From: Paludibacteraceae bacterium
GTDB lineage: Bacteria; Bacteroidota; Bacteroidia; Bacteroidales; Paludibacteraceae
Length of the DNA stretch: 64,000 nt
NCBI GenBank assembly: GCA_028694915.1
Contig: JAQVJY010000008.1
Coordinates: forward strand, 1 to 64,000
Reading direction: 5' to 3'
Below, piece by piece: positions 1-64,000 of this stretch. Both the position numbers and the translations under genes were made by a program. Position 1 is the stretch's first letter. Each line of letters begins with the position of its first letter. The notes below the pieces were generated by a model, which searched no databases, had not been told where the DNA came from, and saw only the letters and a program-made list of their open reading frames with translations.

Positions 1-119
1 AAGAAATTGGGTATGGGAAAATTGTCCAGCCTACGGGAAATATGGAGAGCGATATGGCCGAAATTAAAGCCTTTTTTAGAACTAAAGTGGGTAAGATACC
101 TGAAAATTTTGGGATATAG
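1..119 (+). CDS. 3' end of a protein-coding gene, possibly a PlsC-type acyltransferase (partial)
   Basis: An open frame enters from the left edge and ends in TAG at 117-119, giving about 38 residues that finish in KIPENFGI. A short IGYGKIVQP segment followed by a charged helix resembles the C-terminal part of PlsC-like glycerolipid acyltransferases, but this is a weak resemblance. The frame ends 22 bases before a strong terminator hairpin, which supports a real gene end. The product is not identified with confidence. Confidence 0.5.
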   Translation, partial: EIGYGKIVQPTGNMESDMAEIKAFFRTKVGKIPENFGI

Positions 120-141
120 TATTTTGTGACTCTTTTAAAAT

Positions 142-180
142 AAAAACACCTTGCAAAATCTGATTTTGCAAGGTGTTTTT
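142..180. terminator. Bidirectional intrinsic terminator
   Basis: A perfect 18-bp stem (142-159 with 163-180) closes on a three-base loop and is A-rich on one side and T-rich on the other. It sits between the partial rightward gene ending at 119 and the leftward FAD gene ending at 196, so it can serve both. Confidence 0.85.
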
Positions 181-195
181 GTATTATTATACTAG

Positions 196-1755
196 TTAAT
201 TAATTTTCTCTGCAATTTTTTCAGCACAGAGTTCGCCATCCATAGCTGATGAGGTAATGCCGCCTGCATAACCAGAGCCTTCGCCACACGGATAGAGTCC
301 TTTTATTTCGATGTGTTCCAGCGTTTCTACATCACGTGGAATGCGTATAGGCGATGATGAACGACTTTCAACACCTACAATCACAGCGTCGTTAGTCAGA
401 AAACCGCGCATCTTTTGATCGAAGGCTTTAAATCCTTCTTGTAGGCGTTTACCAATGCGTGGCGGTAGCCATTCGTGTAAAGGCGATGATACAATGCCTG
501 GGAGATAAGAGCAAGGTGGTAAATCGGTAGATAAACGACCGTTGACAAAGTCCTTGAGGCGTTGTGCTGGGGCTGTTTGCAAACCACCGCCGTTATGTTC
601 CCAAGCCAGGCGTTCTAAGTCTTCTTGAAAACGTAATCCACATAGTTCACCAAATTGGGTATATTCGGTTAAATCTTCGGGGCGTATTTCTACCACCATG
701 CCCGAATTGGCAAATGGAGAGCTGCGGTGCGAAGCCGACATACCATTAACTACAATTTGTTGGTCGGCTGTGGCTGAAGGTACAATATGGCCACCAGGAC
801 ACATGCAAAAAGAGTATACGCCACGTCCATCAACCTGTTGAACAAGCGCATAAGACGCTGCGGGTAAGTATGGATTGCGTATTTTGCTATGATATTGAAT
901 TTCATCGATTAACGATTGAGAATGCTCAATACGAATTCCCATAGCAAATCCCTTCGCTTCTAATTTTATACCTTGTTGATGTAATAAATGATACACGTCA
1001 CGCGCTGAATGACCTGTGGCTAAAATTACGTTATTGGATTTGTAAATTTCACCGTTTTCGGTTTTGATGCCTTGTATTTGATGGTCAGTAATTAACAATT
1101 CAACCACTTTATGGTCGAAGTGTATCTCGCCACCACAATCGATGATGCGTTGTCGCATGTTTTTTATGACAACTGGCAGTCGATCGGTGCCAATGTGTGG
1201 ATGTGCTTCGAATAGAATTTCATCTTGCGCACCATGTTGATGGAATATTTCGAAAATACGTTGTGTATTACCGCGTTTTTTTGAGCGTGTGTAGAGTTTT
1301 CCGTCTGAAAAAGTACCTGCACCGCCTTCACCAAAGCAGTAATTAGATTCTACGTTTAACGCCGTGTTGCGGTTGAGCTGCGCAATGTCTTTCTTGCGTT
1401 CAGATACCTCTTTGCCGCGTTCGAGTACAATAGGGCGTAAGCCTAATTCAATTAAGCGCAAAGCTGCAAATAACCCAGCAGGGCCAGAGCCCACAATAAT
1501 GACTGCAGGTTTGTTGGCGACGCCGCCATAATGAAACGTATTTTCGTATCGATATTCGGGGTGTTCATCGCCTAAAAATATGCGCACTTTGAGTAGTACC
1601 AGTGGTTGTCTACTTCGCGAATCAATGGATTTTTTAACCAATTGGATGTGCGAAATTTGGTTAATGTTAACCTTTAATTTATTCGATATAACCTTTTTTA
1701 ATTCAGATTCTTCCGAAGATTCTTTTGGCGTTAATGTGAGTTGTAATTCAGTCAT
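196..1755 (-). CDS. FAD-dependent dehydrogenase (COG2509-like NAD(P)/FAD oxidoreductase)
   Basis: The 519-residue protein has an N-terminal domain of about 80 residues followed by a Rossmann dinucleotide-binding motif, GSGPAG at residues 89-94. An acidic residue ends the second beta strand (VLERG), and a C-terminal FAD-contact segment reads GEGSGYAGGI. This layout matches the uncharacterised FAD-dependent dehydrogenases of COG2509, which are cytoplasmic and whose substrate is unknown. The ATG at 1755 gives the usual family length. It is transcribed alone, away from the DUF3109 gene, and ends at the terminator at 142-180. Family assignment is secure; the reaction is not. Confidence 0.9.
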   Translation of the reverse strand: MTELQLTLTPKESSEESELKKVISNKLKVNINQISHIQLVKKSIDSRSRQPLVLLKVRIFLGDEHPEYRYENTFHYGGVANKPAVIIVGSGPAGLFAALRLIELGLRPIVLERGKEVSERKKDIAQLNRNTALNVESNYCFGEGGAGTFSDGKLYTRSKKRGNTQRIFEIFHQHGAQDEILFEAHPHIGTDRLPVVIKNMRQRIIDCGGEIHFDHKVVELLITDHQIQGIKTENGEIYKSNNVILATGHSARDVYHLLHQQGIKLEAKGFAMGIRIEHSQSLIDEIQYHSKIRNPYLPAASYALVQQVDGRGVYSFCMCPGGHIVPSATADQQIVVNGMSASHRSSPFANSGMVVEIRPEDLTEYTQFGELCGLRFQEDLERLAWEHNGGGLQTAPAQRLKDFVNGRLSTDLPPCSYLPGIVSSPLHEWLPPRIGKRLQEGFKAFDQKMRGFLTNDAVIVGVESRSSSPIRIPRDVETLEHIEIKGLYPCGEGSGYAGGITSSAMDGELCAEKIAEKIN

Positions 1756-1907
1756 ATAGTCATACGCTTTTTAAACGATTTATACGCAAGTTATTGGGAA
1801 CACAATAACGGTCAATGCCACAAAAAATGCGTGTACAAAGTTAGCTATTTTTACGCTAATCTGGTCGAAAAAATTGCACTTGTGTCGTATAGGTCGTAAC
1901 TAATGAT

Positions 1908-1915
1908 TATCTTTG
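1908..1915 (+). promoter_or_regulatory. Putative Bacteroidetes -7 promoter box
   Basis: TATCTTTG matches the TAnnTTTG -7 consensus of Bacteroidetes and lies 16 bases before the ATG of the DUF3109 gene. No convincing -33 box is seen. Confidence 0.6.
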
Positions 1916-1931
1916 CGACAAATTTATAAAA

Positions 1932-2516
1932 ATGGTAGAAATAGGGAATACGGTAGTGAGCTTCGATTTGTTCGAACAGCAGTTTTGTTGCGACTTAGGA
2001 ATTTGTCGTGGTGAGTGTTGTATCGAAGGTGATGCTGGCGCACCGTTGGAGCTTGACGAAGTAGCTCAGTTGGAAGAGGCTTTACCTGCTGTGTGGGACG
2101 ATTTATCGGAGGCTAGCAAAGCCGTCATTGATGCTCAAGGTGTGGCTTATGTAGATGCTGACGGCGATATGGTGACATCCATCGTTAATGGGCGTGAATG
2201 TGTGTTTACCTATACCGATGCGGCCGATGGCATTTGCAAATGTGCGCTTGAAAAAGCCTATCGCGAGGGACGAACTAGTTTTTATAAACCTATATCATGT
2301 CATTTGTATCCTGTGCGATTAGAGCACTATAAACGCTTTACAGCGGTTAATTATCACCGTTGGGATGTGTGTGCCTGTGCCGAGCGAAATGGGAAGCAAT
2401 TGAAATTACCTGTGTATAAATTTTTAAAAGTGCCATTAATTCGCAAATTTGGAGAGGCTTGGTATAACGAATTAGAGCAAGCTGCCGCTGCTTACGAGGC
2501 AGAATTTAAACGATGA
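1932..2516 (+). CDS. DUF3109 family cysteine-cluster protein
   Basis: The 194-residue protein is rich in cysteines: C19, C20, C25, C29 and C30 form an N-terminal cluster, and later pairs occur around a CKCALEKAYREG segment and a WDVCACAERNG segment. This pattern is that of DUF3109, a conserved Bacteroidetes family whose cysteines suggest metal or iron-sulfur binding; no reaction is established. Its stop overlaps the mntP start (ATGA, 2513-2516), so the two are almost certainly translated from one message. A possible metal-related link with mntP is inference from adjacency only. Confidence 0.88.
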   Translation: MVEIGNTVVSFDLFEQQFCCDLGICRGECCIEGDAGAPLELDEVAQLEEALPAVWDDLSEASKAVIDAQGVAYVDADGDMVTSIVNGRECVFTYTDAADGICKCALEKAYREGRTSFYKPISCHLYPVRLEHYKRFTAVNYHRWDVCACAERNGKQLKLPVYKFLKVPLIRKFGEAWYNELEQAAAAYEAEFKR

Positions 2517-3091
2517 CCTTACTTGAAATTGTTTTGATTGCTGTGGGTTTGGCCATGGATTGTTTTGCAGTAGCTATTGCGAGCAGCGTGTCGTATGGTC
2601 ATTATAATTGGCCTAAAATGCTACGAATGGGCTTCTTTTTTGGTCTTTTTCAAGGTGTAATGCCTTTGTTGGGTTGGCTCGCTGGTGTGAGTTTTGCCGC
2701 TCAAATAACGGCCATTGATCATTGGTTAGCTTTTGTGATTCTTGGTTATTTAGGTGTCAAAATGGGTGTCGAAGGTTTTAAGAAAACCGATAATGATACT
2801 TGTTGTCATAAAAATACGCCGTTTGGATCGTTTAAAATGCTGATTACACTTTCGTTTGCAACAAGTATTGATGCGCTAGCTACTGGTTTGATTTTTGTGC
2901 CTATGGGACATTTAATTTATACGGCATCGGGCATTATAGCTTTGGTAAGTTTGGTGTTTACCATTTCAGGCTGTATTATTGGCATTACCTTTGGTAAACG
3001 ATTTAAAATAAATGTAGAGCTTATAGGCGGACTTATTCTGTTTGCCATAGGCACTAAAATATTATTGGAACATTTGTTGGTGGGGTGTTAA
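2513..3091 (+). CDS. mntP: Manganese efflux pump MntP
   Basis: The 192-residue integral membrane protein has about six hydrophobic segments arranged as two related halves. Each half carries the hallmark membrane aspartate: D16 in LAMDCFAV and D120 in SIDALATGL, which are important for Mn2+ export in the MntP family. Length and topology fit MntP/YebN. It starts inside the stop codon of the DUF3109 gene, showing translational coupling. A leader resembling the yybP-ykoY manganese riboswitch was not seen upstream of the pair. It would act in the inner membrane. Confidence 0.93.
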   Translation: MTLLEIVLIAVGLAMDCFAVAIASSVSYGHYNWPKMLRMGFFFGLFQGVMPLLGWLAGVSFAAQITAIDHWLAFVILGYLGVKMGVEGFKKTDNDTCCHKNTPFGSFKMLITLSFATSIDALATGLIFVPMGHLIYTASGIIALVSLVFTISGCIIGITFGKRFKINVELIGGLILFAIGTKILLEHLLVGC

Positions 3092-3124
3092 TCACAAAAA
3101 TTTACACATATCATCTGTAATAGC

Positions 3125-4018
3125 ATGAAATTGATTCATTTAAAACATCACGATATTGACAAGGCGGCTTGGGATGCGACTGTGGGAGAAACCTCGGTGC
3201 GTCTGCCTTATGCCTTTTCGTGGTTTTTGGATGTCGTTTCGCCTCAATGGGAAGCATTAGTGACGCCCGATTACACATATGTGATGCCATTGCCTGTAAA
3301 GCGTAAATTTGGCATTGCTTATGTTATTCAGCCACGTTGGACACAGCAATTAGGGATATTCTCTAAAGAACCCTTGACTTCCGATATTATTAATGAGTTT
3401 CTTCGCCATATTCCGTATCTGAGTTATGATTTTAATCTTCATTACGGTCATCTAGGTACTTTTAAGTCTCTGCCTAATCGTATTATCGACTTGAGTGCCA
3501 ATTATAGCGCGATACAACAAGCGTTTTCAAAAAATACAAAACGCAATATCGGTAAAGCGGAACAAAGTGGATTGACTGTACAAACTATTGACTATCAAAT
3601 TTTAGTGGATTTTTGGCGTTCGCAAAATGGCAATATGCCAGCCGAATTAGGCCATAAATTGCCCTTATTGTGCGAAGCTGCTCAGCAGCATAAGATGGGC
3701 GTTTCTTATGGTGTTTTTACGGCCAATCACGAATTGGTAGCTACCTTAATGACACTTGAAACTGATTCACGCATTATTTATTTAGTGCCAACGTCCAATA
3801 CGTTAGGAAAAGAGTTGTGCGCCATGTTTTTGTTAGTTGATTATTTGTTGAAGACCAACGCTGGCACAACCAAGGTGTTTGATTGTGAAGGTTCTCAGAT
3901 TCCTGGTGTTTCCAGATTCTACGAAGGATTTGGAGCTGTTTTACAACCGTATTTCACGGTTAATCGATGTCGTCCTCAGTGGTTAGTGAAGTTATTATAT
4001 TTATTTTCAAGCAAATGA
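3125..4018 (+). CDS. GNAT/FemAB-like acyltransferase, uncharacterised
   Basis: The 297-residue soluble protein has a mid-protein segment, FSKNTKRNIGKAEQSGL (134-150), typical of the FemAB/BioF2-like acetyltransferase fold. A C-terminal half follows with GVFTANHELVATL and FDCEGSQIPGVSRFYEGFG, as in single-domain GNAT-like proteins found beside glycan genes. It starts 33 bases after mntP and its stop overlaps the next glycosyltransferase (ATGA at 4015-4018). A role in modifying a sugar or peptidoglycan precursor is inferred from family and neighbour; the substrate is unknown. Confidence 0.7.
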   Translation: MKLIHLKHHDIDKAAWDATVGETSVRLPYAFSWFLDVVSPQWEALVTPDYTYVMPLPVKRKFGIAYVIQPRWTQQLGIFSKEPLTSDIINEFLRHIPYLSYDFNLHYGHLGTFKSLPNRIIDLSANYSAIQQAFSKNTKRNIGKAEQSGLTVQTIDYQILVDFWRSQNGNMPAELGHKLPLLCEAAQQHKMGVSYGVFTANHELVATLMTLETDSRIIYLVPTSNTLGKELCAMFLLVDYLLKTNAGTTKVFDCEGSQIPGVSRFYEGFGAVLQPYFTVNRCRPQWLVKLLYLFSSK

Positions 4019-5184
4019 ATGTACTTTTTTTAAGTAAATGGTATCCTAATAAATATGACGCAATGGCAGGTTTGTTTGTACGCAAACATGCTCAAGCGGC
4101 TGCACGCGTGTGTGATGTAACTGTAATGTACGTATTTACAGACCCTCGTATTAGAGTTTTTGAGATTAATGATGAATATGTTGACGGAGTTCGTGAAATT
4201 ACGGTTTTATATCCATCATCACCCATTTCATGGTTACATTCGTTGTCAAGTCTTGTTAATTTCATAATATCATATTATAAGGGTTTTCAGTATCTTTTTA
4301 AGCAATTAAAGTGGCGACCTGATGTCATTCATGTAAATGTGCTTACTCGACATGGAGTAATTGCTTATCTAATAAAAAAGTTGTATCGTATTCCCTATGT
4401 TATAACTGAGCATTGGAGTCGTTATTTATCAGAAAATTTTGATTATAAAGGAATTGTTAAAAGGCGTTGTACAGAATTGATCGCTCGTAATGCTTATTGT
4501 ATTATGCCAGTTTCACAAATATTGGCTGATAGAATGCAACAACTTGGTGTTAAAAATAATAATTACCAAGTAGTTACAAATGTTGTTGATGACTATTTTT
4601 TTATAAAGCAGCCATTACGTGAATACCCTAAAAAACGCATTTTACATATTTCCTGTTTTGATGACAAAGCGAAAAATGTATGTGGTATCTTGCGTTCTAT
4701 TGAGTCTTTATCTCATAGACGTTCTGATTTTGAGGTCTTTATTGTCGGTACGGGACCTGATTTTTCGATGGTTACCCATTATGCTGATGAACTGCATTTG
4801 AATGGGCTTGTAAATTTTATAGGCGAACAAACTCCCCAAGAAGTTTCGGATTGGTTTTACCAAAGCAATTTTTTTGTTTTCTTTTCAAATTATGAGACTG
4901 CAGGCGTCGTTTTATTGGAAAGTTTAACAACCGGAACTCCTGTAATTACAACCCCTGTAGGTGTGGCTCCTATGTATATTAATAACACAAATGGGATTTT
5001 AGTTGAGATTGGTAACGAACAGAATCTTACAGATAAAATGGATTTTATGTTAGACCATTTGCAAGAATTTGATTCGGATATTATTAGAAAAGATGCACCT
5101 CTTTGTTCTTACGAGGCTGTAGGATTGCAATTCAAGACGATTTATGAAGGGGCTCAATTAACTGCCAAAGTAAAAAGTGTCTAA
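4015..5184 (+). CDS. Glycosyltransferase family 4
   Basis: The 389-residue protein opens MNVLFLSKWYPN and has an N-terminal acceptor domain (IRVFEINDEYVDG region). A C-terminal Rossmann domain holds NYETAGVVLLESLTTGTPVITTP, the GT4 nucleotide-sugar site with its EX7E-like pattern. An ATG 48 bases upstream would add 16 residues. The 4015 ATG is preferred because it overlaps the upstream stop (ATGA) and places the canonical first beta strand at the N-terminus. The DNA is more AT-rich than its neighbours. Its end overlaps the convergent GT2 gene by 53 bases. A surface glycan role is likely; donor and acceptor are unknown. Confidence 0.88.
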   Translation: MNVLFLSKWYPNKYDAMAGLFVRKHAQAAARVCDVTVMYVFTDPRIRVFEINDEYVDGVREITVLYPSSPISWLHSLSSLVNFIISYYKGFQYLFKQLKWRPDVIHVNVLTRHGVIAYLIKKLYRIPYVITEHWSRYLSENFDYKGIVKRRCTELIARNAYCIMPVSQILADRMQQLGVKNNNYQVVTNVVDDYFFIKQPLREYPKKRILHISCFDDKAKNVCGILRSIESLSHRRSDFEVFIVGTGPDFSMVTHYADELHLNGLVNFIGEQTPQEVSDWFYQSNFFVFFSNYETAGVVLLESLTTGTPVITTPVGVAPMYINNTNGILVEIGNEQNLTDKMDFMLDHLQEFDSDIIRKDAPLCSYEAVGLQFKTIYEGAQLTAKVKSV

Positions 5185-6142
5185 ATAGTCGTTTATACCA
5201 AACGTTATTGTTTGGCAAATCATAATGCTTTAACGCTTCTTGATAACAGATGGTTTCTCTAAAATACTTTCTGACGATTATAAAATGTTTATAATTTTTA
5301 CTACAAAAGGCTGTTGCTAGGATTTGAATTGCTTGTTTTGATAACCCTCTGTAGAGTGACTGTTGGTATTTATCGAAATCACCCCATGTCTGTGTCTGGC
5401 GATACAAAAACTCCAAACCTGGACCTCTAAATTTATAATCACGATAAAAAGATTCATTTCCAGTATTATGAGTGTGAGTGATATGGAAATAAAATTTTTT
5501 GTTAACAAATTGAATATTTGAGGCTTGGTGAAAGGCTGCTACATTAAAAATAAGATCTTCTGGAGTTATTACTTTTGTATCAATAAATTTTAACTCGTTG
5601 TTAATTAATAAGCGGCGACGGTATAAGTTTCCATGAATAGTTGCAAATGGAGAATTATTGTTCGATAGCCCACCTAAACTTAATAAATTCTTGAGGCAGT
5701 ATTCTTTACGCTCAAAGTCCTCTAAAATAGGAAATTCTTCAATATTTCCATCATCTTTTTTTAGTGTTGTCTGTGGTACACTCACTACAATATCGGCATC
5801 TGTGTCTTTCGCTTTCTTATAAAGCTGTTCATACATATCCAATTCACGGTAATCGTCATGATCCGAAAAACCTATATATTCTCCAGTTGCCTTTGCTATC
5901 CCTATATTACGGCTTAAACCGATGTGTTTGTTGGTGGAATTTTCTACAATAATAAATCGGCTATCGTGTACAGCAATGTTTTTTGCAAGTACATCAGAAT
6001 CGTCTGTTGGACAATCTAATATAAGAATTATTTCAAGTTCTTTCATAGTCTGTGCTTGAAGTGTCTCTAAGCATTTTTGCAAATATTTGCCAGCATTAAA
6101 GACGGGAACTATGATACTAACTTTAGGTATTGTGTTGTGCAT
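5132..6142 (-). CDS. Glycosyltransferase family 2
   Basis: The 336-residue protein begins with a classical GT-A fold: VSIIVPVFNAGKYLQKCLET (8-27), IILILDCPTDDS, and a metal-binding acidic cluster DHDD at 94-97. These are the family 2 hallmarks for inverting transfer of a nucleotide sugar. The C-terminal 150 residues are less conserved and probably choose the acceptor. It is convergent with the GT4 gene and shares 53 bases of coding sequence with it on the opposite strand. The upstream region is AT-rich without a clear promoter box. Likely roles are O-antigen, capsule or glycoprotein synthesis. Confidence 0.87.
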   Translation of the reverse strand: MHNTIPKVSIIVPVFNAGKYLQKCLETLQAQTMKELEIILILDCPTDDSDVLAKNIAVHDSRFIIVENSTNKHIGLSRNIGIAKATGEYIGFSDHDDYRELDMYEQLYKKAKDTDADIVVSVPQTTLKKDDGNIEEFPILEDFERKEYCLKNLLSLGGLSNNNSPFATIHGNLYRRRLLINNELKFIDTKVITPEDLIFNVAAFHQASNIQFVNKKFYFHITHTHNTGNESFYRDYKFRGPGLEFLYRQTQTWGDFDKYQQSLYRGLSKQAIQILATAFCSKNYKHFIIVRKYFRETICYQEALKHYDLPNNNVWYKRLFRHFLLWQLIEPLHKSS

Positions 6143-6189
6143 CCTATTATTTAAAATAAATGCCGATTATGATAATAATTGGTGTTCAA

Positions 6190-7620
6190 TTACTTATTTT
6201 CATTGTTGAAAATGTGACTTACAAGGTTAATTTCTAAGAAGGTGGTTCCGCTGACGCCATTACGATCGTTGCTACTTAAATAAACCACTTTATCATCAAC
6301 AGAGAGTAAGCCTTTATCCACTAAATTATGGAGTGCTTTCAAGTAATAGTCGCGTACGTGCCCGTCACCTACTTGATAAACGGGAATAACGCCATACGAT
6401 AACGCTAACTGACGCACTAGCGGTTTTGTAGGACACATCGCATAAATTGGATTTACACCGCGATAGGCCGCCAAAAAACGTACCGTACGCCCTGTGTAAC
6501 TAGCCGTTAAAATGGCTTTTGTTTCCAATACGTGCTGTGATTCTACGGCTTGGCGTGCCAAGAAGGATGTGATGTCGCGTTCGTTTGTGCTATGCGGAAT
6601 TTTGATATCATTGTCGCTGAGTTTGCCTTTTTCTGCCTCTTCAGCAATTTTGGACATAGTGTGTACCGATTCTATAGGATACTTTCCATAAGCAGTTTCG
6701 CCACTGAGCATCAAGGCGTCTGTTCTGTAAAATATAGCATTGGCCACATCGGTTACTTCGGCACGTGTTGGGCGTGGGTTTTGAATCATAGAGTGGAGCA
6801 TCTGCGTGGCTACAATCACAGGTTTTTGTGCTAATACACATTTGCGAATTAGTAGCCGTTGGATTCCCGGAATTTTTTCTTGTGCAATTTCAATACCTAA
6901 ATCGCCACGAGCAATCATCACACCGTAAGCAGCTTGTAGAATCTCGTCGATATTATCTACCCCTTCTTGATTTTCAATTTTGGCGATAATTTTGATTGAA
7001 CTCTTATGCTGATCCAAAATTTCTTGAATATCTAAAATATCTTGTTTCGAACGCACAAAGGAGTGTGCTATGAAATCGATGTTGTTTTCAATGGCGTAGA
7101 CGATATTGGCTCGGTCTTTATCTGTTAATGAAGGCATGTTGATGCGAGCGCTAGGTACGTTTACACTTTTACGACTGCCAAGTATACCGTCGTTATGCGC
7201 TTCGCAGAGTAAGTAATCGTCCCTTTTTTCCATTACTTGTACTTCAATTTCGCCATCGTCGAATAAGATGTCTGAACCAAGGGCAATTTCTCGTACAAAA
7301 TAGGGATATGACACCGCAATCGTTCCAGACTCTGTTTTTCGGTTTGGGTCGCCATAAATTTTAATAATATCGCCACTTTTAATAGATAATGGTTCGTCTG
7401 CGATGGTTGTTCTAATTTCTGGACCTTTCGTGTCCATAAGTATCGCAATTTCATCGCTTACGGCTCGCACATTACCTGTAATTTTATCGAAACCTTCTTT
7501 GCCTAAATGCGCAGAATTGAGACGAACTACGTTGAGACCCTCGTTGAACAAGGATTGAATAAAATCTACCTCACAGCGTTTGTCGGATATGGTAGCAATA
7601 ATTTTTGTTTGTTTAGCCAT
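6190..7620 (-). CDS. pyk: Pyruvate kinase
   Basis: The 476-residue protein matches the full length of bacterial pyruvate kinase. It has TKIIATISDK near the start, DTKGPEIRT in the barrel, IARGDLGIEI (the catalytic and metal site), ATQMLHSM and MLSGETAYGKYP, then a C-terminal allosteric-type domain. It transfers phosphate from phosphoenolpyruvate to ADP in the last step of glycolysis. It appears monocistronic, with prmA 64 bases upstream in the same direction. Confidence 0.97.
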   Translation of the reverse strand: MAKQTKIIATISDKRCEVDFIQSLFNEGLNVVRLNSAHLGKEGFDKITGNVRAVSDEIAILMDTKGPEIRTTIADEPLSIKSGDIIKIYGDPNRKTESGTIAVSYPYFVREIALGSDILFDDGEIEVQVMEKRDDYLLCEAHNDGILGSRKSVNVPSARINMPSLTDKDRANIVYAIENNIDFIAHSFVRSKQDILDIQEILDQHKSSIKIIAKIENQEGVDNIDEILQAAYGVMIARGDLGIEIAQEKIPGIQRLLIRKCVLAQKPVIVATQMLHSMIQNPRPTRAEVTDVANAIFYRTDALMLSGETAYGKYPIESVHTMSKIAEEAEKGKLSDNDIKIPHSTNERDITSFLARQAVESQHVLETKAILTASYTGRTVRFLAAYRGVNPIYAMCPTKPLVRQLALSYGVIPVYQVGDGHVRDYYLKALHNLVDKGLLSVDDKVVYLSSNDRNGVSGTTFLEINLVSHIFNNENK

Positions 7621-7684
7621 CTTGTATTATCTATTTTTTGATTGTTTATGTAGTAGTTACAGTAACGTGTTCAATTTTTTATGT

Positions 7685-8527
7685 TTATGCCTCTTTTTCA
7701 AAGCAGCCCATTGCCCAATCATTATTTTCGGTGTAACTTAGTTGTTTTAATCCCAGTGATTCAGCTTTTTGCTTTATTATATCAAAATCTTGTTTGTAAA
7801 AACCGCTCATAAGGAGTTGTCCCTTGGGAGCTAAGGTGCGCACGTAAGCCTGCATATCGCGTACTAAAATATTACGATTAATATTTGCTAATATCATATC
7901 AAATGATTGATTTTGAAGTAGATTAGCGTCGCCAAGCTGTACATTAATGTTGGTGCGATGATTCAAACGTATATTTTCTTCTGTGTTTTCTTGTGCCCAA
8001 CTATCAATATCAATGGCTTCTATGTGTTTTGCTCCTCGCAGAGAGGCCATAATTGCCAAAACACCTGTTCCACAGCCCATATCAAGAACCTGTTTGTCGG
8101 TGATATCGTGTTCTAGCAAATAGGTTAACAGCATGCGTGTTGTTTCATGTGTTCCTGTGCCAAAGGCTTGTTTGGGATTAATCACGATATCGTACGTTGC
8201 CTTTTTAGAGGCTGGTTTGTGAGAACTGTGAATGATGCAGCGATTGTCAATTTCGATAGGCTCAAAGTAATTGTCTTCCCATGTTTTATTCCAGTTCCGA
8301 TCGGCTATGTGTTCTATGCGATAGGTGTACTGAAGTTCAGGTAATGATGCATGAATAGTTTCAATCATGGCAGTTTCATCGAATGATGGGGCCGGGCTGT
8401 AAGCTATGATGCCTTGCGTGGTTTCTTCAAAACTTTCAAATCCAATATCACCTAATATAGCTGCCAATATATCAGCCATAAAATCTTCTGTATCAGTTAA
8501 GCGGAAAGTTACCTTTTTATAATCCAT
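7685..8527 (-). CDS. prmA: Ribosomal protein L11 methyltransferase
   Basis: The 280-residue protein has an N-terminal substrate-recognition domain, a linker ending RNWNKTWEDNYFEP, then a class I methyltransferase domain. Motif I is VLDMGCGTGVLAI (GCGTG at 151-155), preceded by FGTGTHETTRM, the PrmA signature. It uses S-adenosylmethionine to methylate ribosomal protein L11. A -7 box lies 20 bases upstream on the minus strand (8547-8554). The neighbouring pyk gene has no functional link that I can see. Confidence 0.95.
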   Translation of the reverse strand: MDYKKVTFRLTDTEDFMADILAAILGDIGFESFEETTQGIIAYSPAPSFDETAMIETIHASLPELQYTYRIEHIADRNWNKTWEDNYFEPIEIDNRCIIHSSHKPASKKATYDIVINPKQAFGTGTHETTRMLLTYLLEHDITDKQVLDMGCGTGVLAIMASLRGAKHIEAIDIDSWAQENTEENIRLNHRTNINVQLGDANLLQNQSFDMILANINRNILVRDMQAYVRTLAPKGQLLMSGFYKQDFDIIKQKAESLGLKQLSYTENNDWAMGCFEKEA

Positions 8528-8546
8528 ACCGTGTGACTTTAAACTG

Positions 8547-8554
8547 CAAAGATA
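8547..8554 (-). promoter_or_regulatory. Putative -7 promoter box of prmA
   Basis: On the minus strand the sequence reads TATCTTTG, matching the Bacteroidetes -7 consensus, 20 bases before the prmA ATG. Confidence 0.6.
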
Positions 8555-8613
8555 ATCAAAAAAGTAGAGGATAGATGTACTGTTATTTATTTTTCTTGTT
8601 GTGGAAATAATTG

Positions 8614-8621
8614 TATCTTTG
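8614..8621 (+). promoter_or_regulatory. Putative -7 promoter box of the ABC exporter
   Basis: TATCTTTG ends 18 bases before the ATG at 8640. It is divergent from the prmA promoter 60 bases away, making this a compact two-way promoter region. Confidence 0.6.
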
Positions 8622-8639
8622 CATATCTAATTTTACAGT

Positions 8640-10478
8640 ATGAAAAATTTAATTATGTTGATACGACGTTTTGTACCACCGTACAAGCGCTATGTTATTT
8701 GGGTTTTTATTCTGAATTTACTTTCCACTATTTTTAGTCTTTTTTCCTTTGCTACGATTATCCCGATTTTGCAGATTTTGTTTGGTATGCAAACCAAATC
8801 GCATCTGTTTATGGATTGGAGCCAATATACTTCAATGAGTGAATTGGTTGACATTACTACGAATAACCTGTTTTTTTACATCGAACAGATGATTGTTGTT
8901 TCAGGTGCGGCCACTACACTTTTGTATTTGGGTTTATTTTTAGTGATTATGACCGTGCTTAAAACGGGTACTACTTATTTGGCGTCCAGTTCATTAGTTC
9001 CTGTTCGTACTGGCGTTTTACGCGATTTACGTAACCAAATATATGCTAAAATCATTGATTTACCAATTGGTTATTTTAGCGAAGAACGTAAGGGTGATAT
9101 CATGTCGCGTATGACGAGTGATGTGGGCGAAATTGAAGCCTCCATTATGAGCTCTCTAGAAACGATTTTTAAAAATCCAATCATGATAGTTATTTACATG
9201 ATTGTATTATTTTCGTTGAGTTGGCAGCTCACTTTATTTGTTCTCTTATTATTGCCATTTAGTGGTTTTCTCATTGGCAAAATCGGACGTTCGTTGAAAC
9301 GTCGTTCTCTTAGTGGTCAAGAACAAACCGGGGAACTGTTATCTCAAATAGAAGAAACATTAGGCGGATTGCGTGTTGTGAAAGCTTTTACAGCCGAAGA
9401 AAAATTGAAAGCCCGATTTGCAGGACTGAATGATCGCATTCGTAAAACATTTAATCGTATCAATAGACGCTATTTGTTGGCTCATCCTATTAGTGAATTG
9501 TTGGGAACAGTTGTTGTGGCGATTCTATTGTGGTATGGTGGAACACTTATTTTACAAGGTGAAGGAACAATATCGGCACCAGAGTTTATATACTATTTAG
9601 TGATTTTTTATAGTATCATTCCACCATCCAAAGATTTGTCGCGTGCTATGTATAGCGTGCAAAAAGGAATGGCCTCGTTACAGCGTGTCGATGAGATTTT
9701 AAAAGCCGAGAATCCTTTGAAACATCAAACTAATCCAGTTAAAATAGAAGAATTTACGTCGCGTATAGAATTTAACCACGTGTGGTTTAAATACCGTGAA
9801 GATTGGATTTTACAAGATATCAACTTGACATGTGAAAAAGGGAAAACTGTCGCTTTAGTTGGTCAGTCGGGGTCAGGTAAATCGACCATGGTCGATCTCA
9901 TACCTCGTTTTTACGATGTCAATGAAGGTGCTATTTCGGTAGATGGAACAGATATTAGAAATCTTGATTTGCAAATGTTACGTGAATTAATGGGTAATGT
10001 GAATCAGGAAGCCATTTTGTTCAACGATTCATTCTTCAATAACATTACATTTGGAGTTGAATCAGCCACAATGGACGAGGTGATTGCTGCTGCTAAAATT
10101 GCGAATGCGCACGATTTTATTATGGCAACGGAAGAGGGCTATCAAACCAACGTGGGCGATCGCGGTTGTCGTCTTTCTGGTGGTCAACGTCAACGAATTA
10201 GTATTGCACGAGCCATTTTGAAAAATCCTCCTATTTTGATTTTGGACGAAGCAACATCTGCTTTGGATACAGAATCCGAAAAATTAGTTCAAAACGCGCT
10301 TGAAAGTTTGATGCAAAATCGCACAACAATTGTGATAGCTCACCGTTTGTCTACCATCAAAAAGGCAGATGAAATATGTGTGCTTCACGAAGGTAAAATT
10401 GTAGAACGTGGTAAACACGAAGAACTTTTGTCGTTGGACGGTTATTACAAGCGTTTATGTGATATGCAAAGTTTTTAA
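8640..10478 (+). CDS. MsbA-like ABC exporter (fused permease and ATPase)
   Basis: The 612-residue half-transporter has an N-terminal membrane domain of about six helices (to about residue 330) including the coupling segment SEERKGDIMSRMTSDV. The ATPase domain follows: Walker A GQSGSGKS (408-415), Q-loop NVNQEAILF, signature LSGGQ (512-516), Walker B ILILDEATSALD and the H-loop AHRLST. The architecture is that of lipid/drug exporters such as MsbA, which act as inner-membrane dimers. Specificity cannot be read; lipid A or lipid-linked cargo is only a guess. Confidence 0.92.
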   Translation: MKNLIMLIRRFVPPYKRYVIWVFILNLLSTIFSLFSFATIIPILQILFGMQTKSHLFMDWSQYTSMSELVDITTNNLFFYIEQMIVVSGAATTLLYLGLFLVIMTVLKTGTTYLASSSLVPVRTGVLRDLRNQIYAKIIDLPIGYFSEERKGDIMSRMTSDVGEIEASIMSSLETIFKNPIMIVIYMIVLFSLSWQLTLFVLLLLPFSGFLIGKIGRSLKRRSLSGQEQTGELLSQIEETLGGLRVVKAFTAEEKLKARFAGLNDRIRKTFNRINRRYLLAHPISELLGTVVVAILLWYGGTLILQGEGTISAPEFIYYLVIFYSIIPPSKDLSRAMYSVQKGMASLQRVDEILKAENPLKHQTNPVKIEEFTSRIEFNHVWFKYREDWILQDINLTCEKGKTVALVGQSGSGKSTMVDLIPRFYDVNEGAISVDGTDIRNLDLQMLRELMGNVNQEAILFNDSFFNNITFGVESATMDEVIAAAKIANAHDFIMATEEGYQTNVGDRGCRLSGGQRQRISIARAILKNPPILILDEATSALDTESEKLVQNALESLMQNRTTIVIAHRLSTIKKADEICVLHEGKIVERGKHEELLSLDGYYKRLCDMQSF

Positions 10479-10539
10479 ATTAGAAGTATAATAACATTTT
10501 TTTAAGCATTAATACACAACCCATTTTATTCAAATCATT

Positions 10540-11268
10540 ATGAAAAAAGCAATTATCATCGGAGCAACGTCAGGTCTAGGAAACGAAGTTGCCAAGCAAT
10601 TGTTGGCTGCTGGTTGGCAGCTTGGTATTGCAGGACGTCGTGAGGCAGAATTGGTCGCATTTCAGAAGCAATCGCCAGATAAGATTGCTATTCAACCTTT
10701 AGATGTTACTCAAAATGATGCGTCTGAAAAATTGGAGCAACTGATAGCCAAAGTTGGTGGCATGGATTTATTCTTTTTGGCATCAGGAATTGGTTATCAA
10801 AATCCTGATTTAGAAAGTGATAAAGAAATAAGGACTTTGGAAACAAATGTTGTAGGCTTTTCGCGTACGGTCACTACTGCTTATCGTTTTTTTCGTCAAC
10901 AAGGCCATGGTCATATAGCTGTTATTAGCTCTGTCGCTGGTACGCGCGGTATTGGCGCGTCTGCATCTTATTCTGCCTCTAAGCGTTTCCAATACACTTA
11001 TATTGATGCGTTGGAACAACTCGCAAAGGCTCAAAAAGTGGATATCCATTTTACCGATATTCGTCCTGGATTTGTGGAAACTGCCATTTTGAATCCTGAT
11101 AAAAAATATCCGATGTTGATGACCCTAGAGTATGCTGGGAAATGCATTGTGAAAGCCTTGAAATGCAAAAAACGCATTGCCGTAATCGACTGGCGTTATT
11201 CTATTTTGGTATTTGTTATGCGCTCTATTCCTCGCTGTATTTGGAATAGACTTTCTATTAAAAATTAA
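10540..11268 (+). CDS. Short-chain dehydrogenase/reductase
   Basis: The 242-residue protein has the SDR cofactor motif GATSGLG at 8-14 and N103 in ETNVVG. The catalytic triad is a serine of VISS (130/131), Y144 and K148 in YSASK. R33/R34 after the second strand (AGRRE) suggests NADPH preference. The last about 30 residues are hydrophobic and basic, as in DltE-like or membrane-touching SDRs. It follows the ABC exporter by 61 bases, probably in one transcript, and is closed by the terminator at 11288-11322. The substrate is unknown. Confidence 0.9.
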   Translation: MKKAIIIGATSGLGNEVAKQLLAAGWQLGIAGRREAELVAFQKQSPDKIAIQPLDVTQNDASEKLEQLIAKVGGMDLFFLASGIGYQNPDLESDKEIRTLETNVVGFSRTVTTAYRFFRQQGHGHIAVISSVAGTRGIGASASYSASKRFQYTYIDALEQLAKAQKVDIHFTDIRPGFVETAILNPDKKYPMLMTLEYAGKCIVKALKCKKRIAVIDWRYSILVFVMRSIPRCIWNRLSIKN

Positions 11269-11287
11269 TAGAAAACATAAACTTTCC

Positions 11288-11322
11288 ATAAAGGCTGAAC
11301 TTTGCACATGTTCAGCCTTTAT
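11288..11322 (+). terminator. Intrinsic terminator after the SDR gene
   Basis: A 13-bp perfect stem (11288-11300 with 11310-11322) with a nine-base loop, followed by a T-rich stretch. It lies 19 bases after the SDR stop. Confidence 0.8.
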
Positions 11323-11395
11323 TTGTATAGTAATTAGCATCCGCCTTGTTAGTTGAATTATTTCTATTTCTATCGCAAATATCAGAAAAAAGCAG

Positions 11396-11403
11396 TAATT
11401 TTG
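11396..11403 (+). promoter_or_regulatory. Putative -7 promoter box very close to the porin start
   Basis: TAATTTTG matches TAnnTTTG and ends only six bases before the ATG at 11410. If used, the message would have a leader of about three bases. No -33 box is evident, so support is partial. Confidence 0.4.
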
Positions 11404-11409
11404 CTGACT

Positions 11410-13341
11410 ATGAAACGAATCGAATTTCTTTGTTTACTTTCTATGATAGTAGTTTCGGTTGGTGCGCAAACTACGAATAAGCCTGTGACACAGTCTGAGG
11501 AAAAAATAGTTCCAGCAGATGTTCGCGCTTGGCGTATTGATGAGCGTCTTGGTGTCGCCGATTCGTGTGCCGTAGATACCGCTATTGTTAGTTATCAAGA
11601 TAATCAGCCGATCAACAAATATAGTATTGCTAATTCTTGGAATGGTAATTTGGGCTCGCCGTTGCAGTCGAAAATTTATTTTGACCGCACAGCTAAGACC
11701 AACACCTTTTACTCACAGCCGTATGATGCTTACTTGATTACACCTCAAGATGTGTTGTTTTATAATACCAAAACGCCGTATGCTAAGTTGGAATATCGTT
11801 CCGCTTTGCCTACGTTTCGCGAAGAGGATTATTTCAAAGCACTCTTTACCATGAACGCCAATAAATCAACTAATTTTGGCGGATTGGTCAATTTGATTTA
11901 TGGTCGTGGACAATATGCCAATCAAGCATCGCGTATGCTGAATGGTGGTTTTTGGGGTAGTTATAATGGACGCCATTATTCGGCACAAGGAGTGGTGATG
12001 TTCAATAATTTCAAGAATCACGAGAGCGGTGGTATTACTGACCGTAATTATGTGCTTAATCCAACCTCTTTGGTAGGAACGGCCGATTTGAATCCATCCA
12101 ATATTCCTGTCAATTTGAATGCAGTTTCTGGCTATGCCAACAATATCTATTATTTCAATCATAAATATAGTATTGGCATTGAAAAAGAACGTACGGTGTC
12201 GAAAGATTCAGTGGTAATGGATTATATTCCAGTCACTTCGTTTACGCATACGATTAAATTTGAAGATACTTATCGTCGGTATGTGGAAACCGATTCGGTG
12301 ACTTCTGGTTTTTATAATAACAATTATTACAGTGGTCAATTTACGCAAGATTCTATACGTTTTTGGTCGTTGAAAAACACGGTTGCTGTGACCATGGAAG
12401 AGAAGTTTAACCGCTTAATGCGTTTTGGCTTAACTGGATTTATAGAGTATGATTTGCGTCGTTATGGGCAATTTGCTGATAGTGTACATTCTAACGCCTA
12501 TGAAAATGAGCTAAAAGTAGGTGCCCTTATTTTTAAACGTGAAGGTAAAACGTTTACGTTTGATGCTCAAGGTGAGTTGGATCTTTTGGGACCTCACGCT
12601 GGTGACTTTGAGATTGATGGTGGGGTACAAACTATTTTTCCTTTATCATCAAAAGATACAATGTTAATTGCTGCACGTGGTAGTTTTTACAATGAGTCGT
12701 GTTATTTTTTCTCAAACACCTATTTCTCAAACCATTTTCAATGGGATAACGATTTTAAGCATGATTTTCGTGCTCGTATCGAAGGGCTTGTGGCCTTGCC
12801 CACACGCGACATCTCACTGGGCGTGAAATTTGAAAATATTACCAACTACGTTTATTTCGATACACGTGCGTTACCAGCTCAATATGAGGGTAATATACAA
12901 GTGCTTTCGGCTGACTTAAAAGCGAATTTACATGCTTGGCGTTTTCATCTCGATAATCAAGTGGTTTATCAATTGAGCAGTAATCAACCAATTTTGCCGT
13001 TACCTGAGTTGGCGTTGTACAGTAATTTGTACTATAAAGGTACTTGGTTTAAAGTGTTGCATGCTCAGTTAGGTGTTAGTGTGCGTTATCATACAGCTTA
13101 TTACGGTAATACGTATATGCCTGCTACAGGGGCTTTTTATCTCCAAAACGATTATTTGGTAGGCAATTATCCTGAAATGAATGTGTATTTGAATTTCCAT
13201 TTAAAACGTATGCGTTTTTATGTGCAATACGCAAACTGGAATGCTACTGTATTTGGCGGTAATAATTATTTCTCGATGCCATATTATCCACAAAATCCTG
13301 CCACCTTTCAATTTGGTTTATCATGGACATTCTACGATTAA
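11410..13341 (+). CDS. Putative outer-membrane porin (Bacteroidetes putative-porin family)
   Basis: The 643-residue protein has a clean signal peptide from the ATG at 11410 (MKRIEFLCLLSMIVVSVGAQ, cleavage after GA). An ATG at 11353 in frame would hide it, so the later start is chosen. The rest is made of alternating aromatic/polar beta strands and ends in an aromatic-rich strand (FQFGLSWTFYD), typical of outer-membrane barrels. The overall look fits the putative porin family of Bacteroidetes (PF14121-like). Its last 19 bases overlap the following gene. Cargo is unknown. Confidence 0.82.
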   Translation: MKRIEFLCLLSMIVVSVGAQTTNKPVTQSEEKIVPADVRAWRIDERLGVADSCAVDTAIVSYQDNQPINKYSIANSWNGNLGSPLQSKIYFDRTAKTNTFYSQPYDAYLITPQDVLFYNTKTPYAKLEYRSALPTFREEDYFKALFTMNANKSTNFGGLVNLIYGRGQYANQASRMLNGGFWGSYNGRHYSAQGVVMFNNFKNHESGGITDRNYVLNPTSLVGTADLNPSNIPVNLNAVSGYANNIYYFNHKYSIGIEKERTVSKDSVVMDYIPVTSFTHTIKFEDTYRRYVETDSVTSGFYNNNYYSGQFTQDSIRFWSLKNTVAVTMEEKFNRLMRFGLTGFIEYDLRRYGQFADSVHSNAYENELKVGALIFKREGKTFTFDAQGELDLLGPHAGDFEIDGGVQTIFPLSSKDTMLIAARGSFYNESCYFFSNTYFSNHFQWDNDFKHDFRARIEGLVALPTRDISLGVKFENITNYVYFDTRALPAQYEGNIQVLSADLKANLHAWRFHLDNQVVYQLSSNQPILPLPELALYSNLYYKGTWFKVLHAQLGVSVRYHTAYYGNTYMPATGAFYLQNDYLVGNYPEMNVYLNFHLKRMRFYVQYANWNATVFGGNNYFSMPYYPQNPATFQFGLSWTFYD

Positions 13342-14162
13342 TCCCCAGCCATCGACTTACGAAAAAACAATCATTAATTGCTGTTGCAGTTAGTGTGGTG
13401 TTGGTTATTATCATTGCTGTTTGGGTCATAGTAGCACATCAGGCGCGTGACTTGGATGACGTGATGGACAACAAGACATTGCGTGTGGTAACGGAGTATA
13501 GTTCTATCGGTTATTTTGTAGAAGATAACCAAATTAAAGGCTTTCAGTATGAGTTGATTAAACGATTTGCCGATAGCCTTGGTTTGGCGCTTGATTTTAC
13601 AGTAGAACCTGATTTGCAAAAAAGTATAGCTGGTGTTAATAATGGTAGTTATGATTTAATAATGAGGGCTTTACCTGTTACGCTTGAGCTTAAGCAGGAA
13701 TTGAATTTCTCCGAACCACTCATAAAAAGTCAACTTGTTTTAGTTCAGCGAATTAACAAAAAAGATAAAGATAGCACTCCTATTCGCGGAGCGATGGATT
13801 TGGATAGTATTACTATTTATGTGACGCCAAATTCGCCTTATTTGATGCGCTTAAAACATATCGAAGAAGAGTTGGGTATTGTAATTTTCACAAAATCTAT
13901 TCCTGATGTTGATACTGAATTACTCATGGCGATGATGGCGCGTGGTGAAATAGACTATACCATAGCCGATGAATTTACAGCTCGTTTTTCTCAGAGCTTT
14001 TATCCTGAATTAGATATTGATACACAGATGGGTTTCAAGCAATTTCAGGCGTGGGGTTTTTCTAAACACTCGCCAAATTTGCAAAATGCCGTAAATAGTT
14101 GGTTGAAAGAGTTTACGCAAACCAAAGCCTATCGTGATTTGTACAGAACTTATTATCGTTAG
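13323..14162 (+). CDS. Membrane-anchored family 3 solute-binding protein (MltF-like N-terminal module)
   Basis: The 279-residue protein has an N-terminal basic segment and one transmembrane helix (about 16-39), then a bilobed periplasmic binding fold of the SBP_bac_3 type. Typical stretches are KTLRVVTEYSSIGYF, YDLIMRALPVTLELK and AWGFSKHSPNLQNAVN. It resembles the binding module of the lytic transglycosylase MltF but lacks the C-terminal transglycosylase domain. No ABC permease genes are adjacent, so it may be a sensor or regulator, not a transporter part. It overlaps the porin gene by 19 bases and precedes metA by five. Confidence 0.8.
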   Translation: MDILRLIPSHRLTKKQSLIAVAVSVVLVIIIAVWVIVAHQARDLDDVMDNKTLRVVTEYSSIGYFVEDNQIKGFQYELIKRFADSLGLALDFTVEPDLQKSIAGVNNGSYDLIMRALPVTLELKQELNFSEPLIKSQLVLVQRINKKDKDSTPIRGAMDLDSITIYVTPNSPYLMRLKHIEEELGIVIFTKSIPDVDTELLMAMMARGEIDYTIADEFTARFSQSFYPELDIDTQMGFKQFQAWGFSKHSPNLQNAVNSWLKEFTQTKAYRDLYRTYYR

Positions 14163-14167
14163 TTATT

Positions 14168-15085
14168 ATGCCTTTAAATTTACCCAATCAAATACCTGCT
14201 ATTGATTTATTGAAAGAGGAAAATATCTTTGTCATGAGCTCTCAACGTGCTCAATCACAAGATATTCGTCCACTTAAGGTTTTGATTTTGAATTTAATGC
14301 CACTCAAGATAACCACAGAAACGGATTTAATTCGGTTGTTGTCCAATACGCCGTTGCAGATTGAAATTGATTTTTTAAAACTAAAAAGTCACACGTCTAA
14401 AAATACGCCGATAGAACATTTAATGGCGTTTTACCGTTCGTTCGATGAAATTTCAATGCAAACTTATGATGGACTGATTGTTACGGGTGCTCCAGTCGAA
14501 CAAAAAGCGTTCGAAGAAGTGACTTATTGGTCTGAAATTACAGGTATTTTCGATTGGGCTCGTACACATGTAACATCTACCTTTTTTATCTGTTGGGCGG
14601 CACAAGCAGCTTTGTATCATTACTATAACATTCAAAAACAAACGTTGCCCGAAAAACTATTCGGTGTATTCTCGCATCGTGTTTTAGATCCTAAAAATCC
14701 TATTTTCAGAGGATTTGACGACGAATTTCAGGTGCCTCATAGTCGTCACACCACCGTTTCGCGTACCGATGTGGAACAACACCCAGAATTAACTATTCTG
14801 TCTGATTCTCAAGAAGCTGGTTTGTATCTGATGATGGCGCGTGGTGGGCGTGAATTCTTTGTCACGGGTCATTCGGAATATGCGCCAAATACGTTACATG
14901 TCGAATATTTTCGTGATTTGGATAAAGGTTTAAGTGTACCTAAGCCACAAAATTACTATCCAAATGATGATGTGACAAAACCGCCTTTGGTCAAGTGGCG
15001 TGGTCATGCCAACTTGTTATTCTCCAACTGGTTGAACTACTTTGTGTATCAGCAAACGCCTTATAAACTATCTGATATTCATTAG
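14168..15085 (+). CDS. metA: Homoserine O-acyltransferase MetA, predicted acetyl-CoA-specific
   Basis: The 305-residue protein is full-length MetA of the glutamine-amidotransferase-like fold. The catalytic C142 lies in TFFICWAAQAAL, with H235 and E237 in TGHSEYAP. The specificity position 111 is Glu (TGAPVEQ), which published work on the family links to acetyl-CoA use, whereas Gly is found in the succinyl-CoA enzymes. It makes O-acyl-homoserine for methionine synthesis in the cytoplasm. It is the third gene of the porin/binding-protein unit, an odd pairing for a biosynthetic enzyme. Confidence 0.95.
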   Translation: MPLNLPNQIPAIDLLKEENIFVMSSQRAQSQDIRPLKVLILNLMPLKITTETDLIRLLSNTPLQIEIDFLKLKSHTSKNTPIEHLMAFYRSFDEISMQTYDGLIVTGAPVEQKAFEEVTYWSEITGIFDWARTHVTSTFFICWAAQAALYHYYNIQKQTLPEKLFGVFSHRVLDPKNPIFRGFDDEFQVPHSRHTTVSRTDVEQHPELTILSDSQEAGLYLMMARGGREFFVTGHSEYAPNTLHVEYFRDLDKGLSVPKPQNYYPNDDVTKPPLVKWRGHANLLFSNWLNYFVYQQTPYKLSDIH

Positions 15086-15096
15086 TCCTTGATTTT

Positions 15097-15744
15097 CTAC
15101 TTCTTGTTCTGTGTTTGTTCGAAATAGCGGCAGTAAGGACTTAGTCCACAGGTGTCGCACTTAGGTTTACGAGCTAAACAGACATAACGTCCGTGTAAAA
15201 TGAGCCAATGATGTGCTTTAGGAATGAGTGCTTGTGGAATATGTTTCACAAGCGTTTCTTCTGTTTGTAGTGGATTTTTAGAATTGGTGGTCAATCCCAA
15301 TCGTTCTGAAATACGAAACACATGCGTGTCGACCGCCATTTTTGGCTGGTTGAAAATAACAGAAGCCACCACATTGGCTGTTTTACGTCCAACTCCAGGA
15401 AGTTGTTGTAGCAATTCGGTATCAGCAGGCACAATGCCATTAAAATCGGTCACTAGTTTTTGCGCCATTCCCGCTAGATAATGCGCCTTACTATTGGGAT
15501 AGGAGATGCTTTTGATGTAGCTTAAAATCAGTTCAGGCGATGCTTCAGCCATTTTTTCGGGCGTAGGGAATTGTGCAAAAAGCGTTGGCGTAGTCATGTT
15601 GACGCGCTTGTCTGTGCATTGTGCCGATAAAATGACAGCTACCAACAATTCAAATGGATTGTTGTATCGCAGTTCACTTTCTGCCACAGGCATATTCTCG
15701 GTGAACCACGCAATGATCTGTTTATATCGTTCTTTGGTAGTCAT
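15097..15744 (-). CDS. nth: Endonuclease III (DNA glycosylase/AP lyase)
   Basis: From the ATG at 15744 the protein is 215 residues, opening MTTKERYKQIIAWF as in other Nth proteins; an ATG 18 bases upstream adds six poor residues. It has the helix-hairpin-helix LPGVGRKTANVV with catalytic K121, the catalytic D139 in AVDTHVF, and a C-terminal 4Fe-4S loop with cysteines spaced C-x6-C-x2-C-x5-C. It removes oxidised pyrimidines in base-excision repair. A -7-like box lies eight bases upstream of the chosen start. The MATE gene ends 24 bases upstream. Confidence 0.95.
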   Translation of the reverse strand: MTTKERYKQIIAWFTENMPVAESELRYNNPFELLVAVILSAQCTDKRVNMTTPTLFAQFPTPEKMAEASPELILSYIKSISYPNSKAHYLAGMAQKLVTDFNGIVPADTELLQQLPGVGRKTANVVASVIFNQPKMAVDTHVFRISERLGLTTNSKNPLQTEETLVKHIPQALIPKAHHWLILHGRYVCLARKPKCDTCGLSPYCRYFEQTQNKK

Positions 15745-15751
15745 ATTGCCA

Positions 15752-15759
15752 CAAAAATA
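15752..15759 (-). promoter_or_regulatory. Putative -7 box directly before nth
   Basis: On the minus strand TATTTTTG fits TAnnTTTG and ends seven bases before the ATG at 15744. It would give an almost leaderless message and would exclude the upstream ATG. No -33 box was identified. Confidence 0.4.
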
Positions 15760-15768
15760 CATTAATTT

Positions 15769-17148
15769 TTAGACTTGTGGAACTGCTGCTTTGGGTTGTT
15801 TCAGTTTTTTAACCTGAAAGTAAAGCATTGTTGCAGCTACAGCTGTAGAGATAAGGTCTGCACAGGGAAGGGCCATCCAAGTTCCTGTAAGTCCCCAAAT
15901 AGGAGGAAAAATAAGAATAAAAGGTACTAGAAAAATGAGTTGGCGTGTTAAACTTAAAAAGATAGAAATTTTGGCTTTCCCGATGGCTTGAAAAAAATTA
16001 GTGACTACAATTTGTCCACCAACTACCACAAATAGCGCATAACAAATGTGCATGCCATGAGCCGTTAGTTCTATTAGCTGAGGATCGGAGGTAAAGAGGC
16101 GAGCCAATTGACGGGGGAATAGCTCTGCGCATAGGCCACCTAAAGTTGTAGCCAATGTAGCGATGATAATGCCATAACGTAAGGTTTTCAATACACGATC
16201 GTTTTGCCGAGCTCCATAATTATATCCTATAATGGGCTGCATACCATTGTTTAAACCTACAATGCCCATGATAATCAACGTGGAAAAACTATTGATGATG
16301 CCAAACGCTCCAATAGCTAAATCACCTCCTGTATTTCTAAGTGCGTGATTCATAAGTGCATTTACCAAACTGGCGCTAACTTGTATGAAAAATGGCGCCA
16401 TACCGATGGAGATAATAGCTAAAATGATTTTTTTCTTTAACTTGAAACAACCACGTTTAAAGTGAAGATTGCTTTTGGGATTCGTAAAGTGGTGCATCAC
16501 CCAAATGGCACTTACCGCCATTGAAATAACCGTGGAATAAGCTGCGCCTTCAATGCCCCAATCGAATACAAAGATAAAAATAGGGTCGAGTATGGTGTTG
16601 ATTACTGCGCCAATAAGCATGGTTAACATGGCTTTTACAGGATAACCGGAAGCACGCATACTGTTGTTAAACCCAAAACTTAAGGCCGTGAATATGTGTC
16701 CAGGAATAATAATCTTTAAGTAATCTTTGGCGTATGGAATAGTGGCTTCACTTCCTCCAAACGCAATTAAAATGTCGTCAAGAAAGAATAAACTCACGCT
16801 TATCACTATCGACATAGTTATAAATGTGAATACGAATGCATTCCCAAGAATATTTTCGGCTGTTTTTTTGTCTTTTCGACCTAAATAAATAGATATTTGC
16901 GTGGCTGATCCTTGCCCTATAAGCATGCCGAATGCGCCTAGAATCATCATCATAGGGAACGTGAGGGTAAGTCCAGAAATAGCCATTGGACCAACGCCTT
17001 GACCAATAAATATGCGGTCCACAATGTTGTATAAAGCATTCACCAACGTTCCAACGATTGTGGGTAGAGAATAGGCCCACAGGAGTTTGCCTATGGGTTC
17101 AGTTCCGAGTTCTGATGGTAAACGTTGTTTATTGGCTTTTTTCAACAT
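15769..17148 (-). CDS. MATE family multidrug efflux transporter
   Basis: The 459-residue polytopic protein has about twelve membrane helices in two homologous halves. It begins with ELGTEPIGKLLWAYSLPTIVG and includes GVGPMAISGLTLTFP and GNAFVFTF in the first half, then NNGMQPIIGYNYGA in the second. This is the MATE/DinF-type arrangement of cation-coupled drug or metabolite antiporters in the inner membrane. It is upstream of nth in the same direction. Substrates cannot be inferred. Confidence 0.93.
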   Translation of the reverse strand: MLKKANKQRLPSELGTEPIGKLLWAYSLPTIVGTLVNALYNIVDRIFIGQGVGPMAISGLTLTFPMMMILGAFGMLIGQGSATQISIYLGRKDKKTAENILGNAFVFTFITMSIVISVSLFFLDDILIAFGGSEATIPYAKDYLKIIIPGHIFTALSFGFNNSMRASGYPVKAMLTMLIGAVINTILDPIFIFVFDWGIEGAAYSTVISMAVSAIWVMHHFTNPKSNLHFKRGCFKLKKKIILAIISIGMAPFFIQVSASLVNALMNHALRNTGGDLAIGAFGIINSFSTLIIMGIVGLNNGMQPIIGYNYGARQNDRVLKTLRYGIIIATLATTLGGLCAELFPRQLARLFTSDPQLIELTAHGMHICYALFVVVGGQIVVTNFFQAIGKAKISIFLSLTRQLIFLVPFILIFPPIWGLTGTWMALPCADLISTAVAATMLYFQVKKLKQPKAAVPQV

Positions 17149-17177
17149 CTTTTAAGAATGTGCTAGGGTTGATACAA

Positions 17178-17203
17178 GAAAGAGCACCGTTGAGTGCTCT
17201 TTC
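17178..17203 (-). terminator. Hairpin downstream of rpoD
   Basis: A 10-bp perfect stem (17178-17187 with 17194-17203) with a six-base loop lies 20 bases beyond the rpoD stop on the minus strand. It has no long T tract, so it may terminate or stabilise the message. Confidence 0.55.
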
Positions 17204-17223
17204 AGATAGAATTGGTGCTTGGG

Positions 17224-18084
17224 TTATCCGAGATAACCTTTGAGCAATTTGTTTTTAGAATTTGTGCGTAAACGACGAATGGCTTTTTCTTTAATCTGGC
17301 GTACACGTTCGCGTGTCAATCCAAATTTGTCGCCAATTTCTTCGAGTGTCATTTCTTGGCAACCAATGCCAAAGAACATTCGAATAATGTCGCGTTCGCG
17401 TTCACTAAGCGTTTCAAGAGCTCTACTGATTTCCGTCAAAAGTGATTCGCTCATTAAAGAACGGTCAGCTATTGGTGAGTCATCATTGACTAACACGTCG
17501 AGCAAACTGTTGTCTTCTCCTTCTACGAATGGAGCATCTACAGAAATGTGACGACCTGAAATCTTGATTGTGTCGGCAATTTTGTCAATAGGAATGTCCA
17601 ATTCCTCGGCCAATTCTTCGGGCGATGGGCGGCGTTCGTTTTCTTGTTCAAACCGTGAAAAGGCCTTGTTAATTTTGTTCAAGGAACCTACTTGATTCAA
17701 CGGTAAACGTACGATACGCGATTGTTCGGCCAAAGCTTGTAGAATCGATTGACGAATCCACCATACTGCGTAAGAAATAAATTTAAACCCGCGAGTTTCG
17801 TCGAACTTTTCGGCCGCTTTAATTAAGCCTAAATTACCTTCATTAATCAAGTCGGGTAAACTCAAACCTTGATTTTGGTATTGTTTGGCCACTGAAACTA
17901 CGAAACGAAGATTCGCGCGTGTCAATTTTTCGAGTGCTAAACGGTCACCTTTGCGTATCCGTTGAGCCAACTCAACTTCTTCTTCTACAGTAATAAGATT
18001 CTCACGCCCAATCTCTTGCAAATACTTGTCAAGTGACGCACTCTCACGATTAGTGATTGATTTGGTAATTTTTAATTGTCTCAT
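17224..18084 (-). CDS. rpoD: Primary RNA polymerase sigma factor (RpoD/SigA, Bacteroidetes short form)
   Basis: From the ATG at 18084 the protein is 286 residues and opens [21 protein letters not shown] in the usual Bacteroidetes manner; the longer frame to 18213 adds an unrelated AT-coded tail. It shows region 1.2, region 2 ([46 protein letters not shown]), region 3 and region 4 ([20 protein letters not shown]). Long region 1.1 is missing, as is normal in this phylum. A -7 box of its own recognition type lies 21 bases upstream. Confidence 0.96.
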
Positions 18085-18105
18085 TCTTGTAAAGAAATTA
18101 GCTTG

Positions 18106-18113
18106 CAAAGATA
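18106..18113 (-). promoter_or_regulatory. -7 promoter box of rpoD
   Basis: On the minus strand TATCTTTG precedes the ATG at 18084 by 21 bases, matching the Bacteroidetes consensus. It supports the shorter rpoD start. Confidence 0.65.
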
Positions 18114-18257
18114 AGCTTTTTTTTGAATAAATGACCCTTTTAACCCGTAAAAAACAAAAAAAGTTATAAGTGACGTTGTTTAATATCAAACTATCCTTTG
18201 TAAATTGAGCCATTCAATTACAAAGGATAGTTAAAATAGCCTGCTGTTTTATGCTTG

Positions 18258-19742
18258 TTATTCCAAGTTTACAGCGTAGTAAGCTACTTGACCATTATTG
18301 TAAATTCCGGTAATAAATAGCACTTTTTCATTCGCTTCGTTATTCAGGGCTTCGTTGTAGGCACGTTCTATATCCTCTTGATTTACAATGGTGATGTTGT
18401 TTATTTTTAAAATAACGAATCCTTCTTTTAAACCCGATTTTGCGAACTTACCGTTTTTATCCAATTGACTAATTTGAAGGCCATTTTTGATTCTGAATTT
18501 ATATTTAAATTGATCAGATACGGCGCTAAATTTTGCACCCAAATGACTTAAATCAACCGCTTTGACAACGCCCGTGTTGCCAGCTCTATTTTTTAATTCT
18601 ACCACGAGTTTCTTGGTTTTATTGTCGCGTATTAAGGTGACTTCTATTTTGTCTCCTGGACGGTAACGACCGATTTGTTCTTGTAATTGAGCTACCGATT
18701 TGGTGGCCACGTTGTTGATGGCTACAATCACATCGCCTTCTTCAATACCTCCAGTTTTGGCGGCACTGTTTTCGCCAACAGCTCCTACGTAGGCGCCTTC
18801 AAGGGTGGTAAGTTTTTTCTCTTTAGCTAACTTGTAGTCAATATCACTTATTTGTACACCTAAAATAGCGCGTTGTACCACACCAAATTCTTTTAAATCG
18901 GCGACCACTTTGCTCACAATACTGGTTGGAACAGCAAATGAATAGCCCGCATAAGAGCCTGTTTGCGACGCAATGGCGGTATTGATACCCACTAATTCTC
19001 CTTTGGTGTTGACTAAAGCGCCACCACTATTTCCTGGGTTTACAGCGGCATCGGTTTGTATAAACGATTCAATTTTCATATCACTATTTAGGATGTTAAT
19101 GTTTCTTGCTTTGGCACTTACGATACCTGCTGTTACGGTCGATGTTAAGTTGAATGGATTTCCAACTGCTAAAACCCATTCACCAATTTTGAGATTATCA
19201 GAATTACCGAAAATAATAGGTTGTAGGCTATCTGCCTCTATTTTTAGTAATGCAATATCAGTAGAAGCATCAGCTCCAATTACTTTTGCTTTAAAAGTGC
19301 GTTTGTCGTTGAGTGTGACTTCTACTTCATTGGCTCTGTCCACTACGTGATTATTGGTTACAATATAACCATCGCTACTAATAATGACGCCTGAACCTGA
19401 TGCCATTTGTTCTTGTTGTGGCATGAGGCGTCCACCGTTATTTGGTCGCCCAAAGAAAAAATCAAAAAATGGATCGCCCGAAAACGTTTGTGCTTGAGTC
19501 ATTTTATAGGTGGTCTTCACGTGCACTACGCTGTGTACCGATTGCTCAGCAGCTATGGTGAAATCTGTCGGCATGGCTTGTGTTGCTGGTAATGAAGCAA
19601 ATGAAGTTGGCACGGCTAACTGGTCGGATGAAGCGTTGTTGAATGCGCTATCCATTTTTTTTGTCGTGGTTACGGTGGCATAACTAGTAAGTACGCTAAT
19701 GCATGCTATGGCTAGACCGTAAAAAATCTTTTTGTTTTCCAT
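18258..19742 (-). CDS. Periplasmic serine protease HtrA/DegP family
   Basis: The 494-residue protein has an N-terminal membrane/signal segment and a trypsin-like domain. The catalytic triad is H132 (TNNHVV), D162 (STDIALL) and S239 (PGNSGGAL). A PDZ domain follows (GAYVGAVGENSAAKTGGIEEG), then a degenerate second PDZ near the C-terminus (QLDKNGKFAKSGLKEGFVIL). These proteases degrade or refold damaged envelope proteins. Length and domain order fit DegP/DegQ. It appears to be transcribed alone between rpoD and the divergent ABC-F gene. Confidence 0.95.
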   Translation of the reverse strand: MENKKIFYGLAIACISVLTSYATVTTTKKMDSAFNNASSDQLAVPTSFASLPATQAMPTDFTIAAEQSVHSVVHVKTTYKMTQAQTFSGDPFFDFFFGRPNNGGRLMPQQEQMASGSGVIISSDGYIVTNNHVVDRANEVEVTLNDKRTFKAKVIGADASTDIALLKIEADSLQPIIFGNSDNLKIGEWVLAVGNPFNLTSTVTAGIVSAKARNINILNSDMKIESFIQTDAAVNPGNSGGALVNTKGELVGINTAIASQTGSYAGYSFAVPTSIVSKVVADLKEFGVVQRAILGVQISDIDYKLAKEKKLTTLEGAYVGAVGENSAAKTGGIEEGDVIVAINNVATKSVAQLQEQIGRYRPGDKIEVTLIRDNKTKKLVVELKNRAGNTGVVKAVDLSHLGAKFSAVSDQFKYKFRIKNGLQISQLDKNGKFAKSGLKEGFVILKINNITIVNQEDIERAYNEALNNEANEKVLFITGIYNNGQVAYYAVNLE

Positions 19743-19971
19743 AATTCAATTAATATTTAGTTAGTAATTAAATAAATTGCTTTAAACTGTTAATTTGCTG
19801 TTGATGTTTCAACAAAATACAGACCATAAACGTAAATTTCATCTGTTTTCTTGTTAAAATTAACAGTTTTAACCTGCGTTTATTAGTTTTTAAGAAGAGT
19901 TCAGGGTGCTTTTTGGTGAAATTCTGAAAAAATGTCAGCGTTGTCAGTTTTCGCAATCCACCGAATCTTTG

Positions 19972-19979
19972 TACCTTTG
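19972..19979 (+). promoter_or_regulatory. Putative -7 box of the ABC-F gene
   Basis: TACCTTTG lies 32 bases before the ATG at 20012 and matches TAnnTTTG. Confidence 0.55.
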
Positions 19980-20011
19980 TCAGCTTTTAAAATTTAGGTT
20001 TAATCAATATT

Positions 20012-21940
20012 ATGGTTTCAGTAGAGCAACTTACGGTAGAGTTTGGCGGACGTCCGCTGTTTGATAGCATTTCGTTTTTAGTCAATCCAAAAGATAAAAT
20101 TGCTTTGGTAGGTAAAAATGGGGCTGGCAAAACAACGCTTTTACGTTTGTTTGCGGGTCAACAGCAGCCTACGCACGGTAACATTATTAAGCCTAAAGAG
20201 TTGACCATTGGTTATTTGCCGCAGCATTTATTGGTTAAAGATCAACGTACGGTACAGGAAGAAGTAGAGTTGGCATTCGGTGAAATTCGGGTGATTCAAC
20301 AACATATTGATAAACTCAATATGGAAATAGCAGAACGCACCGATTACGAAAGCGAAGCATACCAATTGCTGATTGAAAAAGTAACGCACGAAAATGAGCG
20401 TTTACAGCTTTTTGGTGCCACCAATATGCAAGCCGAAATTGAAAAGACGCTGCTTGGATTAGGATTTGAACGTACTGATTTTACACGTCAAACGGCTGAA
20501 TTTAGTGGTGGTTGGCGTATGCGTATCGAATTGGCGAAAATCTTACTACAACGTCCTGATTTGTTGTTGTTGGACGAACCTACCAATCACTTGGATATAG
20601 AGTCTATTCAGTGGCTCGAAAATTTCTTAAGTACGTGTAATGGCGCAGTTATTTTAGTCAGTCACGACCGCGCTTTTATCGACGCAGTGACAACACGTAC
20701 CATCGAAATATCGTTAGGCAGAATTTACGACTATAAAGTGTCGTATTCTAAATATGTTGAATTACGCAAGGAACGTCGTGAACAACAGATTCGTGCCTAC
20801 GAAAATCAACAAAAAGTAATCGCTGAAACGGAGGATTTTATTGAGCGTTTTCGCTATAAAGCAACTAAAGCTGTACAGGTGCAAAGCCGTATAAAGCAGC
20901 TCGATAAGTTGGAACGTATTGAAGTGGATATGGAAGATACCTCGCGCCTAAGTTTGAAATTTCCTCCAGCTCCACATTCGGGGATTTTACCTGTCGAAAT
21001 TGAACATTTGACCAAAGCGTATGGCGACCATATTGTATTGAACGATATATCGTTACAAATACGACGTGGCGACAAAGTGGCTTTCGTTGGCAAAAATGGT
21101 GAGGGAAAATCTACATTGGTAAAATGTATCATGGACGAAATCGCATACAGCGGTACCATGAAGTTGGGACATCAGGTGAGCATTGGTTATTTCGCGCAAA
21201 ATCAAGCAAGTTTACTCGACGAAAATAAAACCGTATTTCAAACCATTGACGATGTGGCAGTAGGCGATATTCGTACTAAAATACGCGATATTTTAGGCGC
21301 TTTTATGTTTGGTGGCGAAGCGTCTGACAAAAAAGTAAAAGTGCTGTCCGGTGGTGAACGTAGCCGTTTAGCGATGATTCGTTTATTGTTGGAACCAGTT
21401 AATTTACTGATTCTCGATGAGCCAACTAACCACTTGGATATGAGCTCAAAAGATGTGCTCAAAGAAGCTATTAAGGCGTTTGATGGGACGGTTATTTTGG
21501 TGTCGCACGACCGTGAGTTTCTCGATGGTTTGGCTGATAAAGTGTATGAATTTGGTCATCAAAAAGTACGTGAACATTTGGGTGGTATTCAGGAATTTTT
21601 GCAGTATAAACGTATGCAAACGTTGCAGGATTTGGAACGCAAGCAGGTGATACAAAAAGCTGAAAAAGAGGATAATCAGTCCGAAAATAAGTTAAGCTAT
21701 GAAGCTCGTAAAGAGCAGTCGAAACTCGTACGTAAACAGGAAAAATTAGTTGCCGAAGCCGAAACTTCTATTGCTACGATGGAAGAAAGTTTGGCGGCGA
21801 TGGAAGTGCAATTTGCCGAAGGTAATTCTTCTGCCGAAGCGGTTGAAACGTATCAACGCACAAAGCATTCATTGGAACAAAAACTTTACGAGTGGGAATT
21901 GTTGTGCGAAGAGTTGGAGAACTTAAAACAAGCGCTGTAA
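20012..21940 (+). CDS. ABC-F family ribosome-associated ATPase
   Basis: The 642-residue protein has two ABC domains without membrane segments. The first has Walker A GKNGAGKT (34-41) and signature FSGGWRMR; the second has GKNGEGKS and LSGGERSR. They are joined by a charged P-site-tRNA-interaction-like linker (YVELRKERREQQIRAY), and a C-terminal coiled coil extends from about 560. This is the ABC-F plan of Uup/YdiF-like translation factors, which act on stalled or initiating ribosomes. The exact subgroup is uncertain. It is a single-gene unit ending in a terminator shared with gltX. Confidence 0.92.
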   Translation: MVSVEQLTVEFGGRPLFDSISFLVNPKDKIALVGKNGAGKTTLLRLFAGQQQPTHGNIIKPKELTIGYLPQHLLVKDQRTVQEEVELAFGEIRVIQQHIDKLNMEIAERTDYESEAYQLLIEKVTHENERLQLFGATNMQAEIEKTLLGLGFERTDFTRQTAEFSGGWRMRIELAKILLQRPDLLLLDEPTNHLDIESIQWLENFLSTCNGAVILVSHDRAFIDAVTTRTIEISLGRIYDYKVSYSKYVELRKERREQQIRAYENQQKVIAETEDFIERFRYKATKAVQVQSRIKQLDKLERIEVDMEDTSRLSLKFPPAPHSGILPVEIEHLTKAYGDHIVLNDISLQIRRGDKVAFVGKNGEGKSTLVKCIMDEIAYSGTMKLGHQVSIGYFAQNQASLLDENKTVFQTIDDVAVGDIRTKIRDILGAFMFGGEASDKKVKVLSGGERSRLAMIRLLLEPVNLLILDEPTNHLDMSSKDVLKEAIKAFDGTVILVSHDREFLDGLADKVYEFGHQKVREHLGGIQEFLQYKRMQTLQDLERKQVIQKAEKEDNQSENKLSYEARKEQSKLVRKQEKLVAEAETSIATMEESLAAMEVQFAEGNSSAEAVETYQRTKHSLEQKLYEWELLCEELENLKQAL

Positions 21941-21961
21941 GTCTTTCATAGTAAATAAAAT

Positions 21962-21996
21962 AAAAAAAGAGTCGTTCAATGAGCGACTCTTTTTTA
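21962..21996. terminator. Terminator between ABC-F gene and gltX
   Basis: A hairpin with arms around GAGTCG/CGACTC is bordered by A-rich and T-rich tracts. It lies between two convergent genes and can work in both directions. Confidence 0.8.
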
Positions 21997-22012
21997 TTGG
22001 TATAGATGGACG

Positions 22013-23536
22013 TTATCCTAACTTTTCGATGGCAGTTTGGATACGGCGAATGGTTTCTGCTTTACCAAGTACGGCGGTAATGTCGAAAATGTGAGGTCCT
22101 TTCATCTCGCCAACTAACGATAAACGAAATGGATTCATTACGTTACCCATGTTGTAGCCACTGGTTTCAATCCAACTGATGACTAATTTTTCGCTCAGTT
22201 CTACCGATGAAAAATCAGCATCGCTCATGGTTTTCAAATAGTTAACTAAAGCGCCAAGTTCATTTTTGGTTTCTGGTTTCCAACGTTTTTGCACTGCTTT
22301 TTCGTCGTATTGAGTAGGTGCTACAAAATAGAATGATGTTTGGTCCCATAGCTCATTGGCAAACGTAACGCGCGATTTCACAGCTCCAACAATTTGTGCT
22401 AACTGCGCTTCCTCCATATCAAATCCTTTGGCTTGAACGGTTGGACGGAATTGTTTGGCCAAATCCATGTTGTCTTTCAATTGCAAATATTGGTGGTTGA
22501 ACCATTTACCTTTTTCGTAATCGAATTTAGCACCACTTTTGCTACATTTTTCGAGGTGAAAGAGTTGTACCATTTCATCCATCGTCATGATTTCCTGTTC
22601 AGTTCCTGGATTCCAACCCAATAAAGCTAAAAAGTTCAAAACCGCTTCTGGGAAATAACCGCTTTCACGATAACCTGATGACACTTCGCCAGTTTTAGGG
22701 TCGTGCCATTCGAGCGGGAAAACGGGAAAACCTAAACGGTCGCCATCGCGTTTGCTCAATTTGCCATTGCCATCAGGTTTTAAGAGCAGCGGAAGGTGTG
22801 CAAACTGTGGCATGGTGTCAGTCCAACCGAAATAACGATAGAGTAGTACGTGCAACGGTGCACTTGGCAACCATTCTTCACCACGAATAACGTGTGTGAT
22901 TTCCATCAAATGGTCGTCCACAATGTTGGCGAGGTGGTAAGTTGGTAGTCCGTCAGACGATTTGTAAAGCACTTTATCGTCCAAAATAGATGAATTAATG
23001 CGTACTTCACCACGTATAATATCGTTCACTAGAATTTCTTCACCAGGCTCAATTTTTACACGAACTACGTATTTTTCGCCATTGGCTAGGCGCTGTGCTA
23101 CCTCGCCTTCACTCAATGTGAGCGAATTGTTCATAGCAAGTCGTGTGGAAGCATCGTATTGAAAATTAGCTATCTCAGTACGTTTAGCTTCCAATTCTTC
23201 GGGCGTATCAAAGGCCATGTAAGCCAATCCTTTTGCCAACAATTCATCGACGTAGGTTTTGTAGATATCTTTGCGTTCGCTCTGACGATATGGACCGTAA
23301 TTGCCACCAAATGAAACGCCTTCATCAAAGGTAATTCCTAACCATTTAAACGATTCGATGATGTATTCTTCGGCACCTGGCACAAAACGATTGCTATCGG
23401 TGTCCTCAATGCGGAAAATGAATTCGCCACCATGTTGTTTCGCGAACAAATAGTTATATAAAGCGGTTCGTACACCGCCAATGTGCAAAGCGCCTGTTGG
23501 CGAAGGTGCAAATCTTACTCTTACTTTTCTGGTCAT
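22013..23536 (-). CDS. gltX: Glutamyl-tRNA synthetase
   Basis: The 507-residue class I synthetase has [11 protein letters not shown] (HIGG at 18-21) and the KMSKS-equivalent KLSKRDGD in the catalytic half. The C-terminal part is the helical anticodon-binding region. It charges tRNA-Glu in the cytoplasm. It lies 28 bases downstream of aspS in the same direction, so the two synthetases probably share the promoter at 25418-25425. Confidence 0.97.
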
Positions 23537-23564
23537 GTTAGTTATAAATAGAAGCGCTATTAGT

Positions 23565-25319
23565 TTATTCTTTGATATCTATTTTAAGACACAATTCATC
23601 TAATTGTGATTGGTCTATTTGTCCTGGTGCATCGAGCATGACGTCGCGTCCTTGGTTATTTTTAGGGAATGCCATACAGTCGCGAATACTGTCTAACCCA
23701 GCAAATAGCGAAACAAAACGATCCAAACCATACGCCAAACCACCGTGAGGAGGTGCACCATATTTGAAGGCATTCATCAAGAAACCAAAACGTTGTTGTG
23801 CGCTTTCGGGTGTAAAACCAAGCAATTCGAACATTTTTTGTTGGAGTTTGCTGTCGTGAATACGAATAGAACCACCGCCCACTTCAACACCGTTGATAAC
23901 CATATCGTAGGCATTGGCACGTACGGCGCCAGTGTCGCTGTCGAGCAATGGAATATCTTCTGGTTTTGGTGAGGTAAATGGATGGTGCATAGCGTAGAAA
24001 CGTTGGTCTTCTTCGCTCCATTCGAAGAGTGGAAAATCGACCACCCAAAGACATGAGAACTTATTTTTATCGCGTAAACCTAACTGTGAACCCATTTCAA
24101 GACGAAGTTCACACAATTGTTTACGAGTTTTGTTGGCATCAGGGCCGCTCAAAATCAAAATTAAATCGTTAGGTTCGGCACCGCAAGCCGCTTTTAATTG
24201 TTGCAATACTTCAGGTGTGTAAAATTTATCGACGCTCGATTTTACGCTTCCATCAGCTTCAACGCGGGCATATACTAAACCTTTTGCGCCAATTTGAGGA
24301 CGTTTTACAAAGTCGGTAAGTGCATCTAACTGTTTACGTGTGTAATTAGCGGCTCCTTTAGCACAAATACCACCAATGTAAGCTGCTTCATCGAATACGC
24401 TAAAGCCATGTCCTTTTAACACGTCCATCAATTCTACAAACTGCATATCGAAACGCGTATCTGGTTTGTCGGAACCGTAGAATTTCATTGCATCGTGCCA
24501 TGTCATACGTGGTAACGTAGGAATGTCAATACCTTTGATTTTTTTGAACAGGTGACGGCTCATGCCTTCAAACATATTCAATATGTCTTCTTGATCAACA
24601 AATGACATTTCGCAGTCAATTTGAGTGAATTCAGGTTGACGGTCAGCACGTAAATCTTCGTCGCGGAAACATTTTACGATTTGGAAATAACGATCGAACC
24701 CAGAAACCATCAACAGCTGTTTAAGCGTTTGTGGCGATTGTGGTAAAGCGTAAAATTGTCCAGGATTCATACGACTTGGTACCACAAAATCGCGTGCACC
24801 TTCGGGCGTAGAATTCACTAACACAGGAGTTTCTACTTCTAAAAATCCTTGCGCATCCAAATATTGACGAACTTCGATTGTCATTTTGTGGCGCAATTCG
24901 AGGTTGGCACGTACCGAGTTACGACGTAAATCGAGGTAACGGTATTTCATGCGAATATCATCGCCGCCATCAGTTTCATCTTCAATAGTGAAGGGCGGTG
25001 TGAGTGCTTCGTTTAAGATAGTAAGTGTTGATACGATGATTTCAATATCACCAGTTGGCATGTGGCTGTTTTTTGAACTACGTTCTTCAACCTTTCCGGT
25101 TACTTGGAGTACATATTCACGTCCGAGGTGGTTGGCACGTTCGCACAAATCAGCATCGACTTCTTGGTTGAAAACTAATTGTGTCATACCATAGCGGTCT
25201 CTGAGGTCAATAAAAGTCATACCGCCCATTTTGCGGATGCGTTGCACCCAACCTGCAAGGGTTACTGTTTGTCCCAAATTAGCGATGCGAAGTTCGCCAC
25301 ATGTTGTTGTTCTGTACAT
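23565..25319 (-). CDS. aspS: Aspartyl-tRNA synthetase, bacterial type
   Basis: The 584-residue class II synthetase begins with an OB-fold anticodon-binding domain ([24 protein letters not shown]). The catalytic core follows: [18 protein letters not shown] as motif 2, and [15 protein letters not shown] as motif 3. The large GAD insertion (residues about 290-420) marks the bacterial form. It charges tRNA-Asp. First gene of the aspS-gltX unit. Confidence 0.97.
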
Positions 25320-25417
25320 ATACTAGTTGAAGATTAAAAGTAGAACAGTAATAAAAAGTCAATTCTTGAGATTAATGTTCTAACTATCAGTTAATTGATT
25401 TTATGTTATAAAACTCA

Positions 25418-25425
25418 CAAAGATA
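25418..25425 (-). promoter_or_regulatory. Putative -7 box of the aspS-gltX operon
   Basis: On the minus strand TATCTTTG lies 98 bases upstream of the aspS ATG. It implies a leader of about 95 bases, in which I saw no recognisable riboswitch. Confidence 0.5.
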
Positions 25426-25517
25426 AGCTGAAAAATTGAAATTTACGCCTATTTTAGGTGTTTTTTTGTGTGTTAAGCCCCATTTTTATGCCAAAGGGTC
25501 GATTTGTGGCGTTTCCA

Positions 25518-25548
25518 TTGGTTACGTTCAATTAAAATTGTATCTTTG
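25518..25548 (+). promoter_or_regulatory. Bacteroidetes-type promoter of ruvX (-33 TTG and -7 box)
   Basis: TTG at 25518-25520 and TATCTTTG at 25541-25548 are separated by 20 bases, the normal spacing for the phylum. The ruvX ATG follows 24 bases later. Confidence 0.7.
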
Positions 25549-25572
25549 TAGTTTCATTTTGAAAGCAACAAT

Positions 25573-25986
25573 ATGGCTCGAATTTTAGCAATTGATTTTG
25601 GCGAAAAACGTACAGGAATAGCTGTTTCTGATCCGTTACAAATGATAGCCAATGGTCTTACAACCGTTGACACCACTCGTTTGGAGCAGTTTTTGGTCGA
25701 TTATGTGGCCAAAGAGTCGGTAGAGCGTTTTGTCATCGGTTTCCCTACGACGTTACGCAACGAGCCTGCTGTTGTGACAGCTCAAATTACGCCTTTTGTT
25801 GAAAAATTGAAACAACGTTTTCCTGCCATTCCTGTGGAGTTGGTGGACGAACGTTTTACTTCTAAAATGGCTTTTCAAACCATGATAGATGGTGGTTTAA
25901 AAAAGAAAGCACGTCAAAATAAAGGCTTAATCGACCAAATTAGCGCGACGATTATATTACAAACTTATTTAGAATCAAGGCGTTAA
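25573..25986 (+). CDS. ruvX: Holliday junction resolvase-like/pre-16S rRNA nuclease YqgF
   Basis: The 137-residue protein has the RNase H-like fold of the YqgF/RuvX family. ILAIDFGEKRTGIAVSD carries the first catalytic aspartate, FVIGFPTTL follows, and LVDERFTSKMA carries the catalytic acidic residue. It is linked to 16S rRNA 5'-end maturation in bacteria. Length is normal. It heads a rightward group with a four-helix-bundle gene, def and trmN6. Confidence 0.94.
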   Translation: MARILAIDFGEKRTGIAVSDPLQMIANGLTTVDTTRLEQFLVDYVAKESVERFVIGFPTTLRNEPAVVTAQITPFVEKLKQRFPAIPVELVDERFTSKMAFQTMIDGGLKKKARQNKGLIDQISATIILQTYLESRR

Positions 25987-25994
25987 ATGTTAAT

Positions 25995-26414
25995 TAATGA
26001 ATAATTAATAACTAAAAATGAATAATGGCAGGTAAAAACATTGTTATAGATAAATCATTCTCTTTTTCGCTGCGAATTGTGAATGCTTACAAGTTTTTGA
26101 CAGAAACAAAGCATGAATTGGTGATGTCAAAACAGCTTTTGCGTAGTGGAACTGCTATTGGGGCATTGTTGAGTGAAGCTGAGTATGCCCAAAGTAAACC
26201 TGATTTTATAAGTAAAAATCATATAGCGCTTAAAGAAGCAAATGAAACGAAGTATTGGATTGAACTGCTCGGAAAAAGTGAGTATTTTGATAAAATAGCT
26301 TATGAATCGTTGCTTCAAGATGTAATTGAAATTATTAAATTATTGACAGCTATTCTGGTCACATCAAAAAAGACCGCTGTATAGTTGTTACTATTCATTC
26401 TTATTTATTCATTA
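25995..26414. repeat. Short inverted repeat flanking the four-helix-bundle gene
   Basis: TAATGAATAA at 25995-26004 is repeated in inverse orientation as TTATTCATTA at 26405-26414. The pair brackets exactly one gene (26025-26384) with 20 bases on each side. Both arms are A/T-only apart from one base pair, so chance is possible. Confidence 0.35.
26025..26384 (+). CDS. Four-helix-bundle protein (S23/IVP-like family)
   Basis: The 119-residue protein is helical, with [31 protein letters not shown] at its core, [17 protein letters not shown] next and [12 protein letters not shown] later. These are signatures of the four-helix-bundle family first described in 23S rRNA intervening sequences and common as stand-alone genes in Bacteroidetes. 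No catalytic function is established. It interrupts an otherwise housekeeping row (ruvX, def, trmN6) and is flanked by a short inverted repeat, suggesting insertion. Confidence 0.88.
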
Positions 26415-26428
26415 TTAATTTATTCAAT

Positions 26429-26974
26429 ATGATTCTTCCAATGTATTTATATGGTCAGTCGGTACTTCGAAAAGTGGCTGAACCTATTGAAAAAGATTAT
26501 CCAGAGTTACAAATGCTCATCGACAATATGTTTGAAACCATGTACAAATCGGAGGGTGTGGGTTTAGCAGCTCCACAAATTGGTTTGGGTATTCGTGTGG
26601 TAGTTATTGACGCTTCGCCTATGGCTGATGAAGAACCATCGTTGGCTAATAGTAAAATGGCACTGATTAATCCACATATTGAATCTTTCGATGGCGAAAA
26701 TGTAAGTATGGAAGAGGGGTGTCTGAGCTTACCTGGTATTCACGAGTCGGTTACACGTAAAAACACGATTCATATTACGTATATGGACGAAAATTTTGTG
26801 CATCACGATGAAGTTATTTCTGGCTATTTGGCGCGTGTTATACAGCACGAATACGACCATTTAGAAGGTCATGTGTTTACCGATCGTATTTCACCTATTC
26901 GTCGTCAATTGATTACGAACAAATTGCAAAATATTGCTAAAGGCAAAGTGAATTGTAATTACAAAACCAAATAA
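26429..26974 (+). CDS. def: Peptide deformylase
   Basis: The 181-residue metalloenzyme has all three motifs: [10 protein letters not shown] (43-52), EEGCLSLPG with metal ligand C98, and QHEYDHLEG with H140, catalytic E141 and H144. It removes the formyl group from new proteins. It follows the four-helix-bundle gene by 44 bases and precedes trmN6 by 17. Confidence 0.97.
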
Positions 26975-26991
26975 TGGTTCGTTATTGATTG

Positions 26992-27693
26992 ATGTTTACC
27001 TTTAAGCAATTTACCATTCATCAAGATGCTTGTGCTATGAAAGTTGGCACTGATGGCGTACTGTTAGGTGCATGGTGTCCTGTGGAACATGCTGTTCGTG
27101 TATTGGACATTGGAACAGGAACAGGTTTGATTGCGTTGATGATAGCGCAGCGTGCGCCTAAAGCCTTGATAGAGGCTGTGGAGTTGGATGAGAAAGCGGC
27201 AGAACAAGCGCGTTATAATGTATCGTTAACTCCTTTTGATGAGCGAGTTAAAGTAGTTGCTGGCTCAATACAGATGTTTGCAGAAACAAATCAAGGTGTG
27301 TACGATGTGATAGTTTGTAATCCGCCTTATTTTGTGGATTCACTCAAATCGCCCAATAACACTAGAACGCAGGCACGACATGCAGATACGCTTACACAGG
27401 ACGATTTATTACTAGCAGCAAATAAGCTGTTGTCAGAGCAGGGAACTTTAAATGTTATTTTACCGACTGTAGAAGCTGATATGTTGATTGAAAAGTCTAA
27501 GCAGTTTGGGTTCACTTTAGAATTGTGTACGCAGGTATTGCCAACGCCTCAAAGCCCTGTGAAACGGAAATTGATGTCTTTTGTACGTGGAGCGTCATCG
27601 TTGCTTGAAACGCAACTAGTTATCGAAACTGATAGGCACGTATATACGGATGACTATAAATTATTAACGAAAGACTTTTATTTGAAATTCTAA
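26992..27693 (+). CDS. trmN6: tRNA1(Val) adenine-37 N6-methyltransferase-like protein
   Basis: Reading from the ATG at 26992 gives 233 residues; a TTG one codon upstream is not needed. It is a class I N6-adenine methyltransferase with SAM motif DIGTGTGLIALM (GTGTG at 41-45) and catalytic NPPYF at 110-114. The start (MFTFKQFTIHQDACAMKVGTD) is diagnostic of the YfiC/TrmN6 family, which methylates A37 of tRNA-Val. It ends the ruvX group. Confidence 0.92.
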   Translation: MFTFKQFTIHQDACAMKVGTDGVLLGAWCPVEHAVRVLDIGTGTGLIALMIAQRAPKALIEAVELDEKAAEQARYNVSLTPFDERVKVVAGSIQMFAETNQGVYDVIVCNPPYFVDSLKSPNNTRTQARHADTLTQDDLLLAANKLLSEQGTLNVILPTVEADMLIEKSKQFGFTLELCTQVLPTPQSPVKRKLMSFVRGASSLLETQLVIETDRHVYTDDYKLLTKDFYLKF

Positions 27694-27709
27694 ATTTAAC
27701 AGATTGAAA

Positions 27710-27741
27710 TTTGGCAGTTACCTAAAAATCTGCTACTTTTG
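27710..27741 (+). promoter_or_regulatory. Bacteroidetes promoter of the nucleoside phosphorylase (TTTG-20-TACTTTTG)
   Basis: TTTG at 27710-27713 and TACTTTTG at 27734-27741 are 20 bases apart. This is one of the best full promoter matches in the window. It gives a leader of about 55 bases. Confidence 0.75.
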
Positions 27742-27797
27742 AAAGTTGTTTGTATATTAATGAAACAAATTAATTAATCCTTAAAATATAATTATTT

Positions 27798-28664
27798 ATG
27801 AGAACTATTCCAGCATCAGAGCTGATTATTAATGCCGATGGTAGTATTTTTCACCTCCATGTAAAACCAGAACAATTAGCTACAACCATTATTTTGGTAG
27901 GCGATCCTGAACGTGTAACGATGATTGCTAGCCACTTCGATAGTATTGAATGCGAAGTTTCTAGTCGCGAATTTCATACCATTACAGGTATGTACAAAGG
28001 CAAACGCTTGTCGTGTGTATCGCACGGTATTGGACCTGATAATATTGACATTGTGGTTACAGAGCTCGATGCTTTGGTAAATGTTGACTTTGCAACGCGT
28101 ACCGAAAAACCTGAACATACTACGTTGAGTTTAGTTCGTATTGGAACTTCAGGTGGTTTGCAAGATATTTCTCCTGTTGGCACTTATGTGGTTTCAAAAT
28201 ATTCAATGGGTTTTGATGGCGTTTTGAATTATTACAAAACTCCAGAAGATATGCTCGAAATGGGTATGGAAAAAGCATTTTGCTCTCACGTGAATTGGGG
28301 TGCTCGTTTGATGGCTCCTTATTGTGTAAAAGCTGACGAAGAATTGGTAGAACGCATTGGTTTTGATATGGTTAAAGGTATTACAATCGCAGCTCCAGGT
28401 TTCTATGGTCCACAAGGTCGTTATGTGCGTGCTCCGTTAGCATTCCCTGATTTGAATGAAAAAATTATGTCGTTCGAATATCAAGGTGATGTTATTACTA
28501 ACTTCGAAATGGAAAGCTCAATGGTAGCAGGACTTGGTAAATTATTGGGACACAAAGCGATGACTGTGTGTGCTATTATTGCTGGTCGTGTGGCTAAAAA
28601 TATGAATACCGATTACAAAGGTTCAATCGAAGGCTTAGTAGCTAAAGTGTTAGAACGTATCTAA
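27798..28664 (+). CDS. Nucleoside phosphorylase, uridine-phosphorylase type
   Basis: The 288-residue protein belongs to the PNP/UDP phosphorylase family: TIILVGDPERVTMIASHF, SHGIGPDNIDIVVTELDAL, RIGTSGGLQ and a nucleoside-site segment YQGDVITNFEMESSMVAGL. It splits a nucleoside with phosphate into base and ribose-1-phosphate. The FEMESS region with the first motifs fits uridine phosphorylase better than purine enzymes, but the substrate is not proven. It has its own promoter and terminator, so it is monocistronic. Confidence 0.9.
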   Translation: MRTIPASELIINADGSIFHLHVKPEQLATTIILVGDPERVTMIASHFDSIECEVSSREFHTITGMYKGKRLSCVSHGIGPDNIDIVVTELDALVNVDFATRTEKPEHTTLSLVRIGTSGGLQDISPVGTYVVSKYSMGFDGVLNYYKTPEDMLEMGMEKAFCSHVNWGARLMAPYCVKADEELVERIGFDMVKGITIAAPGFYGPQGRYVRAPLAFPDLNEKIMSFEYQGDVITNFEMESSMVAGLGKLLGHKAMTVCAIIAGRVAKNMNTDYKGSIEGLVAKVLERI

Positions 28665-28692
28665 TTAGCTTTAAGCTAGTATTTTATCAATG

Positions 28693-28725
28693 AGCGAAGT
28701 GCGAATTTTAGGTTTACACTTCGCT
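28693..28725 (+). terminator. Terminator after the nucleoside phosphorylase
   Basis: A 9-bp stem (28693-28701 with 28717-28725) closes on a 15-base loop and is followed by TATTTGTCTATTT. It lies 29 bases after the stop. Confidence 0.65.
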
Positions 28726-28750
28726 TATTTGTCTATTTAACAAGAATATT

Positions 28751-30136
28751 ATGACTATTTGTGCTATTTCAACAGCGCCAGGTGTAGGCGGTATTGCGGT
28801 CATTCGGATATCGGGTGAGCTAGCATTTACGGCATGCGACGCTATATTTAAACCTTTTACCGCAGGAGTGACCGTTAGTGCGATGGTTCCTAATACTATT
28901 CGGTTTGGTCAAATTGTGGCTGATAATGAATTGGTAGATGAAGTGTTGGTTTCAGTTTTTCATGCACCGCATTCATTTACAGGCGAAAACGTTGTTGAAA
29001 TTGCTTGCCATGGTTCACAGTTTATTCAACAAGAAATCTTAAAATTGGTCTTGGCGCAAGGGTGTCGATTGGCACAGCCAGGTGAATTTACACAACGTGC
29101 TTTTCTCAATGGGAAAATGGATTTAAGCCAAGCCGAGGCGGTAGCCGATGTGATTGCATCGCAGAGTAGAGCTGCTCACCGATTGGCCATGAATCAAATG
29201 CGTGGTGGGTTTTCAAATGAATTGCTAATTTTACGCGACAAACTACTCACATTTACCTCTTTGGTTGAATTAGAATTGGATTTTAGCGACCACGAAGATT
29301 TAGAATTTGCCGATCGTAGTCAATTAAATACCTTAGCTGATACGATTGAACAGAAAATAGCCAAGTTAGTGAATTCCTTTAGCGTTGGCAATGCCATTAA
29401 AAATGGTATTCCTGTGGCTATTGTTGGTGAAACCAATGCGGGCAAATCGACCTTGCTCAATGTGCTCTTAAATGAGGAGCGAGCCATTGTTTCTGATATA
29501 CATGGTACCACCCGTGACGTGATAGAGGATACGGTGAACATAAAAGGCGTATTATTCCGATTTATCGACACGGCCGGCTTGCGTGAAACTACCGATACTA
29601 TTGAAAATCTGGGGATTGAGCGTACTTATCAAGCAATTGAGAAGGCTAATATAGTTCTTTGGATAATAGATACTTCGCAAATAAATAACCAAGAAAAATG
29701 GCTGTCGGAAGAGATAATGAAACGGGTAGAGCATACGCCGCTTATTTTAGTTTTCAACAAAGTAGATAAACTATCTGAAGGCGAACGATTGACATTGGAG
29801 CAACAGTTTAAAGATAACCGTGTACCTCGTATTTTTATTTCGGCCAAAGAGCGATTGCATACCGATGAGTTACAAGAGTTATTGTATAATGCAGCCAAGT
29901 TGCCAGAGTTGAGCGATCAAGATATTATGGTGACTAATATGCGTCATTATGAGGCACTCAAACAGGCGCATACGGCAATAGTACGTGTGCAGGATGGTTT
30001 GAACGACCGTATTTCGGGCGATTTTTTGAGTCAAGATATTCGTGAGTGTTTACATTATTTGGGCGAAATTACGGGGCAAATTACTACAGATGAGGTGCTT
30101 GGTAATATTTTTTCAAAATTTTGCATTGGTAAGTAA
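28751..30136 (+). CDS. mnmE: tRNA modification GTPase MnmE
   Basis: The 461-residue protein is complete. It has an N-terminal tetrahydrofolate-binding domain (APGVGGIAVIRISG) and a helical domain. The embedded G domain has G1 at 226-233 (ETNAGKS), DIHGTTRD, DTAGLRET and NKVD, and the C-terminal FCIGK carries the essential C458. With MnmG it installs carboxymethylaminomethyl groups at U34 of tRNAs. No mnmG is visible here. Confidence 0.97.
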   Translation: MTICAISTAPGVGGIAVIRISGELAFTACDAIFKPFTAGVTVSAMVPNTIRFGQIVADNELVDEVLVSVFHAPHSFTGENVVEIACHGSQFIQQEILKLVLAQGCRLAQPGEFTQRAFLNGKMDLSQAEAVADVIASQSRAAHRLAMNQMRGGFSNELLILRDKLLTFTSLVELELDFSDHEDLEFADRSQLNTLADTIEQKIAKLVNSFSVGNAIKNGIPVAIVGETNAGKSTLLNVLLNEERAIVSDIHGTTRDVIEDTVNIKGVLFRFIDTAGLRETTDTIENLGIERTYQAIEKANIVLWIIDTSQINNQEKWLSEEIMKRVEHTPLILVFNKVDKLSEGERLTLEQQFKDNRVPRIFISAKERLHTDELQELLYNAAKLPELSDQDIMVTNMRHYEALKQAHTAIVRVQDGLNDRISGDFLSQDIRECLHYLGEITGQITTDEVLGNIFSKFCIGK

Positions 30137-30173
30137 TTGGGCGTGGTATTAAATCTATTAATGCATTAGTAAT

Positions 30174-31835
30174 ATGGATTTTTTTTCAACCTTATTTGGT
30201 ACATCAGGCATTGCTTCATCGCTATTATATGTCTGTTTAGCGGCTTTCACTGGTATTCTACTAGGGAAACTTCAAATTTTGGATGTCAAATTGGGAGTGG
30301 CAGGAGTTCTATTTTCTGGCATCCTGATTGGGCATTTTGGAGCTGTGCTCGATCATGAGATTCTTCGTTTTGTGAGCGACTTTGGCTTAATTTTATTCGT
30401 GTATAGTTTTGGTTTGGAAATGGGTCCTCGTTTCTTTTCTTCCTTTAAGCGTGATGGCTTAACACTGAATTTATTTGCTATTGGTATTGCTGTGGGCGGC
30501 TTAGGTGTGGCCTATGCCATTTATGCCTTGACCGATTTATCGCCAGCTGTGGTGATGGGAATTTTGTGCGGCGGCGTTACCAATACCACCAGTTTAGGTG
30601 CGGCTCAACAAGTATTGATGGATCAAGGAGGCGATTTTACTTCGAGCGTGGCGCAATCAAGTATGGGATATGCGTTGACCTATCCGTTTGGTGTCGTTGG
30701 TTTGATTTTGGCTATGATCTTGTTACGTAAGTTGTTTCGTGTAGATTTAAAAGAAGAAGCCAAGGCATATACGGAGAGTTTAGGTGAAACAGAAACCAAG
30801 CTACAAAGTGTAGAAATTACAGTGAGTAACCAAAACTTAGTTGGCAAAACCATTGGAGAGTTGCGCGATATTTTGGATGCAGAATTAGCCGTATCTCGTA
30901 TCTATCGTAACCACGATTATGTATTGGCCACTGATGATCAAACCATTGTTGAAGGAGACGTGATATACGGAGTTTCAGAACAAAAACATATAGACGATTT
31001 ACGTTTAAAAATTGGTGATGTGGTTATCGCTGAACGTCAGAATATTACAGGTATGATGGATATTTGTAATGTGCTGTTGACAAACAAATCGTTAGCCGGA
31101 AAAACCATTGAACAAGTGGGTATTTATCGTCGTTATCCTGCTAATATTACACGTATTTACCGCTCGGGCATAGAGTTGTTACCAACACTCAGAACCACGT
31201 TGGAATTTGGTGATACACTGAAGATTGTCGGGAAAAAATACGCACTAGATGAAATCAAGAAAGAGCTTGGTAATTCGACTATGGAATTAGCTTTGCCCAA
31301 TATTACGCCCGTGTTTTTAGGCATTTTTTTAGGTATCATTTTGGGAAGTATTCCCATATTTATTCCAGGTTTACCAGCTCCAGCCCGCTTGGGATTAGCT
31401 GGTGGAACGCTTATTGTTGCTATTTTATTGGGTCATCAAGGGCGTATAGGTAAAATGAATTTGTATATGTTGCCAGGAGCTAATATGATGGTGCGTGAAA
31501 TTGGTATTGTGTTATTCTTATCAAGCGTCGGATTATTAGCTGGTGAACAATTTTGGCAAACATTACTTCATGGTGGGTGGCAGTGGATGATTTATGGTGC
31601 TATTATCACGTTTTTACCGGTGATTGTAGTGGCTATTATTGCCCGTTGGATGAAGGTTAATTACTTGACTATAACAGGCTGCATTGCTGGTGCTATGACC
31701 GATTCTCCAGCACTTGAGTTTGCCAATAGCATGGCTCCTGTGCAGGCACAAGCTACTGCTTATGCGGCTGTTTATCCTATGGCGATGTTTATTCGTGTAG
31801 TACTCGCACAACTATTTATATTAACAACTATGTAA
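30174..31835 (+). CDS. YidE/AspT-like transporter with two RCK_C domains
   Basis: The 553-residue membrane protein has a duplicated transporter domain, each half of about five to six helices. Signatures are GVTNTTSLGAAQQVL and AGAMTDSPALEFAN. Two TrkA-C-like regulatory domains sit in the middle (about 205-290 and 295-370). This is the AAEx plan of the YidE/YbjL/AspT family of putative anion or amino-acid exchangers. The substrate is unknown. It is 37 bases after mnmE and followed 16 bases later by a tiny ORF with a strong ribosome-binding site. Confidence 0.9.
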   Translation: MDFFSTLFGTSGIASSLLYVCLAAFTGILLGKLQILDVKLGVAGVLFSGILIGHFGAVLDHEILRFVSDFGLILFVYSFGLEMGPRFFSSFKRDGLTLNLFAIGIAVGGLGVAYAIYALTDLSPAVVMGILCGGVTNTTSLGAAQQVLMDQGGDFTSSVAQSSMGYALTYPFGVVGLILAMILLRKLFRVDLKEEAKAYTESLGETETKLQSVEITVSNQNLVGKTIGELRDILDAELAVSRIYRNHDYVLATDDQTIVEGDVIYGVSEQKHIDDLRLKIGDVVIAERQNITGMMDICNVLLTNKSLAGKTIEQVGIYRRYPANITRIYRSGIELLPTLRTTLEFGDTLKIVGKKYALDEIKKELGNSTMELALPNITPVFLGIFLGIILGSIPIFIPGLPAPARLGLAGGTLIVAILLGHQGRIGKMNLYMLPGANMMVREIGIVLFLSSVGLLAGEQFWQTLLHGGWQWMIYGAIITFLPVIVVAIIARWMKVNYLTITGCIAGAMTDSPALEFANSMAPVQAQATAYAAVYPMAMFIRVVLAQLFILTTM

Positions 31836-31851
31836 CTAAGGAGGCAACAGA

Positions 31852-31965
31852 ATGACAACTAGAAATGAAGATAAAACTAAAGAGGAATTGCCAGATTTGA
31901 GTCAGTTTGATTTTCCAGATGATTATAAACCATTTAGTGACGATAATTTGGATATGTTACCATAA
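31852..31965 (+). CDS. Small acidic protein of 37 residues, uncharacterised
   Basis: A 37-residue ORF begins MTTRNEDKTKEELPDLSQF and ends DDNLDMLP. It is strongly acidic, with no cysteine and no membrane segment. AAGGAGG at 31838-31844 sits seven bases before the ATG, a near-perfect Shine-Dalgarno sequence in a genome where these are rare. A perfect terminator stem begins inside the stop codon. It lies 16 bases after the YidE-like transporter, so the two are probably co-transcribed. It may be a small partner of that transporter; function unknown. Confidence 0.65.
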   Translation: MTTRNEDKTKEELPDLSQFDFPDDYKPFSDDNLDMLP

Positions 31966-32004
31966 AAAATAAGAGAAACACCAAACGTGTTTCTCTTATT
32001 TTTT
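31964..32004 (+). terminator. Intrinsic terminator overlapping the small-ORF stop
   Basis: An 18-bp perfect stem (31964-31981 with 31987-32004) with a five-base loop is A-rich and T-rich at its ends. It can also serve the convergent acyl-CoA ligase gene ending at 32025. Confidence 0.88.
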
Positions 32005-32024
32005 TAGTTGAATAGTACAGAAAT

Positions 32025-33926
32025 TTATTTCAAAGCTTCTAAATTATAGCTATTTACAATATTTTTCCCTTCGCTAGAATACAGGAATTGAATTTGTTCT
32101 TCATAGCGTTTTTCTATTTTACCACGAACCATTTTCATGGTACTATTCATCAAATGATTTTGTTCAGTAAATGGTTCAGGAAGTACGCAGAATGTAGCTG
32201 GTAACCAACGTTCAGGAAACGCTCCATGAAATTTGCCACCTTTGCGGTATTCGTTCAATTCGCGTTGTAGCTTATTTAAAGCCAATTCTTTAGCTTGTTG
32301 GCTATCCCAATTCCAATCTGGATGTTTATGGTGCACGTAGCGTTTTAAAACCTCTTTGTTTGGTACGATGAGCGCAATGGTATAAGGATTTTGATTGTTG
32401 TACATCAACATCTGATCGATGTAACGTGAATTTTCCACAATGGATTCTTCAATTCCTTCTGGACTGTATTTTTCACCATCGGCACTGATCAAAAGCGATT
32501 TAAAGCGTCCAACAACATATAGGTATTCATCGTTAATCATGTAACCCATATCGCCCGTGTAAAGCCAACCATCTTTAATGGTTTCAGCGGTTGCTTTGGG
32601 GTTTTTCCAATAGCCAGCCATCACATTTTCGCCACGAATCACAATTTCACCTTTTTCACCATAGGGAAGCGTGTTACCTTCGCTATCACAAATTTTGATA
32701 TCCATTGGTTTCACGATATGGCCCGATGAACCTAAAATATGATTGTCAATAGAATTCGACGAAATAATAGGTGTCGCTTCCGATAAGCCGTAACCTTGCA
32801 TCATGGGTACACCAATGGCTAAGTAAAAGCGTTGAAGATCAATATCTAACAAGGCACCACCACCAATAAAAAACTTAAGATTACCGCCGAACGCTTCACG
32901 CACTTTGGAAAATAGAATTTTGTCGTACAGTGCCAAAAATGGTTTTTTCCATGCGTGACAAAAGCCACCTTTGTTATGACCTTCTTTATTGTAGCTAATG
33001 GCCATATTTACAGCGTGGTTGAACAAAATATGAATCAATTTACCTTGTGCTTTAATGTTGGTTTCTATATTCTTTTTGAAATTTTTCGCTAATGCAGGAA
33101 CACTTAATAGTAAATCAGGTTTGATTTCTTTAATGTTGATAGGGATATTCTTCAGTGTTTCTAAACCCGTTTTTCCAGTTTGAACGGTGGCGACAGAGGC
33201 ACCTTTACCCATAAAACTATAGAATCCTGCTACGTGTGCAAAACAATGGTCGAGCGGAAGGATAATGAGCGTTCTAAAGTTTTCGGGAATAGTCATGAGT
33301 GTATACGCCTGTTCTACGTTGGCAGTATAGTTTCGATGAGTTAATAAAATTCCTTTAGGATCGGCTGTAGTTCCCGATGTATAGCTGATATTGGCATAAT
33401 CGCTACCGACAATGGACTGGTAACGTGCTTCAAATTCAGCTTTGTGATTAGCCAAGAACTCATCGCCTAGTTTTACTAAATCGCCGTAAAATAACTCATT
33501 TGGTTCGTATGTATCTTGTTTGTCGAAGATAATGACTTTTTCTACTGCTGGCACCTCTTTGATGATGGCGCGTATTTTAGCTAAATTTCCACCTGACACA
33601 AAAATCATTTTTGAGTCGGAGTGGGTGATACGGAATATCAAATCATTCTTTTCTTCTAATTTGATAGATAGTGGTACATTAACGGCACCTGCGTATAAAA
33701 TCCCCAGTTCGCCAATAATCCACGTATTGCGTCCTTCAGAGAGTAATGAAACTTTGTCGCCCTTATTCAAACCCAGCGACATAAGCCCTGCGCCCACACG
33801 GTAGACTTCATCGCGTGTTTGTGCGTAGGTGGTGGGTTCAAACTTATCGGTGGTTTTTTCCCACAAAAAGGTGTTGTTGGCGTATTTTTCAACGCTTTCT
33901 TCAAAAAACTGAATAATTGTTTTCAT
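32025..33926 (-). CDS. Long-chain fatty-acid--CoA ligase (AMP-forming)
   Basis: The 633-residue adenylate-forming enzyme has the core motif YTSGTTADPKGILLTHRN, the substrate-binding YGLSEATPIISSN, the hinge region DGWLYTGDMG and the late motif GRFKSLLISADGEKYSPEGIE. It activates fatty acids as acyl-CoA, probably at the inner face of the membrane. It is the last gene of an M23 peptidase-YjbQ-ligase run with gaps of 16 bases or less. Confidence 0.93.
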   Translation of the reverse strand: MKTIIQFFEESVEKYANNTFLWEKTTDKFEPTTYAQTRDEVYRVGAGLMSLGLNKGDKVSLLSEGRNTWIIGELGILYAGAVNVPLSIKLEEKNDLIFRITHSDSKMIFVSGGNLAKIRAIIKEVPAVEKVIIFDKQDTYEPNELFYGDLVKLGDEFLANHKAEFEARYQSIVGSDYANISYTSGTTADPKGILLTHRNYTANVEQAYTLMTIPENFRTLIILPLDHCFAHVAGFYSFMGKGASVATVQTGKTGLETLKNIPINIKEIKPDLLLSVPALAKNFKKNIETNIKAQGKLIHILFNHAVNMAISYNKEGHNKGGFCHAWKKPFLALYDKILFSKVREAFGGNLKFFIGGGALLDIDLQRFYLAIGVPMMQGYGLSEATPIISSNSIDNHILGSSGHIVKPMDIKICDSEGNTLPYGEKGEIVIRGENVMAGYWKNPKATAETIKDGWLYTGDMGYMINDEYLYVVGRFKSLLISADGEKYSPEGIEESIVENSRYIDQMLMYNNQNPYTIALIVPNKEVLKRYVHHKHPDWNWDSQQAKELALNKLQRELNEYRKGGKFHGAFPERWLPATFCVLPEPFTEQNHLMNSTMKMVRGKIEKRYEEQIQFLYSSEGKNIVNSYNLEALK

Positions 33927-33942
33927 AAACTAGTATTAGTTG

Positions 33943-34347
33943 TTATAAGATAGTTGCCACAATATGTCGATTGGAGGCTCTATTTCTGAATTCACAGAGA
34001 TAGATACCTTGCCAAGTTCCTAAATTGAGTCGATGGTTGGTAATTGGAATAGTCAAACTGGCCCCAATCATAGTGCTTTTGATGTGCGCCGGCATATCGT
34101 CAGCACCTTCACACGTATGAGTGTAGAATCGTTCATTTTCGCGCACTAAATGGTCAAAAGAGGACGCTAAGTCGGTTTGAACATCAGGATCTGCATTCTC
34201 ATTAAGACTTAATGCGGCTGATGTGTGTTGGATAAATAGATGTAAAAGGCCACACTCGGGTAAGTCAGGTAAATTTTGCAGAATTTCATTGGTAATCAGA
34301 TGGAATCCACGTTGACGTGCACGTAACGAAAATATAACCTGTTGCAT
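33943..34347 (-). CDS. YjbQ family protein (UPF0047)
   Basis: The 134-residue protein matches the UPF0047/YjbQ family: HTSAALSLNENADPDVQTDL in the middle and LGTWQGIYLCEFR near the C-terminus, with conserved histidines suited to metal binding. A weak thiamin-phosphate-synthase activity has been reported for the family, but its biological role is unsettled. It starts one base after the upstream M23 gene ends. Confidence 0.92.
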   Translation of the reverse strand: MQQVIFSLRARQRGFHLITNEILQNLPDLPECGLLHLFIQHTSAALSLNENADPDVQTDLASSFDHLVRENERFYTHTCEGADDMPAHIKSTMIGASLTIPITNHRLNLGTWQGIYLCEFRNRASNRHIVATIL

Positions 34348-34348
34348 A

Positions 34349-35536
34349 TTAAAGTTTTAAATCTATTTTTGTGCGTAGTGAATCGCGCAACGCGTGAAAT
34401 TCTGGTAAGTATTTTTCTGGTATTGGTTCCGCAGAAGGCGATTCCATAGTGAGTGGATTGATGGGTTTATTGTTTTTCCAGACACGGAAATCAAGGTGCG
34501 CTCCAGTTGAAGCCCCGGTGCTGCCAACGTAACCAATCACTTGTCCTTGTTCTACGCGTGAACCAACTTTTATACCTTTGCCATATTTCGATAAATGGAG
34601 ATAAGCGGTAGAGTAGTTACTGTTATGTTTTATTTTTACGGTGTTACCACCACCACCTTTGTAGCCTTTTTGTATAACAATGCCATTACCAATACTCATA
34701 ACTGGTGTGCCCAGTGGTGCGGCGTAATCCACGCCTGTGTGTGGTCTAACTGTTTTATAAACTGGATGTTTGCGTCTGTAGGTAAAACCAGATGAAACGC
34801 GTGAAAACTTAAGCGGTGCTTTTAAAAAGGCTTTGCGTACACTTTTACCTTCTTCGTCCCAAAAACCTTTCACTTCATCGTTTTCGTAGTTGAAGGCGTA
34901 AAATGTTTTGCCATTGTGTATAAATTTAGCACCATGTATTTTTCCTATTCCCACCGAAGTGCTATCCACATAGAGTTCATCGTAATATACAATGAAACCG
35001 TCGTTTTTCTGCAAACCAAAGAAATCGACACTCCAAGCATAAATTTCAGATAAATCTAAGGCGAGTTGTAAGTTTAAGTTGTTATCGGCAATAGCATTCC
35101 ATAGTGAACTCTCGATGTTCGCTTTGGCAACTTTTGTTTCAGTACGAACTGGCTTTGTGAATGTATGTATGTGTAAACTGTCCTCTAAATGAAACACATA
35201 ATGTTCTACTAATGAACTGTGATATACAACGTACAACAATTGTGGCGTTTCCGTTTGTGTATAGAATGCAGAGTACTCATCGCCAGCACGAACATTGCGG
35301 ATGTTTAAAATACTATCAGGAATGAGGCAAAGCTGATTTGTGCATTTTCGATTACAACCCAATTGAGTAAACAATCCTGAAAGTGTTTGTCCCTTTTTAA
35401 TCTGTCCTTTTACAATGTTAAATGAATCAACAGGAATCCCATATTCATAAACAATATCTTGATTGGTTTCTGTATCAGTGTTTTGACATCCAATGAGCGC
35501 GAGTAGCGCAAGTGTAAGAAGTGCGTATTTTTTCAT
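34349..35536 (-). CDS. M23-family metallopeptidase, lipoprotein
   Basis: The 395-residue protein begins with a lipoprotein signal (LALLALIGC, lipidated C17). A middle region resembles the OapA/LysM-like spacer. The C-terminal LytM domain has zinc motifs RPHTGVDYAAP and GAHLDFRVW. M23 enzymes cut peptidoglycan cross-bridges or act as amidase activators in the periplasm. A -7 box lies just upstream. It leads the three-gene run with YjbQ and the acyl-CoA ligase. Confidence 0.93.
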   Translation of the reverse strand: MKKYALLTLALLALIGCQNTDTETNQDIVYEYGIPVDSFNIVKGQIKKGQTLSGLFTQLGCNRKCTNQLCLIPDSILNIRNVRAGDEYSAFYTQTETPQLLYVVYHSSLVEHYVFHLEDSLHIHTFTKPVRTETKVAKANIESSLWNAIADNNLNLQLALDLSEIYAWSVDFFGLQKNDGFIVYYDELYVDSTSVGIGKIHGAKFIHNGKTFYAFNYENDEVKGFWDEEGKSVRKAFLKAPLKFSRVSSGFTYRRKHPVYKTVRPHTGVDYAAPLGTPVMSIGNGIVIQKGYKGGGGNTVKIKHNSNYSTAYLHLSKYGKGIKVGSRVEQGQVIGYVGSTGASTGAHLDFRVWKNNKPINPLTMESPSAEPIPEKYLPEFHALRDSLRTKIDLKL

Positions 35537-35556
35537 GCTGTGAGATTTAAAGTCTA

Positions 35557-35564
35557 CAAAAGTA
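35557..35564 (-). promoter_or_regulatory. Putative -7 box of the M23-yjbQ-ligase operon
   Basis: On the minus strand TACTTTTG lies 20 bases before the M23 ATG. Confidence 0.6.
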
Positions 35565-35604
35565 ACTTTTTTAAACTAAAATGCCAAGTCGAGTTATCAA
35601 CAGT

Positions 35605-36054
35605 TTAAGCTATAATATCCCTAATTTCGAAAAAAACGCGTTCCATTTTTACCATATTTGTAGCTAAAAATTGGTGAAATAGAGGCCATTGGTCACGCCG
35701 ATGAATATCCATATCCGCTTGTTGAATATAGATACGACTGACTCTAGTTCCACACGATCGTGTAAAATTAGCTTCCCAAATTAAATTGTCTGGAAATTCA
35801 GTGGCAAAAAATGAGCGGCAGGCTTGTAGTTGTTCAAACTTCTCAAGGCGTGTTTCATCATTCGATAAGTTGACCTCTAAAATAACAAAAGCTCCTTCTC
35901 GTGTGGCATCAAATTTAAGTTCTATACCTTTGATTTTGGTATTGTAGAGTATAAATGATTTGTGTTTACCCTGTTTTGAAAGACTATCACAATAATTAGC
36001 AAATTCTATCCAGAACTCTTTTTTGAGTGCTTTTAATTCATCGCGTTTATACAT
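35605..36054 (-). CDS. DUF4268 domain protein
   Basis: The 149-residue soluble protein consists of one alpha/beta module beginning KKEFWIEFANYCDS and containing LIWEANFTRSCG and FHQFLATNMVKMERVFF, which I recognise as DUF4268. The domain occurs alone or at the ends of restriction and nuclease-like proteins; no activity is established. It starts three bases after the PorE-like gene stops and is the last gene of the plsC run. Confidence 0.8.
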   Translation of the reverse strand: MYKRDELKALKKEFWIEFANYCDSLSKQGKHKSFILYNTKIKGIELKFDATREGAFVILEVNLSNDETRLEKFEQLQACRSFFATEFPDNLIWEANFTRSCGTRVSRIYIQQADMDIHRRDQWPLFHQFLATNMVKMERVFFEIRDIIA

Positions 36055-36057
36055 GCG

Positions 36058-37941
36058 CTACAAAATTTTGACTTCGACACGACGATTGTTGGCTCGTCCT
36101 TCTTCGGTGTTGTTCGACGAAAGAGGCTCTTTACTACCTTTGCCCATAGCACTCATACGGTCAGCAGCTATGCCTCTATCCTGCAATGCTTTAAATAAAG
36201 CTCGTGCACGATTTAAACTTAATGTTTGGTTGTATTCTTCGCTACCAACGTTGTCGGTATGTCCCGTGATTTCAATCCGTATTTTAGGATTACGTTGTAA
36301 AAAATCGAAGAGATATAAAATTTCTTTTTCTGATTGCGGTTGTATATCGGCTGAGTTAAAAGCAAAGAATAAATTATGTAAAATCATCTTACTACCAGGC
36401 GTTGCTGGCTGTAGCGCAATAATGAGTGAATCGTTCATCGATTCTATATTATTGGAGTAAAATAAGTATCCTTTGCGACGAGCATTTATCCCGAAATAAC
36501 CAGTAGGAGGCAAATAAGCGGTAAATGTACCCAATTTTTTATCTGACACCGATTCGTAAATTTTATCAGATGTATTGGTATCAAAAATTTCGACATTGGC
36601 ATCTAAATTAGCTAATGTGATGGCATCATATACGCGACCAACAATAAAGGCCATTGGGTCAGGTCGTGCGGCTTGGTGTAACGTAATTTCGTAAATATCC
36701 AATCCTTTGTTATCTTTTTCTACATGGTCTGAAGCAAAATAAGCTTTGTCGCCTGAAGCATTCACCACAAATCCCGATTCTTCGCCGTTTGTATTGATTG
36801 GATAACCAATGTTTTTAGGTTCGCTCCACGTGTTTTTGGCTGTGCGTCGTGCATAAAAAATGTCGCTTAATCCTAAACCATTATGTCCAGTAGAGGCAAA
36901 ATATAAGGTTTTGTTATCGGCATGGATAAATGGTGCAAAATCGTCTTTGTCTGTATTGACGGGAGTGCCCACATTTTGAGCATTCGAGAATTTGAGGAAT
37001 CCATTTTCGAGTATGGTGACATCGCATCGCCAAATATCTTTTCCGCCTTGACTTGGTGGCCGGTTCGATACAAAAAAAAGTTCGTCACCAGTAGGCGAAA
37101 GTGCAGGATTGCTTTCCCAGTAAGCTGTGTTCACAGGAGCACCAATACTGATAGGCATGCTCCAACGGTCGCCACTACGAATAGCATAATAAATATCACA
37201 ACTCCCGATACCTTCTTTACGGTCGCAGGCTACAAAAAACATATAACGTCCATCGGATGAAAAACTTTGGGAACCTTCGTTTCCACCTGTGTTCATAGGA
37301 GGAAGCAGCGGACGTGCAATTTGCCAGGTGTCGCCATTTTTTTGACTCCAATACAAATCTTCTTGGTTTTCAAATTGCGCTTCTTTGACCAATACGGTGG
37401 TAGAAATCATGGAACCATCGGCTGTGATACTCGGAAAATAGTCGTCGAAACGCGTATTGATAGTGGTTAAATTAGTTGGGTCGAATGGCACAGGATGATC
37501 TTTTAAATCTTGTGCGTTGATATATTTTATCAGTAGTTGTGTTTTTTGCGCAATATAACTCGATTCGGTGATTGTTTCAGCCATGGCGATAGCACTTTTA
37601 TAGTCGCCTTTCAGAAAGTTTAGCTCGGCTATCATGTACTGTGTTTGTGCTCTGTAGGGGAATTTGGGCGAGTTGACAATGGACAATATTTCGATGGCTT
37701 TAGTATAGTTATTTTTACGCATAACGTGTTGTGATAAAGCCCAATAAGCCTCTACAAATTTCTTATCCTTTTTGATAGCTTTGTTTAATAAAACTTCACG
37801 TTCGGTTGAACTATAGGTAATACGAGCTTGTTCGTATAACGAAATGGCTTTACGTGATTTGGTGGAATATTCTTGTGCTTGGAGGCTAAAACTCGCAGAG
37901 CAAAAAACCAGTAGTAATATGAATTTTAGATTATAATTCAT
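36058..37941 (-). CDS. PorE-like OmpA-family protein (TPR, beta-propeller, CRD, OmpA domain)
   Basis: The 627-residue protein has a signal peptide (LLLVFCSASFSLQAQ), TPR-like helices (about 25-140) and a WD40-like propeller with PD40 repeats (SDGRYMFFVACDR, LSPTGDELFFVSN). A carboxypeptidase regulatory-like domain follows (about 430-500), then a C-terminal OmpA domain (ITGHTDNVGSEEYNQTLS) that binds peptidoglycan. This order is that of PorE, an accessory protein of type IX secretion. A canonical lipobox is not clear, unlike PorE lipoproteins. It overlaps plsC by 11 bases. Confidence 0.85.
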   Translation of the reverse strand: MNYNLKFILLLVFCSASFSLQAQEYSTKSRKAISLYEQARITYSSTEREVLLNKAIKKDKKFVEAYWALSQHVMRKNNYTKAIEILSIVNSPKFPYRAQTQYMIAELNFLKGDYKSAIAMAETITESSYIAQKTQLLIKYINAQDLKDHPVPFDPTNLTTINTRFDDYFPSITADGSMISTTVLVKEAQFENQEDLYWSQKNGDTWQIARPLLPPMNTGGNEGSQSFSSDGRYMFFVACDRKEGIGSCDIYYAIRSGDRWSMPISIGAPVNTAYWESNPALSPTGDELFFVSNRPPSQGGKDIWRCDVTILENGFLKFSNAQNVGTPVNTDKDDFAPFIHADNKTLYFASTGHNGLGLSDIFYARRTAKNTWSEPKNIGYPINTNGEESGFVVNASGDKAYFASDHVEKDNKGLDIYEITLHQAARPDPMAFIVGRVYDAITLANLDANVEIFDTNTSDKIYESVSDKKLGTFTAYLPPTGYFGINARRKGYLFYSNNIESMNDSLIIALQPATPGSKMILHNLFFAFNSADIQPQSEKEILYLFDFLQRNPKIRIEITGHTDNVGSEEYNQTLSLNRARALFKALQDRGIAADRMSAMGKGSKEPLSSNNTEEGRANNRRVEVKIL

Positions 37942-38656
37942 GAGCTATGATGTCGTGTGTTTGGGCTATGAATGCATTCAAATTGTCGTGTGTCAAATTG
38001 GTGGTATCAATCGGCTTATGAATAATCATCTCCATTTTTCCTGGCTTGATATAAGCTGAACGTGGAGGTAGCGCATCGAATGCGCCACGAATAGTGATAG
38101 GTACTACGGGTAAATGCAAGTCGGCAGCAATACTAAAGGCGCCACGTTTAAATTTACCAATAACTCCTGTACGTGTACGACTTCCTTCTGGGAAAATAAC
38201 TACTGATGAACCATTTCGTAAACGTTCTTCGGCTTTTTCTATACTATGTTTTGCTTTTAGCGCGTTGCTGCGGTCGATAAATATATGACCTGCGGCTTCG
38301 CAAGCCTTACCAACAAGCGGAATTTTACGAATTTCCTGTTTCATAATCCATTTGAAACGGCTGTCGAGCCAACCGTAAATCAAAAAAATATCGAGTATAC
38401 TTTGATGATTAGCAATAAAAATATACGATTGTTTGGGATCGTAGTTTTCTCGACCAACAATACGAACACGAACTAAACCGAGTGCACAAATGACTCTGGA
38501 CCAGACCATAGCAGGGTAGTAGCCCCATTTGTGATCGCCAAATAAGGTGGACATAATAATGGTGACGATGGCCGTTAAAGCGGTAGCAATGATGGCTAAA
38601 GGCAAGAATACAATCAGTAAATATATGACGACAAAAGGATTGATACGACGTTTCAT
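37931..38656 (-). CDS. plsC: 1-acyl-sn-glycerol-3-phosphate acyltransferase
   Basis: The 241-residue membrane-associated enzyme has an N-terminal hydrophobic helix pair, the catalytic HX4D motif in ANHQSILD and the substrate motif FPEGSRTR, followed by VPITIRGAFDALP. It adds the second acyl chain to lysophosphatidic acid. It heads an operon with the PorE-like and DUF4268 genes and has a -7 box 26 bases upstream. Confidence 0.93.
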   Translation of the reverse strand: MKRRINPFVVIYLLIVFLPLAIIATALTAIVTIIMSTLFGDHKWGYYPAMVWSRVICALGLVRVRIVGRENYDPKQSYIFIANHQSILDIFLIYGWLDSRFKWIMKQEIRKIPLVGKACEAAGHIFIDRSNALKAKHSIEKAEERLRNGSSVVIFPEGSRTRTGVIGKFKRGAFSIAADLHLPVVPITIRGAFDALPPRSAYIKPGKMEMIIHKPIDTTNLTHDNLNAFIAQTHDIIAHEL

Positions 38657-38682
38657 AAAGCGATGATGGAATTTTTATAAGG

Positions 38683-38690
38683 CAAAGTTA
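38683..38690 (-). promoter_or_regulatory. Putative -7 box of plsC
   Basis: On the minus strand TAACTTTG matches TAnnTTTG and lies 26 bases before the plsC ATG. Confidence 0.55.
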
Positions 38691-38862
38691 CTCGTTTTTT
38701 TTGATATCGGTGCAATATTCATTTACTATAATTTTAAACGTTGATATTTTTATTTATTGTCCTTTTTGCATGTTCTTTTTCTGTTTTTATCGTGTTTCAG
38801 TTGAGATAATGCGTTATGAACTATTTTCTACTTTTTGGGTGATGTTTTTGTGCTAAAAAACA

Positions 38863-38892
38863 TTGGTTTTATTACAAAAAAAAGTACCTTTG
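38863..38892 (+). promoter_or_regulatory. Promoter of thrS (-33 TTG, -7 TACCTTTG)
   Basis: TTG at 38863-38865 and TACCTTTG at 38885-38892 are 19 bases apart, the usual spacing. The ATG follows 40 bases later; no T-box-like leader is visible. Confidence 0.7.
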
Positions 38893-38932
38893 CAGACTTA
38901 AACGAAAAATAATCAGATTCGATACACTCATT

Positions 38933-40879
38933 ATGATTAAAGTAACATTTCCAGACGGTTCTGCGCGTGAATACGAACAAGGTATTTCATCGTTACAAAT
39001 TGCCGAAAGCATTAGTCCTCGTTTAGCTGCCGAGGTATTAGCAGCTACAGTTAATGGCACCGTATATGATTTGGCTCGTCCTATCACACAAGATGCCACG
39101 TTGAAACTTCATAAATGGGAAGATGATGCCGCTAAGCATACATTTTGGCACACGTCGGCTCACTTGTTGGCCGAAGCTTTAACAGAACTTTATCCAGGTA
39201 TTAAATTTGGTATTGGTCCTGCTATCGAAAATGGCTTTTATTATGATGTAGAACCACCTAAAGGAACGGTTATAAAAGAAACGGACTTAGAAGCTATTGA
39301 AAAGAAAATGCTCGAATTGGCGGCTAAGAAAGAAGCCGTTGTTCGCGAAGATATTACCAAAGCTGAAGCTTTGAAATTGTTTGCTGATAAAAATGAAACC
39401 TATAAAACCGAACTTATTAGCGAATTAGAAGATGGTACTATTACGTTGTATCGTCAAGGTGCATTCGTTGATTTGTGTCGTGGCCCTCACTTACCAAATG
39501 CTGGTGAAATTAAAGCGGTTAAATTATTGAGCGTAGCTGGTGCTTACTGGCGCGGCGACGAAAAACGTCCTCAATTGACACGTATATATGGTGTTACTTT
39601 CCCTAAGAAAAAACAATTAGACGAATATCTTGCGTTGCTCGAAGAGGCTAAAAAACGCGACCATCGTAAGATTGGTAAAGAGATGGAGCTGTTTGCTTTT
39701 TCTGATACAGTAGGTAAAGGATTGCCATTGTGGTTACCAAAAGGTACTGCTTTACGTTTGCGTTTGGAAGATTTCTTGAAGGTGATCCAAAAACGATTTG
39801 GTTACCAACAAGTGATGACACCTCATATTGGTAACAAACAACTTTACGTAACATCTGGTCACTATGCTAAATACGGAAAAGATTCATTCCAACCAATTCA
39901 TACACCAGAAGAGGGTGAAGAATATTTGTTGAAACCAATGAATTGCCCTCACCACTGCGAAATTTACAAAGTAACGCCTAAATCATACAAAGATTTGCCA
40001 TTGCGTTTGGCTGAATTTGGCACGGTTTACCGTTATGAGCAGAGTGGCGAGTTACATGGATTAACACGTGTTCGTAGCTTTACACAAGACGATGCTCACT
40101 TATTCTGTCGTCCCGATCAATTGAAAGATGAGTTCTTGAAAGTAATGGATATTATCTTTATTATTTTCAAAGCATTGGATTTTGAGAATTTTGAAGCTCA
40201 AATTTCATTACGCGACCCAAATAATACTGAAAAATATATTGGCTCGGACGAAAATTGGGAAAAAGCAGAAAGTGCTATCGTGGAAGCTTGCCAAGAAAAA
40301 GGGCTGAAAGCGCGTGTTGAATTAGGTGAAGCTGCTTTTTATGGACCAAAACTCGACTTTATGGTGAAAGATGCTATCGGACGTCGTTGGCAGTTGGGTA
40401 CTATTCAGGTAGATTATAACTTACCAGAACGTTTTGAACTTGAATATACTGGTGCTGACAACCAAAAACACCGTCCAGTGATGATTCACCGTGCGCCATT
40501 TGGTTCTATGGAACGCTTTGTGGCTGTGTTGATTGAACATACTGGTGGTAAATTCCCATTATGGTTAACGCCAGAACAAGCGGTAGTGTTGCCAATCAGC
40601 GAAAAATTCAATGATTATGCACAAGAAGTTGCCAATCGTTTGAATATTTTGGACGTGCGTGCTATTGGTGATTTCAGAAACGAAAAAATTGGTCGTAAAA
40701 TTCGCGATAATGAATTGAAACGTATTCCTTATTTGCTTGTTGTGGGAGAAAAAGAGATGGCAGATGGTACGATCGCCGTGCGTAAGCAGGGTGATGGTGG
40801 CGATCAAGGTACAATGACCCCTGACGAATTTGCAAAAATGATTAACGATCAAGTTAAAGAGCAATTAAGTAACTACTAA
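38933..40879 (+). CDS. thrS: Threonyl-tRNA synthetase
   Basis: The 648-residue protein has an N-terminal TGS domain ([16 protein letters not shown]), an editing domain with [11 protein letters not shown], and a class II core. Motif 2 lies around [21 protein letters not shown], with zinc-site [11 protein letters not shown]. The C-terminal anticodon domain begins near [12 protein letters not shown]. It charges tRNA-Thr and edits mischarged serine. infC does not follow, and the gene ends at a strong terminator. Confidence 0.97.
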
Positions 40880-40895
40880 TAAGTAGTCATTCAAT

Positions 40896-40927
40896 AAAAA
40901 AAGGAACGTGAAAACGTTCCTTTTTTT
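40896..40927. terminator. Terminator after thrS with a GAAA tetraloop
   Basis: A 14-bp perfect stem (40896-40909 with 40914-40927) is closed by GAAA, with A- and T-rich ends. It serves the convergent thrS and the gene ending at 40944. Confidence 0.9.
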
Positions 40928-40943
40928 ATTGAATTGAAACTTT

Positions 40944-41702
40944 CTATTCTCCTGCAACATAGGAACCTTTTAAGTTTAAGGTGGTATGTCCTAGTCCATT
41001 TAGAGCAGTTCCTGCTAGTGTAAATGTGGCACCAGCATTTTTTACGTTGCCACTATAGGTGAGTGTTATAGTTATACCGCTCGCTAAATCTGCTTTTGAA
41101 ATAGTAGTTGGGGTCACTGTAAATGTACCATCTGAAGTACCAGATTTTGGCGTAATTGTTAGAGTTGCATCGCTAGTAATATTGTCAATTTGTAAAAAGA
41201 GTGATTTGGTTATCACCGTTCCTTTTACTGGAGCGACAAACTCAATTTCGTCTTTATTGATAGGTTGTCCAAACAAAGCGACTTTTTTCCCATTATTATT
41301 ATAAATAGTGAACGTCATAATGTCTGAAAAGGCATGAGTGGCTACGCCATATTTGGCATAGGCTCTAAAAAAATATGTGCCAGGTTTGTCTCCTAATTTT
41401 GAAAACATATCAATGGTAAATGTTCCATCGCTTACAATAGATTCAGACGTAAAACGAGTTCCTGATAAATCGGATGCTGCGGAACTATTTTTACGATAGT
41501 AAATACCTGTTTCGTTAATGGTATTACCGTTAGAAACTACTGTGACATATACATTGGGAGCTTGATAATAAGCTGTAACAACTGGTGTCCCGGTAGCGAA
41601 TGCTGGTGGTGGTTCATGGTCGTTTTTCTCGTCGGCCCAGCTGCTGACGCATAGTAATAAAAAACCTGCTAAAAACATCGAATGTAGGGCATGTGTTTTC
41701 AT
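40944..41702 (-). CDS. Secreted beta-rich protein with modules like the neighbouring endonuclease I
   Basis: From the ATG at 41702 the 252-residue protein has a signal peptide (MKTHALHSMFLAGFLLLC, SSWA cleavage); the longer frame lacks it. It contains an FN3-like strand region ending GTYFFRAYAKYG and a C-terminal module (DATLTITPKSGTSDGTF) rich in Thr/Ser. The endonuclease upstream has the same two modules at its C-terminus. No enzymatic domain is visible. It may be a secreted accessory or a duplicated remnant. The -7 box at 41742-41749 supports its own promoter. Confidence 0.7.
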   Translation of the reverse strand: MKTHALHSMFLAGFLLLCVSSWADEKNDHEPPPAFATGTPVVTAYYQAPNVYVTVVSNGNTINETGIYYRKNSSAASDLSGTRFTSESIVSDGTFTIDMFSKLGDKPGTYFFRAYAKYGVATHAFSDIMTFTIYNNNGKKVALFGQPINKDEIEFVAPVKGTVITKSLFLQIDNITSDATLTITPKSGTSDGTFTVTPTTISKADLASGITITLTYSGNVKNAGATFTLAGTALNGLGHTTLNLKGSYVAGE

Positions 41703-41741
41703 AATTTGACCAATTTTAAAGTTAAAAAACAATAATAATCG

Positions 41742-41749
41742 CAAATATA
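41742..41749 (-). promoter_or_regulatory. Putative -7 box of the secreted beta-rich protein
   Basis: On the minus strand TATATTTG lies 39 bases before the ATG at 41702. Confidence 0.5.
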
Positions 41750-41777
41750 GTTATATTTTACAATAAACCAAGTTTTA

Positions 41778-41821
41778 TTTACTAAAAAAAGCGGGCTAAA
41801 TTAGCCCGCTTTTTTTAGTAA
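41778..41821 (-). terminator. Long terminator hairpin after the endonuclease gene
   Basis: A 22-bp perfect inverted repeat centred on GCGGGCTAA/TTAGCCCGC with almost no loop has A- and T-rich ends. It separates the endonuclease from the downstream secreted-protein gene. Confidence 0.9.
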
Positions 41822-41837
41822 ATAGTTTCGATATAAG

Positions 41838-43373
41838 TTAGTTACCTCCTATATTGTGTACTTTGTTCACTCCATTCCCACTAATGGTGAGGGTTGCGCC
41901 ATTATTTCCTTCATTTCGTGTAAGGGTTATTTTTTTACCCGCAGTTGCTTCCGCGGCAGTTAGTGTAATGGTGGTAGTGTCGGTTGTTGCGAACTTATAA
42001 TTGCCATTATTATTGGTTAGCGTAATAGTAATATCGCTCGTTACATTCGATATTTTTATAAATAACTCTTTGGAATTCGATTCGCCAAAAGCAATATCAT
42101 TAGTGACTAAAGTCCCCATAACAAGATTAGGTCCCAAGCCTACTTGAGCAGGATCTATAATGGTAAATGAACTTTGTACCGAATAACTGGTGCCTATACT
42201 GTTGGTGGCGTACGCTTTAAAATAATACGTTCCAGGTGTTGTCAATGATGAAATATCTACAGTAAAAGCACCTGTGGTGGTGGCTGTGGGATTAGCTACT
42301 ATTTTCGTTCCTGCCCCATTACTAAAACCGCTTGTATTACTCCACTCAATACCATTTTCTGTTATAGCAGCATCACCTGTGCTGGCAATGTTTCCACCAG
42401 CAGTTATGCCTTCAGTGTAGGTTGGTGTATTGACTATCGGAGCACCAGGTGTTTCACAAGGACATCCTTGATCTGTAAAGGATGCATCATAAGAGGATAC
42501 TAATTTTGAAAAGTCAACACTTTTAGTTGTGCTATCGCCCCACATATATTCTGCTAAACAGGGATAATCAATAAATGGATTACGATTGCCTTGGTGTACA
42601 TAAATAGCATCATTACGTATGCGCTCTTTTGATGAAACTGGATCTTCGCGATGCCATTTCATCAATAAACTAACGGAATAAGGGGTAAATTCGGAAACAC
42701 TATTTGCGTAAGCAACCATCACTTGTGCCTCGGCTGTTTGTGCTAAATTTTTATCTCGGTAGCGAGTAAGCATATAAAAATAAGTACGAGCAAGGTCTCC
42801 TTTGTAGCCAGCATCACCTGGATCAAAAATGGTTGTTCCAATCCCATCACTTGTATATGCAGCCGATCCTCCTTTACCATAACCAATATCACAATTTTTA
42901 GGCTTGGCTGGTAAATCTCCGTAAGGATAATTATTGCGTGCAGAATTCATACGAATGTCTGTAGGGTAAATATGAAAGGCGTCGCTCACCATGGGCGAAG
43001 CTTTACCAAACCAACTCTGCGGAACAGTGTGCTCTTTATTCCAACCTGTTCCACATTCTGTAGCAGAGGATCCTCCCTCTGTGGATTTGTAAGGTTTAGA
43101 GGAGTAAATATCTTCTAGTGTATTGTTCGGCCCATTATTAAAATCAGAAGGAGAAGTTGCGGCCGCATACACTTGCTCTAGCAAACTACTATAACCAATC
43201 ACTGTATGGCTTTTGATAATGTCATATAATGCTATTCGAAGAGCATCACTAGTACTTGATGTGTTATTGGCAGATGAGTAATAATTGGTGGGAACTTCAG
43301 CAAATGTGCCAAGCGTGTAGGTGAGTAGCAAAAATGCTAGCGTCATCCGTTTTAAAAAAGTGTGTGTGTTCAT
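41838..43373 (-). CDS. Secreted endonuclease I (EndA/NucM family) with C-terminal beta modules
   Basis: The 511-residue protein has a signal peptide (LLTYTLGTFA). A nuclease domain at about residues 30-300 carries NKEHTVPQSWF with H115, the His-metal motif of the endonuclease I family, and RNNYPYGDLP. After a CPCETPGAP linker there is an FN3-like region (TYYFKAYATNSIG) and a Thr-rich C-terminal module. It probably degrades extracellular or periplasmic DNA. I did not see a clear type IX secretion C-terminal signal. The modules are shared with the gene at 40944-41702. Confidence 0.9.
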   Translation of the reverse strand: MNTHTFLKRMTLAFLLLTYTLGTFAEVPTNYYSSANNTSSTSDALRIALYDIIKSHTVIGYSSLLEQVYAAATSPSDFNNGPNNTLEDIYSSKPYKSTEGGSSATECGTGWNKEHTVPQSWFGKASPMVSDAFHIYPTDIRMNSARNNYPYGDLPAKPKNCDIGYGKGGSAAYTSDGIGTTIFDPGDAGYKGDLARTYFYMLTRYRDKNLAQTAEAQVMVAYANSVSEFTPYSVSLLMKWHREDPVSSKERIRNDAIYVHQGNRNPFIDYPCLAEYMWGDSTTKSVDFSKLVSSYDASFTDQGCPCETPGAPIVNTPTYTEGITAGGNIASTGDAAITENGIEWSNTSGFSNGAGTKIVANPTATTTGAFTVDISSLTTPGTYYFKAYATNSIGTSYSVQSSFTIIDPAQVGLGPNLVMGTLVTNDIAFGESNSKELFIKISNVTSDITITLTNNNGNYKFATTDTTTITLTAAEATAGKKITLTRNEGNNGATLTISGNGVNKVHNIGGN

Positions 43374-43526
43374 TGGTTAAAAAGGTTATAAAAATAAGGT
43401 GTTAAGTAGATAGTTGGTTTTTATAAAAAACAAAAATCGCACAAATTTAGACTATTTTTTTAAAAAAAATCGGAGTTTTTTTTTAAAAAATACGTTTTTA
43501 ATAAAAAAAATAGTTTGTGAGTGTGG

Positions 43527-45713
43527 TTAATTACCCATTTCAGATAAGAATTTGAGCCGTACCAAGCGGATTTCTATTTCGGTGTATTCGTCTTCTCCCA
43601 AATCACGTAAGGCATCACTGATATTATCTGTTTGTGCTTGATTTTTGAAGTATTCAAATATTTCTTCTAAATGTTCTTCGTCCATTATTTCATTTAAGAA
43701 ATAATCGATATTGATTTTGGTACCTGAATAAACAATAGTGTCTATTTCGTCTAATAATTCGTTAAAATCGAGACCTTTGGATTCGGCTAAATCATCAAGT
43801 GCTACTTGGCGGTCGATGGCTTGTATGATTTCGATTTTTAGTTTTGACTTATTAGCCACTGTACGTACACGTAAATCTTCAGGACGCTCAATTTCATTTT
43901 CACGTACGTGAGTACGTATCAAGTCCACAAATTCTTGACCATAGCGTTTGGCTTTACCAATACCAACACCAGGAATATTTTGAAGTTCGTCAATGGTAAT
44001 AGGGTAGGTGGTAGCCATAGCTTCTAATGAAGGATCTTGGAAGATAACGAATGGAGGTAACTCCATGTGTTTCGACATCTTTTTACGTAAATCCTTTAGC
44101 ATGGTGAATAAAGCTGGATCCATTGCCCCAGAACCACCGCCACGTTGTGGAGTTTCTTCCACTTCATCGCTGAACTCATTATCTTTAGAGATAGTGAATG
44201 AAGTTGGCTTCTTTAAATAGTCTTGACCAGCTTTGGTAATTTTTAATACACCGTAATTCTCTATTTCTTTAGCAATGTAACCATTAATCATGGCTTGGCG
44301 AATGACCGCACCTAAAAGGGCACCTTCTTCACCAGTAACGGAACCAAACATTTCTAACTCTTCGAGGTGATACGACTTGATTTCAGCGGTTTCTTTACCG
44401 TTGAGAATGTCGATGATAACTTCGGCTTTGAATTTTTCTTTGCCTGCTACCATCGTTTCTAATACTGCACATAATAAATCTTGAGCTTCCACTTGTTTCT
44501 TTGGGTTGAGACAGTTATCACAATTACCGCAGTTGTCCTCAGTGTATTCTTCGCCGAAATAATGCAATAGCAATTTGCGTCGACAAATAGACGATTCGGC
44601 ATAGGCGGCCGTTTCTATTAAAAGTTGTTTACCGATTTCCTGCTCGGCTACAGGTTTCCCTTGCATAAATTTTTCGAGTTTCTGCAAGTCTTTGTTATTA
44701 TAAAAAGCGATACATTGACCCTCGCCACCATCGCGCCCTGCACGTCCAGTTTCTTGGTAATAACCTTCCAAGCTTTTTGGAATATCGTAGTGAATAACGT
44801 AGCGTACATCGGGTTTGTCAATTCCCATACCAAAAGCAATGGTAGCAACAATCACTTCTACCTTTTCCATTAAGAATTTATCTTGATTTTCGGACCGAAT
44901 AGCCGAATCCATACCAGCATGATAGGCCAATGCCGAAATACCGTTCAATTGTAGAGCCTCCGTTATTTCTTCTACCTTTTTACGGCTAAGGCAATAAATA
45001 ATACCTGATTTACCTGCTTGTGATTTTACGAATTTGATTAATTCTTTATCAATATTGGTATTTTTAGGGCGTACTTCATAGTAAAGGTTTGGCCTGTTGA
45101 ACGACGATTTAAAAACTGTAGCATTTGTCATGCCCAATGTTTTTTGAATATCGTGTTGTACCTTTGGCGTAGCAGTAGCGGTAAGCGCTATCACAGGAGC
45201 TTTGCCTATTTCATTGATGATAGGTCGTATACGTCGATATTCAGGACGAAAATCATGTCCCCATTCTGAAATACAATGTGCTTCGTCTACGGCATAAAAA
45301 GAAATTTTGATGGTACGTAAGAACGCCACATTTTCTTCTTTTGTAAGCGATTCAGGAGCAACGTACAACAATTTCGTTTTATTGCGTCGTAAATCAGCTT
45401 TTACTTCTTCAATAGCAGCTTTGTTGAGCGATGAATTTAAGAAATGAGCCACACCATCTTCTTCGCTGAAGTTACGCATAGCATCTACTTGATTTTTCAT
45501 CAAAGCGATGAGCGGCGAAATAACAATGGCTGTTCCTTCCATCATCAAGGACGGAAGTTGGTAGCACAACGATTTGCCACCTCCTGTAGGCATTAATACA
45601 AATGTATCTTTGCCGTCCAAAACGTTTTGAATAATGGCTTCTTGATTCCCTTTAAAGGTATCAAAGCCAAATTTTTTCTTTAATTCTTCGGTTAAAACCG
45701 ATTGTTTTGCCAT
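43527..45713 (-). CDS. recQ: ATP-dependent DNA helicase RecQ
   Basis: The 728-residue protein has helicase motif I MPTGGGKSLCYQLP (42-48 core), motif II VDEAHCISEWGHDFRPEY and motif VI GRAGRDG. A zinc cluster CRRKLLLHYFG...CGNCDNC, an RQC winged-helix and an HRDC domain (LPPFVIFQDPSLEAMA) follow. A further acidic C-terminal extension of about 100 residues (EEHLEEIFEYF) goes beyond the E. coli length. It unwinds recombination and replication intermediates. Confidence 0.96.
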   Translation of the reverse strand: MAKQSVLTEELKKKFGFDTFKGNQEAIIQNVLDGKDTFVLMPTGGGKSLCYQLPSLMMEGTAIVISPLIALMKNQVDAMRNFSEEDGVAHFLNSSLNKAAIEEVKADLRRNKTKLLYVAPESLTKEENVAFLRTIKISFYAVDEAHCISEWGHDFRPEYRRIRPIINEIGKAPVIALTATATPKVQHDIQKTLGMTNATVFKSSFNRPNLYYEVRPKNTNIDKELIKFVKSQAGKSGIIYCLSRKKVEEITEALQLNGISALAYHAGMDSAIRSENQDKFLMEKVEVIVATIAFGMGIDKPDVRYVIHYDIPKSLEGYYQETGRAGRDGGEGQCIAFYNNKDLQKLEKFMQGKPVAEQEIGKQLLIETAAYAESSICRRKLLLHYFGEEYTEDNCGNCDNCLNPKKQVEAQDLLCAVLETMVAGKEKFKAEVIIDILNGKETAEIKSYHLEELEMFGSVTGEEGALLGAVIRQAMINGYIAKEIENYGVLKITKAGQDYLKKPTSFTISKDNEFSDEVEETPQRGGGSGAMDPALFTMLKDLRKKMSKHMELPPFVIFQDPSLEAMATTYPITIDELQNIPGVGIGKAKRYGQEFVDLIRTHVRENEIERPEDLRVRTVANKSKLKIEIIQAIDRQVALDDLAESKGLDFNELLDEIDTIVYSGTKINIDYFLNEIMDEEHLEEIFEYFKNQAQTDNISDALRDLGEDEYTEIEIRLVRLKFLSEMGN

Positions 45714-46123
45714 TAAATATCCTCTGATTAATGAAAAAATGTCACAATAAAGCGGTCTGTTTTAAAGCAGATGTTTGGTTTTATCTTGGTGTATAATTTT
45801 GATTATAAATCAATTGCCTCTATCTTCGAGAGGTCTTATAGCAGCCATTTTGAATGCCGATGAATCATTAAACAAATTTAAGTACAAAATTCTGATATAT
45901 CCAAATGTTTTTACATAAATATAATATAAATTCTCTAATTTAGGATGTATTTATGAAATTATCGGTGATAGATGTTGCAGGATAATACGCTATACTATTA
46001 AGGCTTAATACTTTAATTTATAATTATTTAGAATCTAAAGAGAAATTATCTTTTCTAACTCAATCAAATTTATTTTTAGGGCTTCATAGTGGATAGCCTC
46101 TGAAAATGTAGTACTTTTGCAGC
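45714..46123. other. AT-rich intergenic region between recQ and a DbpA-like helicase gene
   Basis: This 410-base divergent region holds no ORF of credible length on either strand. I see the -7 box of the helicase at its right end (46112-46119) and a possible minus-strand -7 box reading TAAATTTG at 45873-45880, far upstream of recQ. A weak CCTCT/AGAGG hairpin lies near 45820. No tRNA, riboswitch or repeat was recognised. Confidence 0.5.
46112..46119 (+). promoter_or_regulatory. Putative -7 box four bases before the helicase ATG
   Basis: TACTTTTG fits TAnnTTTG and ends at 46119, with the ATG at 46124. If used, transcription would begin at or within one or two bases of the start codon. No -33 box is clear. 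Confidence 0.5.
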
Positions 46124-47434
46124 ATGAATATTTCTTTACAAGATACGAGTCAATTATTGGCTAAGTTGGGCGTTACCATGCTCAATCCCATGCAAAAGCA
46201 TGCTATTGCTGCCATACACGAAAAGCCAGAAGTGGTGCTACTTTCTCCCACAGGAACAGGTAAAACGCTCGCTTTTATGGTGCCAATTATCGTACAGATT
46301 AATCCTGATTTAGCCCAAATACAAGCGTTAATATTAGTGCCAAGTCGCGAATTGGCTCAACAAATTGAGCAAGTTGTGCGTGCTTTAGGCGCTGGTTTTA
46401 AAGCAAACGCTATATATGGAGGACGCGCAGGTTATCAGGATAAGTTGGACTTAAAACATCCTCCAGCATTACTTATTGGTACACCAGGACGCGTGGCCGA
46501 CCATTTGCGCCGTGGTAGTTTTAATACGGATGCTATTCAAACCATCGTGCTCGATGAATTTGATAAATCGCTGGAAATTGGTTTTGAAAAAGACATGGCT
46601 GAAATCATTAATGCGTTGCCTAAAGTTAGAAAACGTATATTGACCTCTGCTACTACCAAAACAGAACTTCCGGGATTTTTACGAATGAAACAGCCCTTGA
46701 TTCTTGATTATTTGTGGCAAGGTAATAAGCATTTACGTATGCGTAGCGTGATGGCTACTTCGTTTGATACGCGCGAAACGTTAGCTAAATTATTGGTTCA
46801 CTTGGGCAATCAGCCAGGTATTATTTTTTGTAATTTCAAAGAATCGATACGAGATGTTAGTGAAACGCTCACTCGAAAAGGCATTGAACATGGTTGTTTT
46901 TCGAGCAATATGGATCAGAATGAACGCGAAAAGGTGTTGGTGAAATTTCGTAATGGAACGTTGCAACTTATTGTCGCTTCCGATTTGGCAGCACGTGGAT
47001 TAGATATTCCAGAGCTACGGTTTATCATTCATTTTGAATTGCCTAATACGGAGACGGATTTTACGCATCGAAATGGTAGAACAGCTCGTATGAATAGCGA
47101 CGGTACAGCGTACATTATCATTGCCCGCAATCAACCATTACGCGAGTATTTGCCTGAGTTAAAAGAGGAAAAATTAGCAGACAATAAACAACTTCAAAAG
47201 TCGAAGATAAAAACGCTTTACATAGCGGGCGGTCGCCGCGATAAAATTTCCAAAGCAGATATTGCTGGTTTATTCTTAAAGCAAGGACAGTTGAACGTCA
47301 CGGAACTAGGTCGCATTGAAGTTAAACAGGATTGCGCCTATGTGGCTGTGCCGGCTTCTAAAACGGGTAAACTTGTCGATTTACTCAATAATAGTAAGCT
47401 CAAGACGAAACGCGTTCGCATCAGTGAACTATAA
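46124..47434 (+). CDS. DbpA-like DEAD-box RNA helicase with DEFD in motif II
   Basis: The 436-residue protein has a Q-motif-like LNPMQKHAI, motif I SPTGTGKT (41-48), GTPGR and motif II as D144-E-F-D147 instead of DEAD. Motif III reads TSATT and motif VI HRNGRTAR. After about residue 360 comes a DbpA-type RNA-binding domain (KIKTLYIAGGRRDKISKADI), which in DbpA recognises 23S rRNA hairpin 92. A role in 50S assembly is likely by homology. The N-terminal ATG is required to keep the Q motif. Confidence 0.9.
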   Translation: MNISLQDTSQLLAKLGVTMLNPMQKHAIAAIHEKPEVVLLSPTGTGKTLAFMVPIIVQINPDLAQIQALILVPSRELAQQIEQVVRALGAGFKANAIYGGRAGYQDKLDLKHPPALLIGTPGRVADHLRRGSFNTDAIQTIVLDEFDKSLEIGFEKDMAEIINALPKVRKRILTSATTKTELPGFLRMKQPLILDYLWQGNKHLRMRSVMATSFDTRETLAKLLVHLGNQPGIIFCNFKESIRDVSETLTRKGIEHGCFSSNMDQNEREKVLVKFRNGTLQLIVASDLAARGLDIPELRFIIHFELPNTETDFTHRNGRTARMNSDGTAYIIIARNQPLREYLPELKEEKLADNKQLQKSKIKTLYIAGGRRDKISKADIAGLFLKQGQLNVTELGRIEVKQDCAYVAVPASKTGKLVDLLNNSKLKTKRVRISEL

Positions 47435-47478
47435 AAAATAACGCCCGATTTATCAAAGTAAATCGGGCGTTATTTTTT
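47433..47478. terminator. Bidirectional terminator between helicase and NlpC/P60 genes
   Basis: A 20-bp perfect stem around AACGCCCGATTTA/TAAATCGGGCGTT with a six-base loop is A-rich on one side and T-rich on the other. It sits between two convergent genes and overlaps their ends by one or two bases. Confidence 0.9.
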
Positions 47479-48227
47479 TATCGGGTTATTGTGAGATTTT
47501 GTCCAATACGAATATTATTCGACGATAAATTATTGAGTTCTTTCAATGTGTCCACCGAAATATTGTAGCGACGTGCGAGCGAATAGAGCGTATCTCCTTT
47601 TTGTACGGAGTGTATAATCGGAGTTTGTGGTTCAGGAACCGCTTCTGGAGTTGGCTCCAATGCCAAAGGTGTAGGTGCAGTAATGGCATTCAACGAAAAA
47701 TCGGTATTATTAAAAACGCGTGAAGCGCCCACTAATCGGTTGTTATAATAAGGTTCACGACTGTGGCTGATAATAATACCACTACTCGTAGAAGCGTGTA
47801 AAAAGTCAAACGCACCATTTTTTAAACTATCACTTACCACAATTCCTACATGACCGATGTTGCCATTGCGTCGATGGCCTTGAAAATAGACCAAGTCGCC
47901 TTTACGTATAGAATCAATGGGTATATACATGGTTGCTTTGTATTGTGCCGTGGCAGAATGTGGCAAATTGAATCCAAATTGCTTCAACAAATATGATGTA
48001 AATCCTGAGCAATCAAATCGAGTTGGTCCTGTTCCACCATATTTATAAGGCTGACCAATAAATGTTTTACCAAATGTTACAATAGAGTCGACCGAAATGC
48101 CATAGGGAAGTGGTTTTAATAAAAATGAACTCGATACAATCGAATCTTCATTGATAGTAGTAGCCTTCAACGCGACAGTGGTGCTTATTAAGCAAAATCC
48201 AAGTGTTATTTTTTTTATAAAATTCAT
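47478..48227 (-). CDS. NlpC/P60 endopeptidase with C-terminal LysM domain
   Basis: Starting at the ATG at 48227 the protein is 249 residues with a signal peptide (FIKKITLGFCLISTTVALKA); an in-frame TTG three codons upstream is ignored. The NlpC/P60 domain has FDCSGFTSYLLKQFG with the catalytic cysteine and a histidine in GNIGHVGIVV. A proline-rich linker leads to a LysM repeat (HSVQKGDTLYSLARRYNISV). It cuts peptide stems of peptidoglycan in the periplasm. It is the last gene of the nitroreductase operon and starts two bases after maf. Confidence 0.93.
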   Translation of the reverse strand: MNFIKKITLGFCLISTTVALKATTINEDSIVSSSFLLKPLPYGISVDSIVTFGKTFIGQPYKYGGTGPTRFDCSGFTSYLLKQFGFNLPHSATAQYKATMYIPIDSIRKGDLVYFQGHRRNGNIGHVGIVVSDSLKNGAFDFLHASTSSGIIISHSREPYYNNRLVGASRVFNNTDFSLNAITAPTPLALEPTPEAVPEPQTPIIHSVQKGDTLYSLARRYNISVDTLKELNNLSSNNIRIGQNLTITR

Positions 48228-48229
48228 TC

Positions 48230-48808
48230 TTACCAATTTTTTAATAGTGTGTACAGTCGTTGTACGGGCAATCCCATGACATTGTAAAAGGAGCCATCAA
48301 TATGTTCCACGCCAATATATCCAATCCATTCTTGTACGCCATAACTACCAGCTTTATCCATCGGTCGGTATTTCTCGATGTAATAGTTAATCTCATCGTC
48401 CGAGAATGAGGCAAACGTTACTTTTGAAATGGCAGCAAATGTTTCTTTTCGTTCAGTGGTCGTAACACAAACGCCAGTGATGACGTCATGTGTTTTGCCT
48501 GAAAGTGCTCGTAACATCTTTTTGGCATCCGCTTCGTCTTTGGGTTTTCCATATACAACGCCATCGAGCCATACAATGGTATCCGCTGTAATAAGCATAT
48601 CGTGTGGCGTGAGTACGTTCACATAAGCGTCTGCTTTTTGTTGTGCCAAAAACATCGGAATTTCTTCACCTTGCAATGTGGCTGGGTAGTTTTCTTCTAA
48701 TCCGTCAATTACGTTTACGGTAAAGTTCACATCTAATCCATGCAGCAGTTCCTGACGGCGTGGCGATTGTGAACCAAGAATGATGTTGTATGGCAAATTA
48801 TTCAACAT
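48230..48808 (-). CDS. maf: Maf-like nucleotide pyrophosphatase
   Basis: The 192-residue protein has the Maf signature SQSPRRQELL (13-22), the catalytic aspartate region ITADTIVWLDG, KPKDEADA and SFYNVMGLPVQRL. Maf proteins hydrolyse non-canonical or dTTP/UTP-type nucleoside triphosphates and are linked to septum arrest. It is fifth in the six-gene minus-strand operon, 12 bases after the UbiA gene. Confidence 0.95.
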   Translation of the reverse strand: MLNNLPYNIILGSQSPRRQELLHGLDVNFTVNVIDGLEENYPATLQGEEIPMFLAQQKADAYVNVLTPHDMLITADTIVWLDGVVYGKPKDEADAKKMLRALSGKTHDVITGVCVTTTERKETFAAISKVTFASFSDDEINYYIEKYRPMDKAGSYGVQEWIGYIGVEHIDGSFYNVMGLPVQRLYTLLKNW

Positions 48809-48820
48809 AACCAGTTGTGA

Positions 48821-49801
48821 TTAAAGTACTTGAAATAACCCCAAAAACACTAAACCATAGGCTTTGGCTAGTAAATAATAATACACCAAGCTGTATAAAA
48901 CGCCAAAAACCATAATGAATTTAGCGAGTGTAGCAGCGTGTTGTAAAGCTTGGCAATTTTTACTCCACAATAAGACTAACAAACAGATGCTAGGTGCTAC
49001 AATGCCAAATAGAAAATAACGTATCGTAATCGAACCATCATTTGGCAGGTGGAAGTAGGTGATAATTAACCAACCTAAAGCGGCAACCGATAATACAATG
49101 AGCGCACTCACAATCCATTTTGTCCATGTGGTGCCACATACAATAGGAATCGTACGACATTCCATTTCGCGATCGCCATATTCATCTTGCATATCTTTAA
49201 TGATTTCACGAATCAAGGTCCAAATAAAGGCAAAGGCAGCAAATCCAGCAATCCACATATAGAGTGTGCGTATCACTGGTGTTTCTTGAATCAAATCGCC
49301 ATAATTTTGAGAGAGCAGAGTGCTTTCTACAATCACAGGCAACAACGGAACCAAAGCAGCTGAAAGGGCAATGATAAGATTACCAATAATAAATTGACGT
49401 TTGTAAGACGCAGAATAAAACCACAACATGCCTGGCACCACCACAAAAATGAGTCCTAAGGTCATATTGCGTAACATCACCGCAACGACTAAACCAATCA
49501 AAACCCCTAAGCCAGTCAAAACTTGATATAAGCGCATGGCGGTTGGTTTTTCGATAATGGTGCCAATCAATACGCGGTCAGGGCGATTGAGGCGGTCTAT
49601 TTTTAAATCGAAGTAATCATTGATTACATAACCGCCAGCGGCAATAAGAACTGTTGCCAAAATCACACACAAAAGCATCCACAATGGTGTGAACGTGTCA
49701 ATCTGGAACTTCGCTAATGTGGGCATTATAATGGCTTTTGCCATTAATAACTGTATGGCAATGATAAACAGTAAATTTTTGTAACGAATGAGTTTGTGCA
49801 T
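48821..49801 (-). CDS. UbiA-family prenyltransferase
   Basis: The 326-residue polytopic protein has about nine membrane helices. The first metal-binding motif is NDYFDLKIDR (61-70) and the second is DMQDEYGDREME, both typical of UbiA prenyltransferases. Bacteroidetes homologues are often called geranylgeranylglycerol-phosphate geranylgeranyltransferase, but the acceptor here is not demonstrable. It acts in the inner membrane. It lies 38 bases after the KdsC-like gene in one operon. Confidence 0.88.
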   Translation of the reverse strand: MHKLIRYKNLLFIIAIQLLMAKAIIMPTLAKFQIDTFTPLWMLLCVILATVLIAAGGYVINDYFDLKIDRLNRPDRVLIGTIIEKPTAMRLYQVLTGLGVLIGLVVAVMLRNMTLGLIFVVVPGMLWFYSASYKRQFIIGNLIIALSAALVPLLPVIVESTLLSQNYGDLIQETPVIRTLYMWIAGFAAFAFIWTLIREIIKDMQDEYGDREMECRTIPIVCGTTWTKWIVSALIVLSVAALGWLIITYFHLPNDGSITIRYFLFGIVAPSICLLVLLWSKNCQALQHAATLAKFIMVFGVLYSLVYYYLLAKAYGLVFLGLFQVL

Positions 49802-49839
49802 AAGTCTTTGTATAATAATGAATTGTATGTTGTATTAGT

Positions 49840-50361
49840 TTACCAGCCAAACGCTTCTTGACCGTTCATCCAATGTCCTTGAGCTTTCAACACTTGTTCT
49901 ATCACATCGCGTCCACAGCCGTGACCACCATTTTTATCGCTCACATAACACGAAATAGCCTTAATTTCTGGCGCAGCATCGGCAGGGCAGACGGGTAAAC
50001 CAGCCAGTTTCATCACTTCATAATCTGGAATATCATCGCCCATGTACATTACTTCTTCAGCTTTCAAATTGTGTTTGGCGAGGAAATCGTTAAAATCGGT
50101 CACTTTATAGTGTGAAGCCAGATAAATGTCTTGAACGCCCAAATCGGTAAAACGTACACGAATAGCTTCTGTTTTTCCGCCAGTGATGATGGCAATAGGA
50201 TACCCTTTTTTTACCGCTAGATGTAGCGCGTAACCATCTTTTATATTAATCATGCGCATCGGTTCGCCATTGGTGGCTAAAGGAATGCAGGTGGCAGACA
50301 AAACGCCATCTACATCGAAAGCAAAGGCTTTGACTTGGGTTAAAGCTTGTTTAAAGTTCAT
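49840..50361 (-). CDS. kdsC: KdsC-type HAD phosphatase (3-deoxy-manno-octulosonate-8-phosphate phosphatase)
   Basis: The 173-residue HAD protein without a cap domain has FDVDGVLS (nucleophile D16, D18), [15 protein letters not shown] and [10 protein letters not shown]. This layout is that of KdsC, which removes phosphate from KDO-8-P in lipopolysaccharide core synthesis. It follows the DUF2520 gene by five bases. Confidence 0.92.
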
Positions 50362-50366
50362 AGGTG

Positions 50367-51152
50367 CTATTTAATGGTTTTAGTTTGTTCAATCGATTGA
50401 GTGAGTTGTTTATAAATGGCTTGCCATTCTGGATGTTGCTCGAGCAACTGCATGTGTTTGTTAATCACCACTTGGTCGCCACGTTGTGCAGGACCCGTTT
50501 GTGATTTACTGGGTGATAGCTCGTTTGCCTTCTCTAACGTTTCCGTAATGAGCGGCGTTAGTAGGTCGAACGGCAAGTTTTGCTCTGCTAAGAGTTTTTC
50601 GGCAATAGCGTATAAGTAATTGGTAAAATTACATGCGAATACACCTGACAAATGTATGTATTCTCTCTGTTCGTCATTGGTTACGAACACTTTATTCGTT
50701 ATTTTTTGTGATATAATAGTCAGTTTATCACTATTTTCTGTTGAATTTGCTGAAATAAAAATTGGTATTTCGGTGAAATCGACCAACTTCTGTTTCGAGA
50801 ATGTTTGTAGTGGATATAAAACGCCGTAATTGCGCTGTTTTTCAGCAAAAATGGTCATAGGCATGCTGCCTGCGGTGTGTACGTGCAACCCTTGTGTTAC
50901 CGAAACGGTGTTAATAACTTCTGCTAGCACATCGTCTTTCAAGGCGTAAATATAGAGATCGGCTGTGGGCACGAGTTCGGCTAAATTCGTGGTAAATTCC
51001 GCATTCAGTTGTTCTGCAAGTGTTTTCGCGGATTGCTCTGTGCGGCTGTAAACTTGCACAATGTGCAAGCCATGGCGGTGTAGCGCCAATCCCAATTGTG
51101 TGGCTAAATTGCCAGCGCCAATTAATACAATATGTTGCAGAGGTTGATTCAT
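50367..51152 (-). CDS. Rossmann-fold/DUF2520 protein, F420-dependent-oxidoreductase-like
   Basis: From the ATG at 51152 the protein is 261 residues; a TTG codon directly before it adds nothing. A Rossmann motif [11 protein letters not shown] (11-21) starts the NAD(P)-binding domain. The C-terminal helical DUF2520 domain contains [21 protein letters not shown]. Members resemble 6-phosphogluconate-dehydrogenase-like reductases; the substrate is unknown. The ATG shares one base with the nitroreductase stop (TGATG), indicating translational coupling. Confidence 0.88.
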
Positions 51153-51679
51153 CAATACTGATTATAGTGAATTTTGTCGTAGGCGAGTTTTTCTTCGTCG
51201 TAAGGCTTGCGTTCTTCGTCCTTATAACCCAGCGTTATCATGCATAAAACATGTTTATTATCAGGTATTTGAAGTGCGTTTCTAACGTATGCTTCTGAGG
51301 TTGTCGTTTCGTTGTAAGTGCGGTTATGTACTTGTACCCAACAGCTTCCTAACTCTAAATCGGCGGCGGCCAATTGGATGATAATGGCGGCAATAGACGC
51401 ATCTTCGTACCACACATCACTTTTTTCGGCATCGTAAGCCACTACAATAGCCAATGGCGCATCTGCCACAAACTTGCTGCCAAACTCTCGGCACGACGCC
51501 AGTTTTACTAACGTATCGCGCTGGTTAACCACTATAAATTCCCAACCATTAGCACGTTTGGAGGCAGGCGACATTAACGCAGTGCGTAAAATAGCATCTA
51601 CTTTCTCGGTTTCTACCGCCTTATCGAGGTATTTACGTATGCTGCGACGGTTTTTTATAAGGGCTTCAAAGGTTGTCAT
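51152..51679 (-). CDS. Nitroreductase family protein
   Basis: The 175-residue FMN-dependent oxidoreductase has the starting motif NRRSIRKYLDKAV, MSPASKRANGWEFIVV and a C-terminal CMITLGYKDEERKPYDEEK. It is of the short nitroreductase type and works as a dimer. Physiological substrates are unknown. It is the first gene of the operon reading through DUF2520, kdsC, ubiA, maf and NlpC/P60, with a -7 box 47 bases upstream. Confidence 0.93.
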   Translation of the reverse strand: MTTFEALIKNRRSIRKYLDKAVETEKVDAILRTALMSPASKRANGWEFIVVNQRDTLVKLASCREFGSKFVADAPLAIVVAYDAEKSDVWYEDASIAAIIIQLAAADLELGSCWVQVHNRTYNETTTSEAYVRNALQIPDNKHVLCMITLGYKDEERKPYDEEKLAYDKIHYNQY

Positions 51680-51726
51680 ACTCAGGTTGTTTGCAGATTT
51701 TGGTTACATCCAATCGTTTCAAGCTA

Positions 51727-51734
51727 CAAAGATA
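51727..51734 (-). promoter_or_regulatory. Putative -7 box of the nitroreductase-to-NlpC operon
   Basis: On the minus strand TATCTTTG lies 47 bases before the nitroreductase ATG and is the only good box upstream of the six-gene run. Confidence 0.6.
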
Positions 51735-51879
51735 CAAATTTACCGGTAAATATGGCGAATCAATTTTTACTATTTAGACTTTTTTGTAACTACCTGCGTT
51801 GAATTGGTTACTTGCAAACTAAATTGACAAACGATATTATTTTTTTAGTGATTTATTTCTATAATTTAGTTTTAATGAT

Positions 51880-51887
51880 TACTTTTG
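51880..51887 (+). promoter_or_regulatory. Putative -7 box of mcrBC
   Basis: TACTTTTG matches TAnnTTTG, 53 bases before the first ATG of mcrB. The -33 region has only a weak TTTCT. Confidence 0.5.
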
Positions 51888-51940
51888 GCAGTGATAAGCG
51901 TTTCCTTCACGAATGTTCTGAATGAAGACTTGCCTAAAAA

Positions 51941-54034
51941 ATGTTAAGCTCTATACAAAAAAATATTACATACATAACAACTCGAATGGATAATAAAGAA
52001 ATAAAACAAGGAATCGAATTGGTTTGTCGGACTTCTTTTCAGATTAAAGATTATTATGAAAATCACAATAAATTGGTTGAGGCATTAAATAATGTCCCGA
52101 AAAGTGAACTAAAAAAGTGTTCCGACTATTATTCAACAAAAACAGGTGTTATAGTCAATTTACGAAAAGAACTAGTAGAATTTCTAAAAAGTGGGGAAAC
52201 TCTTACTGTTGAGATTCTCGAAAACTTATTGGATAAACATAGAAGCGGCAAAGAAAATCAGTTTAGAGCTTATAAGCAATGGTTCAGCTTATTTTATCCT
52301 CCAATTACTTTCTATGGGCATAATCCGATCCGAGATTTTATTAACTCCTTTATAAATCAGATTATTGAAGATTTGAAATTAGAAGGTAAAGTAAATCATA
52401 CATTAATTGATTTTCAAGGCGCTCGACAACAAGGAAGTGATAGACTTTGGTTTGCAATTTATAATAAGGAACAAGAATCTCAATCTACAGGAATTCAGTT
52501 TTTTCTTGATTTTCATAATGGGAAAGTAAGCTATGGAGTTTACAGACATAGCGATCAGACTTTTATAAAAGAACGAGTTATAAAAATCGCAAATGAATTT
52601 GATTACAATGAATTAATTAATTATTTCAAATCCGAAGTTGATATTATTCTGAACGACACTCCTAAAAATGTAAAAACTTCGTCTGTTGCTAAAATTCAAA
52701 AAGACATATCAGACAATTTAACAGAGAATCTTAATGTTATATTATTTGGCCCTCCAGGAACAGGAAAGACATACGAACTCAGTACAAATTACTTTAATAA
52801 ATTTACTTCAAAGCAATCAACTGTTTCAAGAGAAGAATTTTTAAAATCATTCATCATAGATAAATCATGGTGGGAAATTATTGCACTTGTCTTACTAGAT
52901 ATTGGTAAAAAAAGTAAAGTAGCTGACATCTTTAATCATGAATTTATACAGTTAAGAGCATCCCTTTCAAATTCGACTACTGTTACTCCTACAATTTGGG
53001 GGCAATTACAGAGCCATACAATTGAGAGTTGTGAAAATGTCAAAGTCAGCAAAAAGGGATCTCCTTTAATATTTAATAAAACGAATGATAGTTATTGGGA
53101 AATTATAAAAGAGGAAGTTAATCAACAAGCTCCTGAATTATTCGATGACTTAAAACGAATAAAAAATTTTAACGAAGACTCGAATTTAGAAATACGCAGA
53201 TATGAATTTGTTACATTCCATCAATCTTTTACATATGAAGATTTTGTAGAAGGAATTAAACCAAATTTTAATGAGGGAGAAAATGATTTAACCTATAAAA
53301 TTGAAGATGGAATATTTAAGAAAATGTGCCTAAAGGCACGAAAAGACCCTGATCAAAACTATGCAATTTTTATTGATGAAATAAATCGTGGTAATATCTC
53401 ACAAATATTTGGAGAACTTATCACTTTGATTGAAGAAGATAAAAGAGAGGGAGAGGACAACGAACTTTCGGTTATACTTCCATATTCTAAAACCAAGTTT
53501 AGTATTCCAACGAATTTATACATAATTGGCACAATGAATACAGCAGACCGAAGTGTTGAAGCTATTGATACGGCTTTAAGAAGAAGGTTTAGTTTTGTTG
53601 AAATGCCACCAAAGCCAGAGTTAATTAAGACAGTTGGAAAAGCTACTGATGGATTAATAAACGATATAGACTTGGTTGAACTTTTAAAAGTGATTAATAA
53701 AAGAATTGAAAAGCTTATTGATAAAGACCATATGATTGGTCATAGTTATTTTCTGAATATCGATAGTCTTTCTGCAATAAAAAAAGTTTTCAAAAATAAA
53801 ATACTACCCTTACTCCAAGAATATTTTTACGGTGATTTTGGCAAAATAGGACTTGTTCTTGGTAAAGGTTTTATAGAAGATAATCCAAACGAATTGGACG
53901 AAGAAGTTTTCGCTCAATATGATGAGTACGATAGCAGTTCGTTGATTGAGCGAAAAGTTTATCGACTTAAAGATGTTGTGCAAATGAGAGATGAGGATTT
54001 TATGCTATCAATTAATCTACTTCTAAAGAAATAA
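51941..54034 (+). CDS. mcrB: Type IV restriction protein McrB (AAA+ GTPase)
   Basis: The 697-residue protein has an N-terminal DUF3578/MrcB-like domain of about 230 residues (LIDFQGARQQGSDRLWFAIY) that probably reads modified DNA. The motor domain has Walker A GPPGTGKT (270-277) and YEFVTFHQSFTYEDFVEG. Walker B-like AIFIDEINRGNISQIFGE and the McrB signature MNTADRS (532-538) follow, with ALRRRF. An ATG at 51986 is an alternative start. The DNA is clearly AT-rich. With McrC it forms a GTP-driven complex that cuts DNA carrying modified bases. Confidence 0.95.
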   Translation: MLSSIQKNITYITTRMDNKEIKQGIELVCRTSFQIKDYYENHNKLVEALNNVPKSELKKCSDYYSTKTGVIVNLRKELVEFLKSGETLTVEILENLLDKHRSGKENQFRAYKQWFSLFYPPITFYGHNPIRDFINSFINQIIEDLKLEGKVNHTLIDFQGARQQGSDRLWFAIYNKEQESQSTGIQFFLDFHNGKVSYGVYRHSDQTFIKERVIKIANEFDYNELINYFKSEVDIILNDTPKNVKTSSVAKIQKDISDNLTENLNVILFGPPGTGKTYELSTNYFNKFTSKQSTVSREEFLKSFIIDKSWWEIIALVLLDIGKKSKVADIFNHEFIQLRASLSNSTTVTPTIWGQLQSHTIESCENVKVSKKGSPLIFNKTNDSYWEIIKEEVNQQAPELFDDLKRIKNFNEDSNLEIRRYEFVTFHQSFTYEDFVEGIKPNFNEGENDLTYKIEDGIFKKMCLKARKDPDQNYAIFIDEINRGNISQIFGELITLIEEDKREGEDNELSVILPYSKTKFSIPTNLYIIGTMNTADRSVEAIDTALRRRFSFVEMPPKPELIKTVGKATDGLINDIDLVELLKVINKRIEKLIDKDHMIGHSYFLNIDSLSAIKKVFKNKILPLLQEYFYGDFGKIGLVLGKGFIEDNPNELDEEVFAQYDEYDSSSLIERKVYRLKDVVQMRDEDFMLSINLLLKK

Positions 54035-54038
54035 TACA

Positions 54039-55298
54039 TTGCTTAAAAAACAGTCACATATAACAGTTTTTGAGCACGAGAGAATTCATATTGACCGTGG
54101 AACTAGTCGTATAAATCCAAGTCAATTAAAAGCATTACAACAGTTTTATGGTGAAAATGGTGTTCCATATTTCGAATTGATTCATAATGGAATTAAATTC
54201 AATGAATATGTGGGTGTATTAATGGTTGGTAAAACCACAATAGAAATTTTACCTAAAGCAGATAAAGATCTTGAAATCAAAGAATGGAGAAAAGTTCTAA
54301 TAGGAATGCTTCATGCTGTTGGTGTATTTGACATTCATACGCCAAGTTCTGCTTCGCTTGATCTTCGAGCCAATTCAATATTAGAATTGTATTTTGAGCT
54401 TTTCGTTTTAGAACTTGAATATTTATTACATGGTGGATTAATAAAAAAATATAGAAAAACATCAGGTAATTTGAATTCATTAAAAGGTAATATTAATTTC
54501 CCAAAACATATTAACTCAAATCTTATACATAAAGAGCATTTCTTTGTTAATTATACAACATACGATAGTGAACATGTATTTCATAAAATCTTGTTCAAGA
54601 CGCTTAAACTATTACAGAGAATTAATACTAATATCAAACTGCAAAGTAGAATAACATCTTTGTTATTGGACTTTCCTGAAATGCCAGATATAAAGGTTTC
54701 AGAAAATACCTTTAATCGAATAATCTATGATAGGAAATCGAGTAAATACAAAAACTCAATAGAGATTGCAAGATTATTATTATTGAACTATCACCCTGAT
54801 GTTAAAGTTGGATCAAATGATGTTCTGGCTCTTATGTTTGATATGAATTATTTATGGGAGCGATTTGTCTATTCCAGTTTAAGGAAACATAAAGAGGATG
54901 GATGTACAATAACAGCTCAAAATTCAAAGAACTTTTGGAAACCAAATGTTGGTTATAATTCAAAAATGAAACCAGACATTGTAATAAATAAAGATAAGGA
55001 TAACTGCATTGTATTAGATACAAAATGGAAAAATCTTAAGAAAAATAATCCATCGCCAGATGATTTAAGACAAATGTATGTTTACATGAAATACTATAAC
55101 GCAAAACGTGTAGCTTTAGTTTATCCAAATTCAGAATCAAGTATTATATCAGGTTTTTTCTACGAAGAATCAAATTCAAAATTAAGAGAAAATGATTGTA
55201 GTCTGATTTTAATTGGTGTAATCGAAGACATAAAACAATGGCAGATAAAGATAAATGAGCAAATAAATAGTTGGGAAAAATACGAGATAATAATATGA
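54039..55298 (+). CDS. mcrC: Type IV restriction nuclease subunit McrC
   Basis: The 419-residue partner of McrB has an N-terminal beta-barrel region (VFEHERIHIDRG, YFELIHNGIKFNEYVGVL). The C-terminal PD-(D/E)xK nuclease has D313 in KPDIVINK and D327-T-K329 in VLDTKWK. The only start in a sensible place is TTG at 54039, five bases after the mcrB stop. The next in-frame ATG would remove conserved sequence. McrC supplies the cleavage activity and stimulates McrB GTPase. AT-richness matches mcrB. Confidence 0.94.
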   Translation: MLKKQSHITVFEHERIHIDRGTSRINPSQLKALQQFYGENGVPYFELIHNGIKFNEYVGVLMVGKTTIEILPKADKDLEIKEWRKVLIGMLHAVGVFDIHTPSSASLDLRANSILELYFELFVLELEYLLHGGLIKKYRKTSGNLNSLKGNINFPKHINSNLIHKEHFFVNYTTYDSEHVFHKILFKTLKLLQRINTNIKLQSRITSLLLDFPEMPDIKVSENTFNRIIYDRKSSKYKNSIEIARLLLLNYHPDVKVGSNDVLALMFDMNYLWERFVYSSLRKHKEDGCTITAQNSKNFWKPNVGYNSKMKPDIVINKDKDNCIVLDTKWKNLKKNNPSPDDLRQMYVYMKYYNAKRVALVYPNSESSIISGFFYEESNSKLRENDCSLILIGVIEDIKQWQIKINEQINSWEKYEIII

Positions 55299-55380
55299 AA
55301 TTTTCTGTAATCTTTTACTGGTTATATTTTTAACCGTCGTGAATTAATTCTATCGTACATAGATTAAAACATATTATACA

Positions 55381-55420
55381 ACAAAACAGCCAAAAGAAAA
55401 TTTTCTCTTGGCTGTTTTGT
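55381..55420. terminator. Terminator hairpin between mcrC and the tRNA fragment
   Basis: A 20-bp dyad (55381-55400 with 55401-55420, one mismatch) around ACAAAACAGCCAA/TTGGCTGTTTTGT lies three bases from the tRNA 3' end. On the minus strand it is the natural tRNA terminator; on the plus strand it can also stop mcrC transcription. Confidence 0.85.
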
Positions 55421-55423
55421 TTG

Positions 55424-55448
55424 TTGCCTCACAAGGACTCGAACCCTG
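55424..55448 (-). other. tRNA 3' fragment, probable attachment site (attR-like), possibly tRNA-Gln
   Basis: Read on the minus strand, CAGGGTTCGAGTCCTTG folds as a perfect five-pair T arm and loop (one G-T pair). It is followed by the 3' acceptor strand TGAGGCA and a discriminator A. The 5' acceptor, D arm and anticodon arm are absent from the sequence to the right. The predicted U1-A72 pair is typical of tRNA-Gln. This is what remains on the distal side when an element integrates into the 3' end of a tRNA gene. Confidence 0.7.
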
Positions 55449-55535
55449 ACGAAGCTAAAAATCATGTAATTATTTTTAATACGCTCTAAATCAGTTAATT
55501 ATTTTTTGAATTTACCTAAAAAAATAGTCATTATC

Positions 55536-55552
55536 GACACGATTTTGACACG
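55536..55552. repeat. Direct repeat GACACG-N5-GACACG
   Basis: GACACG occurs at 55536-55541 and 55547-55552, one helical turn apart (11 bases), about 90 bases inside the tRNA fragment. The spacing fits arm-type recombinase or excisionase sites, but the repeat is short. Confidence 0.35.
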
Positions 55553-55564
55553 GTTTATGGCTAA

Positions 55565-55604
55565 AATTAATAGCATTTAAATAGGTCTTAAAATGCTATT
55601 AATT
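55565..55604. repeat. 14-bp inverted repeat near the element end
   Basis: AATTAATAGCATTT (55565-55578) and its perfect complement AAATGCTATTAATT (55591-55604) enclose a 12-base loop. It may be a terminator for the leftward lipoprotein gene, although no long T tract follows, or a recombination-related site. Confidence 0.5.
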
Positions 55605-55636
55605 AAATAGTTGTGGTGTTATTAAAATTCGATTGA

Positions 55637-55960
55637 TTACTGCTTTACAAATACGCCTGTTTCATCTTCAATGGTCGCTGTTATTGTATTTTTATCAATT
55701 AAACCCGTAATAACAGTTTCATCCTCGTATGTAAAATGAATTCTATTGGTATAAACGGAATAAGAGAAAATACCATTTTGATACTCCGGCTCACCTTTCG
55801 ATTTTACCCAAAACTCAACACTATTAGTTGAGGTAAACACAAATAAAGCATATTCAACATCACCTATATAACTACATTTCCAAGTAGTACCCGAAAGATT
55901 ATCTACTTTTGTGTAATCTTTCTCGCACGAGGTTAATAGCACCGAAACACACGCCAACAC
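55637..55960 (-). CDS. Small lipoprotein-like protein with a frameshifted signal peptide
   Basis: The readable frame of 107 residues starts at GTG (55960) as MLACVSVLLTSC, with a lipobox LTSC. An ATG at 55980 begins MKKTFF in a frame that hits TAG. If the run of eight T at 55962-55969 (minus strand) had nine, the two would join into MKKTFFLVLACVSVLLTSC, a textbook lipoprotein signal. The mature part (DNLSGTTWKCSYIG) looks like a small beta-sheet domain. The gene is broken, phase-variable or mis-sequenced here. Function unknown. Confidence 0.6.
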   Translation of the reverse strand: MLACVSVLLTSCEKDYTKVDNLSGTTWKCSYIGDVEYALFVFTSTNSVEFWVKSKGEPEYQNGIFSYSVYTNRIHFTYEDETVITGLIDKNTITATIEDETGVFVKQ

Positions 55961-55992
55961 TAAAAAAAAGTTTTTTTCATAAAGTTTTAATT

Positions 55993-56289
55993 TTAAAATT
56001 TAAATAATACACCTTTATCTTCTTGGTTTATTTCTTCATTTATCAAAGCATTCACAAGCTGAAATCCTTTTAATTTTCGATCTTCTGAGAAGACAATTAA
56101 ATAATATTCATTAGATAGATGAATATTGAATATAATGCCATCCCTAAACCTTTCGCCATGCGATACGATTTCTGCATCAAATCGTTTACAAAAACCATCG
56201 AAATCACGCTCTAAATGTTCAAGCAATATTTGAGAATAGTTTAAAACGCTCCATTCTAAACCATTTTCAATATCTATAGGAAATGCCAT
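55993..56289 (-). CDS. Hypothetical 98-residue protein
   Basis: I do not recognise a family. The protein begins MAFPIDIENGLEWSVLN and is mixed alpha/beta, acidic, without cysteine clusters, signal peptide or membrane helix. An AAAGGAG ribosome-binding site (56295-56301) lies five bases before the ATG. It is the third gene of a leftward block behind the HTH regulator, suggesting a lysogeny-type or stability function, which is inference only. Confidence 0.65.
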   Translation of the reverse strand: MAFPIDIENGLEWSVLNYSQILLEHLERDFDGFCKRFDAEIVSHGERFRDGIIFNIHLSNEYYLIVFSEDRKLKGFQLVNALINEEINQEDKGVLFKF

Positions 56290-56325
56290 GATAACTCCTT
56301 TGTTTTACTTTAATCACGTTTATTC

Positions 56326-56583
56326 TCAATCAATGATTGTTTTTCCAGATTTTTTTTTGCGATGTTCTATTGCTATAGGAATTTGAGTCCCGTATATTTT
56401 AATTAGTTGCACAATTACATTGTACAGAGGCTCATCTTTACTCTTTTGATTAATTAAAAGACTATTTATTAGTTGTTTTAACTGTTCTTTAATCGCAACT
56501 GTTTCAATAGAATTATCTGGTATTACAGACTCTATAATTTCATCTATTGCTTGTGTAACATCAAATGGTTTATTCATATCCAT
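56326..56583 (-). CDS. Hypothetical 85-residue helical protein
   Basis: The protein is predicted helical (TQAIDEIIESVIPDNSIE, IKEQLKQLINSLLINQ) and ends in a basic patch (EHRKKKSGK). No family was recognised. AAAGGAG at 56590-56596 lies six bases before the ATG, supporting this start over the ATG two codons later. It sits 11 bases downstream of the HTH gene and is co-transcribed with it. Confidence 0.65.
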   Translation of the reverse strand: MDMNKPFDVTQAIDEIIESVIPDNSIETVAIKEQLKQLINSLLINQKSKDEPLYNVIVQLIKIYGTQIPIAIEHRKKKSGKTIID

Positions 56584-56594
56584 TATTTTCTCCT

Positions 56595-56948
56595 TTATTT
56601 TAATAGTTCAATATTATTATTCCCAAAAATCATTGCTAAGACTTTATCTCTAAGCTCTTCTTTCAATTCCACGGTCAGTTGAGCTTTAACATCATTGTCA
56701 TTTTTATCTTTTTCGACAAAAGTGTTTGGATAAGTTATAATATCGATTTCGCGCATCTGCAATTTTTCTGCGATAATAGAAAGTTCGTTTATACTCAACT
56801 TTTGAATACCATTTGAAATTTTATTCCATTTTGGCTCAGTAAAACCAATTAAATCGGAGAAATCAACCTTTGTTAATCCTCTGTCTTTCATTATTTTAAT
56901 TAGTTTTTCAACAATGAAATGTGGTTGTGATTTTTCTGTTGTTTTCAT
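56595..56948 (-). CDS. Helix-turn-helix regulator of the element (XRE/Cro-CI-like)
   Basis: The 117-residue protein has an N-terminal HTH at about 24-60 (GLTKVDFSDLIGFTEPKWNK, then LSINELSIIAEKL), as in XRE/Cro-CI repressors. A charged C-terminal helix may allow dimerisation. It faces the rightward operon across a 180-base region that contains a perfect 8-bp dyad and T/A-rich half sites. By position it is the probable repressor of the element; binding is not shown. Confidence 0.78.
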   Translation of the reverse strand: MKTTEKSQPHFIVEKLIKIMKDRGLTKVDFSDLIGFTEPKWNKISNGIQKLSINELSIIAEKLQMREIDIITYPNTFVEKDKNDNDVKAQLTVELKEELRDKVLAMIFGNNNIELLK

Positions 56949-57077
56949 TTTTAGTTTTTTTTTAAAAATAGGTATTGATTTTCAATTACTTATATTTATT
57001 TTAGCAAGAAAATTTCTAAAATAGAAGATTATTCTTGCGAAAATCGAAATATTTAATTTACTTTGCACAGTCTTAAC

Positions 57078-57100
57078 AATATTACAACGGTAGTAATATT
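57078..57100. promoter_or_regulatory. Operator-like dyad in the divergent control region
   Basis: AATATTAC (57078-57085) and GTAATATT (57093-57100) are perfect inverted 8-bp arms separated by seven bases. The site lies 28 bases before the ATG at 57129, between the HTH regulator and the rightward unit. A related ATTATTACAAC at 57098-57108 partly overlaps it. Confidence 0.6.
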
Positions 57101-57128
57101 ATTACAACAATTGTGCAACTCTAAAATA

Positions 57129-57527
57129 ATGGAAATGGAAAAAGGTAATAACTGTACTCCTGGTTCGCTCCACCAAATGAGAGCGATTGCTACTTATCAA
57201 GAAATGAAAGTGCAGCTTATAAAGCTTCACAAGGATGAAACTTTCAAAGAATACCTAGCTTTTGAAATGGCAATGAAAATATTTTATAACCATTATGAAA
57301 AATGGTTGAGAGAAAACGAAAGTAAATTTCCTAAAAATGTAAAGTGCGACTGCGGACACACTATTCAAGACCATTACATGGGTGGTTGGTGTCATAGCTC
57401 AGGACATCCAAAATCAGGTCAATGTGGTTGTACTTTTTTTCATCCCAAGGAATCGAGTGTAGACGCTTTTATGCGTAATAATTATACAGGTAAAGCTTTT
57501 GAAAAAGAACATAGTGAGGTCAAATAA
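57129..57527 (+). CDS. Small cysteine/histidine-rich protein, probable zinc binder
   Basis: From the ATG at 57129 the protein is 132 residues. An in-frame TTG at 57063 lies in the promoter and is rejected. The C-terminal half has C73, C75, H77, H82, C88, H89, H93, C99, C101 and H105, a compact cluster likely to bind zinc (CDCGHTIQDHYMGG region). The N-terminal half is helical. The family was not recognised. It is the first gene of the rightward unit, where early regulators or DNA-binding adaptors often lie. Confidence 0.7.
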   Translation: MEMEKGNNCTPGSLHQMRAIATYQEMKVQLIKLHKDETFKEYLAFEMAMKIFYNHYEKWLRENESKFPKNVKCDCGHTIQDHYMGGWCHSSGHPKSGQCGCTFFHPKESSVDAFMRNNYTGKAFEKEHSEVK

Positions 57528-57559
57528 GATTTTAATTTTCAATTAAATAAACTATTACT

Positions 57560-57718
57560 ATGGAACTACTAATTATCACTATTCTAATCATTGTCATTTT
57601 GGCGCTTGTAATTGCGCTTATCGTGGCTAACGCTATCATTCAAGAAAAGAATGAGCTCCTAGATGCCAAAGAGAAAATTATTGGAGCGCTCGTTGAAAAA
57701 CAAGATTATCAATCCTAA
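57560..57718 (+). CDS. Small membrane protein of 52 residues
   Basis: A complete ORF begins MELLIITILIIVILALVIAL, a single transmembrane helix. A charged, coiled-coil-like tail ending EKQDYQS follows. It lies 32 bases after the cysteine-rich gene and 44 before the next gene, in line with the unit. The topology resembles small holin-like or membrane-anchor peptides, but it has no recognised family. Confidence 0.6.
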   Translation: MELLIITILIIVILALVIALIVANAIIQEKNELLDAKEKIIGALVEKQDYQS

Positions 57719-57762
57719 ACGCTTAACGCTACACACTAAACAATTTATTAATACATACAGCT

Positions 57763-57978
57763 ATGGAAGAGAACAACAAACAACTATTAGCAGACAAACT
57801 CTCTAAATGGTACTATTCGTTACCCGTGAATGAGTTTAAAGAAGTGCGTGATAAAATCATTGCCGATTGCGAGATAACACGCTATATCTTTTATAACTGG
57901 CTATCGGCTAAAACGCGCATTTCAAAAGCCAACCAAAAAGCGATTGAATTGGTTGCTAATAAAGAGATTTTCAAATAG
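57763..57978 (+). CDS. Small basic helical protein, possibly DNA-binding
   Basis: The 71-residue protein is basic and helical. Its second half, TRYIFYNWLSAKTRISKANQ, resembles the recognition helix and turn of small phage Cro-like proteins that read an NW-x-GKT-like pattern. No fold can be proved. It sits between the membrane peptide and a 77-residue gene in the same direction. Confidence 0.65.
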   Translation: MEENNKQLLADKLSKWYYSLPVNEFKEVRDKIIADCEITRYIFYNWLSAKTRISKANQKAIELVANKEIFK

Positions 57979-57996
57979 GAACAAAACCAAATTGAC

Positions 57997-58230
57997 ATGG
58001 AAAAACCATATATACTTACCGAAAAAGTAAACGAAACAGTGCTTCAAATCGAACATGTGGACAATAGACTGTTCGAGGTGGAAGAACTAATCAACTCAAC
58101 CGACGGAATACATATCAAACGATTACGCACGGAACACATCAAAGGCGTGGCAGAGTTTTACTGCACAACCAACCTAGCCATTTTTCACAGAGAAGAATTT
58201 GAACGTAACCTAAACACGATACTAGCATGA
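57997..58230 (+). CDS. Hypothetical 77-residue protein upstream of the primase
   Basis: A short soluble protein (MEKPYILTEKVNETVLQIEH at its start), acidic and mixed alpha/beta, with no recognised family. Its TGA overlaps the primase ATG (ATGA at 58227-58230), so it is translationally coupled to the replication gene and may be a small accessory factor. Confidence 0.7.
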   Translation: MEKPYILTEKVNETVLQIEHVDNRLFEVEELINSTDGIHIKRLRTEHIKGVAEFYCTTNLAIFHREEFERNLNTILA

Positions 58231-60986
58231 AACAACGCATATTGGATGTAACACGCGGAGGATTAGACATAATCTTATCCTACTATCCACAAGCGCAAGA
58301 ATGTGTGGATGGTTCCGCGAAAAAGTTCAAGCTCCGTACTTCGGAGCAAACCGCCTCAGCTTCACTCAAAGAATACAAGGGTATTTGGTATGTGACAGAT
58401 TTCGGCGATGACTCCACAGGGCGTAATGCGTTTGACGTGGCTATGAGAGAAGAGTGTTTGCCATTCAAGCAAACTATCTTCCTATTGGCACAACGGTACG
58501 GGGTCGAAACGACACTCTCAGCCGAAATCAATAAACCCACGATCAAAAGTCGTAAAGCAACCAAAGATGAGCCAAACGGGACGTTCTCCTTTGTGGAAAA
58601 GAAAGAACCAAGCGAGGCAGATTTAGAAGTATTTGGCCCGTTTGTCAAACCCCAAACAATGCAGAAATATAGCTACAAATCACTCGAAAGCTATTCCATA
58701 ACCAAAGAGGGTAAGACAACCACGATTACCGCCAATGATAACTACCCAATATTCATGCGAGATTGTGGCACGTTTCAGAAGATTTACAAACCGCTTGAAT
58801 ACAACAAAGCCTTTCGCTTTTTCTATAATGGCGAAAAACCTCGTGACTATATCAACGGACTAGAGGAAGTACGCAAAGCATTTGCCAAGTTAGAAGCCGA
58901 GAATGACGAGGAAGAGGACGCCAAAGCTCGCAAACGCAAATTATCAGAGGTGATTATCTGTTCAGGTGAACGAGATGCAATGAACGTGGCAGGTATGGGC
59001 TTTTTGCCTATTTGGCTCAATTCCGAAACGGCAGCCTTATCGGACAAAGACTTTTACGACCTACTACGTATGGCCGATAAAGTCTATAATGTGCCCGACA
59101 TCGACGATACGGGTTTACGAGCTAGTGCACAATTAGCATTGCGATTCCTGGAACTCTATACGGTGGAGTTGCCCCAATGGCTTCGCTCCTATAAAGACAA
59201 TCGGGGCAAAGGTCGTAAGGACCTACGAGATTTTCTCGAACTACGACCAGCAAATGCGGAGTTCAATAAACTCCTGAATACAGCCAAACAATGTAAATTC
59301 TGGAATATCATTGTGTCTGAAAAGGGTAACCGCACCGAGATTAAAACAACCTCGTTGCTCTATTACTTACGTTTGAACGGCTTCTACAAGATTAAAGATA
59401 AAGTCACTAACCAAATGCGCTATATTCGTGTGTCAGGCTACAAAGTGGAGGAGTACGAACCTAAACGCATTCGCGACTTCATCAAAACCGATTTACAACA
59501 CCGACAACTCGATAATGCGATTTTGGATCTGTTCCTTAATTCCAAACGCACGGGCGCAGCCTTGGCGGATGACTTGGAAACCATTGAGCTCAATTTTGAA
59601 AAGAATTCCTTCAATAGTCGGACATTCTTTTTTGAAAATTGTAGCATCACCGTCACCGCCGATAAAGTCACCGAGACCAGGAACGACGATATTAAATCCT
59701 ATACGTGGATAAATAACGTTTCGCCACACCGTTTTAAACGCCTTGAACCCTCTTTTGAGGTGAAAGTGGATAAACAGACCGACAACCTCTCTTTCTTGAT
59801 TACAAACACGAAAAGCCACTATTTCAGAATGCTCATTAACGCAAGCCGTATCTATTGGAAAGAGGAGTTTGAGCACCGCCTTTCAAACGTGGTAGAGGAA
59901 AATGAACAATACCGAAAGGACTTTCAATTCGCCACCGATGGGCCACGTCTCAAACAAGAAGAGATTACCGAACAAACACGCCATATCCTGAATAAAATCT
60001 ATGCGATTGGCTATATACTGCATCGCTATAAAAATAAGTCTAACAGTCGTGCTTTGTGGATCATGGAGAATAAACTCACCGAAGAGGACGAAAGTTCAGG
60101 TGGATCTGGAAAATCCTTTTTGATAGATGCACTCAAAATGCTCTCGCTGATTAATGTTGTCACACTCCAGGGACGTGATAAGAAAGTAACCGAGAACAAA
60201 CACTTACTTGACCGTGTGTCTGCCGATACGGATTTGTTGCTCGTGGATGATGCACACCGGTACATCGACTTTAACTATTTCTATACGATGATAACAGGTA
60301 GCATCACAGTGAACCCTAAAGGGGATAAGTCGTTTGAAATTGATTACTTGGATTCGCCTAATATGGCGTTTACCTCAAACTTCCCACTACCTAACGATGA
60401 TCCTTCTACCATGCGACGCATGCTGAACGTGGTATTTTCGGACTATTACCACGAGAAAGGCATAGACTCAATTTATCTAGAAAGTCGCTCGATACGGGAT
60501 GATTTCGGGTATGACCTCTTTGGATACGAATATACAGAAGAGTTCTACAATGAGGACATCAATTTCTGTGTGGATTGCTTGCAATTCTATTTATCCATGG
60601 CTCCACAGAACATCGTAATACAACCACCAATGGAAAACGTCATAAAACGTATCAATATCGCACAGATGGGCGGTGTGTTTAAAGAATGGGCAGAGGTGTT
60701 TTTTAGTTCTGATAGTGATAATTTGGATGTACTACTCAATAAGTCCGTCATATTCAAAACCTTTGTCACAGAAACGGGCAATAACCTTTGGAAAATCCAC
60801 AAATTCACAAAAGCCCTCAAAGCCTTTGTCGAGAATACCGACTACATTCAAGAACTCAATCCGCGCGAATTACAGGGCAATGATGGCAAGCGTATTTTAC
60901 GCAAAATAGATGGCAAACAAACGGAGTGCATCTACCTTAGAACCGTAGGAGCTCCTTTAAATGAACAATTTAAACTTGATTATTAA
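58227..60986 (+). CDS. TOPRIM primase and SF3/D5-like helicase fusion (element replication protein)
   Basis: The 919-residue protein has an N-terminal region (1-120) that may hold a zinc-less primase or DNA-binding domain. A TOPRIM domain at about 239-310 has E248 (ICSGERDA) and D291/D293 (PDIDDTG). A C-terminal ATPase has Walker A GGSGKS (625-630), Walker B LLLVDDAH (acidic 674-675) and sensor-like TSNFPLP. The plan is that of phage/satellite primase-helicases such as P4 alpha. GC use is visibly higher than in the neighbouring genes. It probably starts element replication. Confidence 0.85.
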   Translation: MKQRILDVTRGGLDIILSYYPQAQECVDGSAKKFKLRTSEQTASASLKEYKGIWYVTDFGDDSTGRNAFDVAMREECLPFKQTIFLLAQRYGVETTLSAEINKPTIKSRKATKDEPNGTFSFVEKKEPSEADLEVFGPFVKPQTMQKYSYKSLESYSITKEGKTTTITANDNYPIFMRDCGTFQKIYKPLEYNKAFRFFYNGEKPRDYINGLEEVRKAFAKLEAENDEEEDAKARKRKLSEVIICSGERDAMNVAGMGFLPIWLNSETAALSDKDFYDLLRMADKVYNVPDIDDTGLRASAQLALRFLELYTVELPQWLRSYKDNRGKGRKDLRDFLELRPANAEFNKLLNTAKQCKFWNIIVSEKGNRTEIKTTSLLYYLRLNGFYKIKDKVTNQMRYIRVSGYKVEEYEPKRIRDFIKTDLQHRQLDNAILDLFLNSKRTGAALADDLETIELNFEKNSFNSRTFFFENCSITVTADKVTETRNDDIKSYTWINNVSPHRFKRLEPSFEVKVDKQTDNLSFLITNTKSHYFRMLINASRIYWKEEFEHRLSNVVEENEQYRKDFQFATDGPRLKQEEITEQTRHILNKIYAIGYILHRYKNKSNSRALWIMENKLTEEDESSGGSGKSFLIDALKMLSLINVVTLQGRDKKVTENKHLLDRVSADTDLLLVDDAHRYIDFNYFYTMITGSITVNPKGDKSFEIDYLDSPNMAFTSNFPLPNDDPSTMRRMLNVVFSDYYHEKGIDSIYLESRSIRDDFGYDLFGYEYTEEFYNEDINFCVDCLQFYLSMAPQNIVIQPPMENVIKRINIAQMGGVFKEWAEVFFSSDSDNLDVLLNKSVIFKTFVTETGNNLWKIHKFTKALKAFVENTDYIQELNPRELQGNDGKRILRKIDGKQTECIYLRTVGAPLNEQFKLDY

Positions 60987-60988
60987 TT

Positions 60989-61834
60989 ATGAAAGTAGGA
61001 TTAGTTGATGTTGACGGACATTGTTTCCCAAATGTCGCCTTGATGAAAATATCGACCTATTATAAGCAATTAGGATGTGAAGTTGAACATGCAACAATTG
61101 GATATTACGATAAATTATACATTTCAAAGATTTTCAACTTTTCACCTGAAATTGAGCTTGGTTTAATCCAATCAAATGACATTCACAAAGGTGGAACCGG
61201 TTATGATTTAAAAAAACGGTTGCCAAATGAAATTGAAATTTGCGATCCAGATTATTCGGTTTATCCTCAATACGATTTTTCTGTACAATTTTTTAGTCGG
61301 GGTTGCATTCGTAATTGTTCGTTTTGCGTAGTTCGTGAAAAGGAAGGCTTTATTATGCCACAAAAACCAATGAATTTAAACCCTAACGGGAAACACATTG
61401 AAATACTCGATAATAATTTTTTTGCCAACCCTGAATGGAAAAGCGCAATTGATTACTTATTGGATAAAAAACAGCCTGTAAACATGCACGGTGTTGACGT
61501 TAGGATTATGAATGAAGAACAGGCTTACTGGCTCAATAAACTAAAGCATCTAAAGCAAATCCACATCGCATGGGATTTTCCGAAAATTGATTTAGTACCT
61601 CAGATTACCGAAATGACCAAACACGTTAAACCTTACAAAATTATGTGCTATGTTCTAATAGGGTTCAATTCAACACCTGAACAAGATTTATACAGGGTTG
61701 AAAAATTACGAGAATTGAAAATTAGCCCTTTCGTAATGCCTTATAACAAATCAGATCCTTATCAAAAACGCTTTGCTAGATGGGTAAACCATAAAGCTAT
61801 TTTTAATACTGTAAAATGGTCAAAATATAAATAA
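60989..61834 (+). CDS. Radical-SAM protein of unknown function with B12-like N-terminal fold
   Basis: The 281-residue protein opens MKVGLVDVDGHCFPNVALMK, a Rossmann-like start seen in phage and island radical-SAM proteins. The 4Fe-4S motif CxxxCxxC is C106, C110, C113 in RGCIRNCSFC. The rest is a partial TIM barrel (GVDVRIMNEEQAYWLN; CYVLIGFNS) ending in basic ARWVNHKAIFNTVKWSKYK. No extra cluster is seen. It lies two bases after the primase and is more AT-rich. The reaction is unknown; a nucleic-acid or peptide substrate is possible. Confidence 0.82.
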   Translation: MKVGLVDVDGHCFPNVALMKISTYYKQLGCEVEHATIGYYDKLYISKIFNFSPEIELGLIQSNDIHKGGTGYDLKKRLPNEIEICDPDYSVYPQYDFSVQFFSRGCIRNCSFCVVREKEGFIMPQKPMNLNPNGKHIEILDNNFFANPEWKSAIDYLLDKKQPVNMHGVDVRIMNEEQAYWLNKLKHLKQIHIAWDFPKIDLVPQITEMTKHVKPYKIMCYVLIGFNSTPEQDLYRVEKLRELKISPFVMPYNKSDPYQKRFARWVNHKAIFNTVKWSKYK

Positions 61835-61835
61835 T

Positions 61836-61889
61836 ATGAACTATAAACCAACTCCCAATGATTTATTCACTAATACTAATTTACTATGA
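61836..61889 (+). CDS. Possible 17-residue leader peptide ORF
   Basis: ATG at 61836 starts MNYKPTPNDLFTNTNLL and stops at TGA inside the next ATG (ATGA at 61886-61889). The arrangement suggests translational coupling to the following gene. It is so short that it may be chance. Confidence 0.3.
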   Translation: MNYKPTPNDLFTNTNLL

Positions 61890-62137
61890 TTACAGGATTA
61901 TACGGGTGTAGTTGTCATCCATTTAATAGTTGGGAAGAATGTGATAAGGAACATTCAAAGCAACTTAGAATTGGTGATAAAGTAACCAATAGACACTCCA
62001 ACAAAGTGGGTGTTGTTCATGAAATCTTAAAAGAAAAGGGTTTTGTTACAGTTAAATACGGGAACTATCAACGGGATATAGAACTTGAACATGTCGCACA
62101 ATTAATATTATTATCAAATCAATTATCACTATTTTAA
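61886..62137 (+). CDS. Hypothetical 83-residue protein with SH3-like middle
   Basis: The protein starts MITGLYGCSCHPFNSWEE with a Cys-x-Cys-His cluster. It then has a basic beta-rich stretch (RIGDKVTNRHSNKVGVVHEI) like small SH3/KOW folds, and ends in a hydrophobic tail. No family was identified. It lies between the radical-SAM and MazG-like genes in the unit and starts in an ATGA overlap. Confidence 0.62.
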   Translation: MITGLYGCSCHPFNSWEECDKEHSKQLRIGDKVTNRHSNKVGVVHEILKEKGFVTVKYGNYQRDIELEHVAQLILLSNQLSLF

Positions 62138-62147
62138 AATCAAAATT

Positions 62148-62435
62148 ATGGAAAAAGAAGACGTTATCAATAGAAAAGACTCTTTTGTTATGAGTTATGA
62201 GCATCTAGCAATATTTATCCCAGTTCAAATAGAGTTCATAAGGGCGAATAAACTTCATCCCAATTTTCCAAAGGATATGTTTCAACAGTTAGCAATCATG
62301 CAGGAAGAGGCAGGAGAAGTGACAAAAGCAGTGTTGGATTATCATTTTGGTAAAGATACCATTGAGCACGTAAGAGAAGAATTAATTCAAACCGCTGCAA
62401 TGTGTGTAAGGATGTTGCAAAATTTACCTAAATAG
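62148..62435 (+). CDS. MazG-like nucleotide pyrophosphohydrolase
   Basis: The 95-residue all-helical protein has the metal motif EEAGEVTKAV (E53, E54, E57) and a second acidic pair E77-E78 in REELIQTAAMCVRML. The aspartate usual in EExxE-ExxD is replaced by Gln/Thr, a variation I have seen in phage-type MazG-like proteins. Such enzymes hydrolyse (d)NTPs or alarmones. It is 10 bases after the preceding gene and may adjust nucleotide pools during element replication. Confidence 0.75.
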   Translation: MEKEDVINRKDSFVMSYEHLAIFIPVQIEFIRANKLHPNFPKDMFQQLAIMQEEAGEVTKAVLDYHFGKDTIEHVREELIQTAAMCVRMLQNLPK

Positions 62436-62476
62436 ACTATTTAAAATGAAAAAGACAAAAAACAAAAAAAAACAGT

Positions 62477-62484
62477 TACTTTTG
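62477..62484 (+). promoter_or_regulatory. Putative -7 box of the Fic gene
   Basis: TACTTTTG matches TAnnTTTG, 24 bases before the ATG at 62509, and lies inside the longer reading frame. No -33 box was found. Confidence 0.45.
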
Positions 62485-62508
62485 CATCACAAACAAAAGA
62501 ATACACTC

Positions 62509-63267
62509 ATGGAATCCGTCAATGCAATAATTCAAGCTTATCAGAAAGCGTCTAAAGGGGTGCTCCATGCACAACGTTATTCGGACTATGCTGCGACCTA
62601 CCATTCAACGTCCATGGAGGGTAGCACGCTCACATCAACACAGGTTACCAACTTGCTCGACTTAGGCAAGACGGCAACCAATAAAGCCTTTTGGGAACAC
62701 CAAATGGTCGTGGATCATTACGAGGCAATGAAATTTATTGCTGAAAAAGCTCAAAAGAAAAAAGAGATTACGCCGCAGTTCATCTCCGACATCGCTGCCC
62801 TGGTAATGAAAGGCACAGGCGGTCAAGTCAATTCGGCTGCTGGTTCATTCGATACCTCGAAAGGAGAATACCGTAAATGTAGCGTATTTTCAGGAGCTCG
62901 CATTTTTCCTTCATACCAAAAAGTGGGAACAATGGTGGCTGACCTGTGCGCTAAATTAAACAAGTCAATGAAAAACGCTAAGACCACCGAAGAGAAGTTG
63001 GAAATAGCATTCATGGCACAGTTTGAGTTAGTCTCTATTCATCCATTTGCAGACGGTAACGGGCGCACATCACGTCTTTTGATGAACTACATACAGCTTT
63101 ATTTCGGATTGCCACCAGGCGTCGTATTTAAAGGCGATAAGATTAAGTACATCGATAAGATGGAAGCACTCCGAAAAACGGACAACCCCAAACCGTATGT
63201 GGCTTTTATGATGAGCCAATACAAACGGTTCCTCAAGCAAGAAACAAAGCACTTCCTTCGAAAATAA
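62509..63267 (+). CDS. Fic family protein, class II-like with N-terminal inhibitory helix
   Basis: From the ATG at 62509 the protein is 252 residues; an in-frame ATG at 62446 adds a Lys-rich, low-complexity stretch across a -7 box and is less likely. The Fic core HPFADGNGRTSR starts at H178. An N-terminal SxxxEG inhibitory motif is S33 to E37-G38 (STSMEG), which in class II Fic proteins blocks ATP through the glutamate. It likely AMPylates proteins. No separate antitoxin gene is adjacent. It may act in defence or host control. Confidence 0.9.
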   Translation: MESVNAIIQAYQKASKGVLHAQRYSDYAATYHSTSMEGSTLTSTQVTNLLDLGKTATNKAFWEHQMVVDHYEAMKFIAEKAQKKKEITPQFISDIAALVMKGTGGQVNSAAGSFDTSKGEYRKCSVFSGARIFPSYQKVGTMVADLCAKLNKSMKNAKTTEEKLEIAFMAQFELVSIHPFADGNGRTSRLLMNYIQLYFGLPPGVVFKGDKIKYIDKMEALRKTDNPKPYVAFMMSQYKRFLKQETKHFLRK

Positions 63268-63270
63268 ACC

Positions 63271-63299
63271 AAATCCCCTGCACATAACGCAGGGGATTT
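63271..63299 (+). terminator. Terminator after the Fic gene
   Basis: An 11-bp perfect stem (63271-63281 with 63289-63299), CCCCTGC/GCAGGGG in its core, with a seven-base loop, is followed by a T tract. It ends the rightward unit. Confidence 0.88.
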
Positions 63300-63362
63300 T
63301 TTTTGCCCCGTTTGCCCCTTATAGATACAAGTTTCCCCATGAAATAGGTACAAAAATGCCGA

Positions 63363-63379
63363 CCCCCGCCAAGCGGGGG
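63363..63379. repeat. Short GC-only hairpin in an AT-rich region
   Basis: CCCCCGC (63363-63369) pairs with GCGGGGG (63373-63379) over a three-base loop CAA. It lies 60 bases past the Fic terminator in sequence that is otherwise poor in G and C. Confidence 0.65.
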
Positions 63380-63446
63380 GAGTGCTCAACCTGGCTTTAT
63401 TCCACATCAACCCCTTTTTATCCCCTTATTTTCTACCAAAACTTTG

Positions 63447-63454
63447 TAACTTTG
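63447..63454 (+). promoter_or_regulatory. Putative -7 box before the repeat region
   Basis: TAACTTTG matches TAnnTTTG and lies 43 bases before the first 22-bp repeat. There is no convincing protein start downstream, so a short non-coding transcript is possible. Confidence 0.4.
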
Positions 63455-63496
63455 TATCTTAAAATGATAAAGTATTAAAAATCAATAAAATAATAA

Positions 63497-63540
63497 GGTT
63501 ACAAAAAGGGTACAAATAGGTTACAAAATGGGTACAAACT
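63497..63540. repeat. Two tandem 22-bp direct repeats (iteron-like)
   Basis: GGTTACAAAAAGGGTACAAATA (63497-63518) is followed directly by a copy at 63519-63540 with two or three changes (GGTTACAAAATGGGTACAAACT). The unit is exactly 22 bases, two helical turns. Such repeats bind replication initiators or repressors. Confidence 0.72.
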
Positions 63541-63570
63541 TAATATGAACCTAAATAGGGCCATATTAAG
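63539..63570. repeat. 9-bp inverted repeat beside the tandem repeats
   Basis: CTTAATATG (63539-63547) and CATATTAAG (63562-63570) are perfect inverted arms around 14 bases. It abuts the second 22-bp repeat and could be part of an origin or operator. Confidence 0.55.
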
Positions 63571-63748
63571 TAACACTAAACGCCACGTAAGCCAAATCCC
63601 CAACACTTTCCGTTTCAATCATTACATACCATGCTGCCGTATCGTTTGTATGGTGGTTGCTGTATAGAAACTTAAAATAATGCTCCGCAAACATTTTAAG
63701 ATTCCAATCTGGTAAATTTCTGAACCACCCAAACCATACGATCATCAC
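63566..63748 (-). CDS. Possible 60-residue hypothetical protein
   Basis: An ORF on the minus strand reads MMIVWFGWFRNLPDWNLKM at its start and ends GDLAYVAFSVT. The composition (Trp/Phe-rich start, mixed later) looks protein-like. It has no recognised family and no clear ribosome-binding site. It overlaps one arm of the 63539-63570 inverted repeat at its end. It may be a small element protein or chance. Confidence 0.3.
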   Translation of the reverse strand: MMIVWFGWFRNLPDWNLKMFAEHYFKFLYSNHHTNDTAAWYVMIETESVGDLAYVAFSVT

Positions 63749-63866
63749 TATATTCCATTCATTACACGTCGTGTTGTGGATATAGCTTACCTATGTGGCA
63801 GTAAGGTATGGAAACTTACTAAACCCACTCCGTTAGGGTTCGTAAGATTCCATGACATCAATTATT

Positions 63867-63880
63867 ACAACTATAGTTGT
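63867..63880. promoter_or_regulatory. 14-bp palindrome, possible operator
   Basis: ACAACTATAGTTGT is a perfect 14-bp palindrome. It is preceded by ATTATT, so ATTATTACAAC (63861-63871) exactly matches 57098-57108 in the divergent control region. Confidence 0.5.
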
Positions 63881-63924
63881 AAAACTACTACAAACAACCC
63901 TAATCGGGGCTTTGTAGTAGTTTT
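63881..63924. terminator. Bidirectional terminator near the right edge
   Basis: A 14-bp perfect stem (63881-63894 with 63911-63924) with a 16-base loop is A-rich on the left and T-rich on the right. It lies just beyond the end of the leftward partial gene at 63946. Confidence 0.82.
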
Positions 63925-63945
63925 TTTTATGCCTATATGATTGTT

Positions 63946-64000
63946 TTACAATACTTTTGTTACATATCCATAAGCAATTACTTTATCCTTGAATTGAATG
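63946..64000 (-). CDS. 3' end of a leftward gene (partial)
   Basis: A frame on the minus strand enters from the right edge and ends in TAA at 63946-63948, giving IQFKDKVIAYGYVTKVL as its last residues. It is followed on the minus strand by the terminator at 63881-63924, which supports a real gene end. The product cannot be identified from 17 residues. Confidence 0.5.
   Translation of the reverse strand, partial: IQFKDKVIAYGYVTKVL

Follow-up and report, generated by a model that had tools for sequence, protein, structure and literature searches.

A tRNA-Gln 3' fragment at the far end of an integrated 23-kb element in a Paludibacteraceae genome

Why does a Paludibacteraceae bacterium carry, beside its mcrBC genes, the 3' end of a tRNA gene without the rest of that gene? 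The piece lies in a window of 64 kb (64,000 nucleotides), the first part of a contig (C46) that ends at 76,360 in a genome of 2.09 Mb, 62 contigs and 99% completeness. No intact tRNA was found by ARAGORN in the window, and Rfam gave no match at gathering score over C46:55000-76360; around the fragment it returned only matches far below the gathering scores of their families. The most probable answer, to which we assign a probability of roughly 0.96, is that positions 55421-55450 are the attachment site at the far end of an element of 23.2 kb, which its integrase inserted at tRNA-Gln.

The fragment and its intact counterpart

On the minus strand, positions 55450-55421 read GTCAGGGTTCGAGTCCTTGTGAGGCAACAA, which folds into a T stem of 5 bp with the loop TTCGAGT (7 bases), followed by TGAGGCA as acceptor 3' strand and A as discriminator. 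The 28 tRNA bases (55423-55450) comprise the T arm, the acceptor 3' strand and the discriminator, and two further bases beyond the tRNA end are identical as well. A sequence-only reading of the window had recognized the same structure in 25 bases at 55424-55448; it was right about the location and fell short on the extent, as the identity block extends three bases further to the left and two further to the right. In a comparison with 53 distinct 28-base tRNA 3' ends, drawn from all loci of the analysis, the fragment reached 28/28, while no second place in the window exceeded 19/28 and the maximum in the reversed window was 20/28. A 22-base core searched with up to three mismatches occurred once, with 0 occurrences expected. 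The match is beyond chance level.

When 55300-55600 was used as a query against the own genome, the segment was found once more, at C21:2411-2440, where an intact tRNA-Gln(CTG) is located (C21:2413-2484, minus strand, ARAGORN). Its first pair is U1-A72, the pair from which tRNA-Gln had been predicted on the basis of the fragment. The last 127 bases of C46 are the first 127 of C21 and are found only there in the assembly, which would be the trace of an assembler using words of 127 between adjacent contigs. A receptor gene continues across this join in an unbroken reading frame of 803 aa, and its OMP_b-brl_3 domain (Pfam) is matched on C46 from profile position 1 to 301 and on C21 from 287 to 408. 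Together, the unique overlap and the in-frame gene indicate that both ends of the element lie on one continuous DNA. A point against the main reading is that the element spans two contigs, so that the join leans on the unique 127-base overlap and not on a single contig.

In the joined contigs the 30-base repeat is present twice, with both copies pointing the same way and a distance of 23,223 bases between them. The full tRNA-Gln that the sequence-only reading expected within 10-100 kb to the right, sharing its last 25-50 bases with the fragment, is thus the one at C21:2413-2484, 23.2 kb away and identical over 30 bases. The intact tRNA stands at one end of the element and its exact 3' fragment at the other, again in the same orientation, and a tyrosine recombinase gene lies inside the element and adjoins the intact tRNA, encoded on the same strand, with 105 bases between the tRNA 3' end and the start of the gene. 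With intact tRNA and integrase at the opposite end, the fragment marks the left end of an element integrated at a tRNA, as had been proposed; the element genes, which had been placed about 190 bases to the right, begin with an open reading frame 187 bases off (Table 1).

Table 1 Features of the element, its flanks and a protein family of related elements. Positions without a contig name refer to the window.
Feature	Position	Strand	Remarks
mcrB	51941-54034	+	AAA_5; chromosomal side of junction, outside element
mcrC	54039-55298	+	McrBC; chromosomal side of junction, outside element
17-bp perfect hairpin with flanking A/T tracts	55382..55419	-	-23.1 kcal/mol, z -8.5
Attachment repeat, far element end	55421..55450	-	30-base exact copy of C21:2411-2440
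Displaced tRNA-Gln(CTG) 3' fragment, tRNA bases 45-72	55423..55450	-	28/28 identity
Element interior	55451..64000, on to C46:76360 and C21:128-2410	.	
Putative arm-type integrase site, tandem repeat TCGACACGATTTTGACACG	55534..55552	+	11-base period
Second shared word TTGTGGTGTT, 10 bases	55611..55620	+	in both element ends
Three small genes	55637-55960, 55993-56289, 56326-56583	-	no family matches
HTH_26 Cro/C1-type repressor	56595..56948	-	divergent from replication genes
919-aa primase/helicase-like protein (DUF5906)	58227..60986	+	related to Bacteroidota phage primases
Radical-SAM-like protein	60989..61834	+	81% identical to gene of C49 element
Fic/DOC family protein	62446..63267	+	cargo
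Tyrosine recombinase, 385 aa	C21:1150-2307	-	Phage_integrase E 8.7e-16; PHROG integrase E 5.2e-32
229-240-aa protein family	L120 (G020) 12165-12854; L122 (G135) 17860-18549; L119 (G098) 3465-4169; C49:57470-58192		

Chromosomal flanks

On the chromosomal side the fragment is followed by a hairpin, which the sequence-only reading had described as a strong terminator. The hairpin is present, but a terminator pattern scan did not flag 55419-55382 because the T tract sits within the stem, and "terminator" is therefore a reading of the hairpin and not the output of a tool. It is probably the original terminator of tRNA-Gln, left outside the element by the insertion, and may now also end the convergent mcrBC transcript. 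By eye, three relatives of the element (G098, G020 and G135) have a hairpin followed by T both just past the rebuilt tRNA and outside the fragment, and no obvious hairpin with T was seen between tRNA-Gln and the integrase in the own element.

The mcrBC genes (51941-55298) directly adjoin the element end. Relatives of mcrC occur in only 5 of 300 genomes of the family, the own genome included, so that mcrBC itself would be a sporadic gain beside tRNA-Gln. A second, older tRNA fragment, as expected if mcrBC belonged to a composite insertion, was searched for past mcrBC, and none was found on that side.

An exact empty site was sought in the 300 family genomes with a 411-base query of the joined flanks, which outside the own genome matched little more than the tRNA and a few adjacent bases. 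A second genome of the genus (82% complete) gave no match to nfeD, mcrC, the integrase or the flank query. In the nearest genera different genes surround tRNA-Gln, and the flanking genes were not near tRNA-Gln in the loci checked. No syntenic relative carrying the fragment without the element was seen. In a genome of another genus (G012), however, the flanking genes of both junctions are colinear neighbours on one contig (C2) that has no element: C21_5954, 4936, 3977 and nfeD are followed, after 5.8 kb, by the genes from the nitroreductase (51152) to Maf (48230). This order and orientation is the one predicted by the C46/C21 join, and neither the integrase nor the primase has a relative in G012. 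Three genes, which were given their names by sequence, occupy the 5.8 kb: tgt, an LptF/G-like gene and mfd. The tRNA-Gln of G012 is located elsewhere; in the own genome, mfd is on another contig. The locus therefore differs by more than the element, and G012 is not an exact empty site. Both this difference and the lack of an exact empty site in any strain, with nearest genera that differ around tRNA-Gln, count against the main reading.

The integrase family and its tRNA targets

Relatives of the integrase were found in 78 of the 300 family genomes, the own genome included. Further relatives are present in named MAGs of Bacteroidales and Paludibacteraceae, with many gut samples among the sources, and a scan of viral contigs yielded six. 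In most loci of the family the integrase gene comes shortly after the 3' end of a tRNA. The target tRNAs vary and include Gln, Thr, Lys, Arg, Ala, Met, Val, His, Leu and Ser, and once tmRNA. Wherever a contig spans a whole element, the far end consists of 28-35 exact bases of the adjacent tRNA 3' end (6/6), and each of these six copies starts at the T arm; the targets are tRNA-Met in G098, Ser-gct in G020, Pro in G135, Ser-cga in G270, Asp in G157 and Thr in G042. Because the far-end geometry is the same in all six relatives, the fragment in the window is a signature of this integrase family. On one contig of G270 (C32, L124-L126), extra partial tRNA-Ser copies lie beside both ends, at ~20.8 kb and 60.2-60.7 kb, as if tandem insertions shared one tRNA.

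The arrangement is a textbook tRNA integration, an ordinary integrase-mediated insertion at the T-loop. On this account the circular attP of the element, which carries the last 28-30 bases of tRNA-Gln(CTG), was recombined by the tyrosine recombinase (C21:1150-2307) with the same bases of the tRNA-Gln gene in the chromosome. A whole tRNA-Gln was thereby rebuilt at the integrase end (C21:2413-2484), and the host's own tRNA 3' piece, together with the hairpin following it, was pushed to the opposite end, where it now forms the fragment. The site of strand exchange is probably the T-loop, which has also been proposed for phage Ms6; in the own element and the six relatives the identity block runs from the T arm to the tRNA 3' end, as in T-loop (class II) sites. 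The product of the rebuilt tRNA-Gln is presumably functional, and the element may still be able to excise.

Known systems match this arrangement closely. Islander-type tRNA islands (PMC4383910) likewise have a rebuilt tDNA at one end, a displaced 3' fragment at the other and a tyrosine integrase by the intact tDNA, and in end structure there is no difference from them; what differs are the cargo and the core genes, which come from an apparently undescribed Paludibacteraceae family. The 26-base core of Ms6 (PMC1762012) reaches from the T stem-loop to the tRNA 3' end, and the 28-35 bases found here cover the same part, but Ms6 uses a mycobacterial tRNA-Ala whereas at least 10 tRNA isotypes are targeted across this integrase family. 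As the end structure is of the Islander type and the core part is that of Ms6, the mechanism is already established. Of more interest is a tRNA-targeting family of gut Bacteroidales: its integrases, a single lineage, address at least 10 tRNA isotypes with a constant T-arm core and an 11-base arm spacing, which makes the family a good natural series on how integrases switch tRNA targets.

The integrase probably grips the ends via tandem 11-base arm sites at both ends of the element. The 17-mer GACACGATTTTGACACG is found in both ends, the second site being at about C21:2352-2368, with two unit copies 11 bases apart. This 17-mer and TTGTGGTGTT look like arm-type integrase sites. Across seven elements the arm repeats are end-matched, with a mean identity of attL to its own attR of 0.78 vs 0.61 for mismatched pairs. 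The 11-base spacing dominates and was found in most members of the integrase family; G157 showed no convincing arm pair. Because many loci of the family are close relatives of one another, the counts given here for tRNA targets, far ends and arm repeats are not independent.

The region in front of the integrase gene also shows a recurring arrangement. In 31 of 36 distinct integrase loci (L040-L090) the start codon comes right after a run of A (7-10, with the A of the ATG counted), and a stem-loop whose sequence differs between loci lies upstream of the A run and the ATG. In predicted folds, 56% of the A run is paired, compared with 17% when the upstream sequence is shuffled, although the 36 loci are related to each other. 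In the own element (C21:2309-2345, minus strand), a T7 tract, the stem and the A tract form a single 16-bp hairpin that ends at the ATG. Such a hairpin could hide an A-rich ribosome site, for example in transcripts reading through from the tRNA promoter. Alternatively, it could be a DNA operator.

Gene content and nature of the element

As the fragment sets both ends of the 23-kb element to the base, its cargo is defined, and consists of restriction-modification genes (a cytosine methyltransferase and an NgoFVII-like endonuclease), the Fic/DOC family protein, a two-component system, a PepSY-like protein and a TonB-type receptor. The conserved core comprises the integrase, the 919-aa primase and a block of 218-, 99-, 181- and 187-aa proteins, of which the 187-aa protein is a P-loop ATPase. 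The primase is 40% identical to that of Bacteroides phage BT-TP2 and 37% to that of Polaribacter phage Leef_1, over 98% of the length, but these phages have terminase, portal or tail genes, whereas no terminase, portal, capsid or tail gene was found among the scanned proteins of the window element, and a tailed (Caudoviricetes) prophage was rejected on these grounds. The ATPase had no match in the phage collection. By eye, the small proteins encoded at 56326-56583 and C46:65136-65681, one on either side of the replication genes, share the motif YGxxIPxAIxHRK.

The relatives G020, G135 and G098 share the primase, the 181/218-aa proteins and the ATPase with the window element. In these elements the core block is followed by a conserved module of a 229-aa protein, several single-membrane-span proteins, a metallopeptidase-like protein and long variable proteins, with an M15-peptidase endolysin in the module of G020. 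The window element is without this module, and its cargo genes other than the Fic/DOC gene occupy the place that the module holds in the three relatives. Proteins of the 229-240-aa family stand in the position of a capsid gene, and judging from gene type the module could encode the virion of a virus that is small and probably without a tail. None of its proteins matched a known capsid, and it is therefore from the type of the genes that we infer a virion role. The 229-240-aa family had no convincing match in Pfam, PHROGs, PDB or phage records. Scans of viral contigs with the ATPase and with an alignment of the 229-aa family gave no relatives, and a sequence search of solved structures gave no useful match for either.

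A second element is present in the same genome at C49:46877-67636, in tRNA-Thr(CGT) (L195, L196). Like the window element it is tRNA-integrated, and the two share a distant P-loop ATPase (27% identical), a 201/218-aa protein (41%) and a radical-SAM gene (C49:59021-59887, 81% identical to window 60989-61834). Unlike the window element, it has an integrase of a different subfamily and carries a phage lysozyme and a protein of the 229-aa family. The identity of 81% in the radical-SAM gene, compared with at most 41% in the other shared genes, suggests a recent exchange between the two elements.

Several other explanations can be weighed against these observations. Decayed pieces of tRNA do occur in bacterial genomes (PMC9897764), and the segment could in principle be a chance or decayed remnant (a pseudo-tRNA left by an old duplication) unrelated to the element. 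This is extremely improbable for 30 bases that are identical to a tRNA 23 kb off and end exactly at the element start, with an integrase at the other end, a contig join and the same geometry in six relatives. A different question is how the element moves. Transfer by conjugation, as an ICE or IME at a tRNA site, would agree with the tRNA-site integrase and with the restriction-modification and two-component/TonB cargo, which suit a genomic island. The proteins scanned, however, included neither a relaxase nor a coupling protein nor any type IV secretion component, the genes by which a conjugative or mobilisable element would be recognized. The phage-type primase and the small P-loop ATPase form a core that is shared with lysozyme- or M15-peptidase-bearing elements, which makes conjugative movement unlikely.

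Perhaps the window element is instead related to, or a satellite of, a family of temperate viruses that are small and probably lack a tail. It would have no virion genes of its own, would retain genes for replication and packaging-like genes, and may be packaged by the virion genes of a co-resident like the C49 element. That G020, G135 and G098 share the core and add a conserved module absent from the window element would fit, as would the related genes in the same genome with their 81% identical radical-SAM gene. The reading is nevertheless doubtful: the virion role of the module is drawn from gene type and none of its proteins matched a known capsid, the ATPases of the two elements are only 27% identical, and simple decay with gain of cargo would give the same picture. 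In its full form this reading appears rather unlikely: a cargo-carrying satellite of an undescribed family of temperate viruses in gut Paludibacteraceae, small and probably without tails, would have kept integrase, primase and the packaging-like ATPase, traded its virion module for restriction-modification and sensory genes, and would depend on a co-resident virus, such as the C49 element, for capsids. As far as our searches show, the element family is undescribed. More work would best go to this family, to the range of tRNAs it targets and to what may be a virus and its satellite within a single genome.

Returning to integration at tRNA-Gln, the second element adds a comparison within the same genome. 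Crossover sites in tRNA genes have been grouped in the literature into those at the anticodon loop, the T loop and the T/acceptor junction. The 53-base repeat of the C49 element starts in the anticodon loop and the repeat at tRNA-Gln starts at the T arm; both classical tRNA sublocations are therefore found in one genome.
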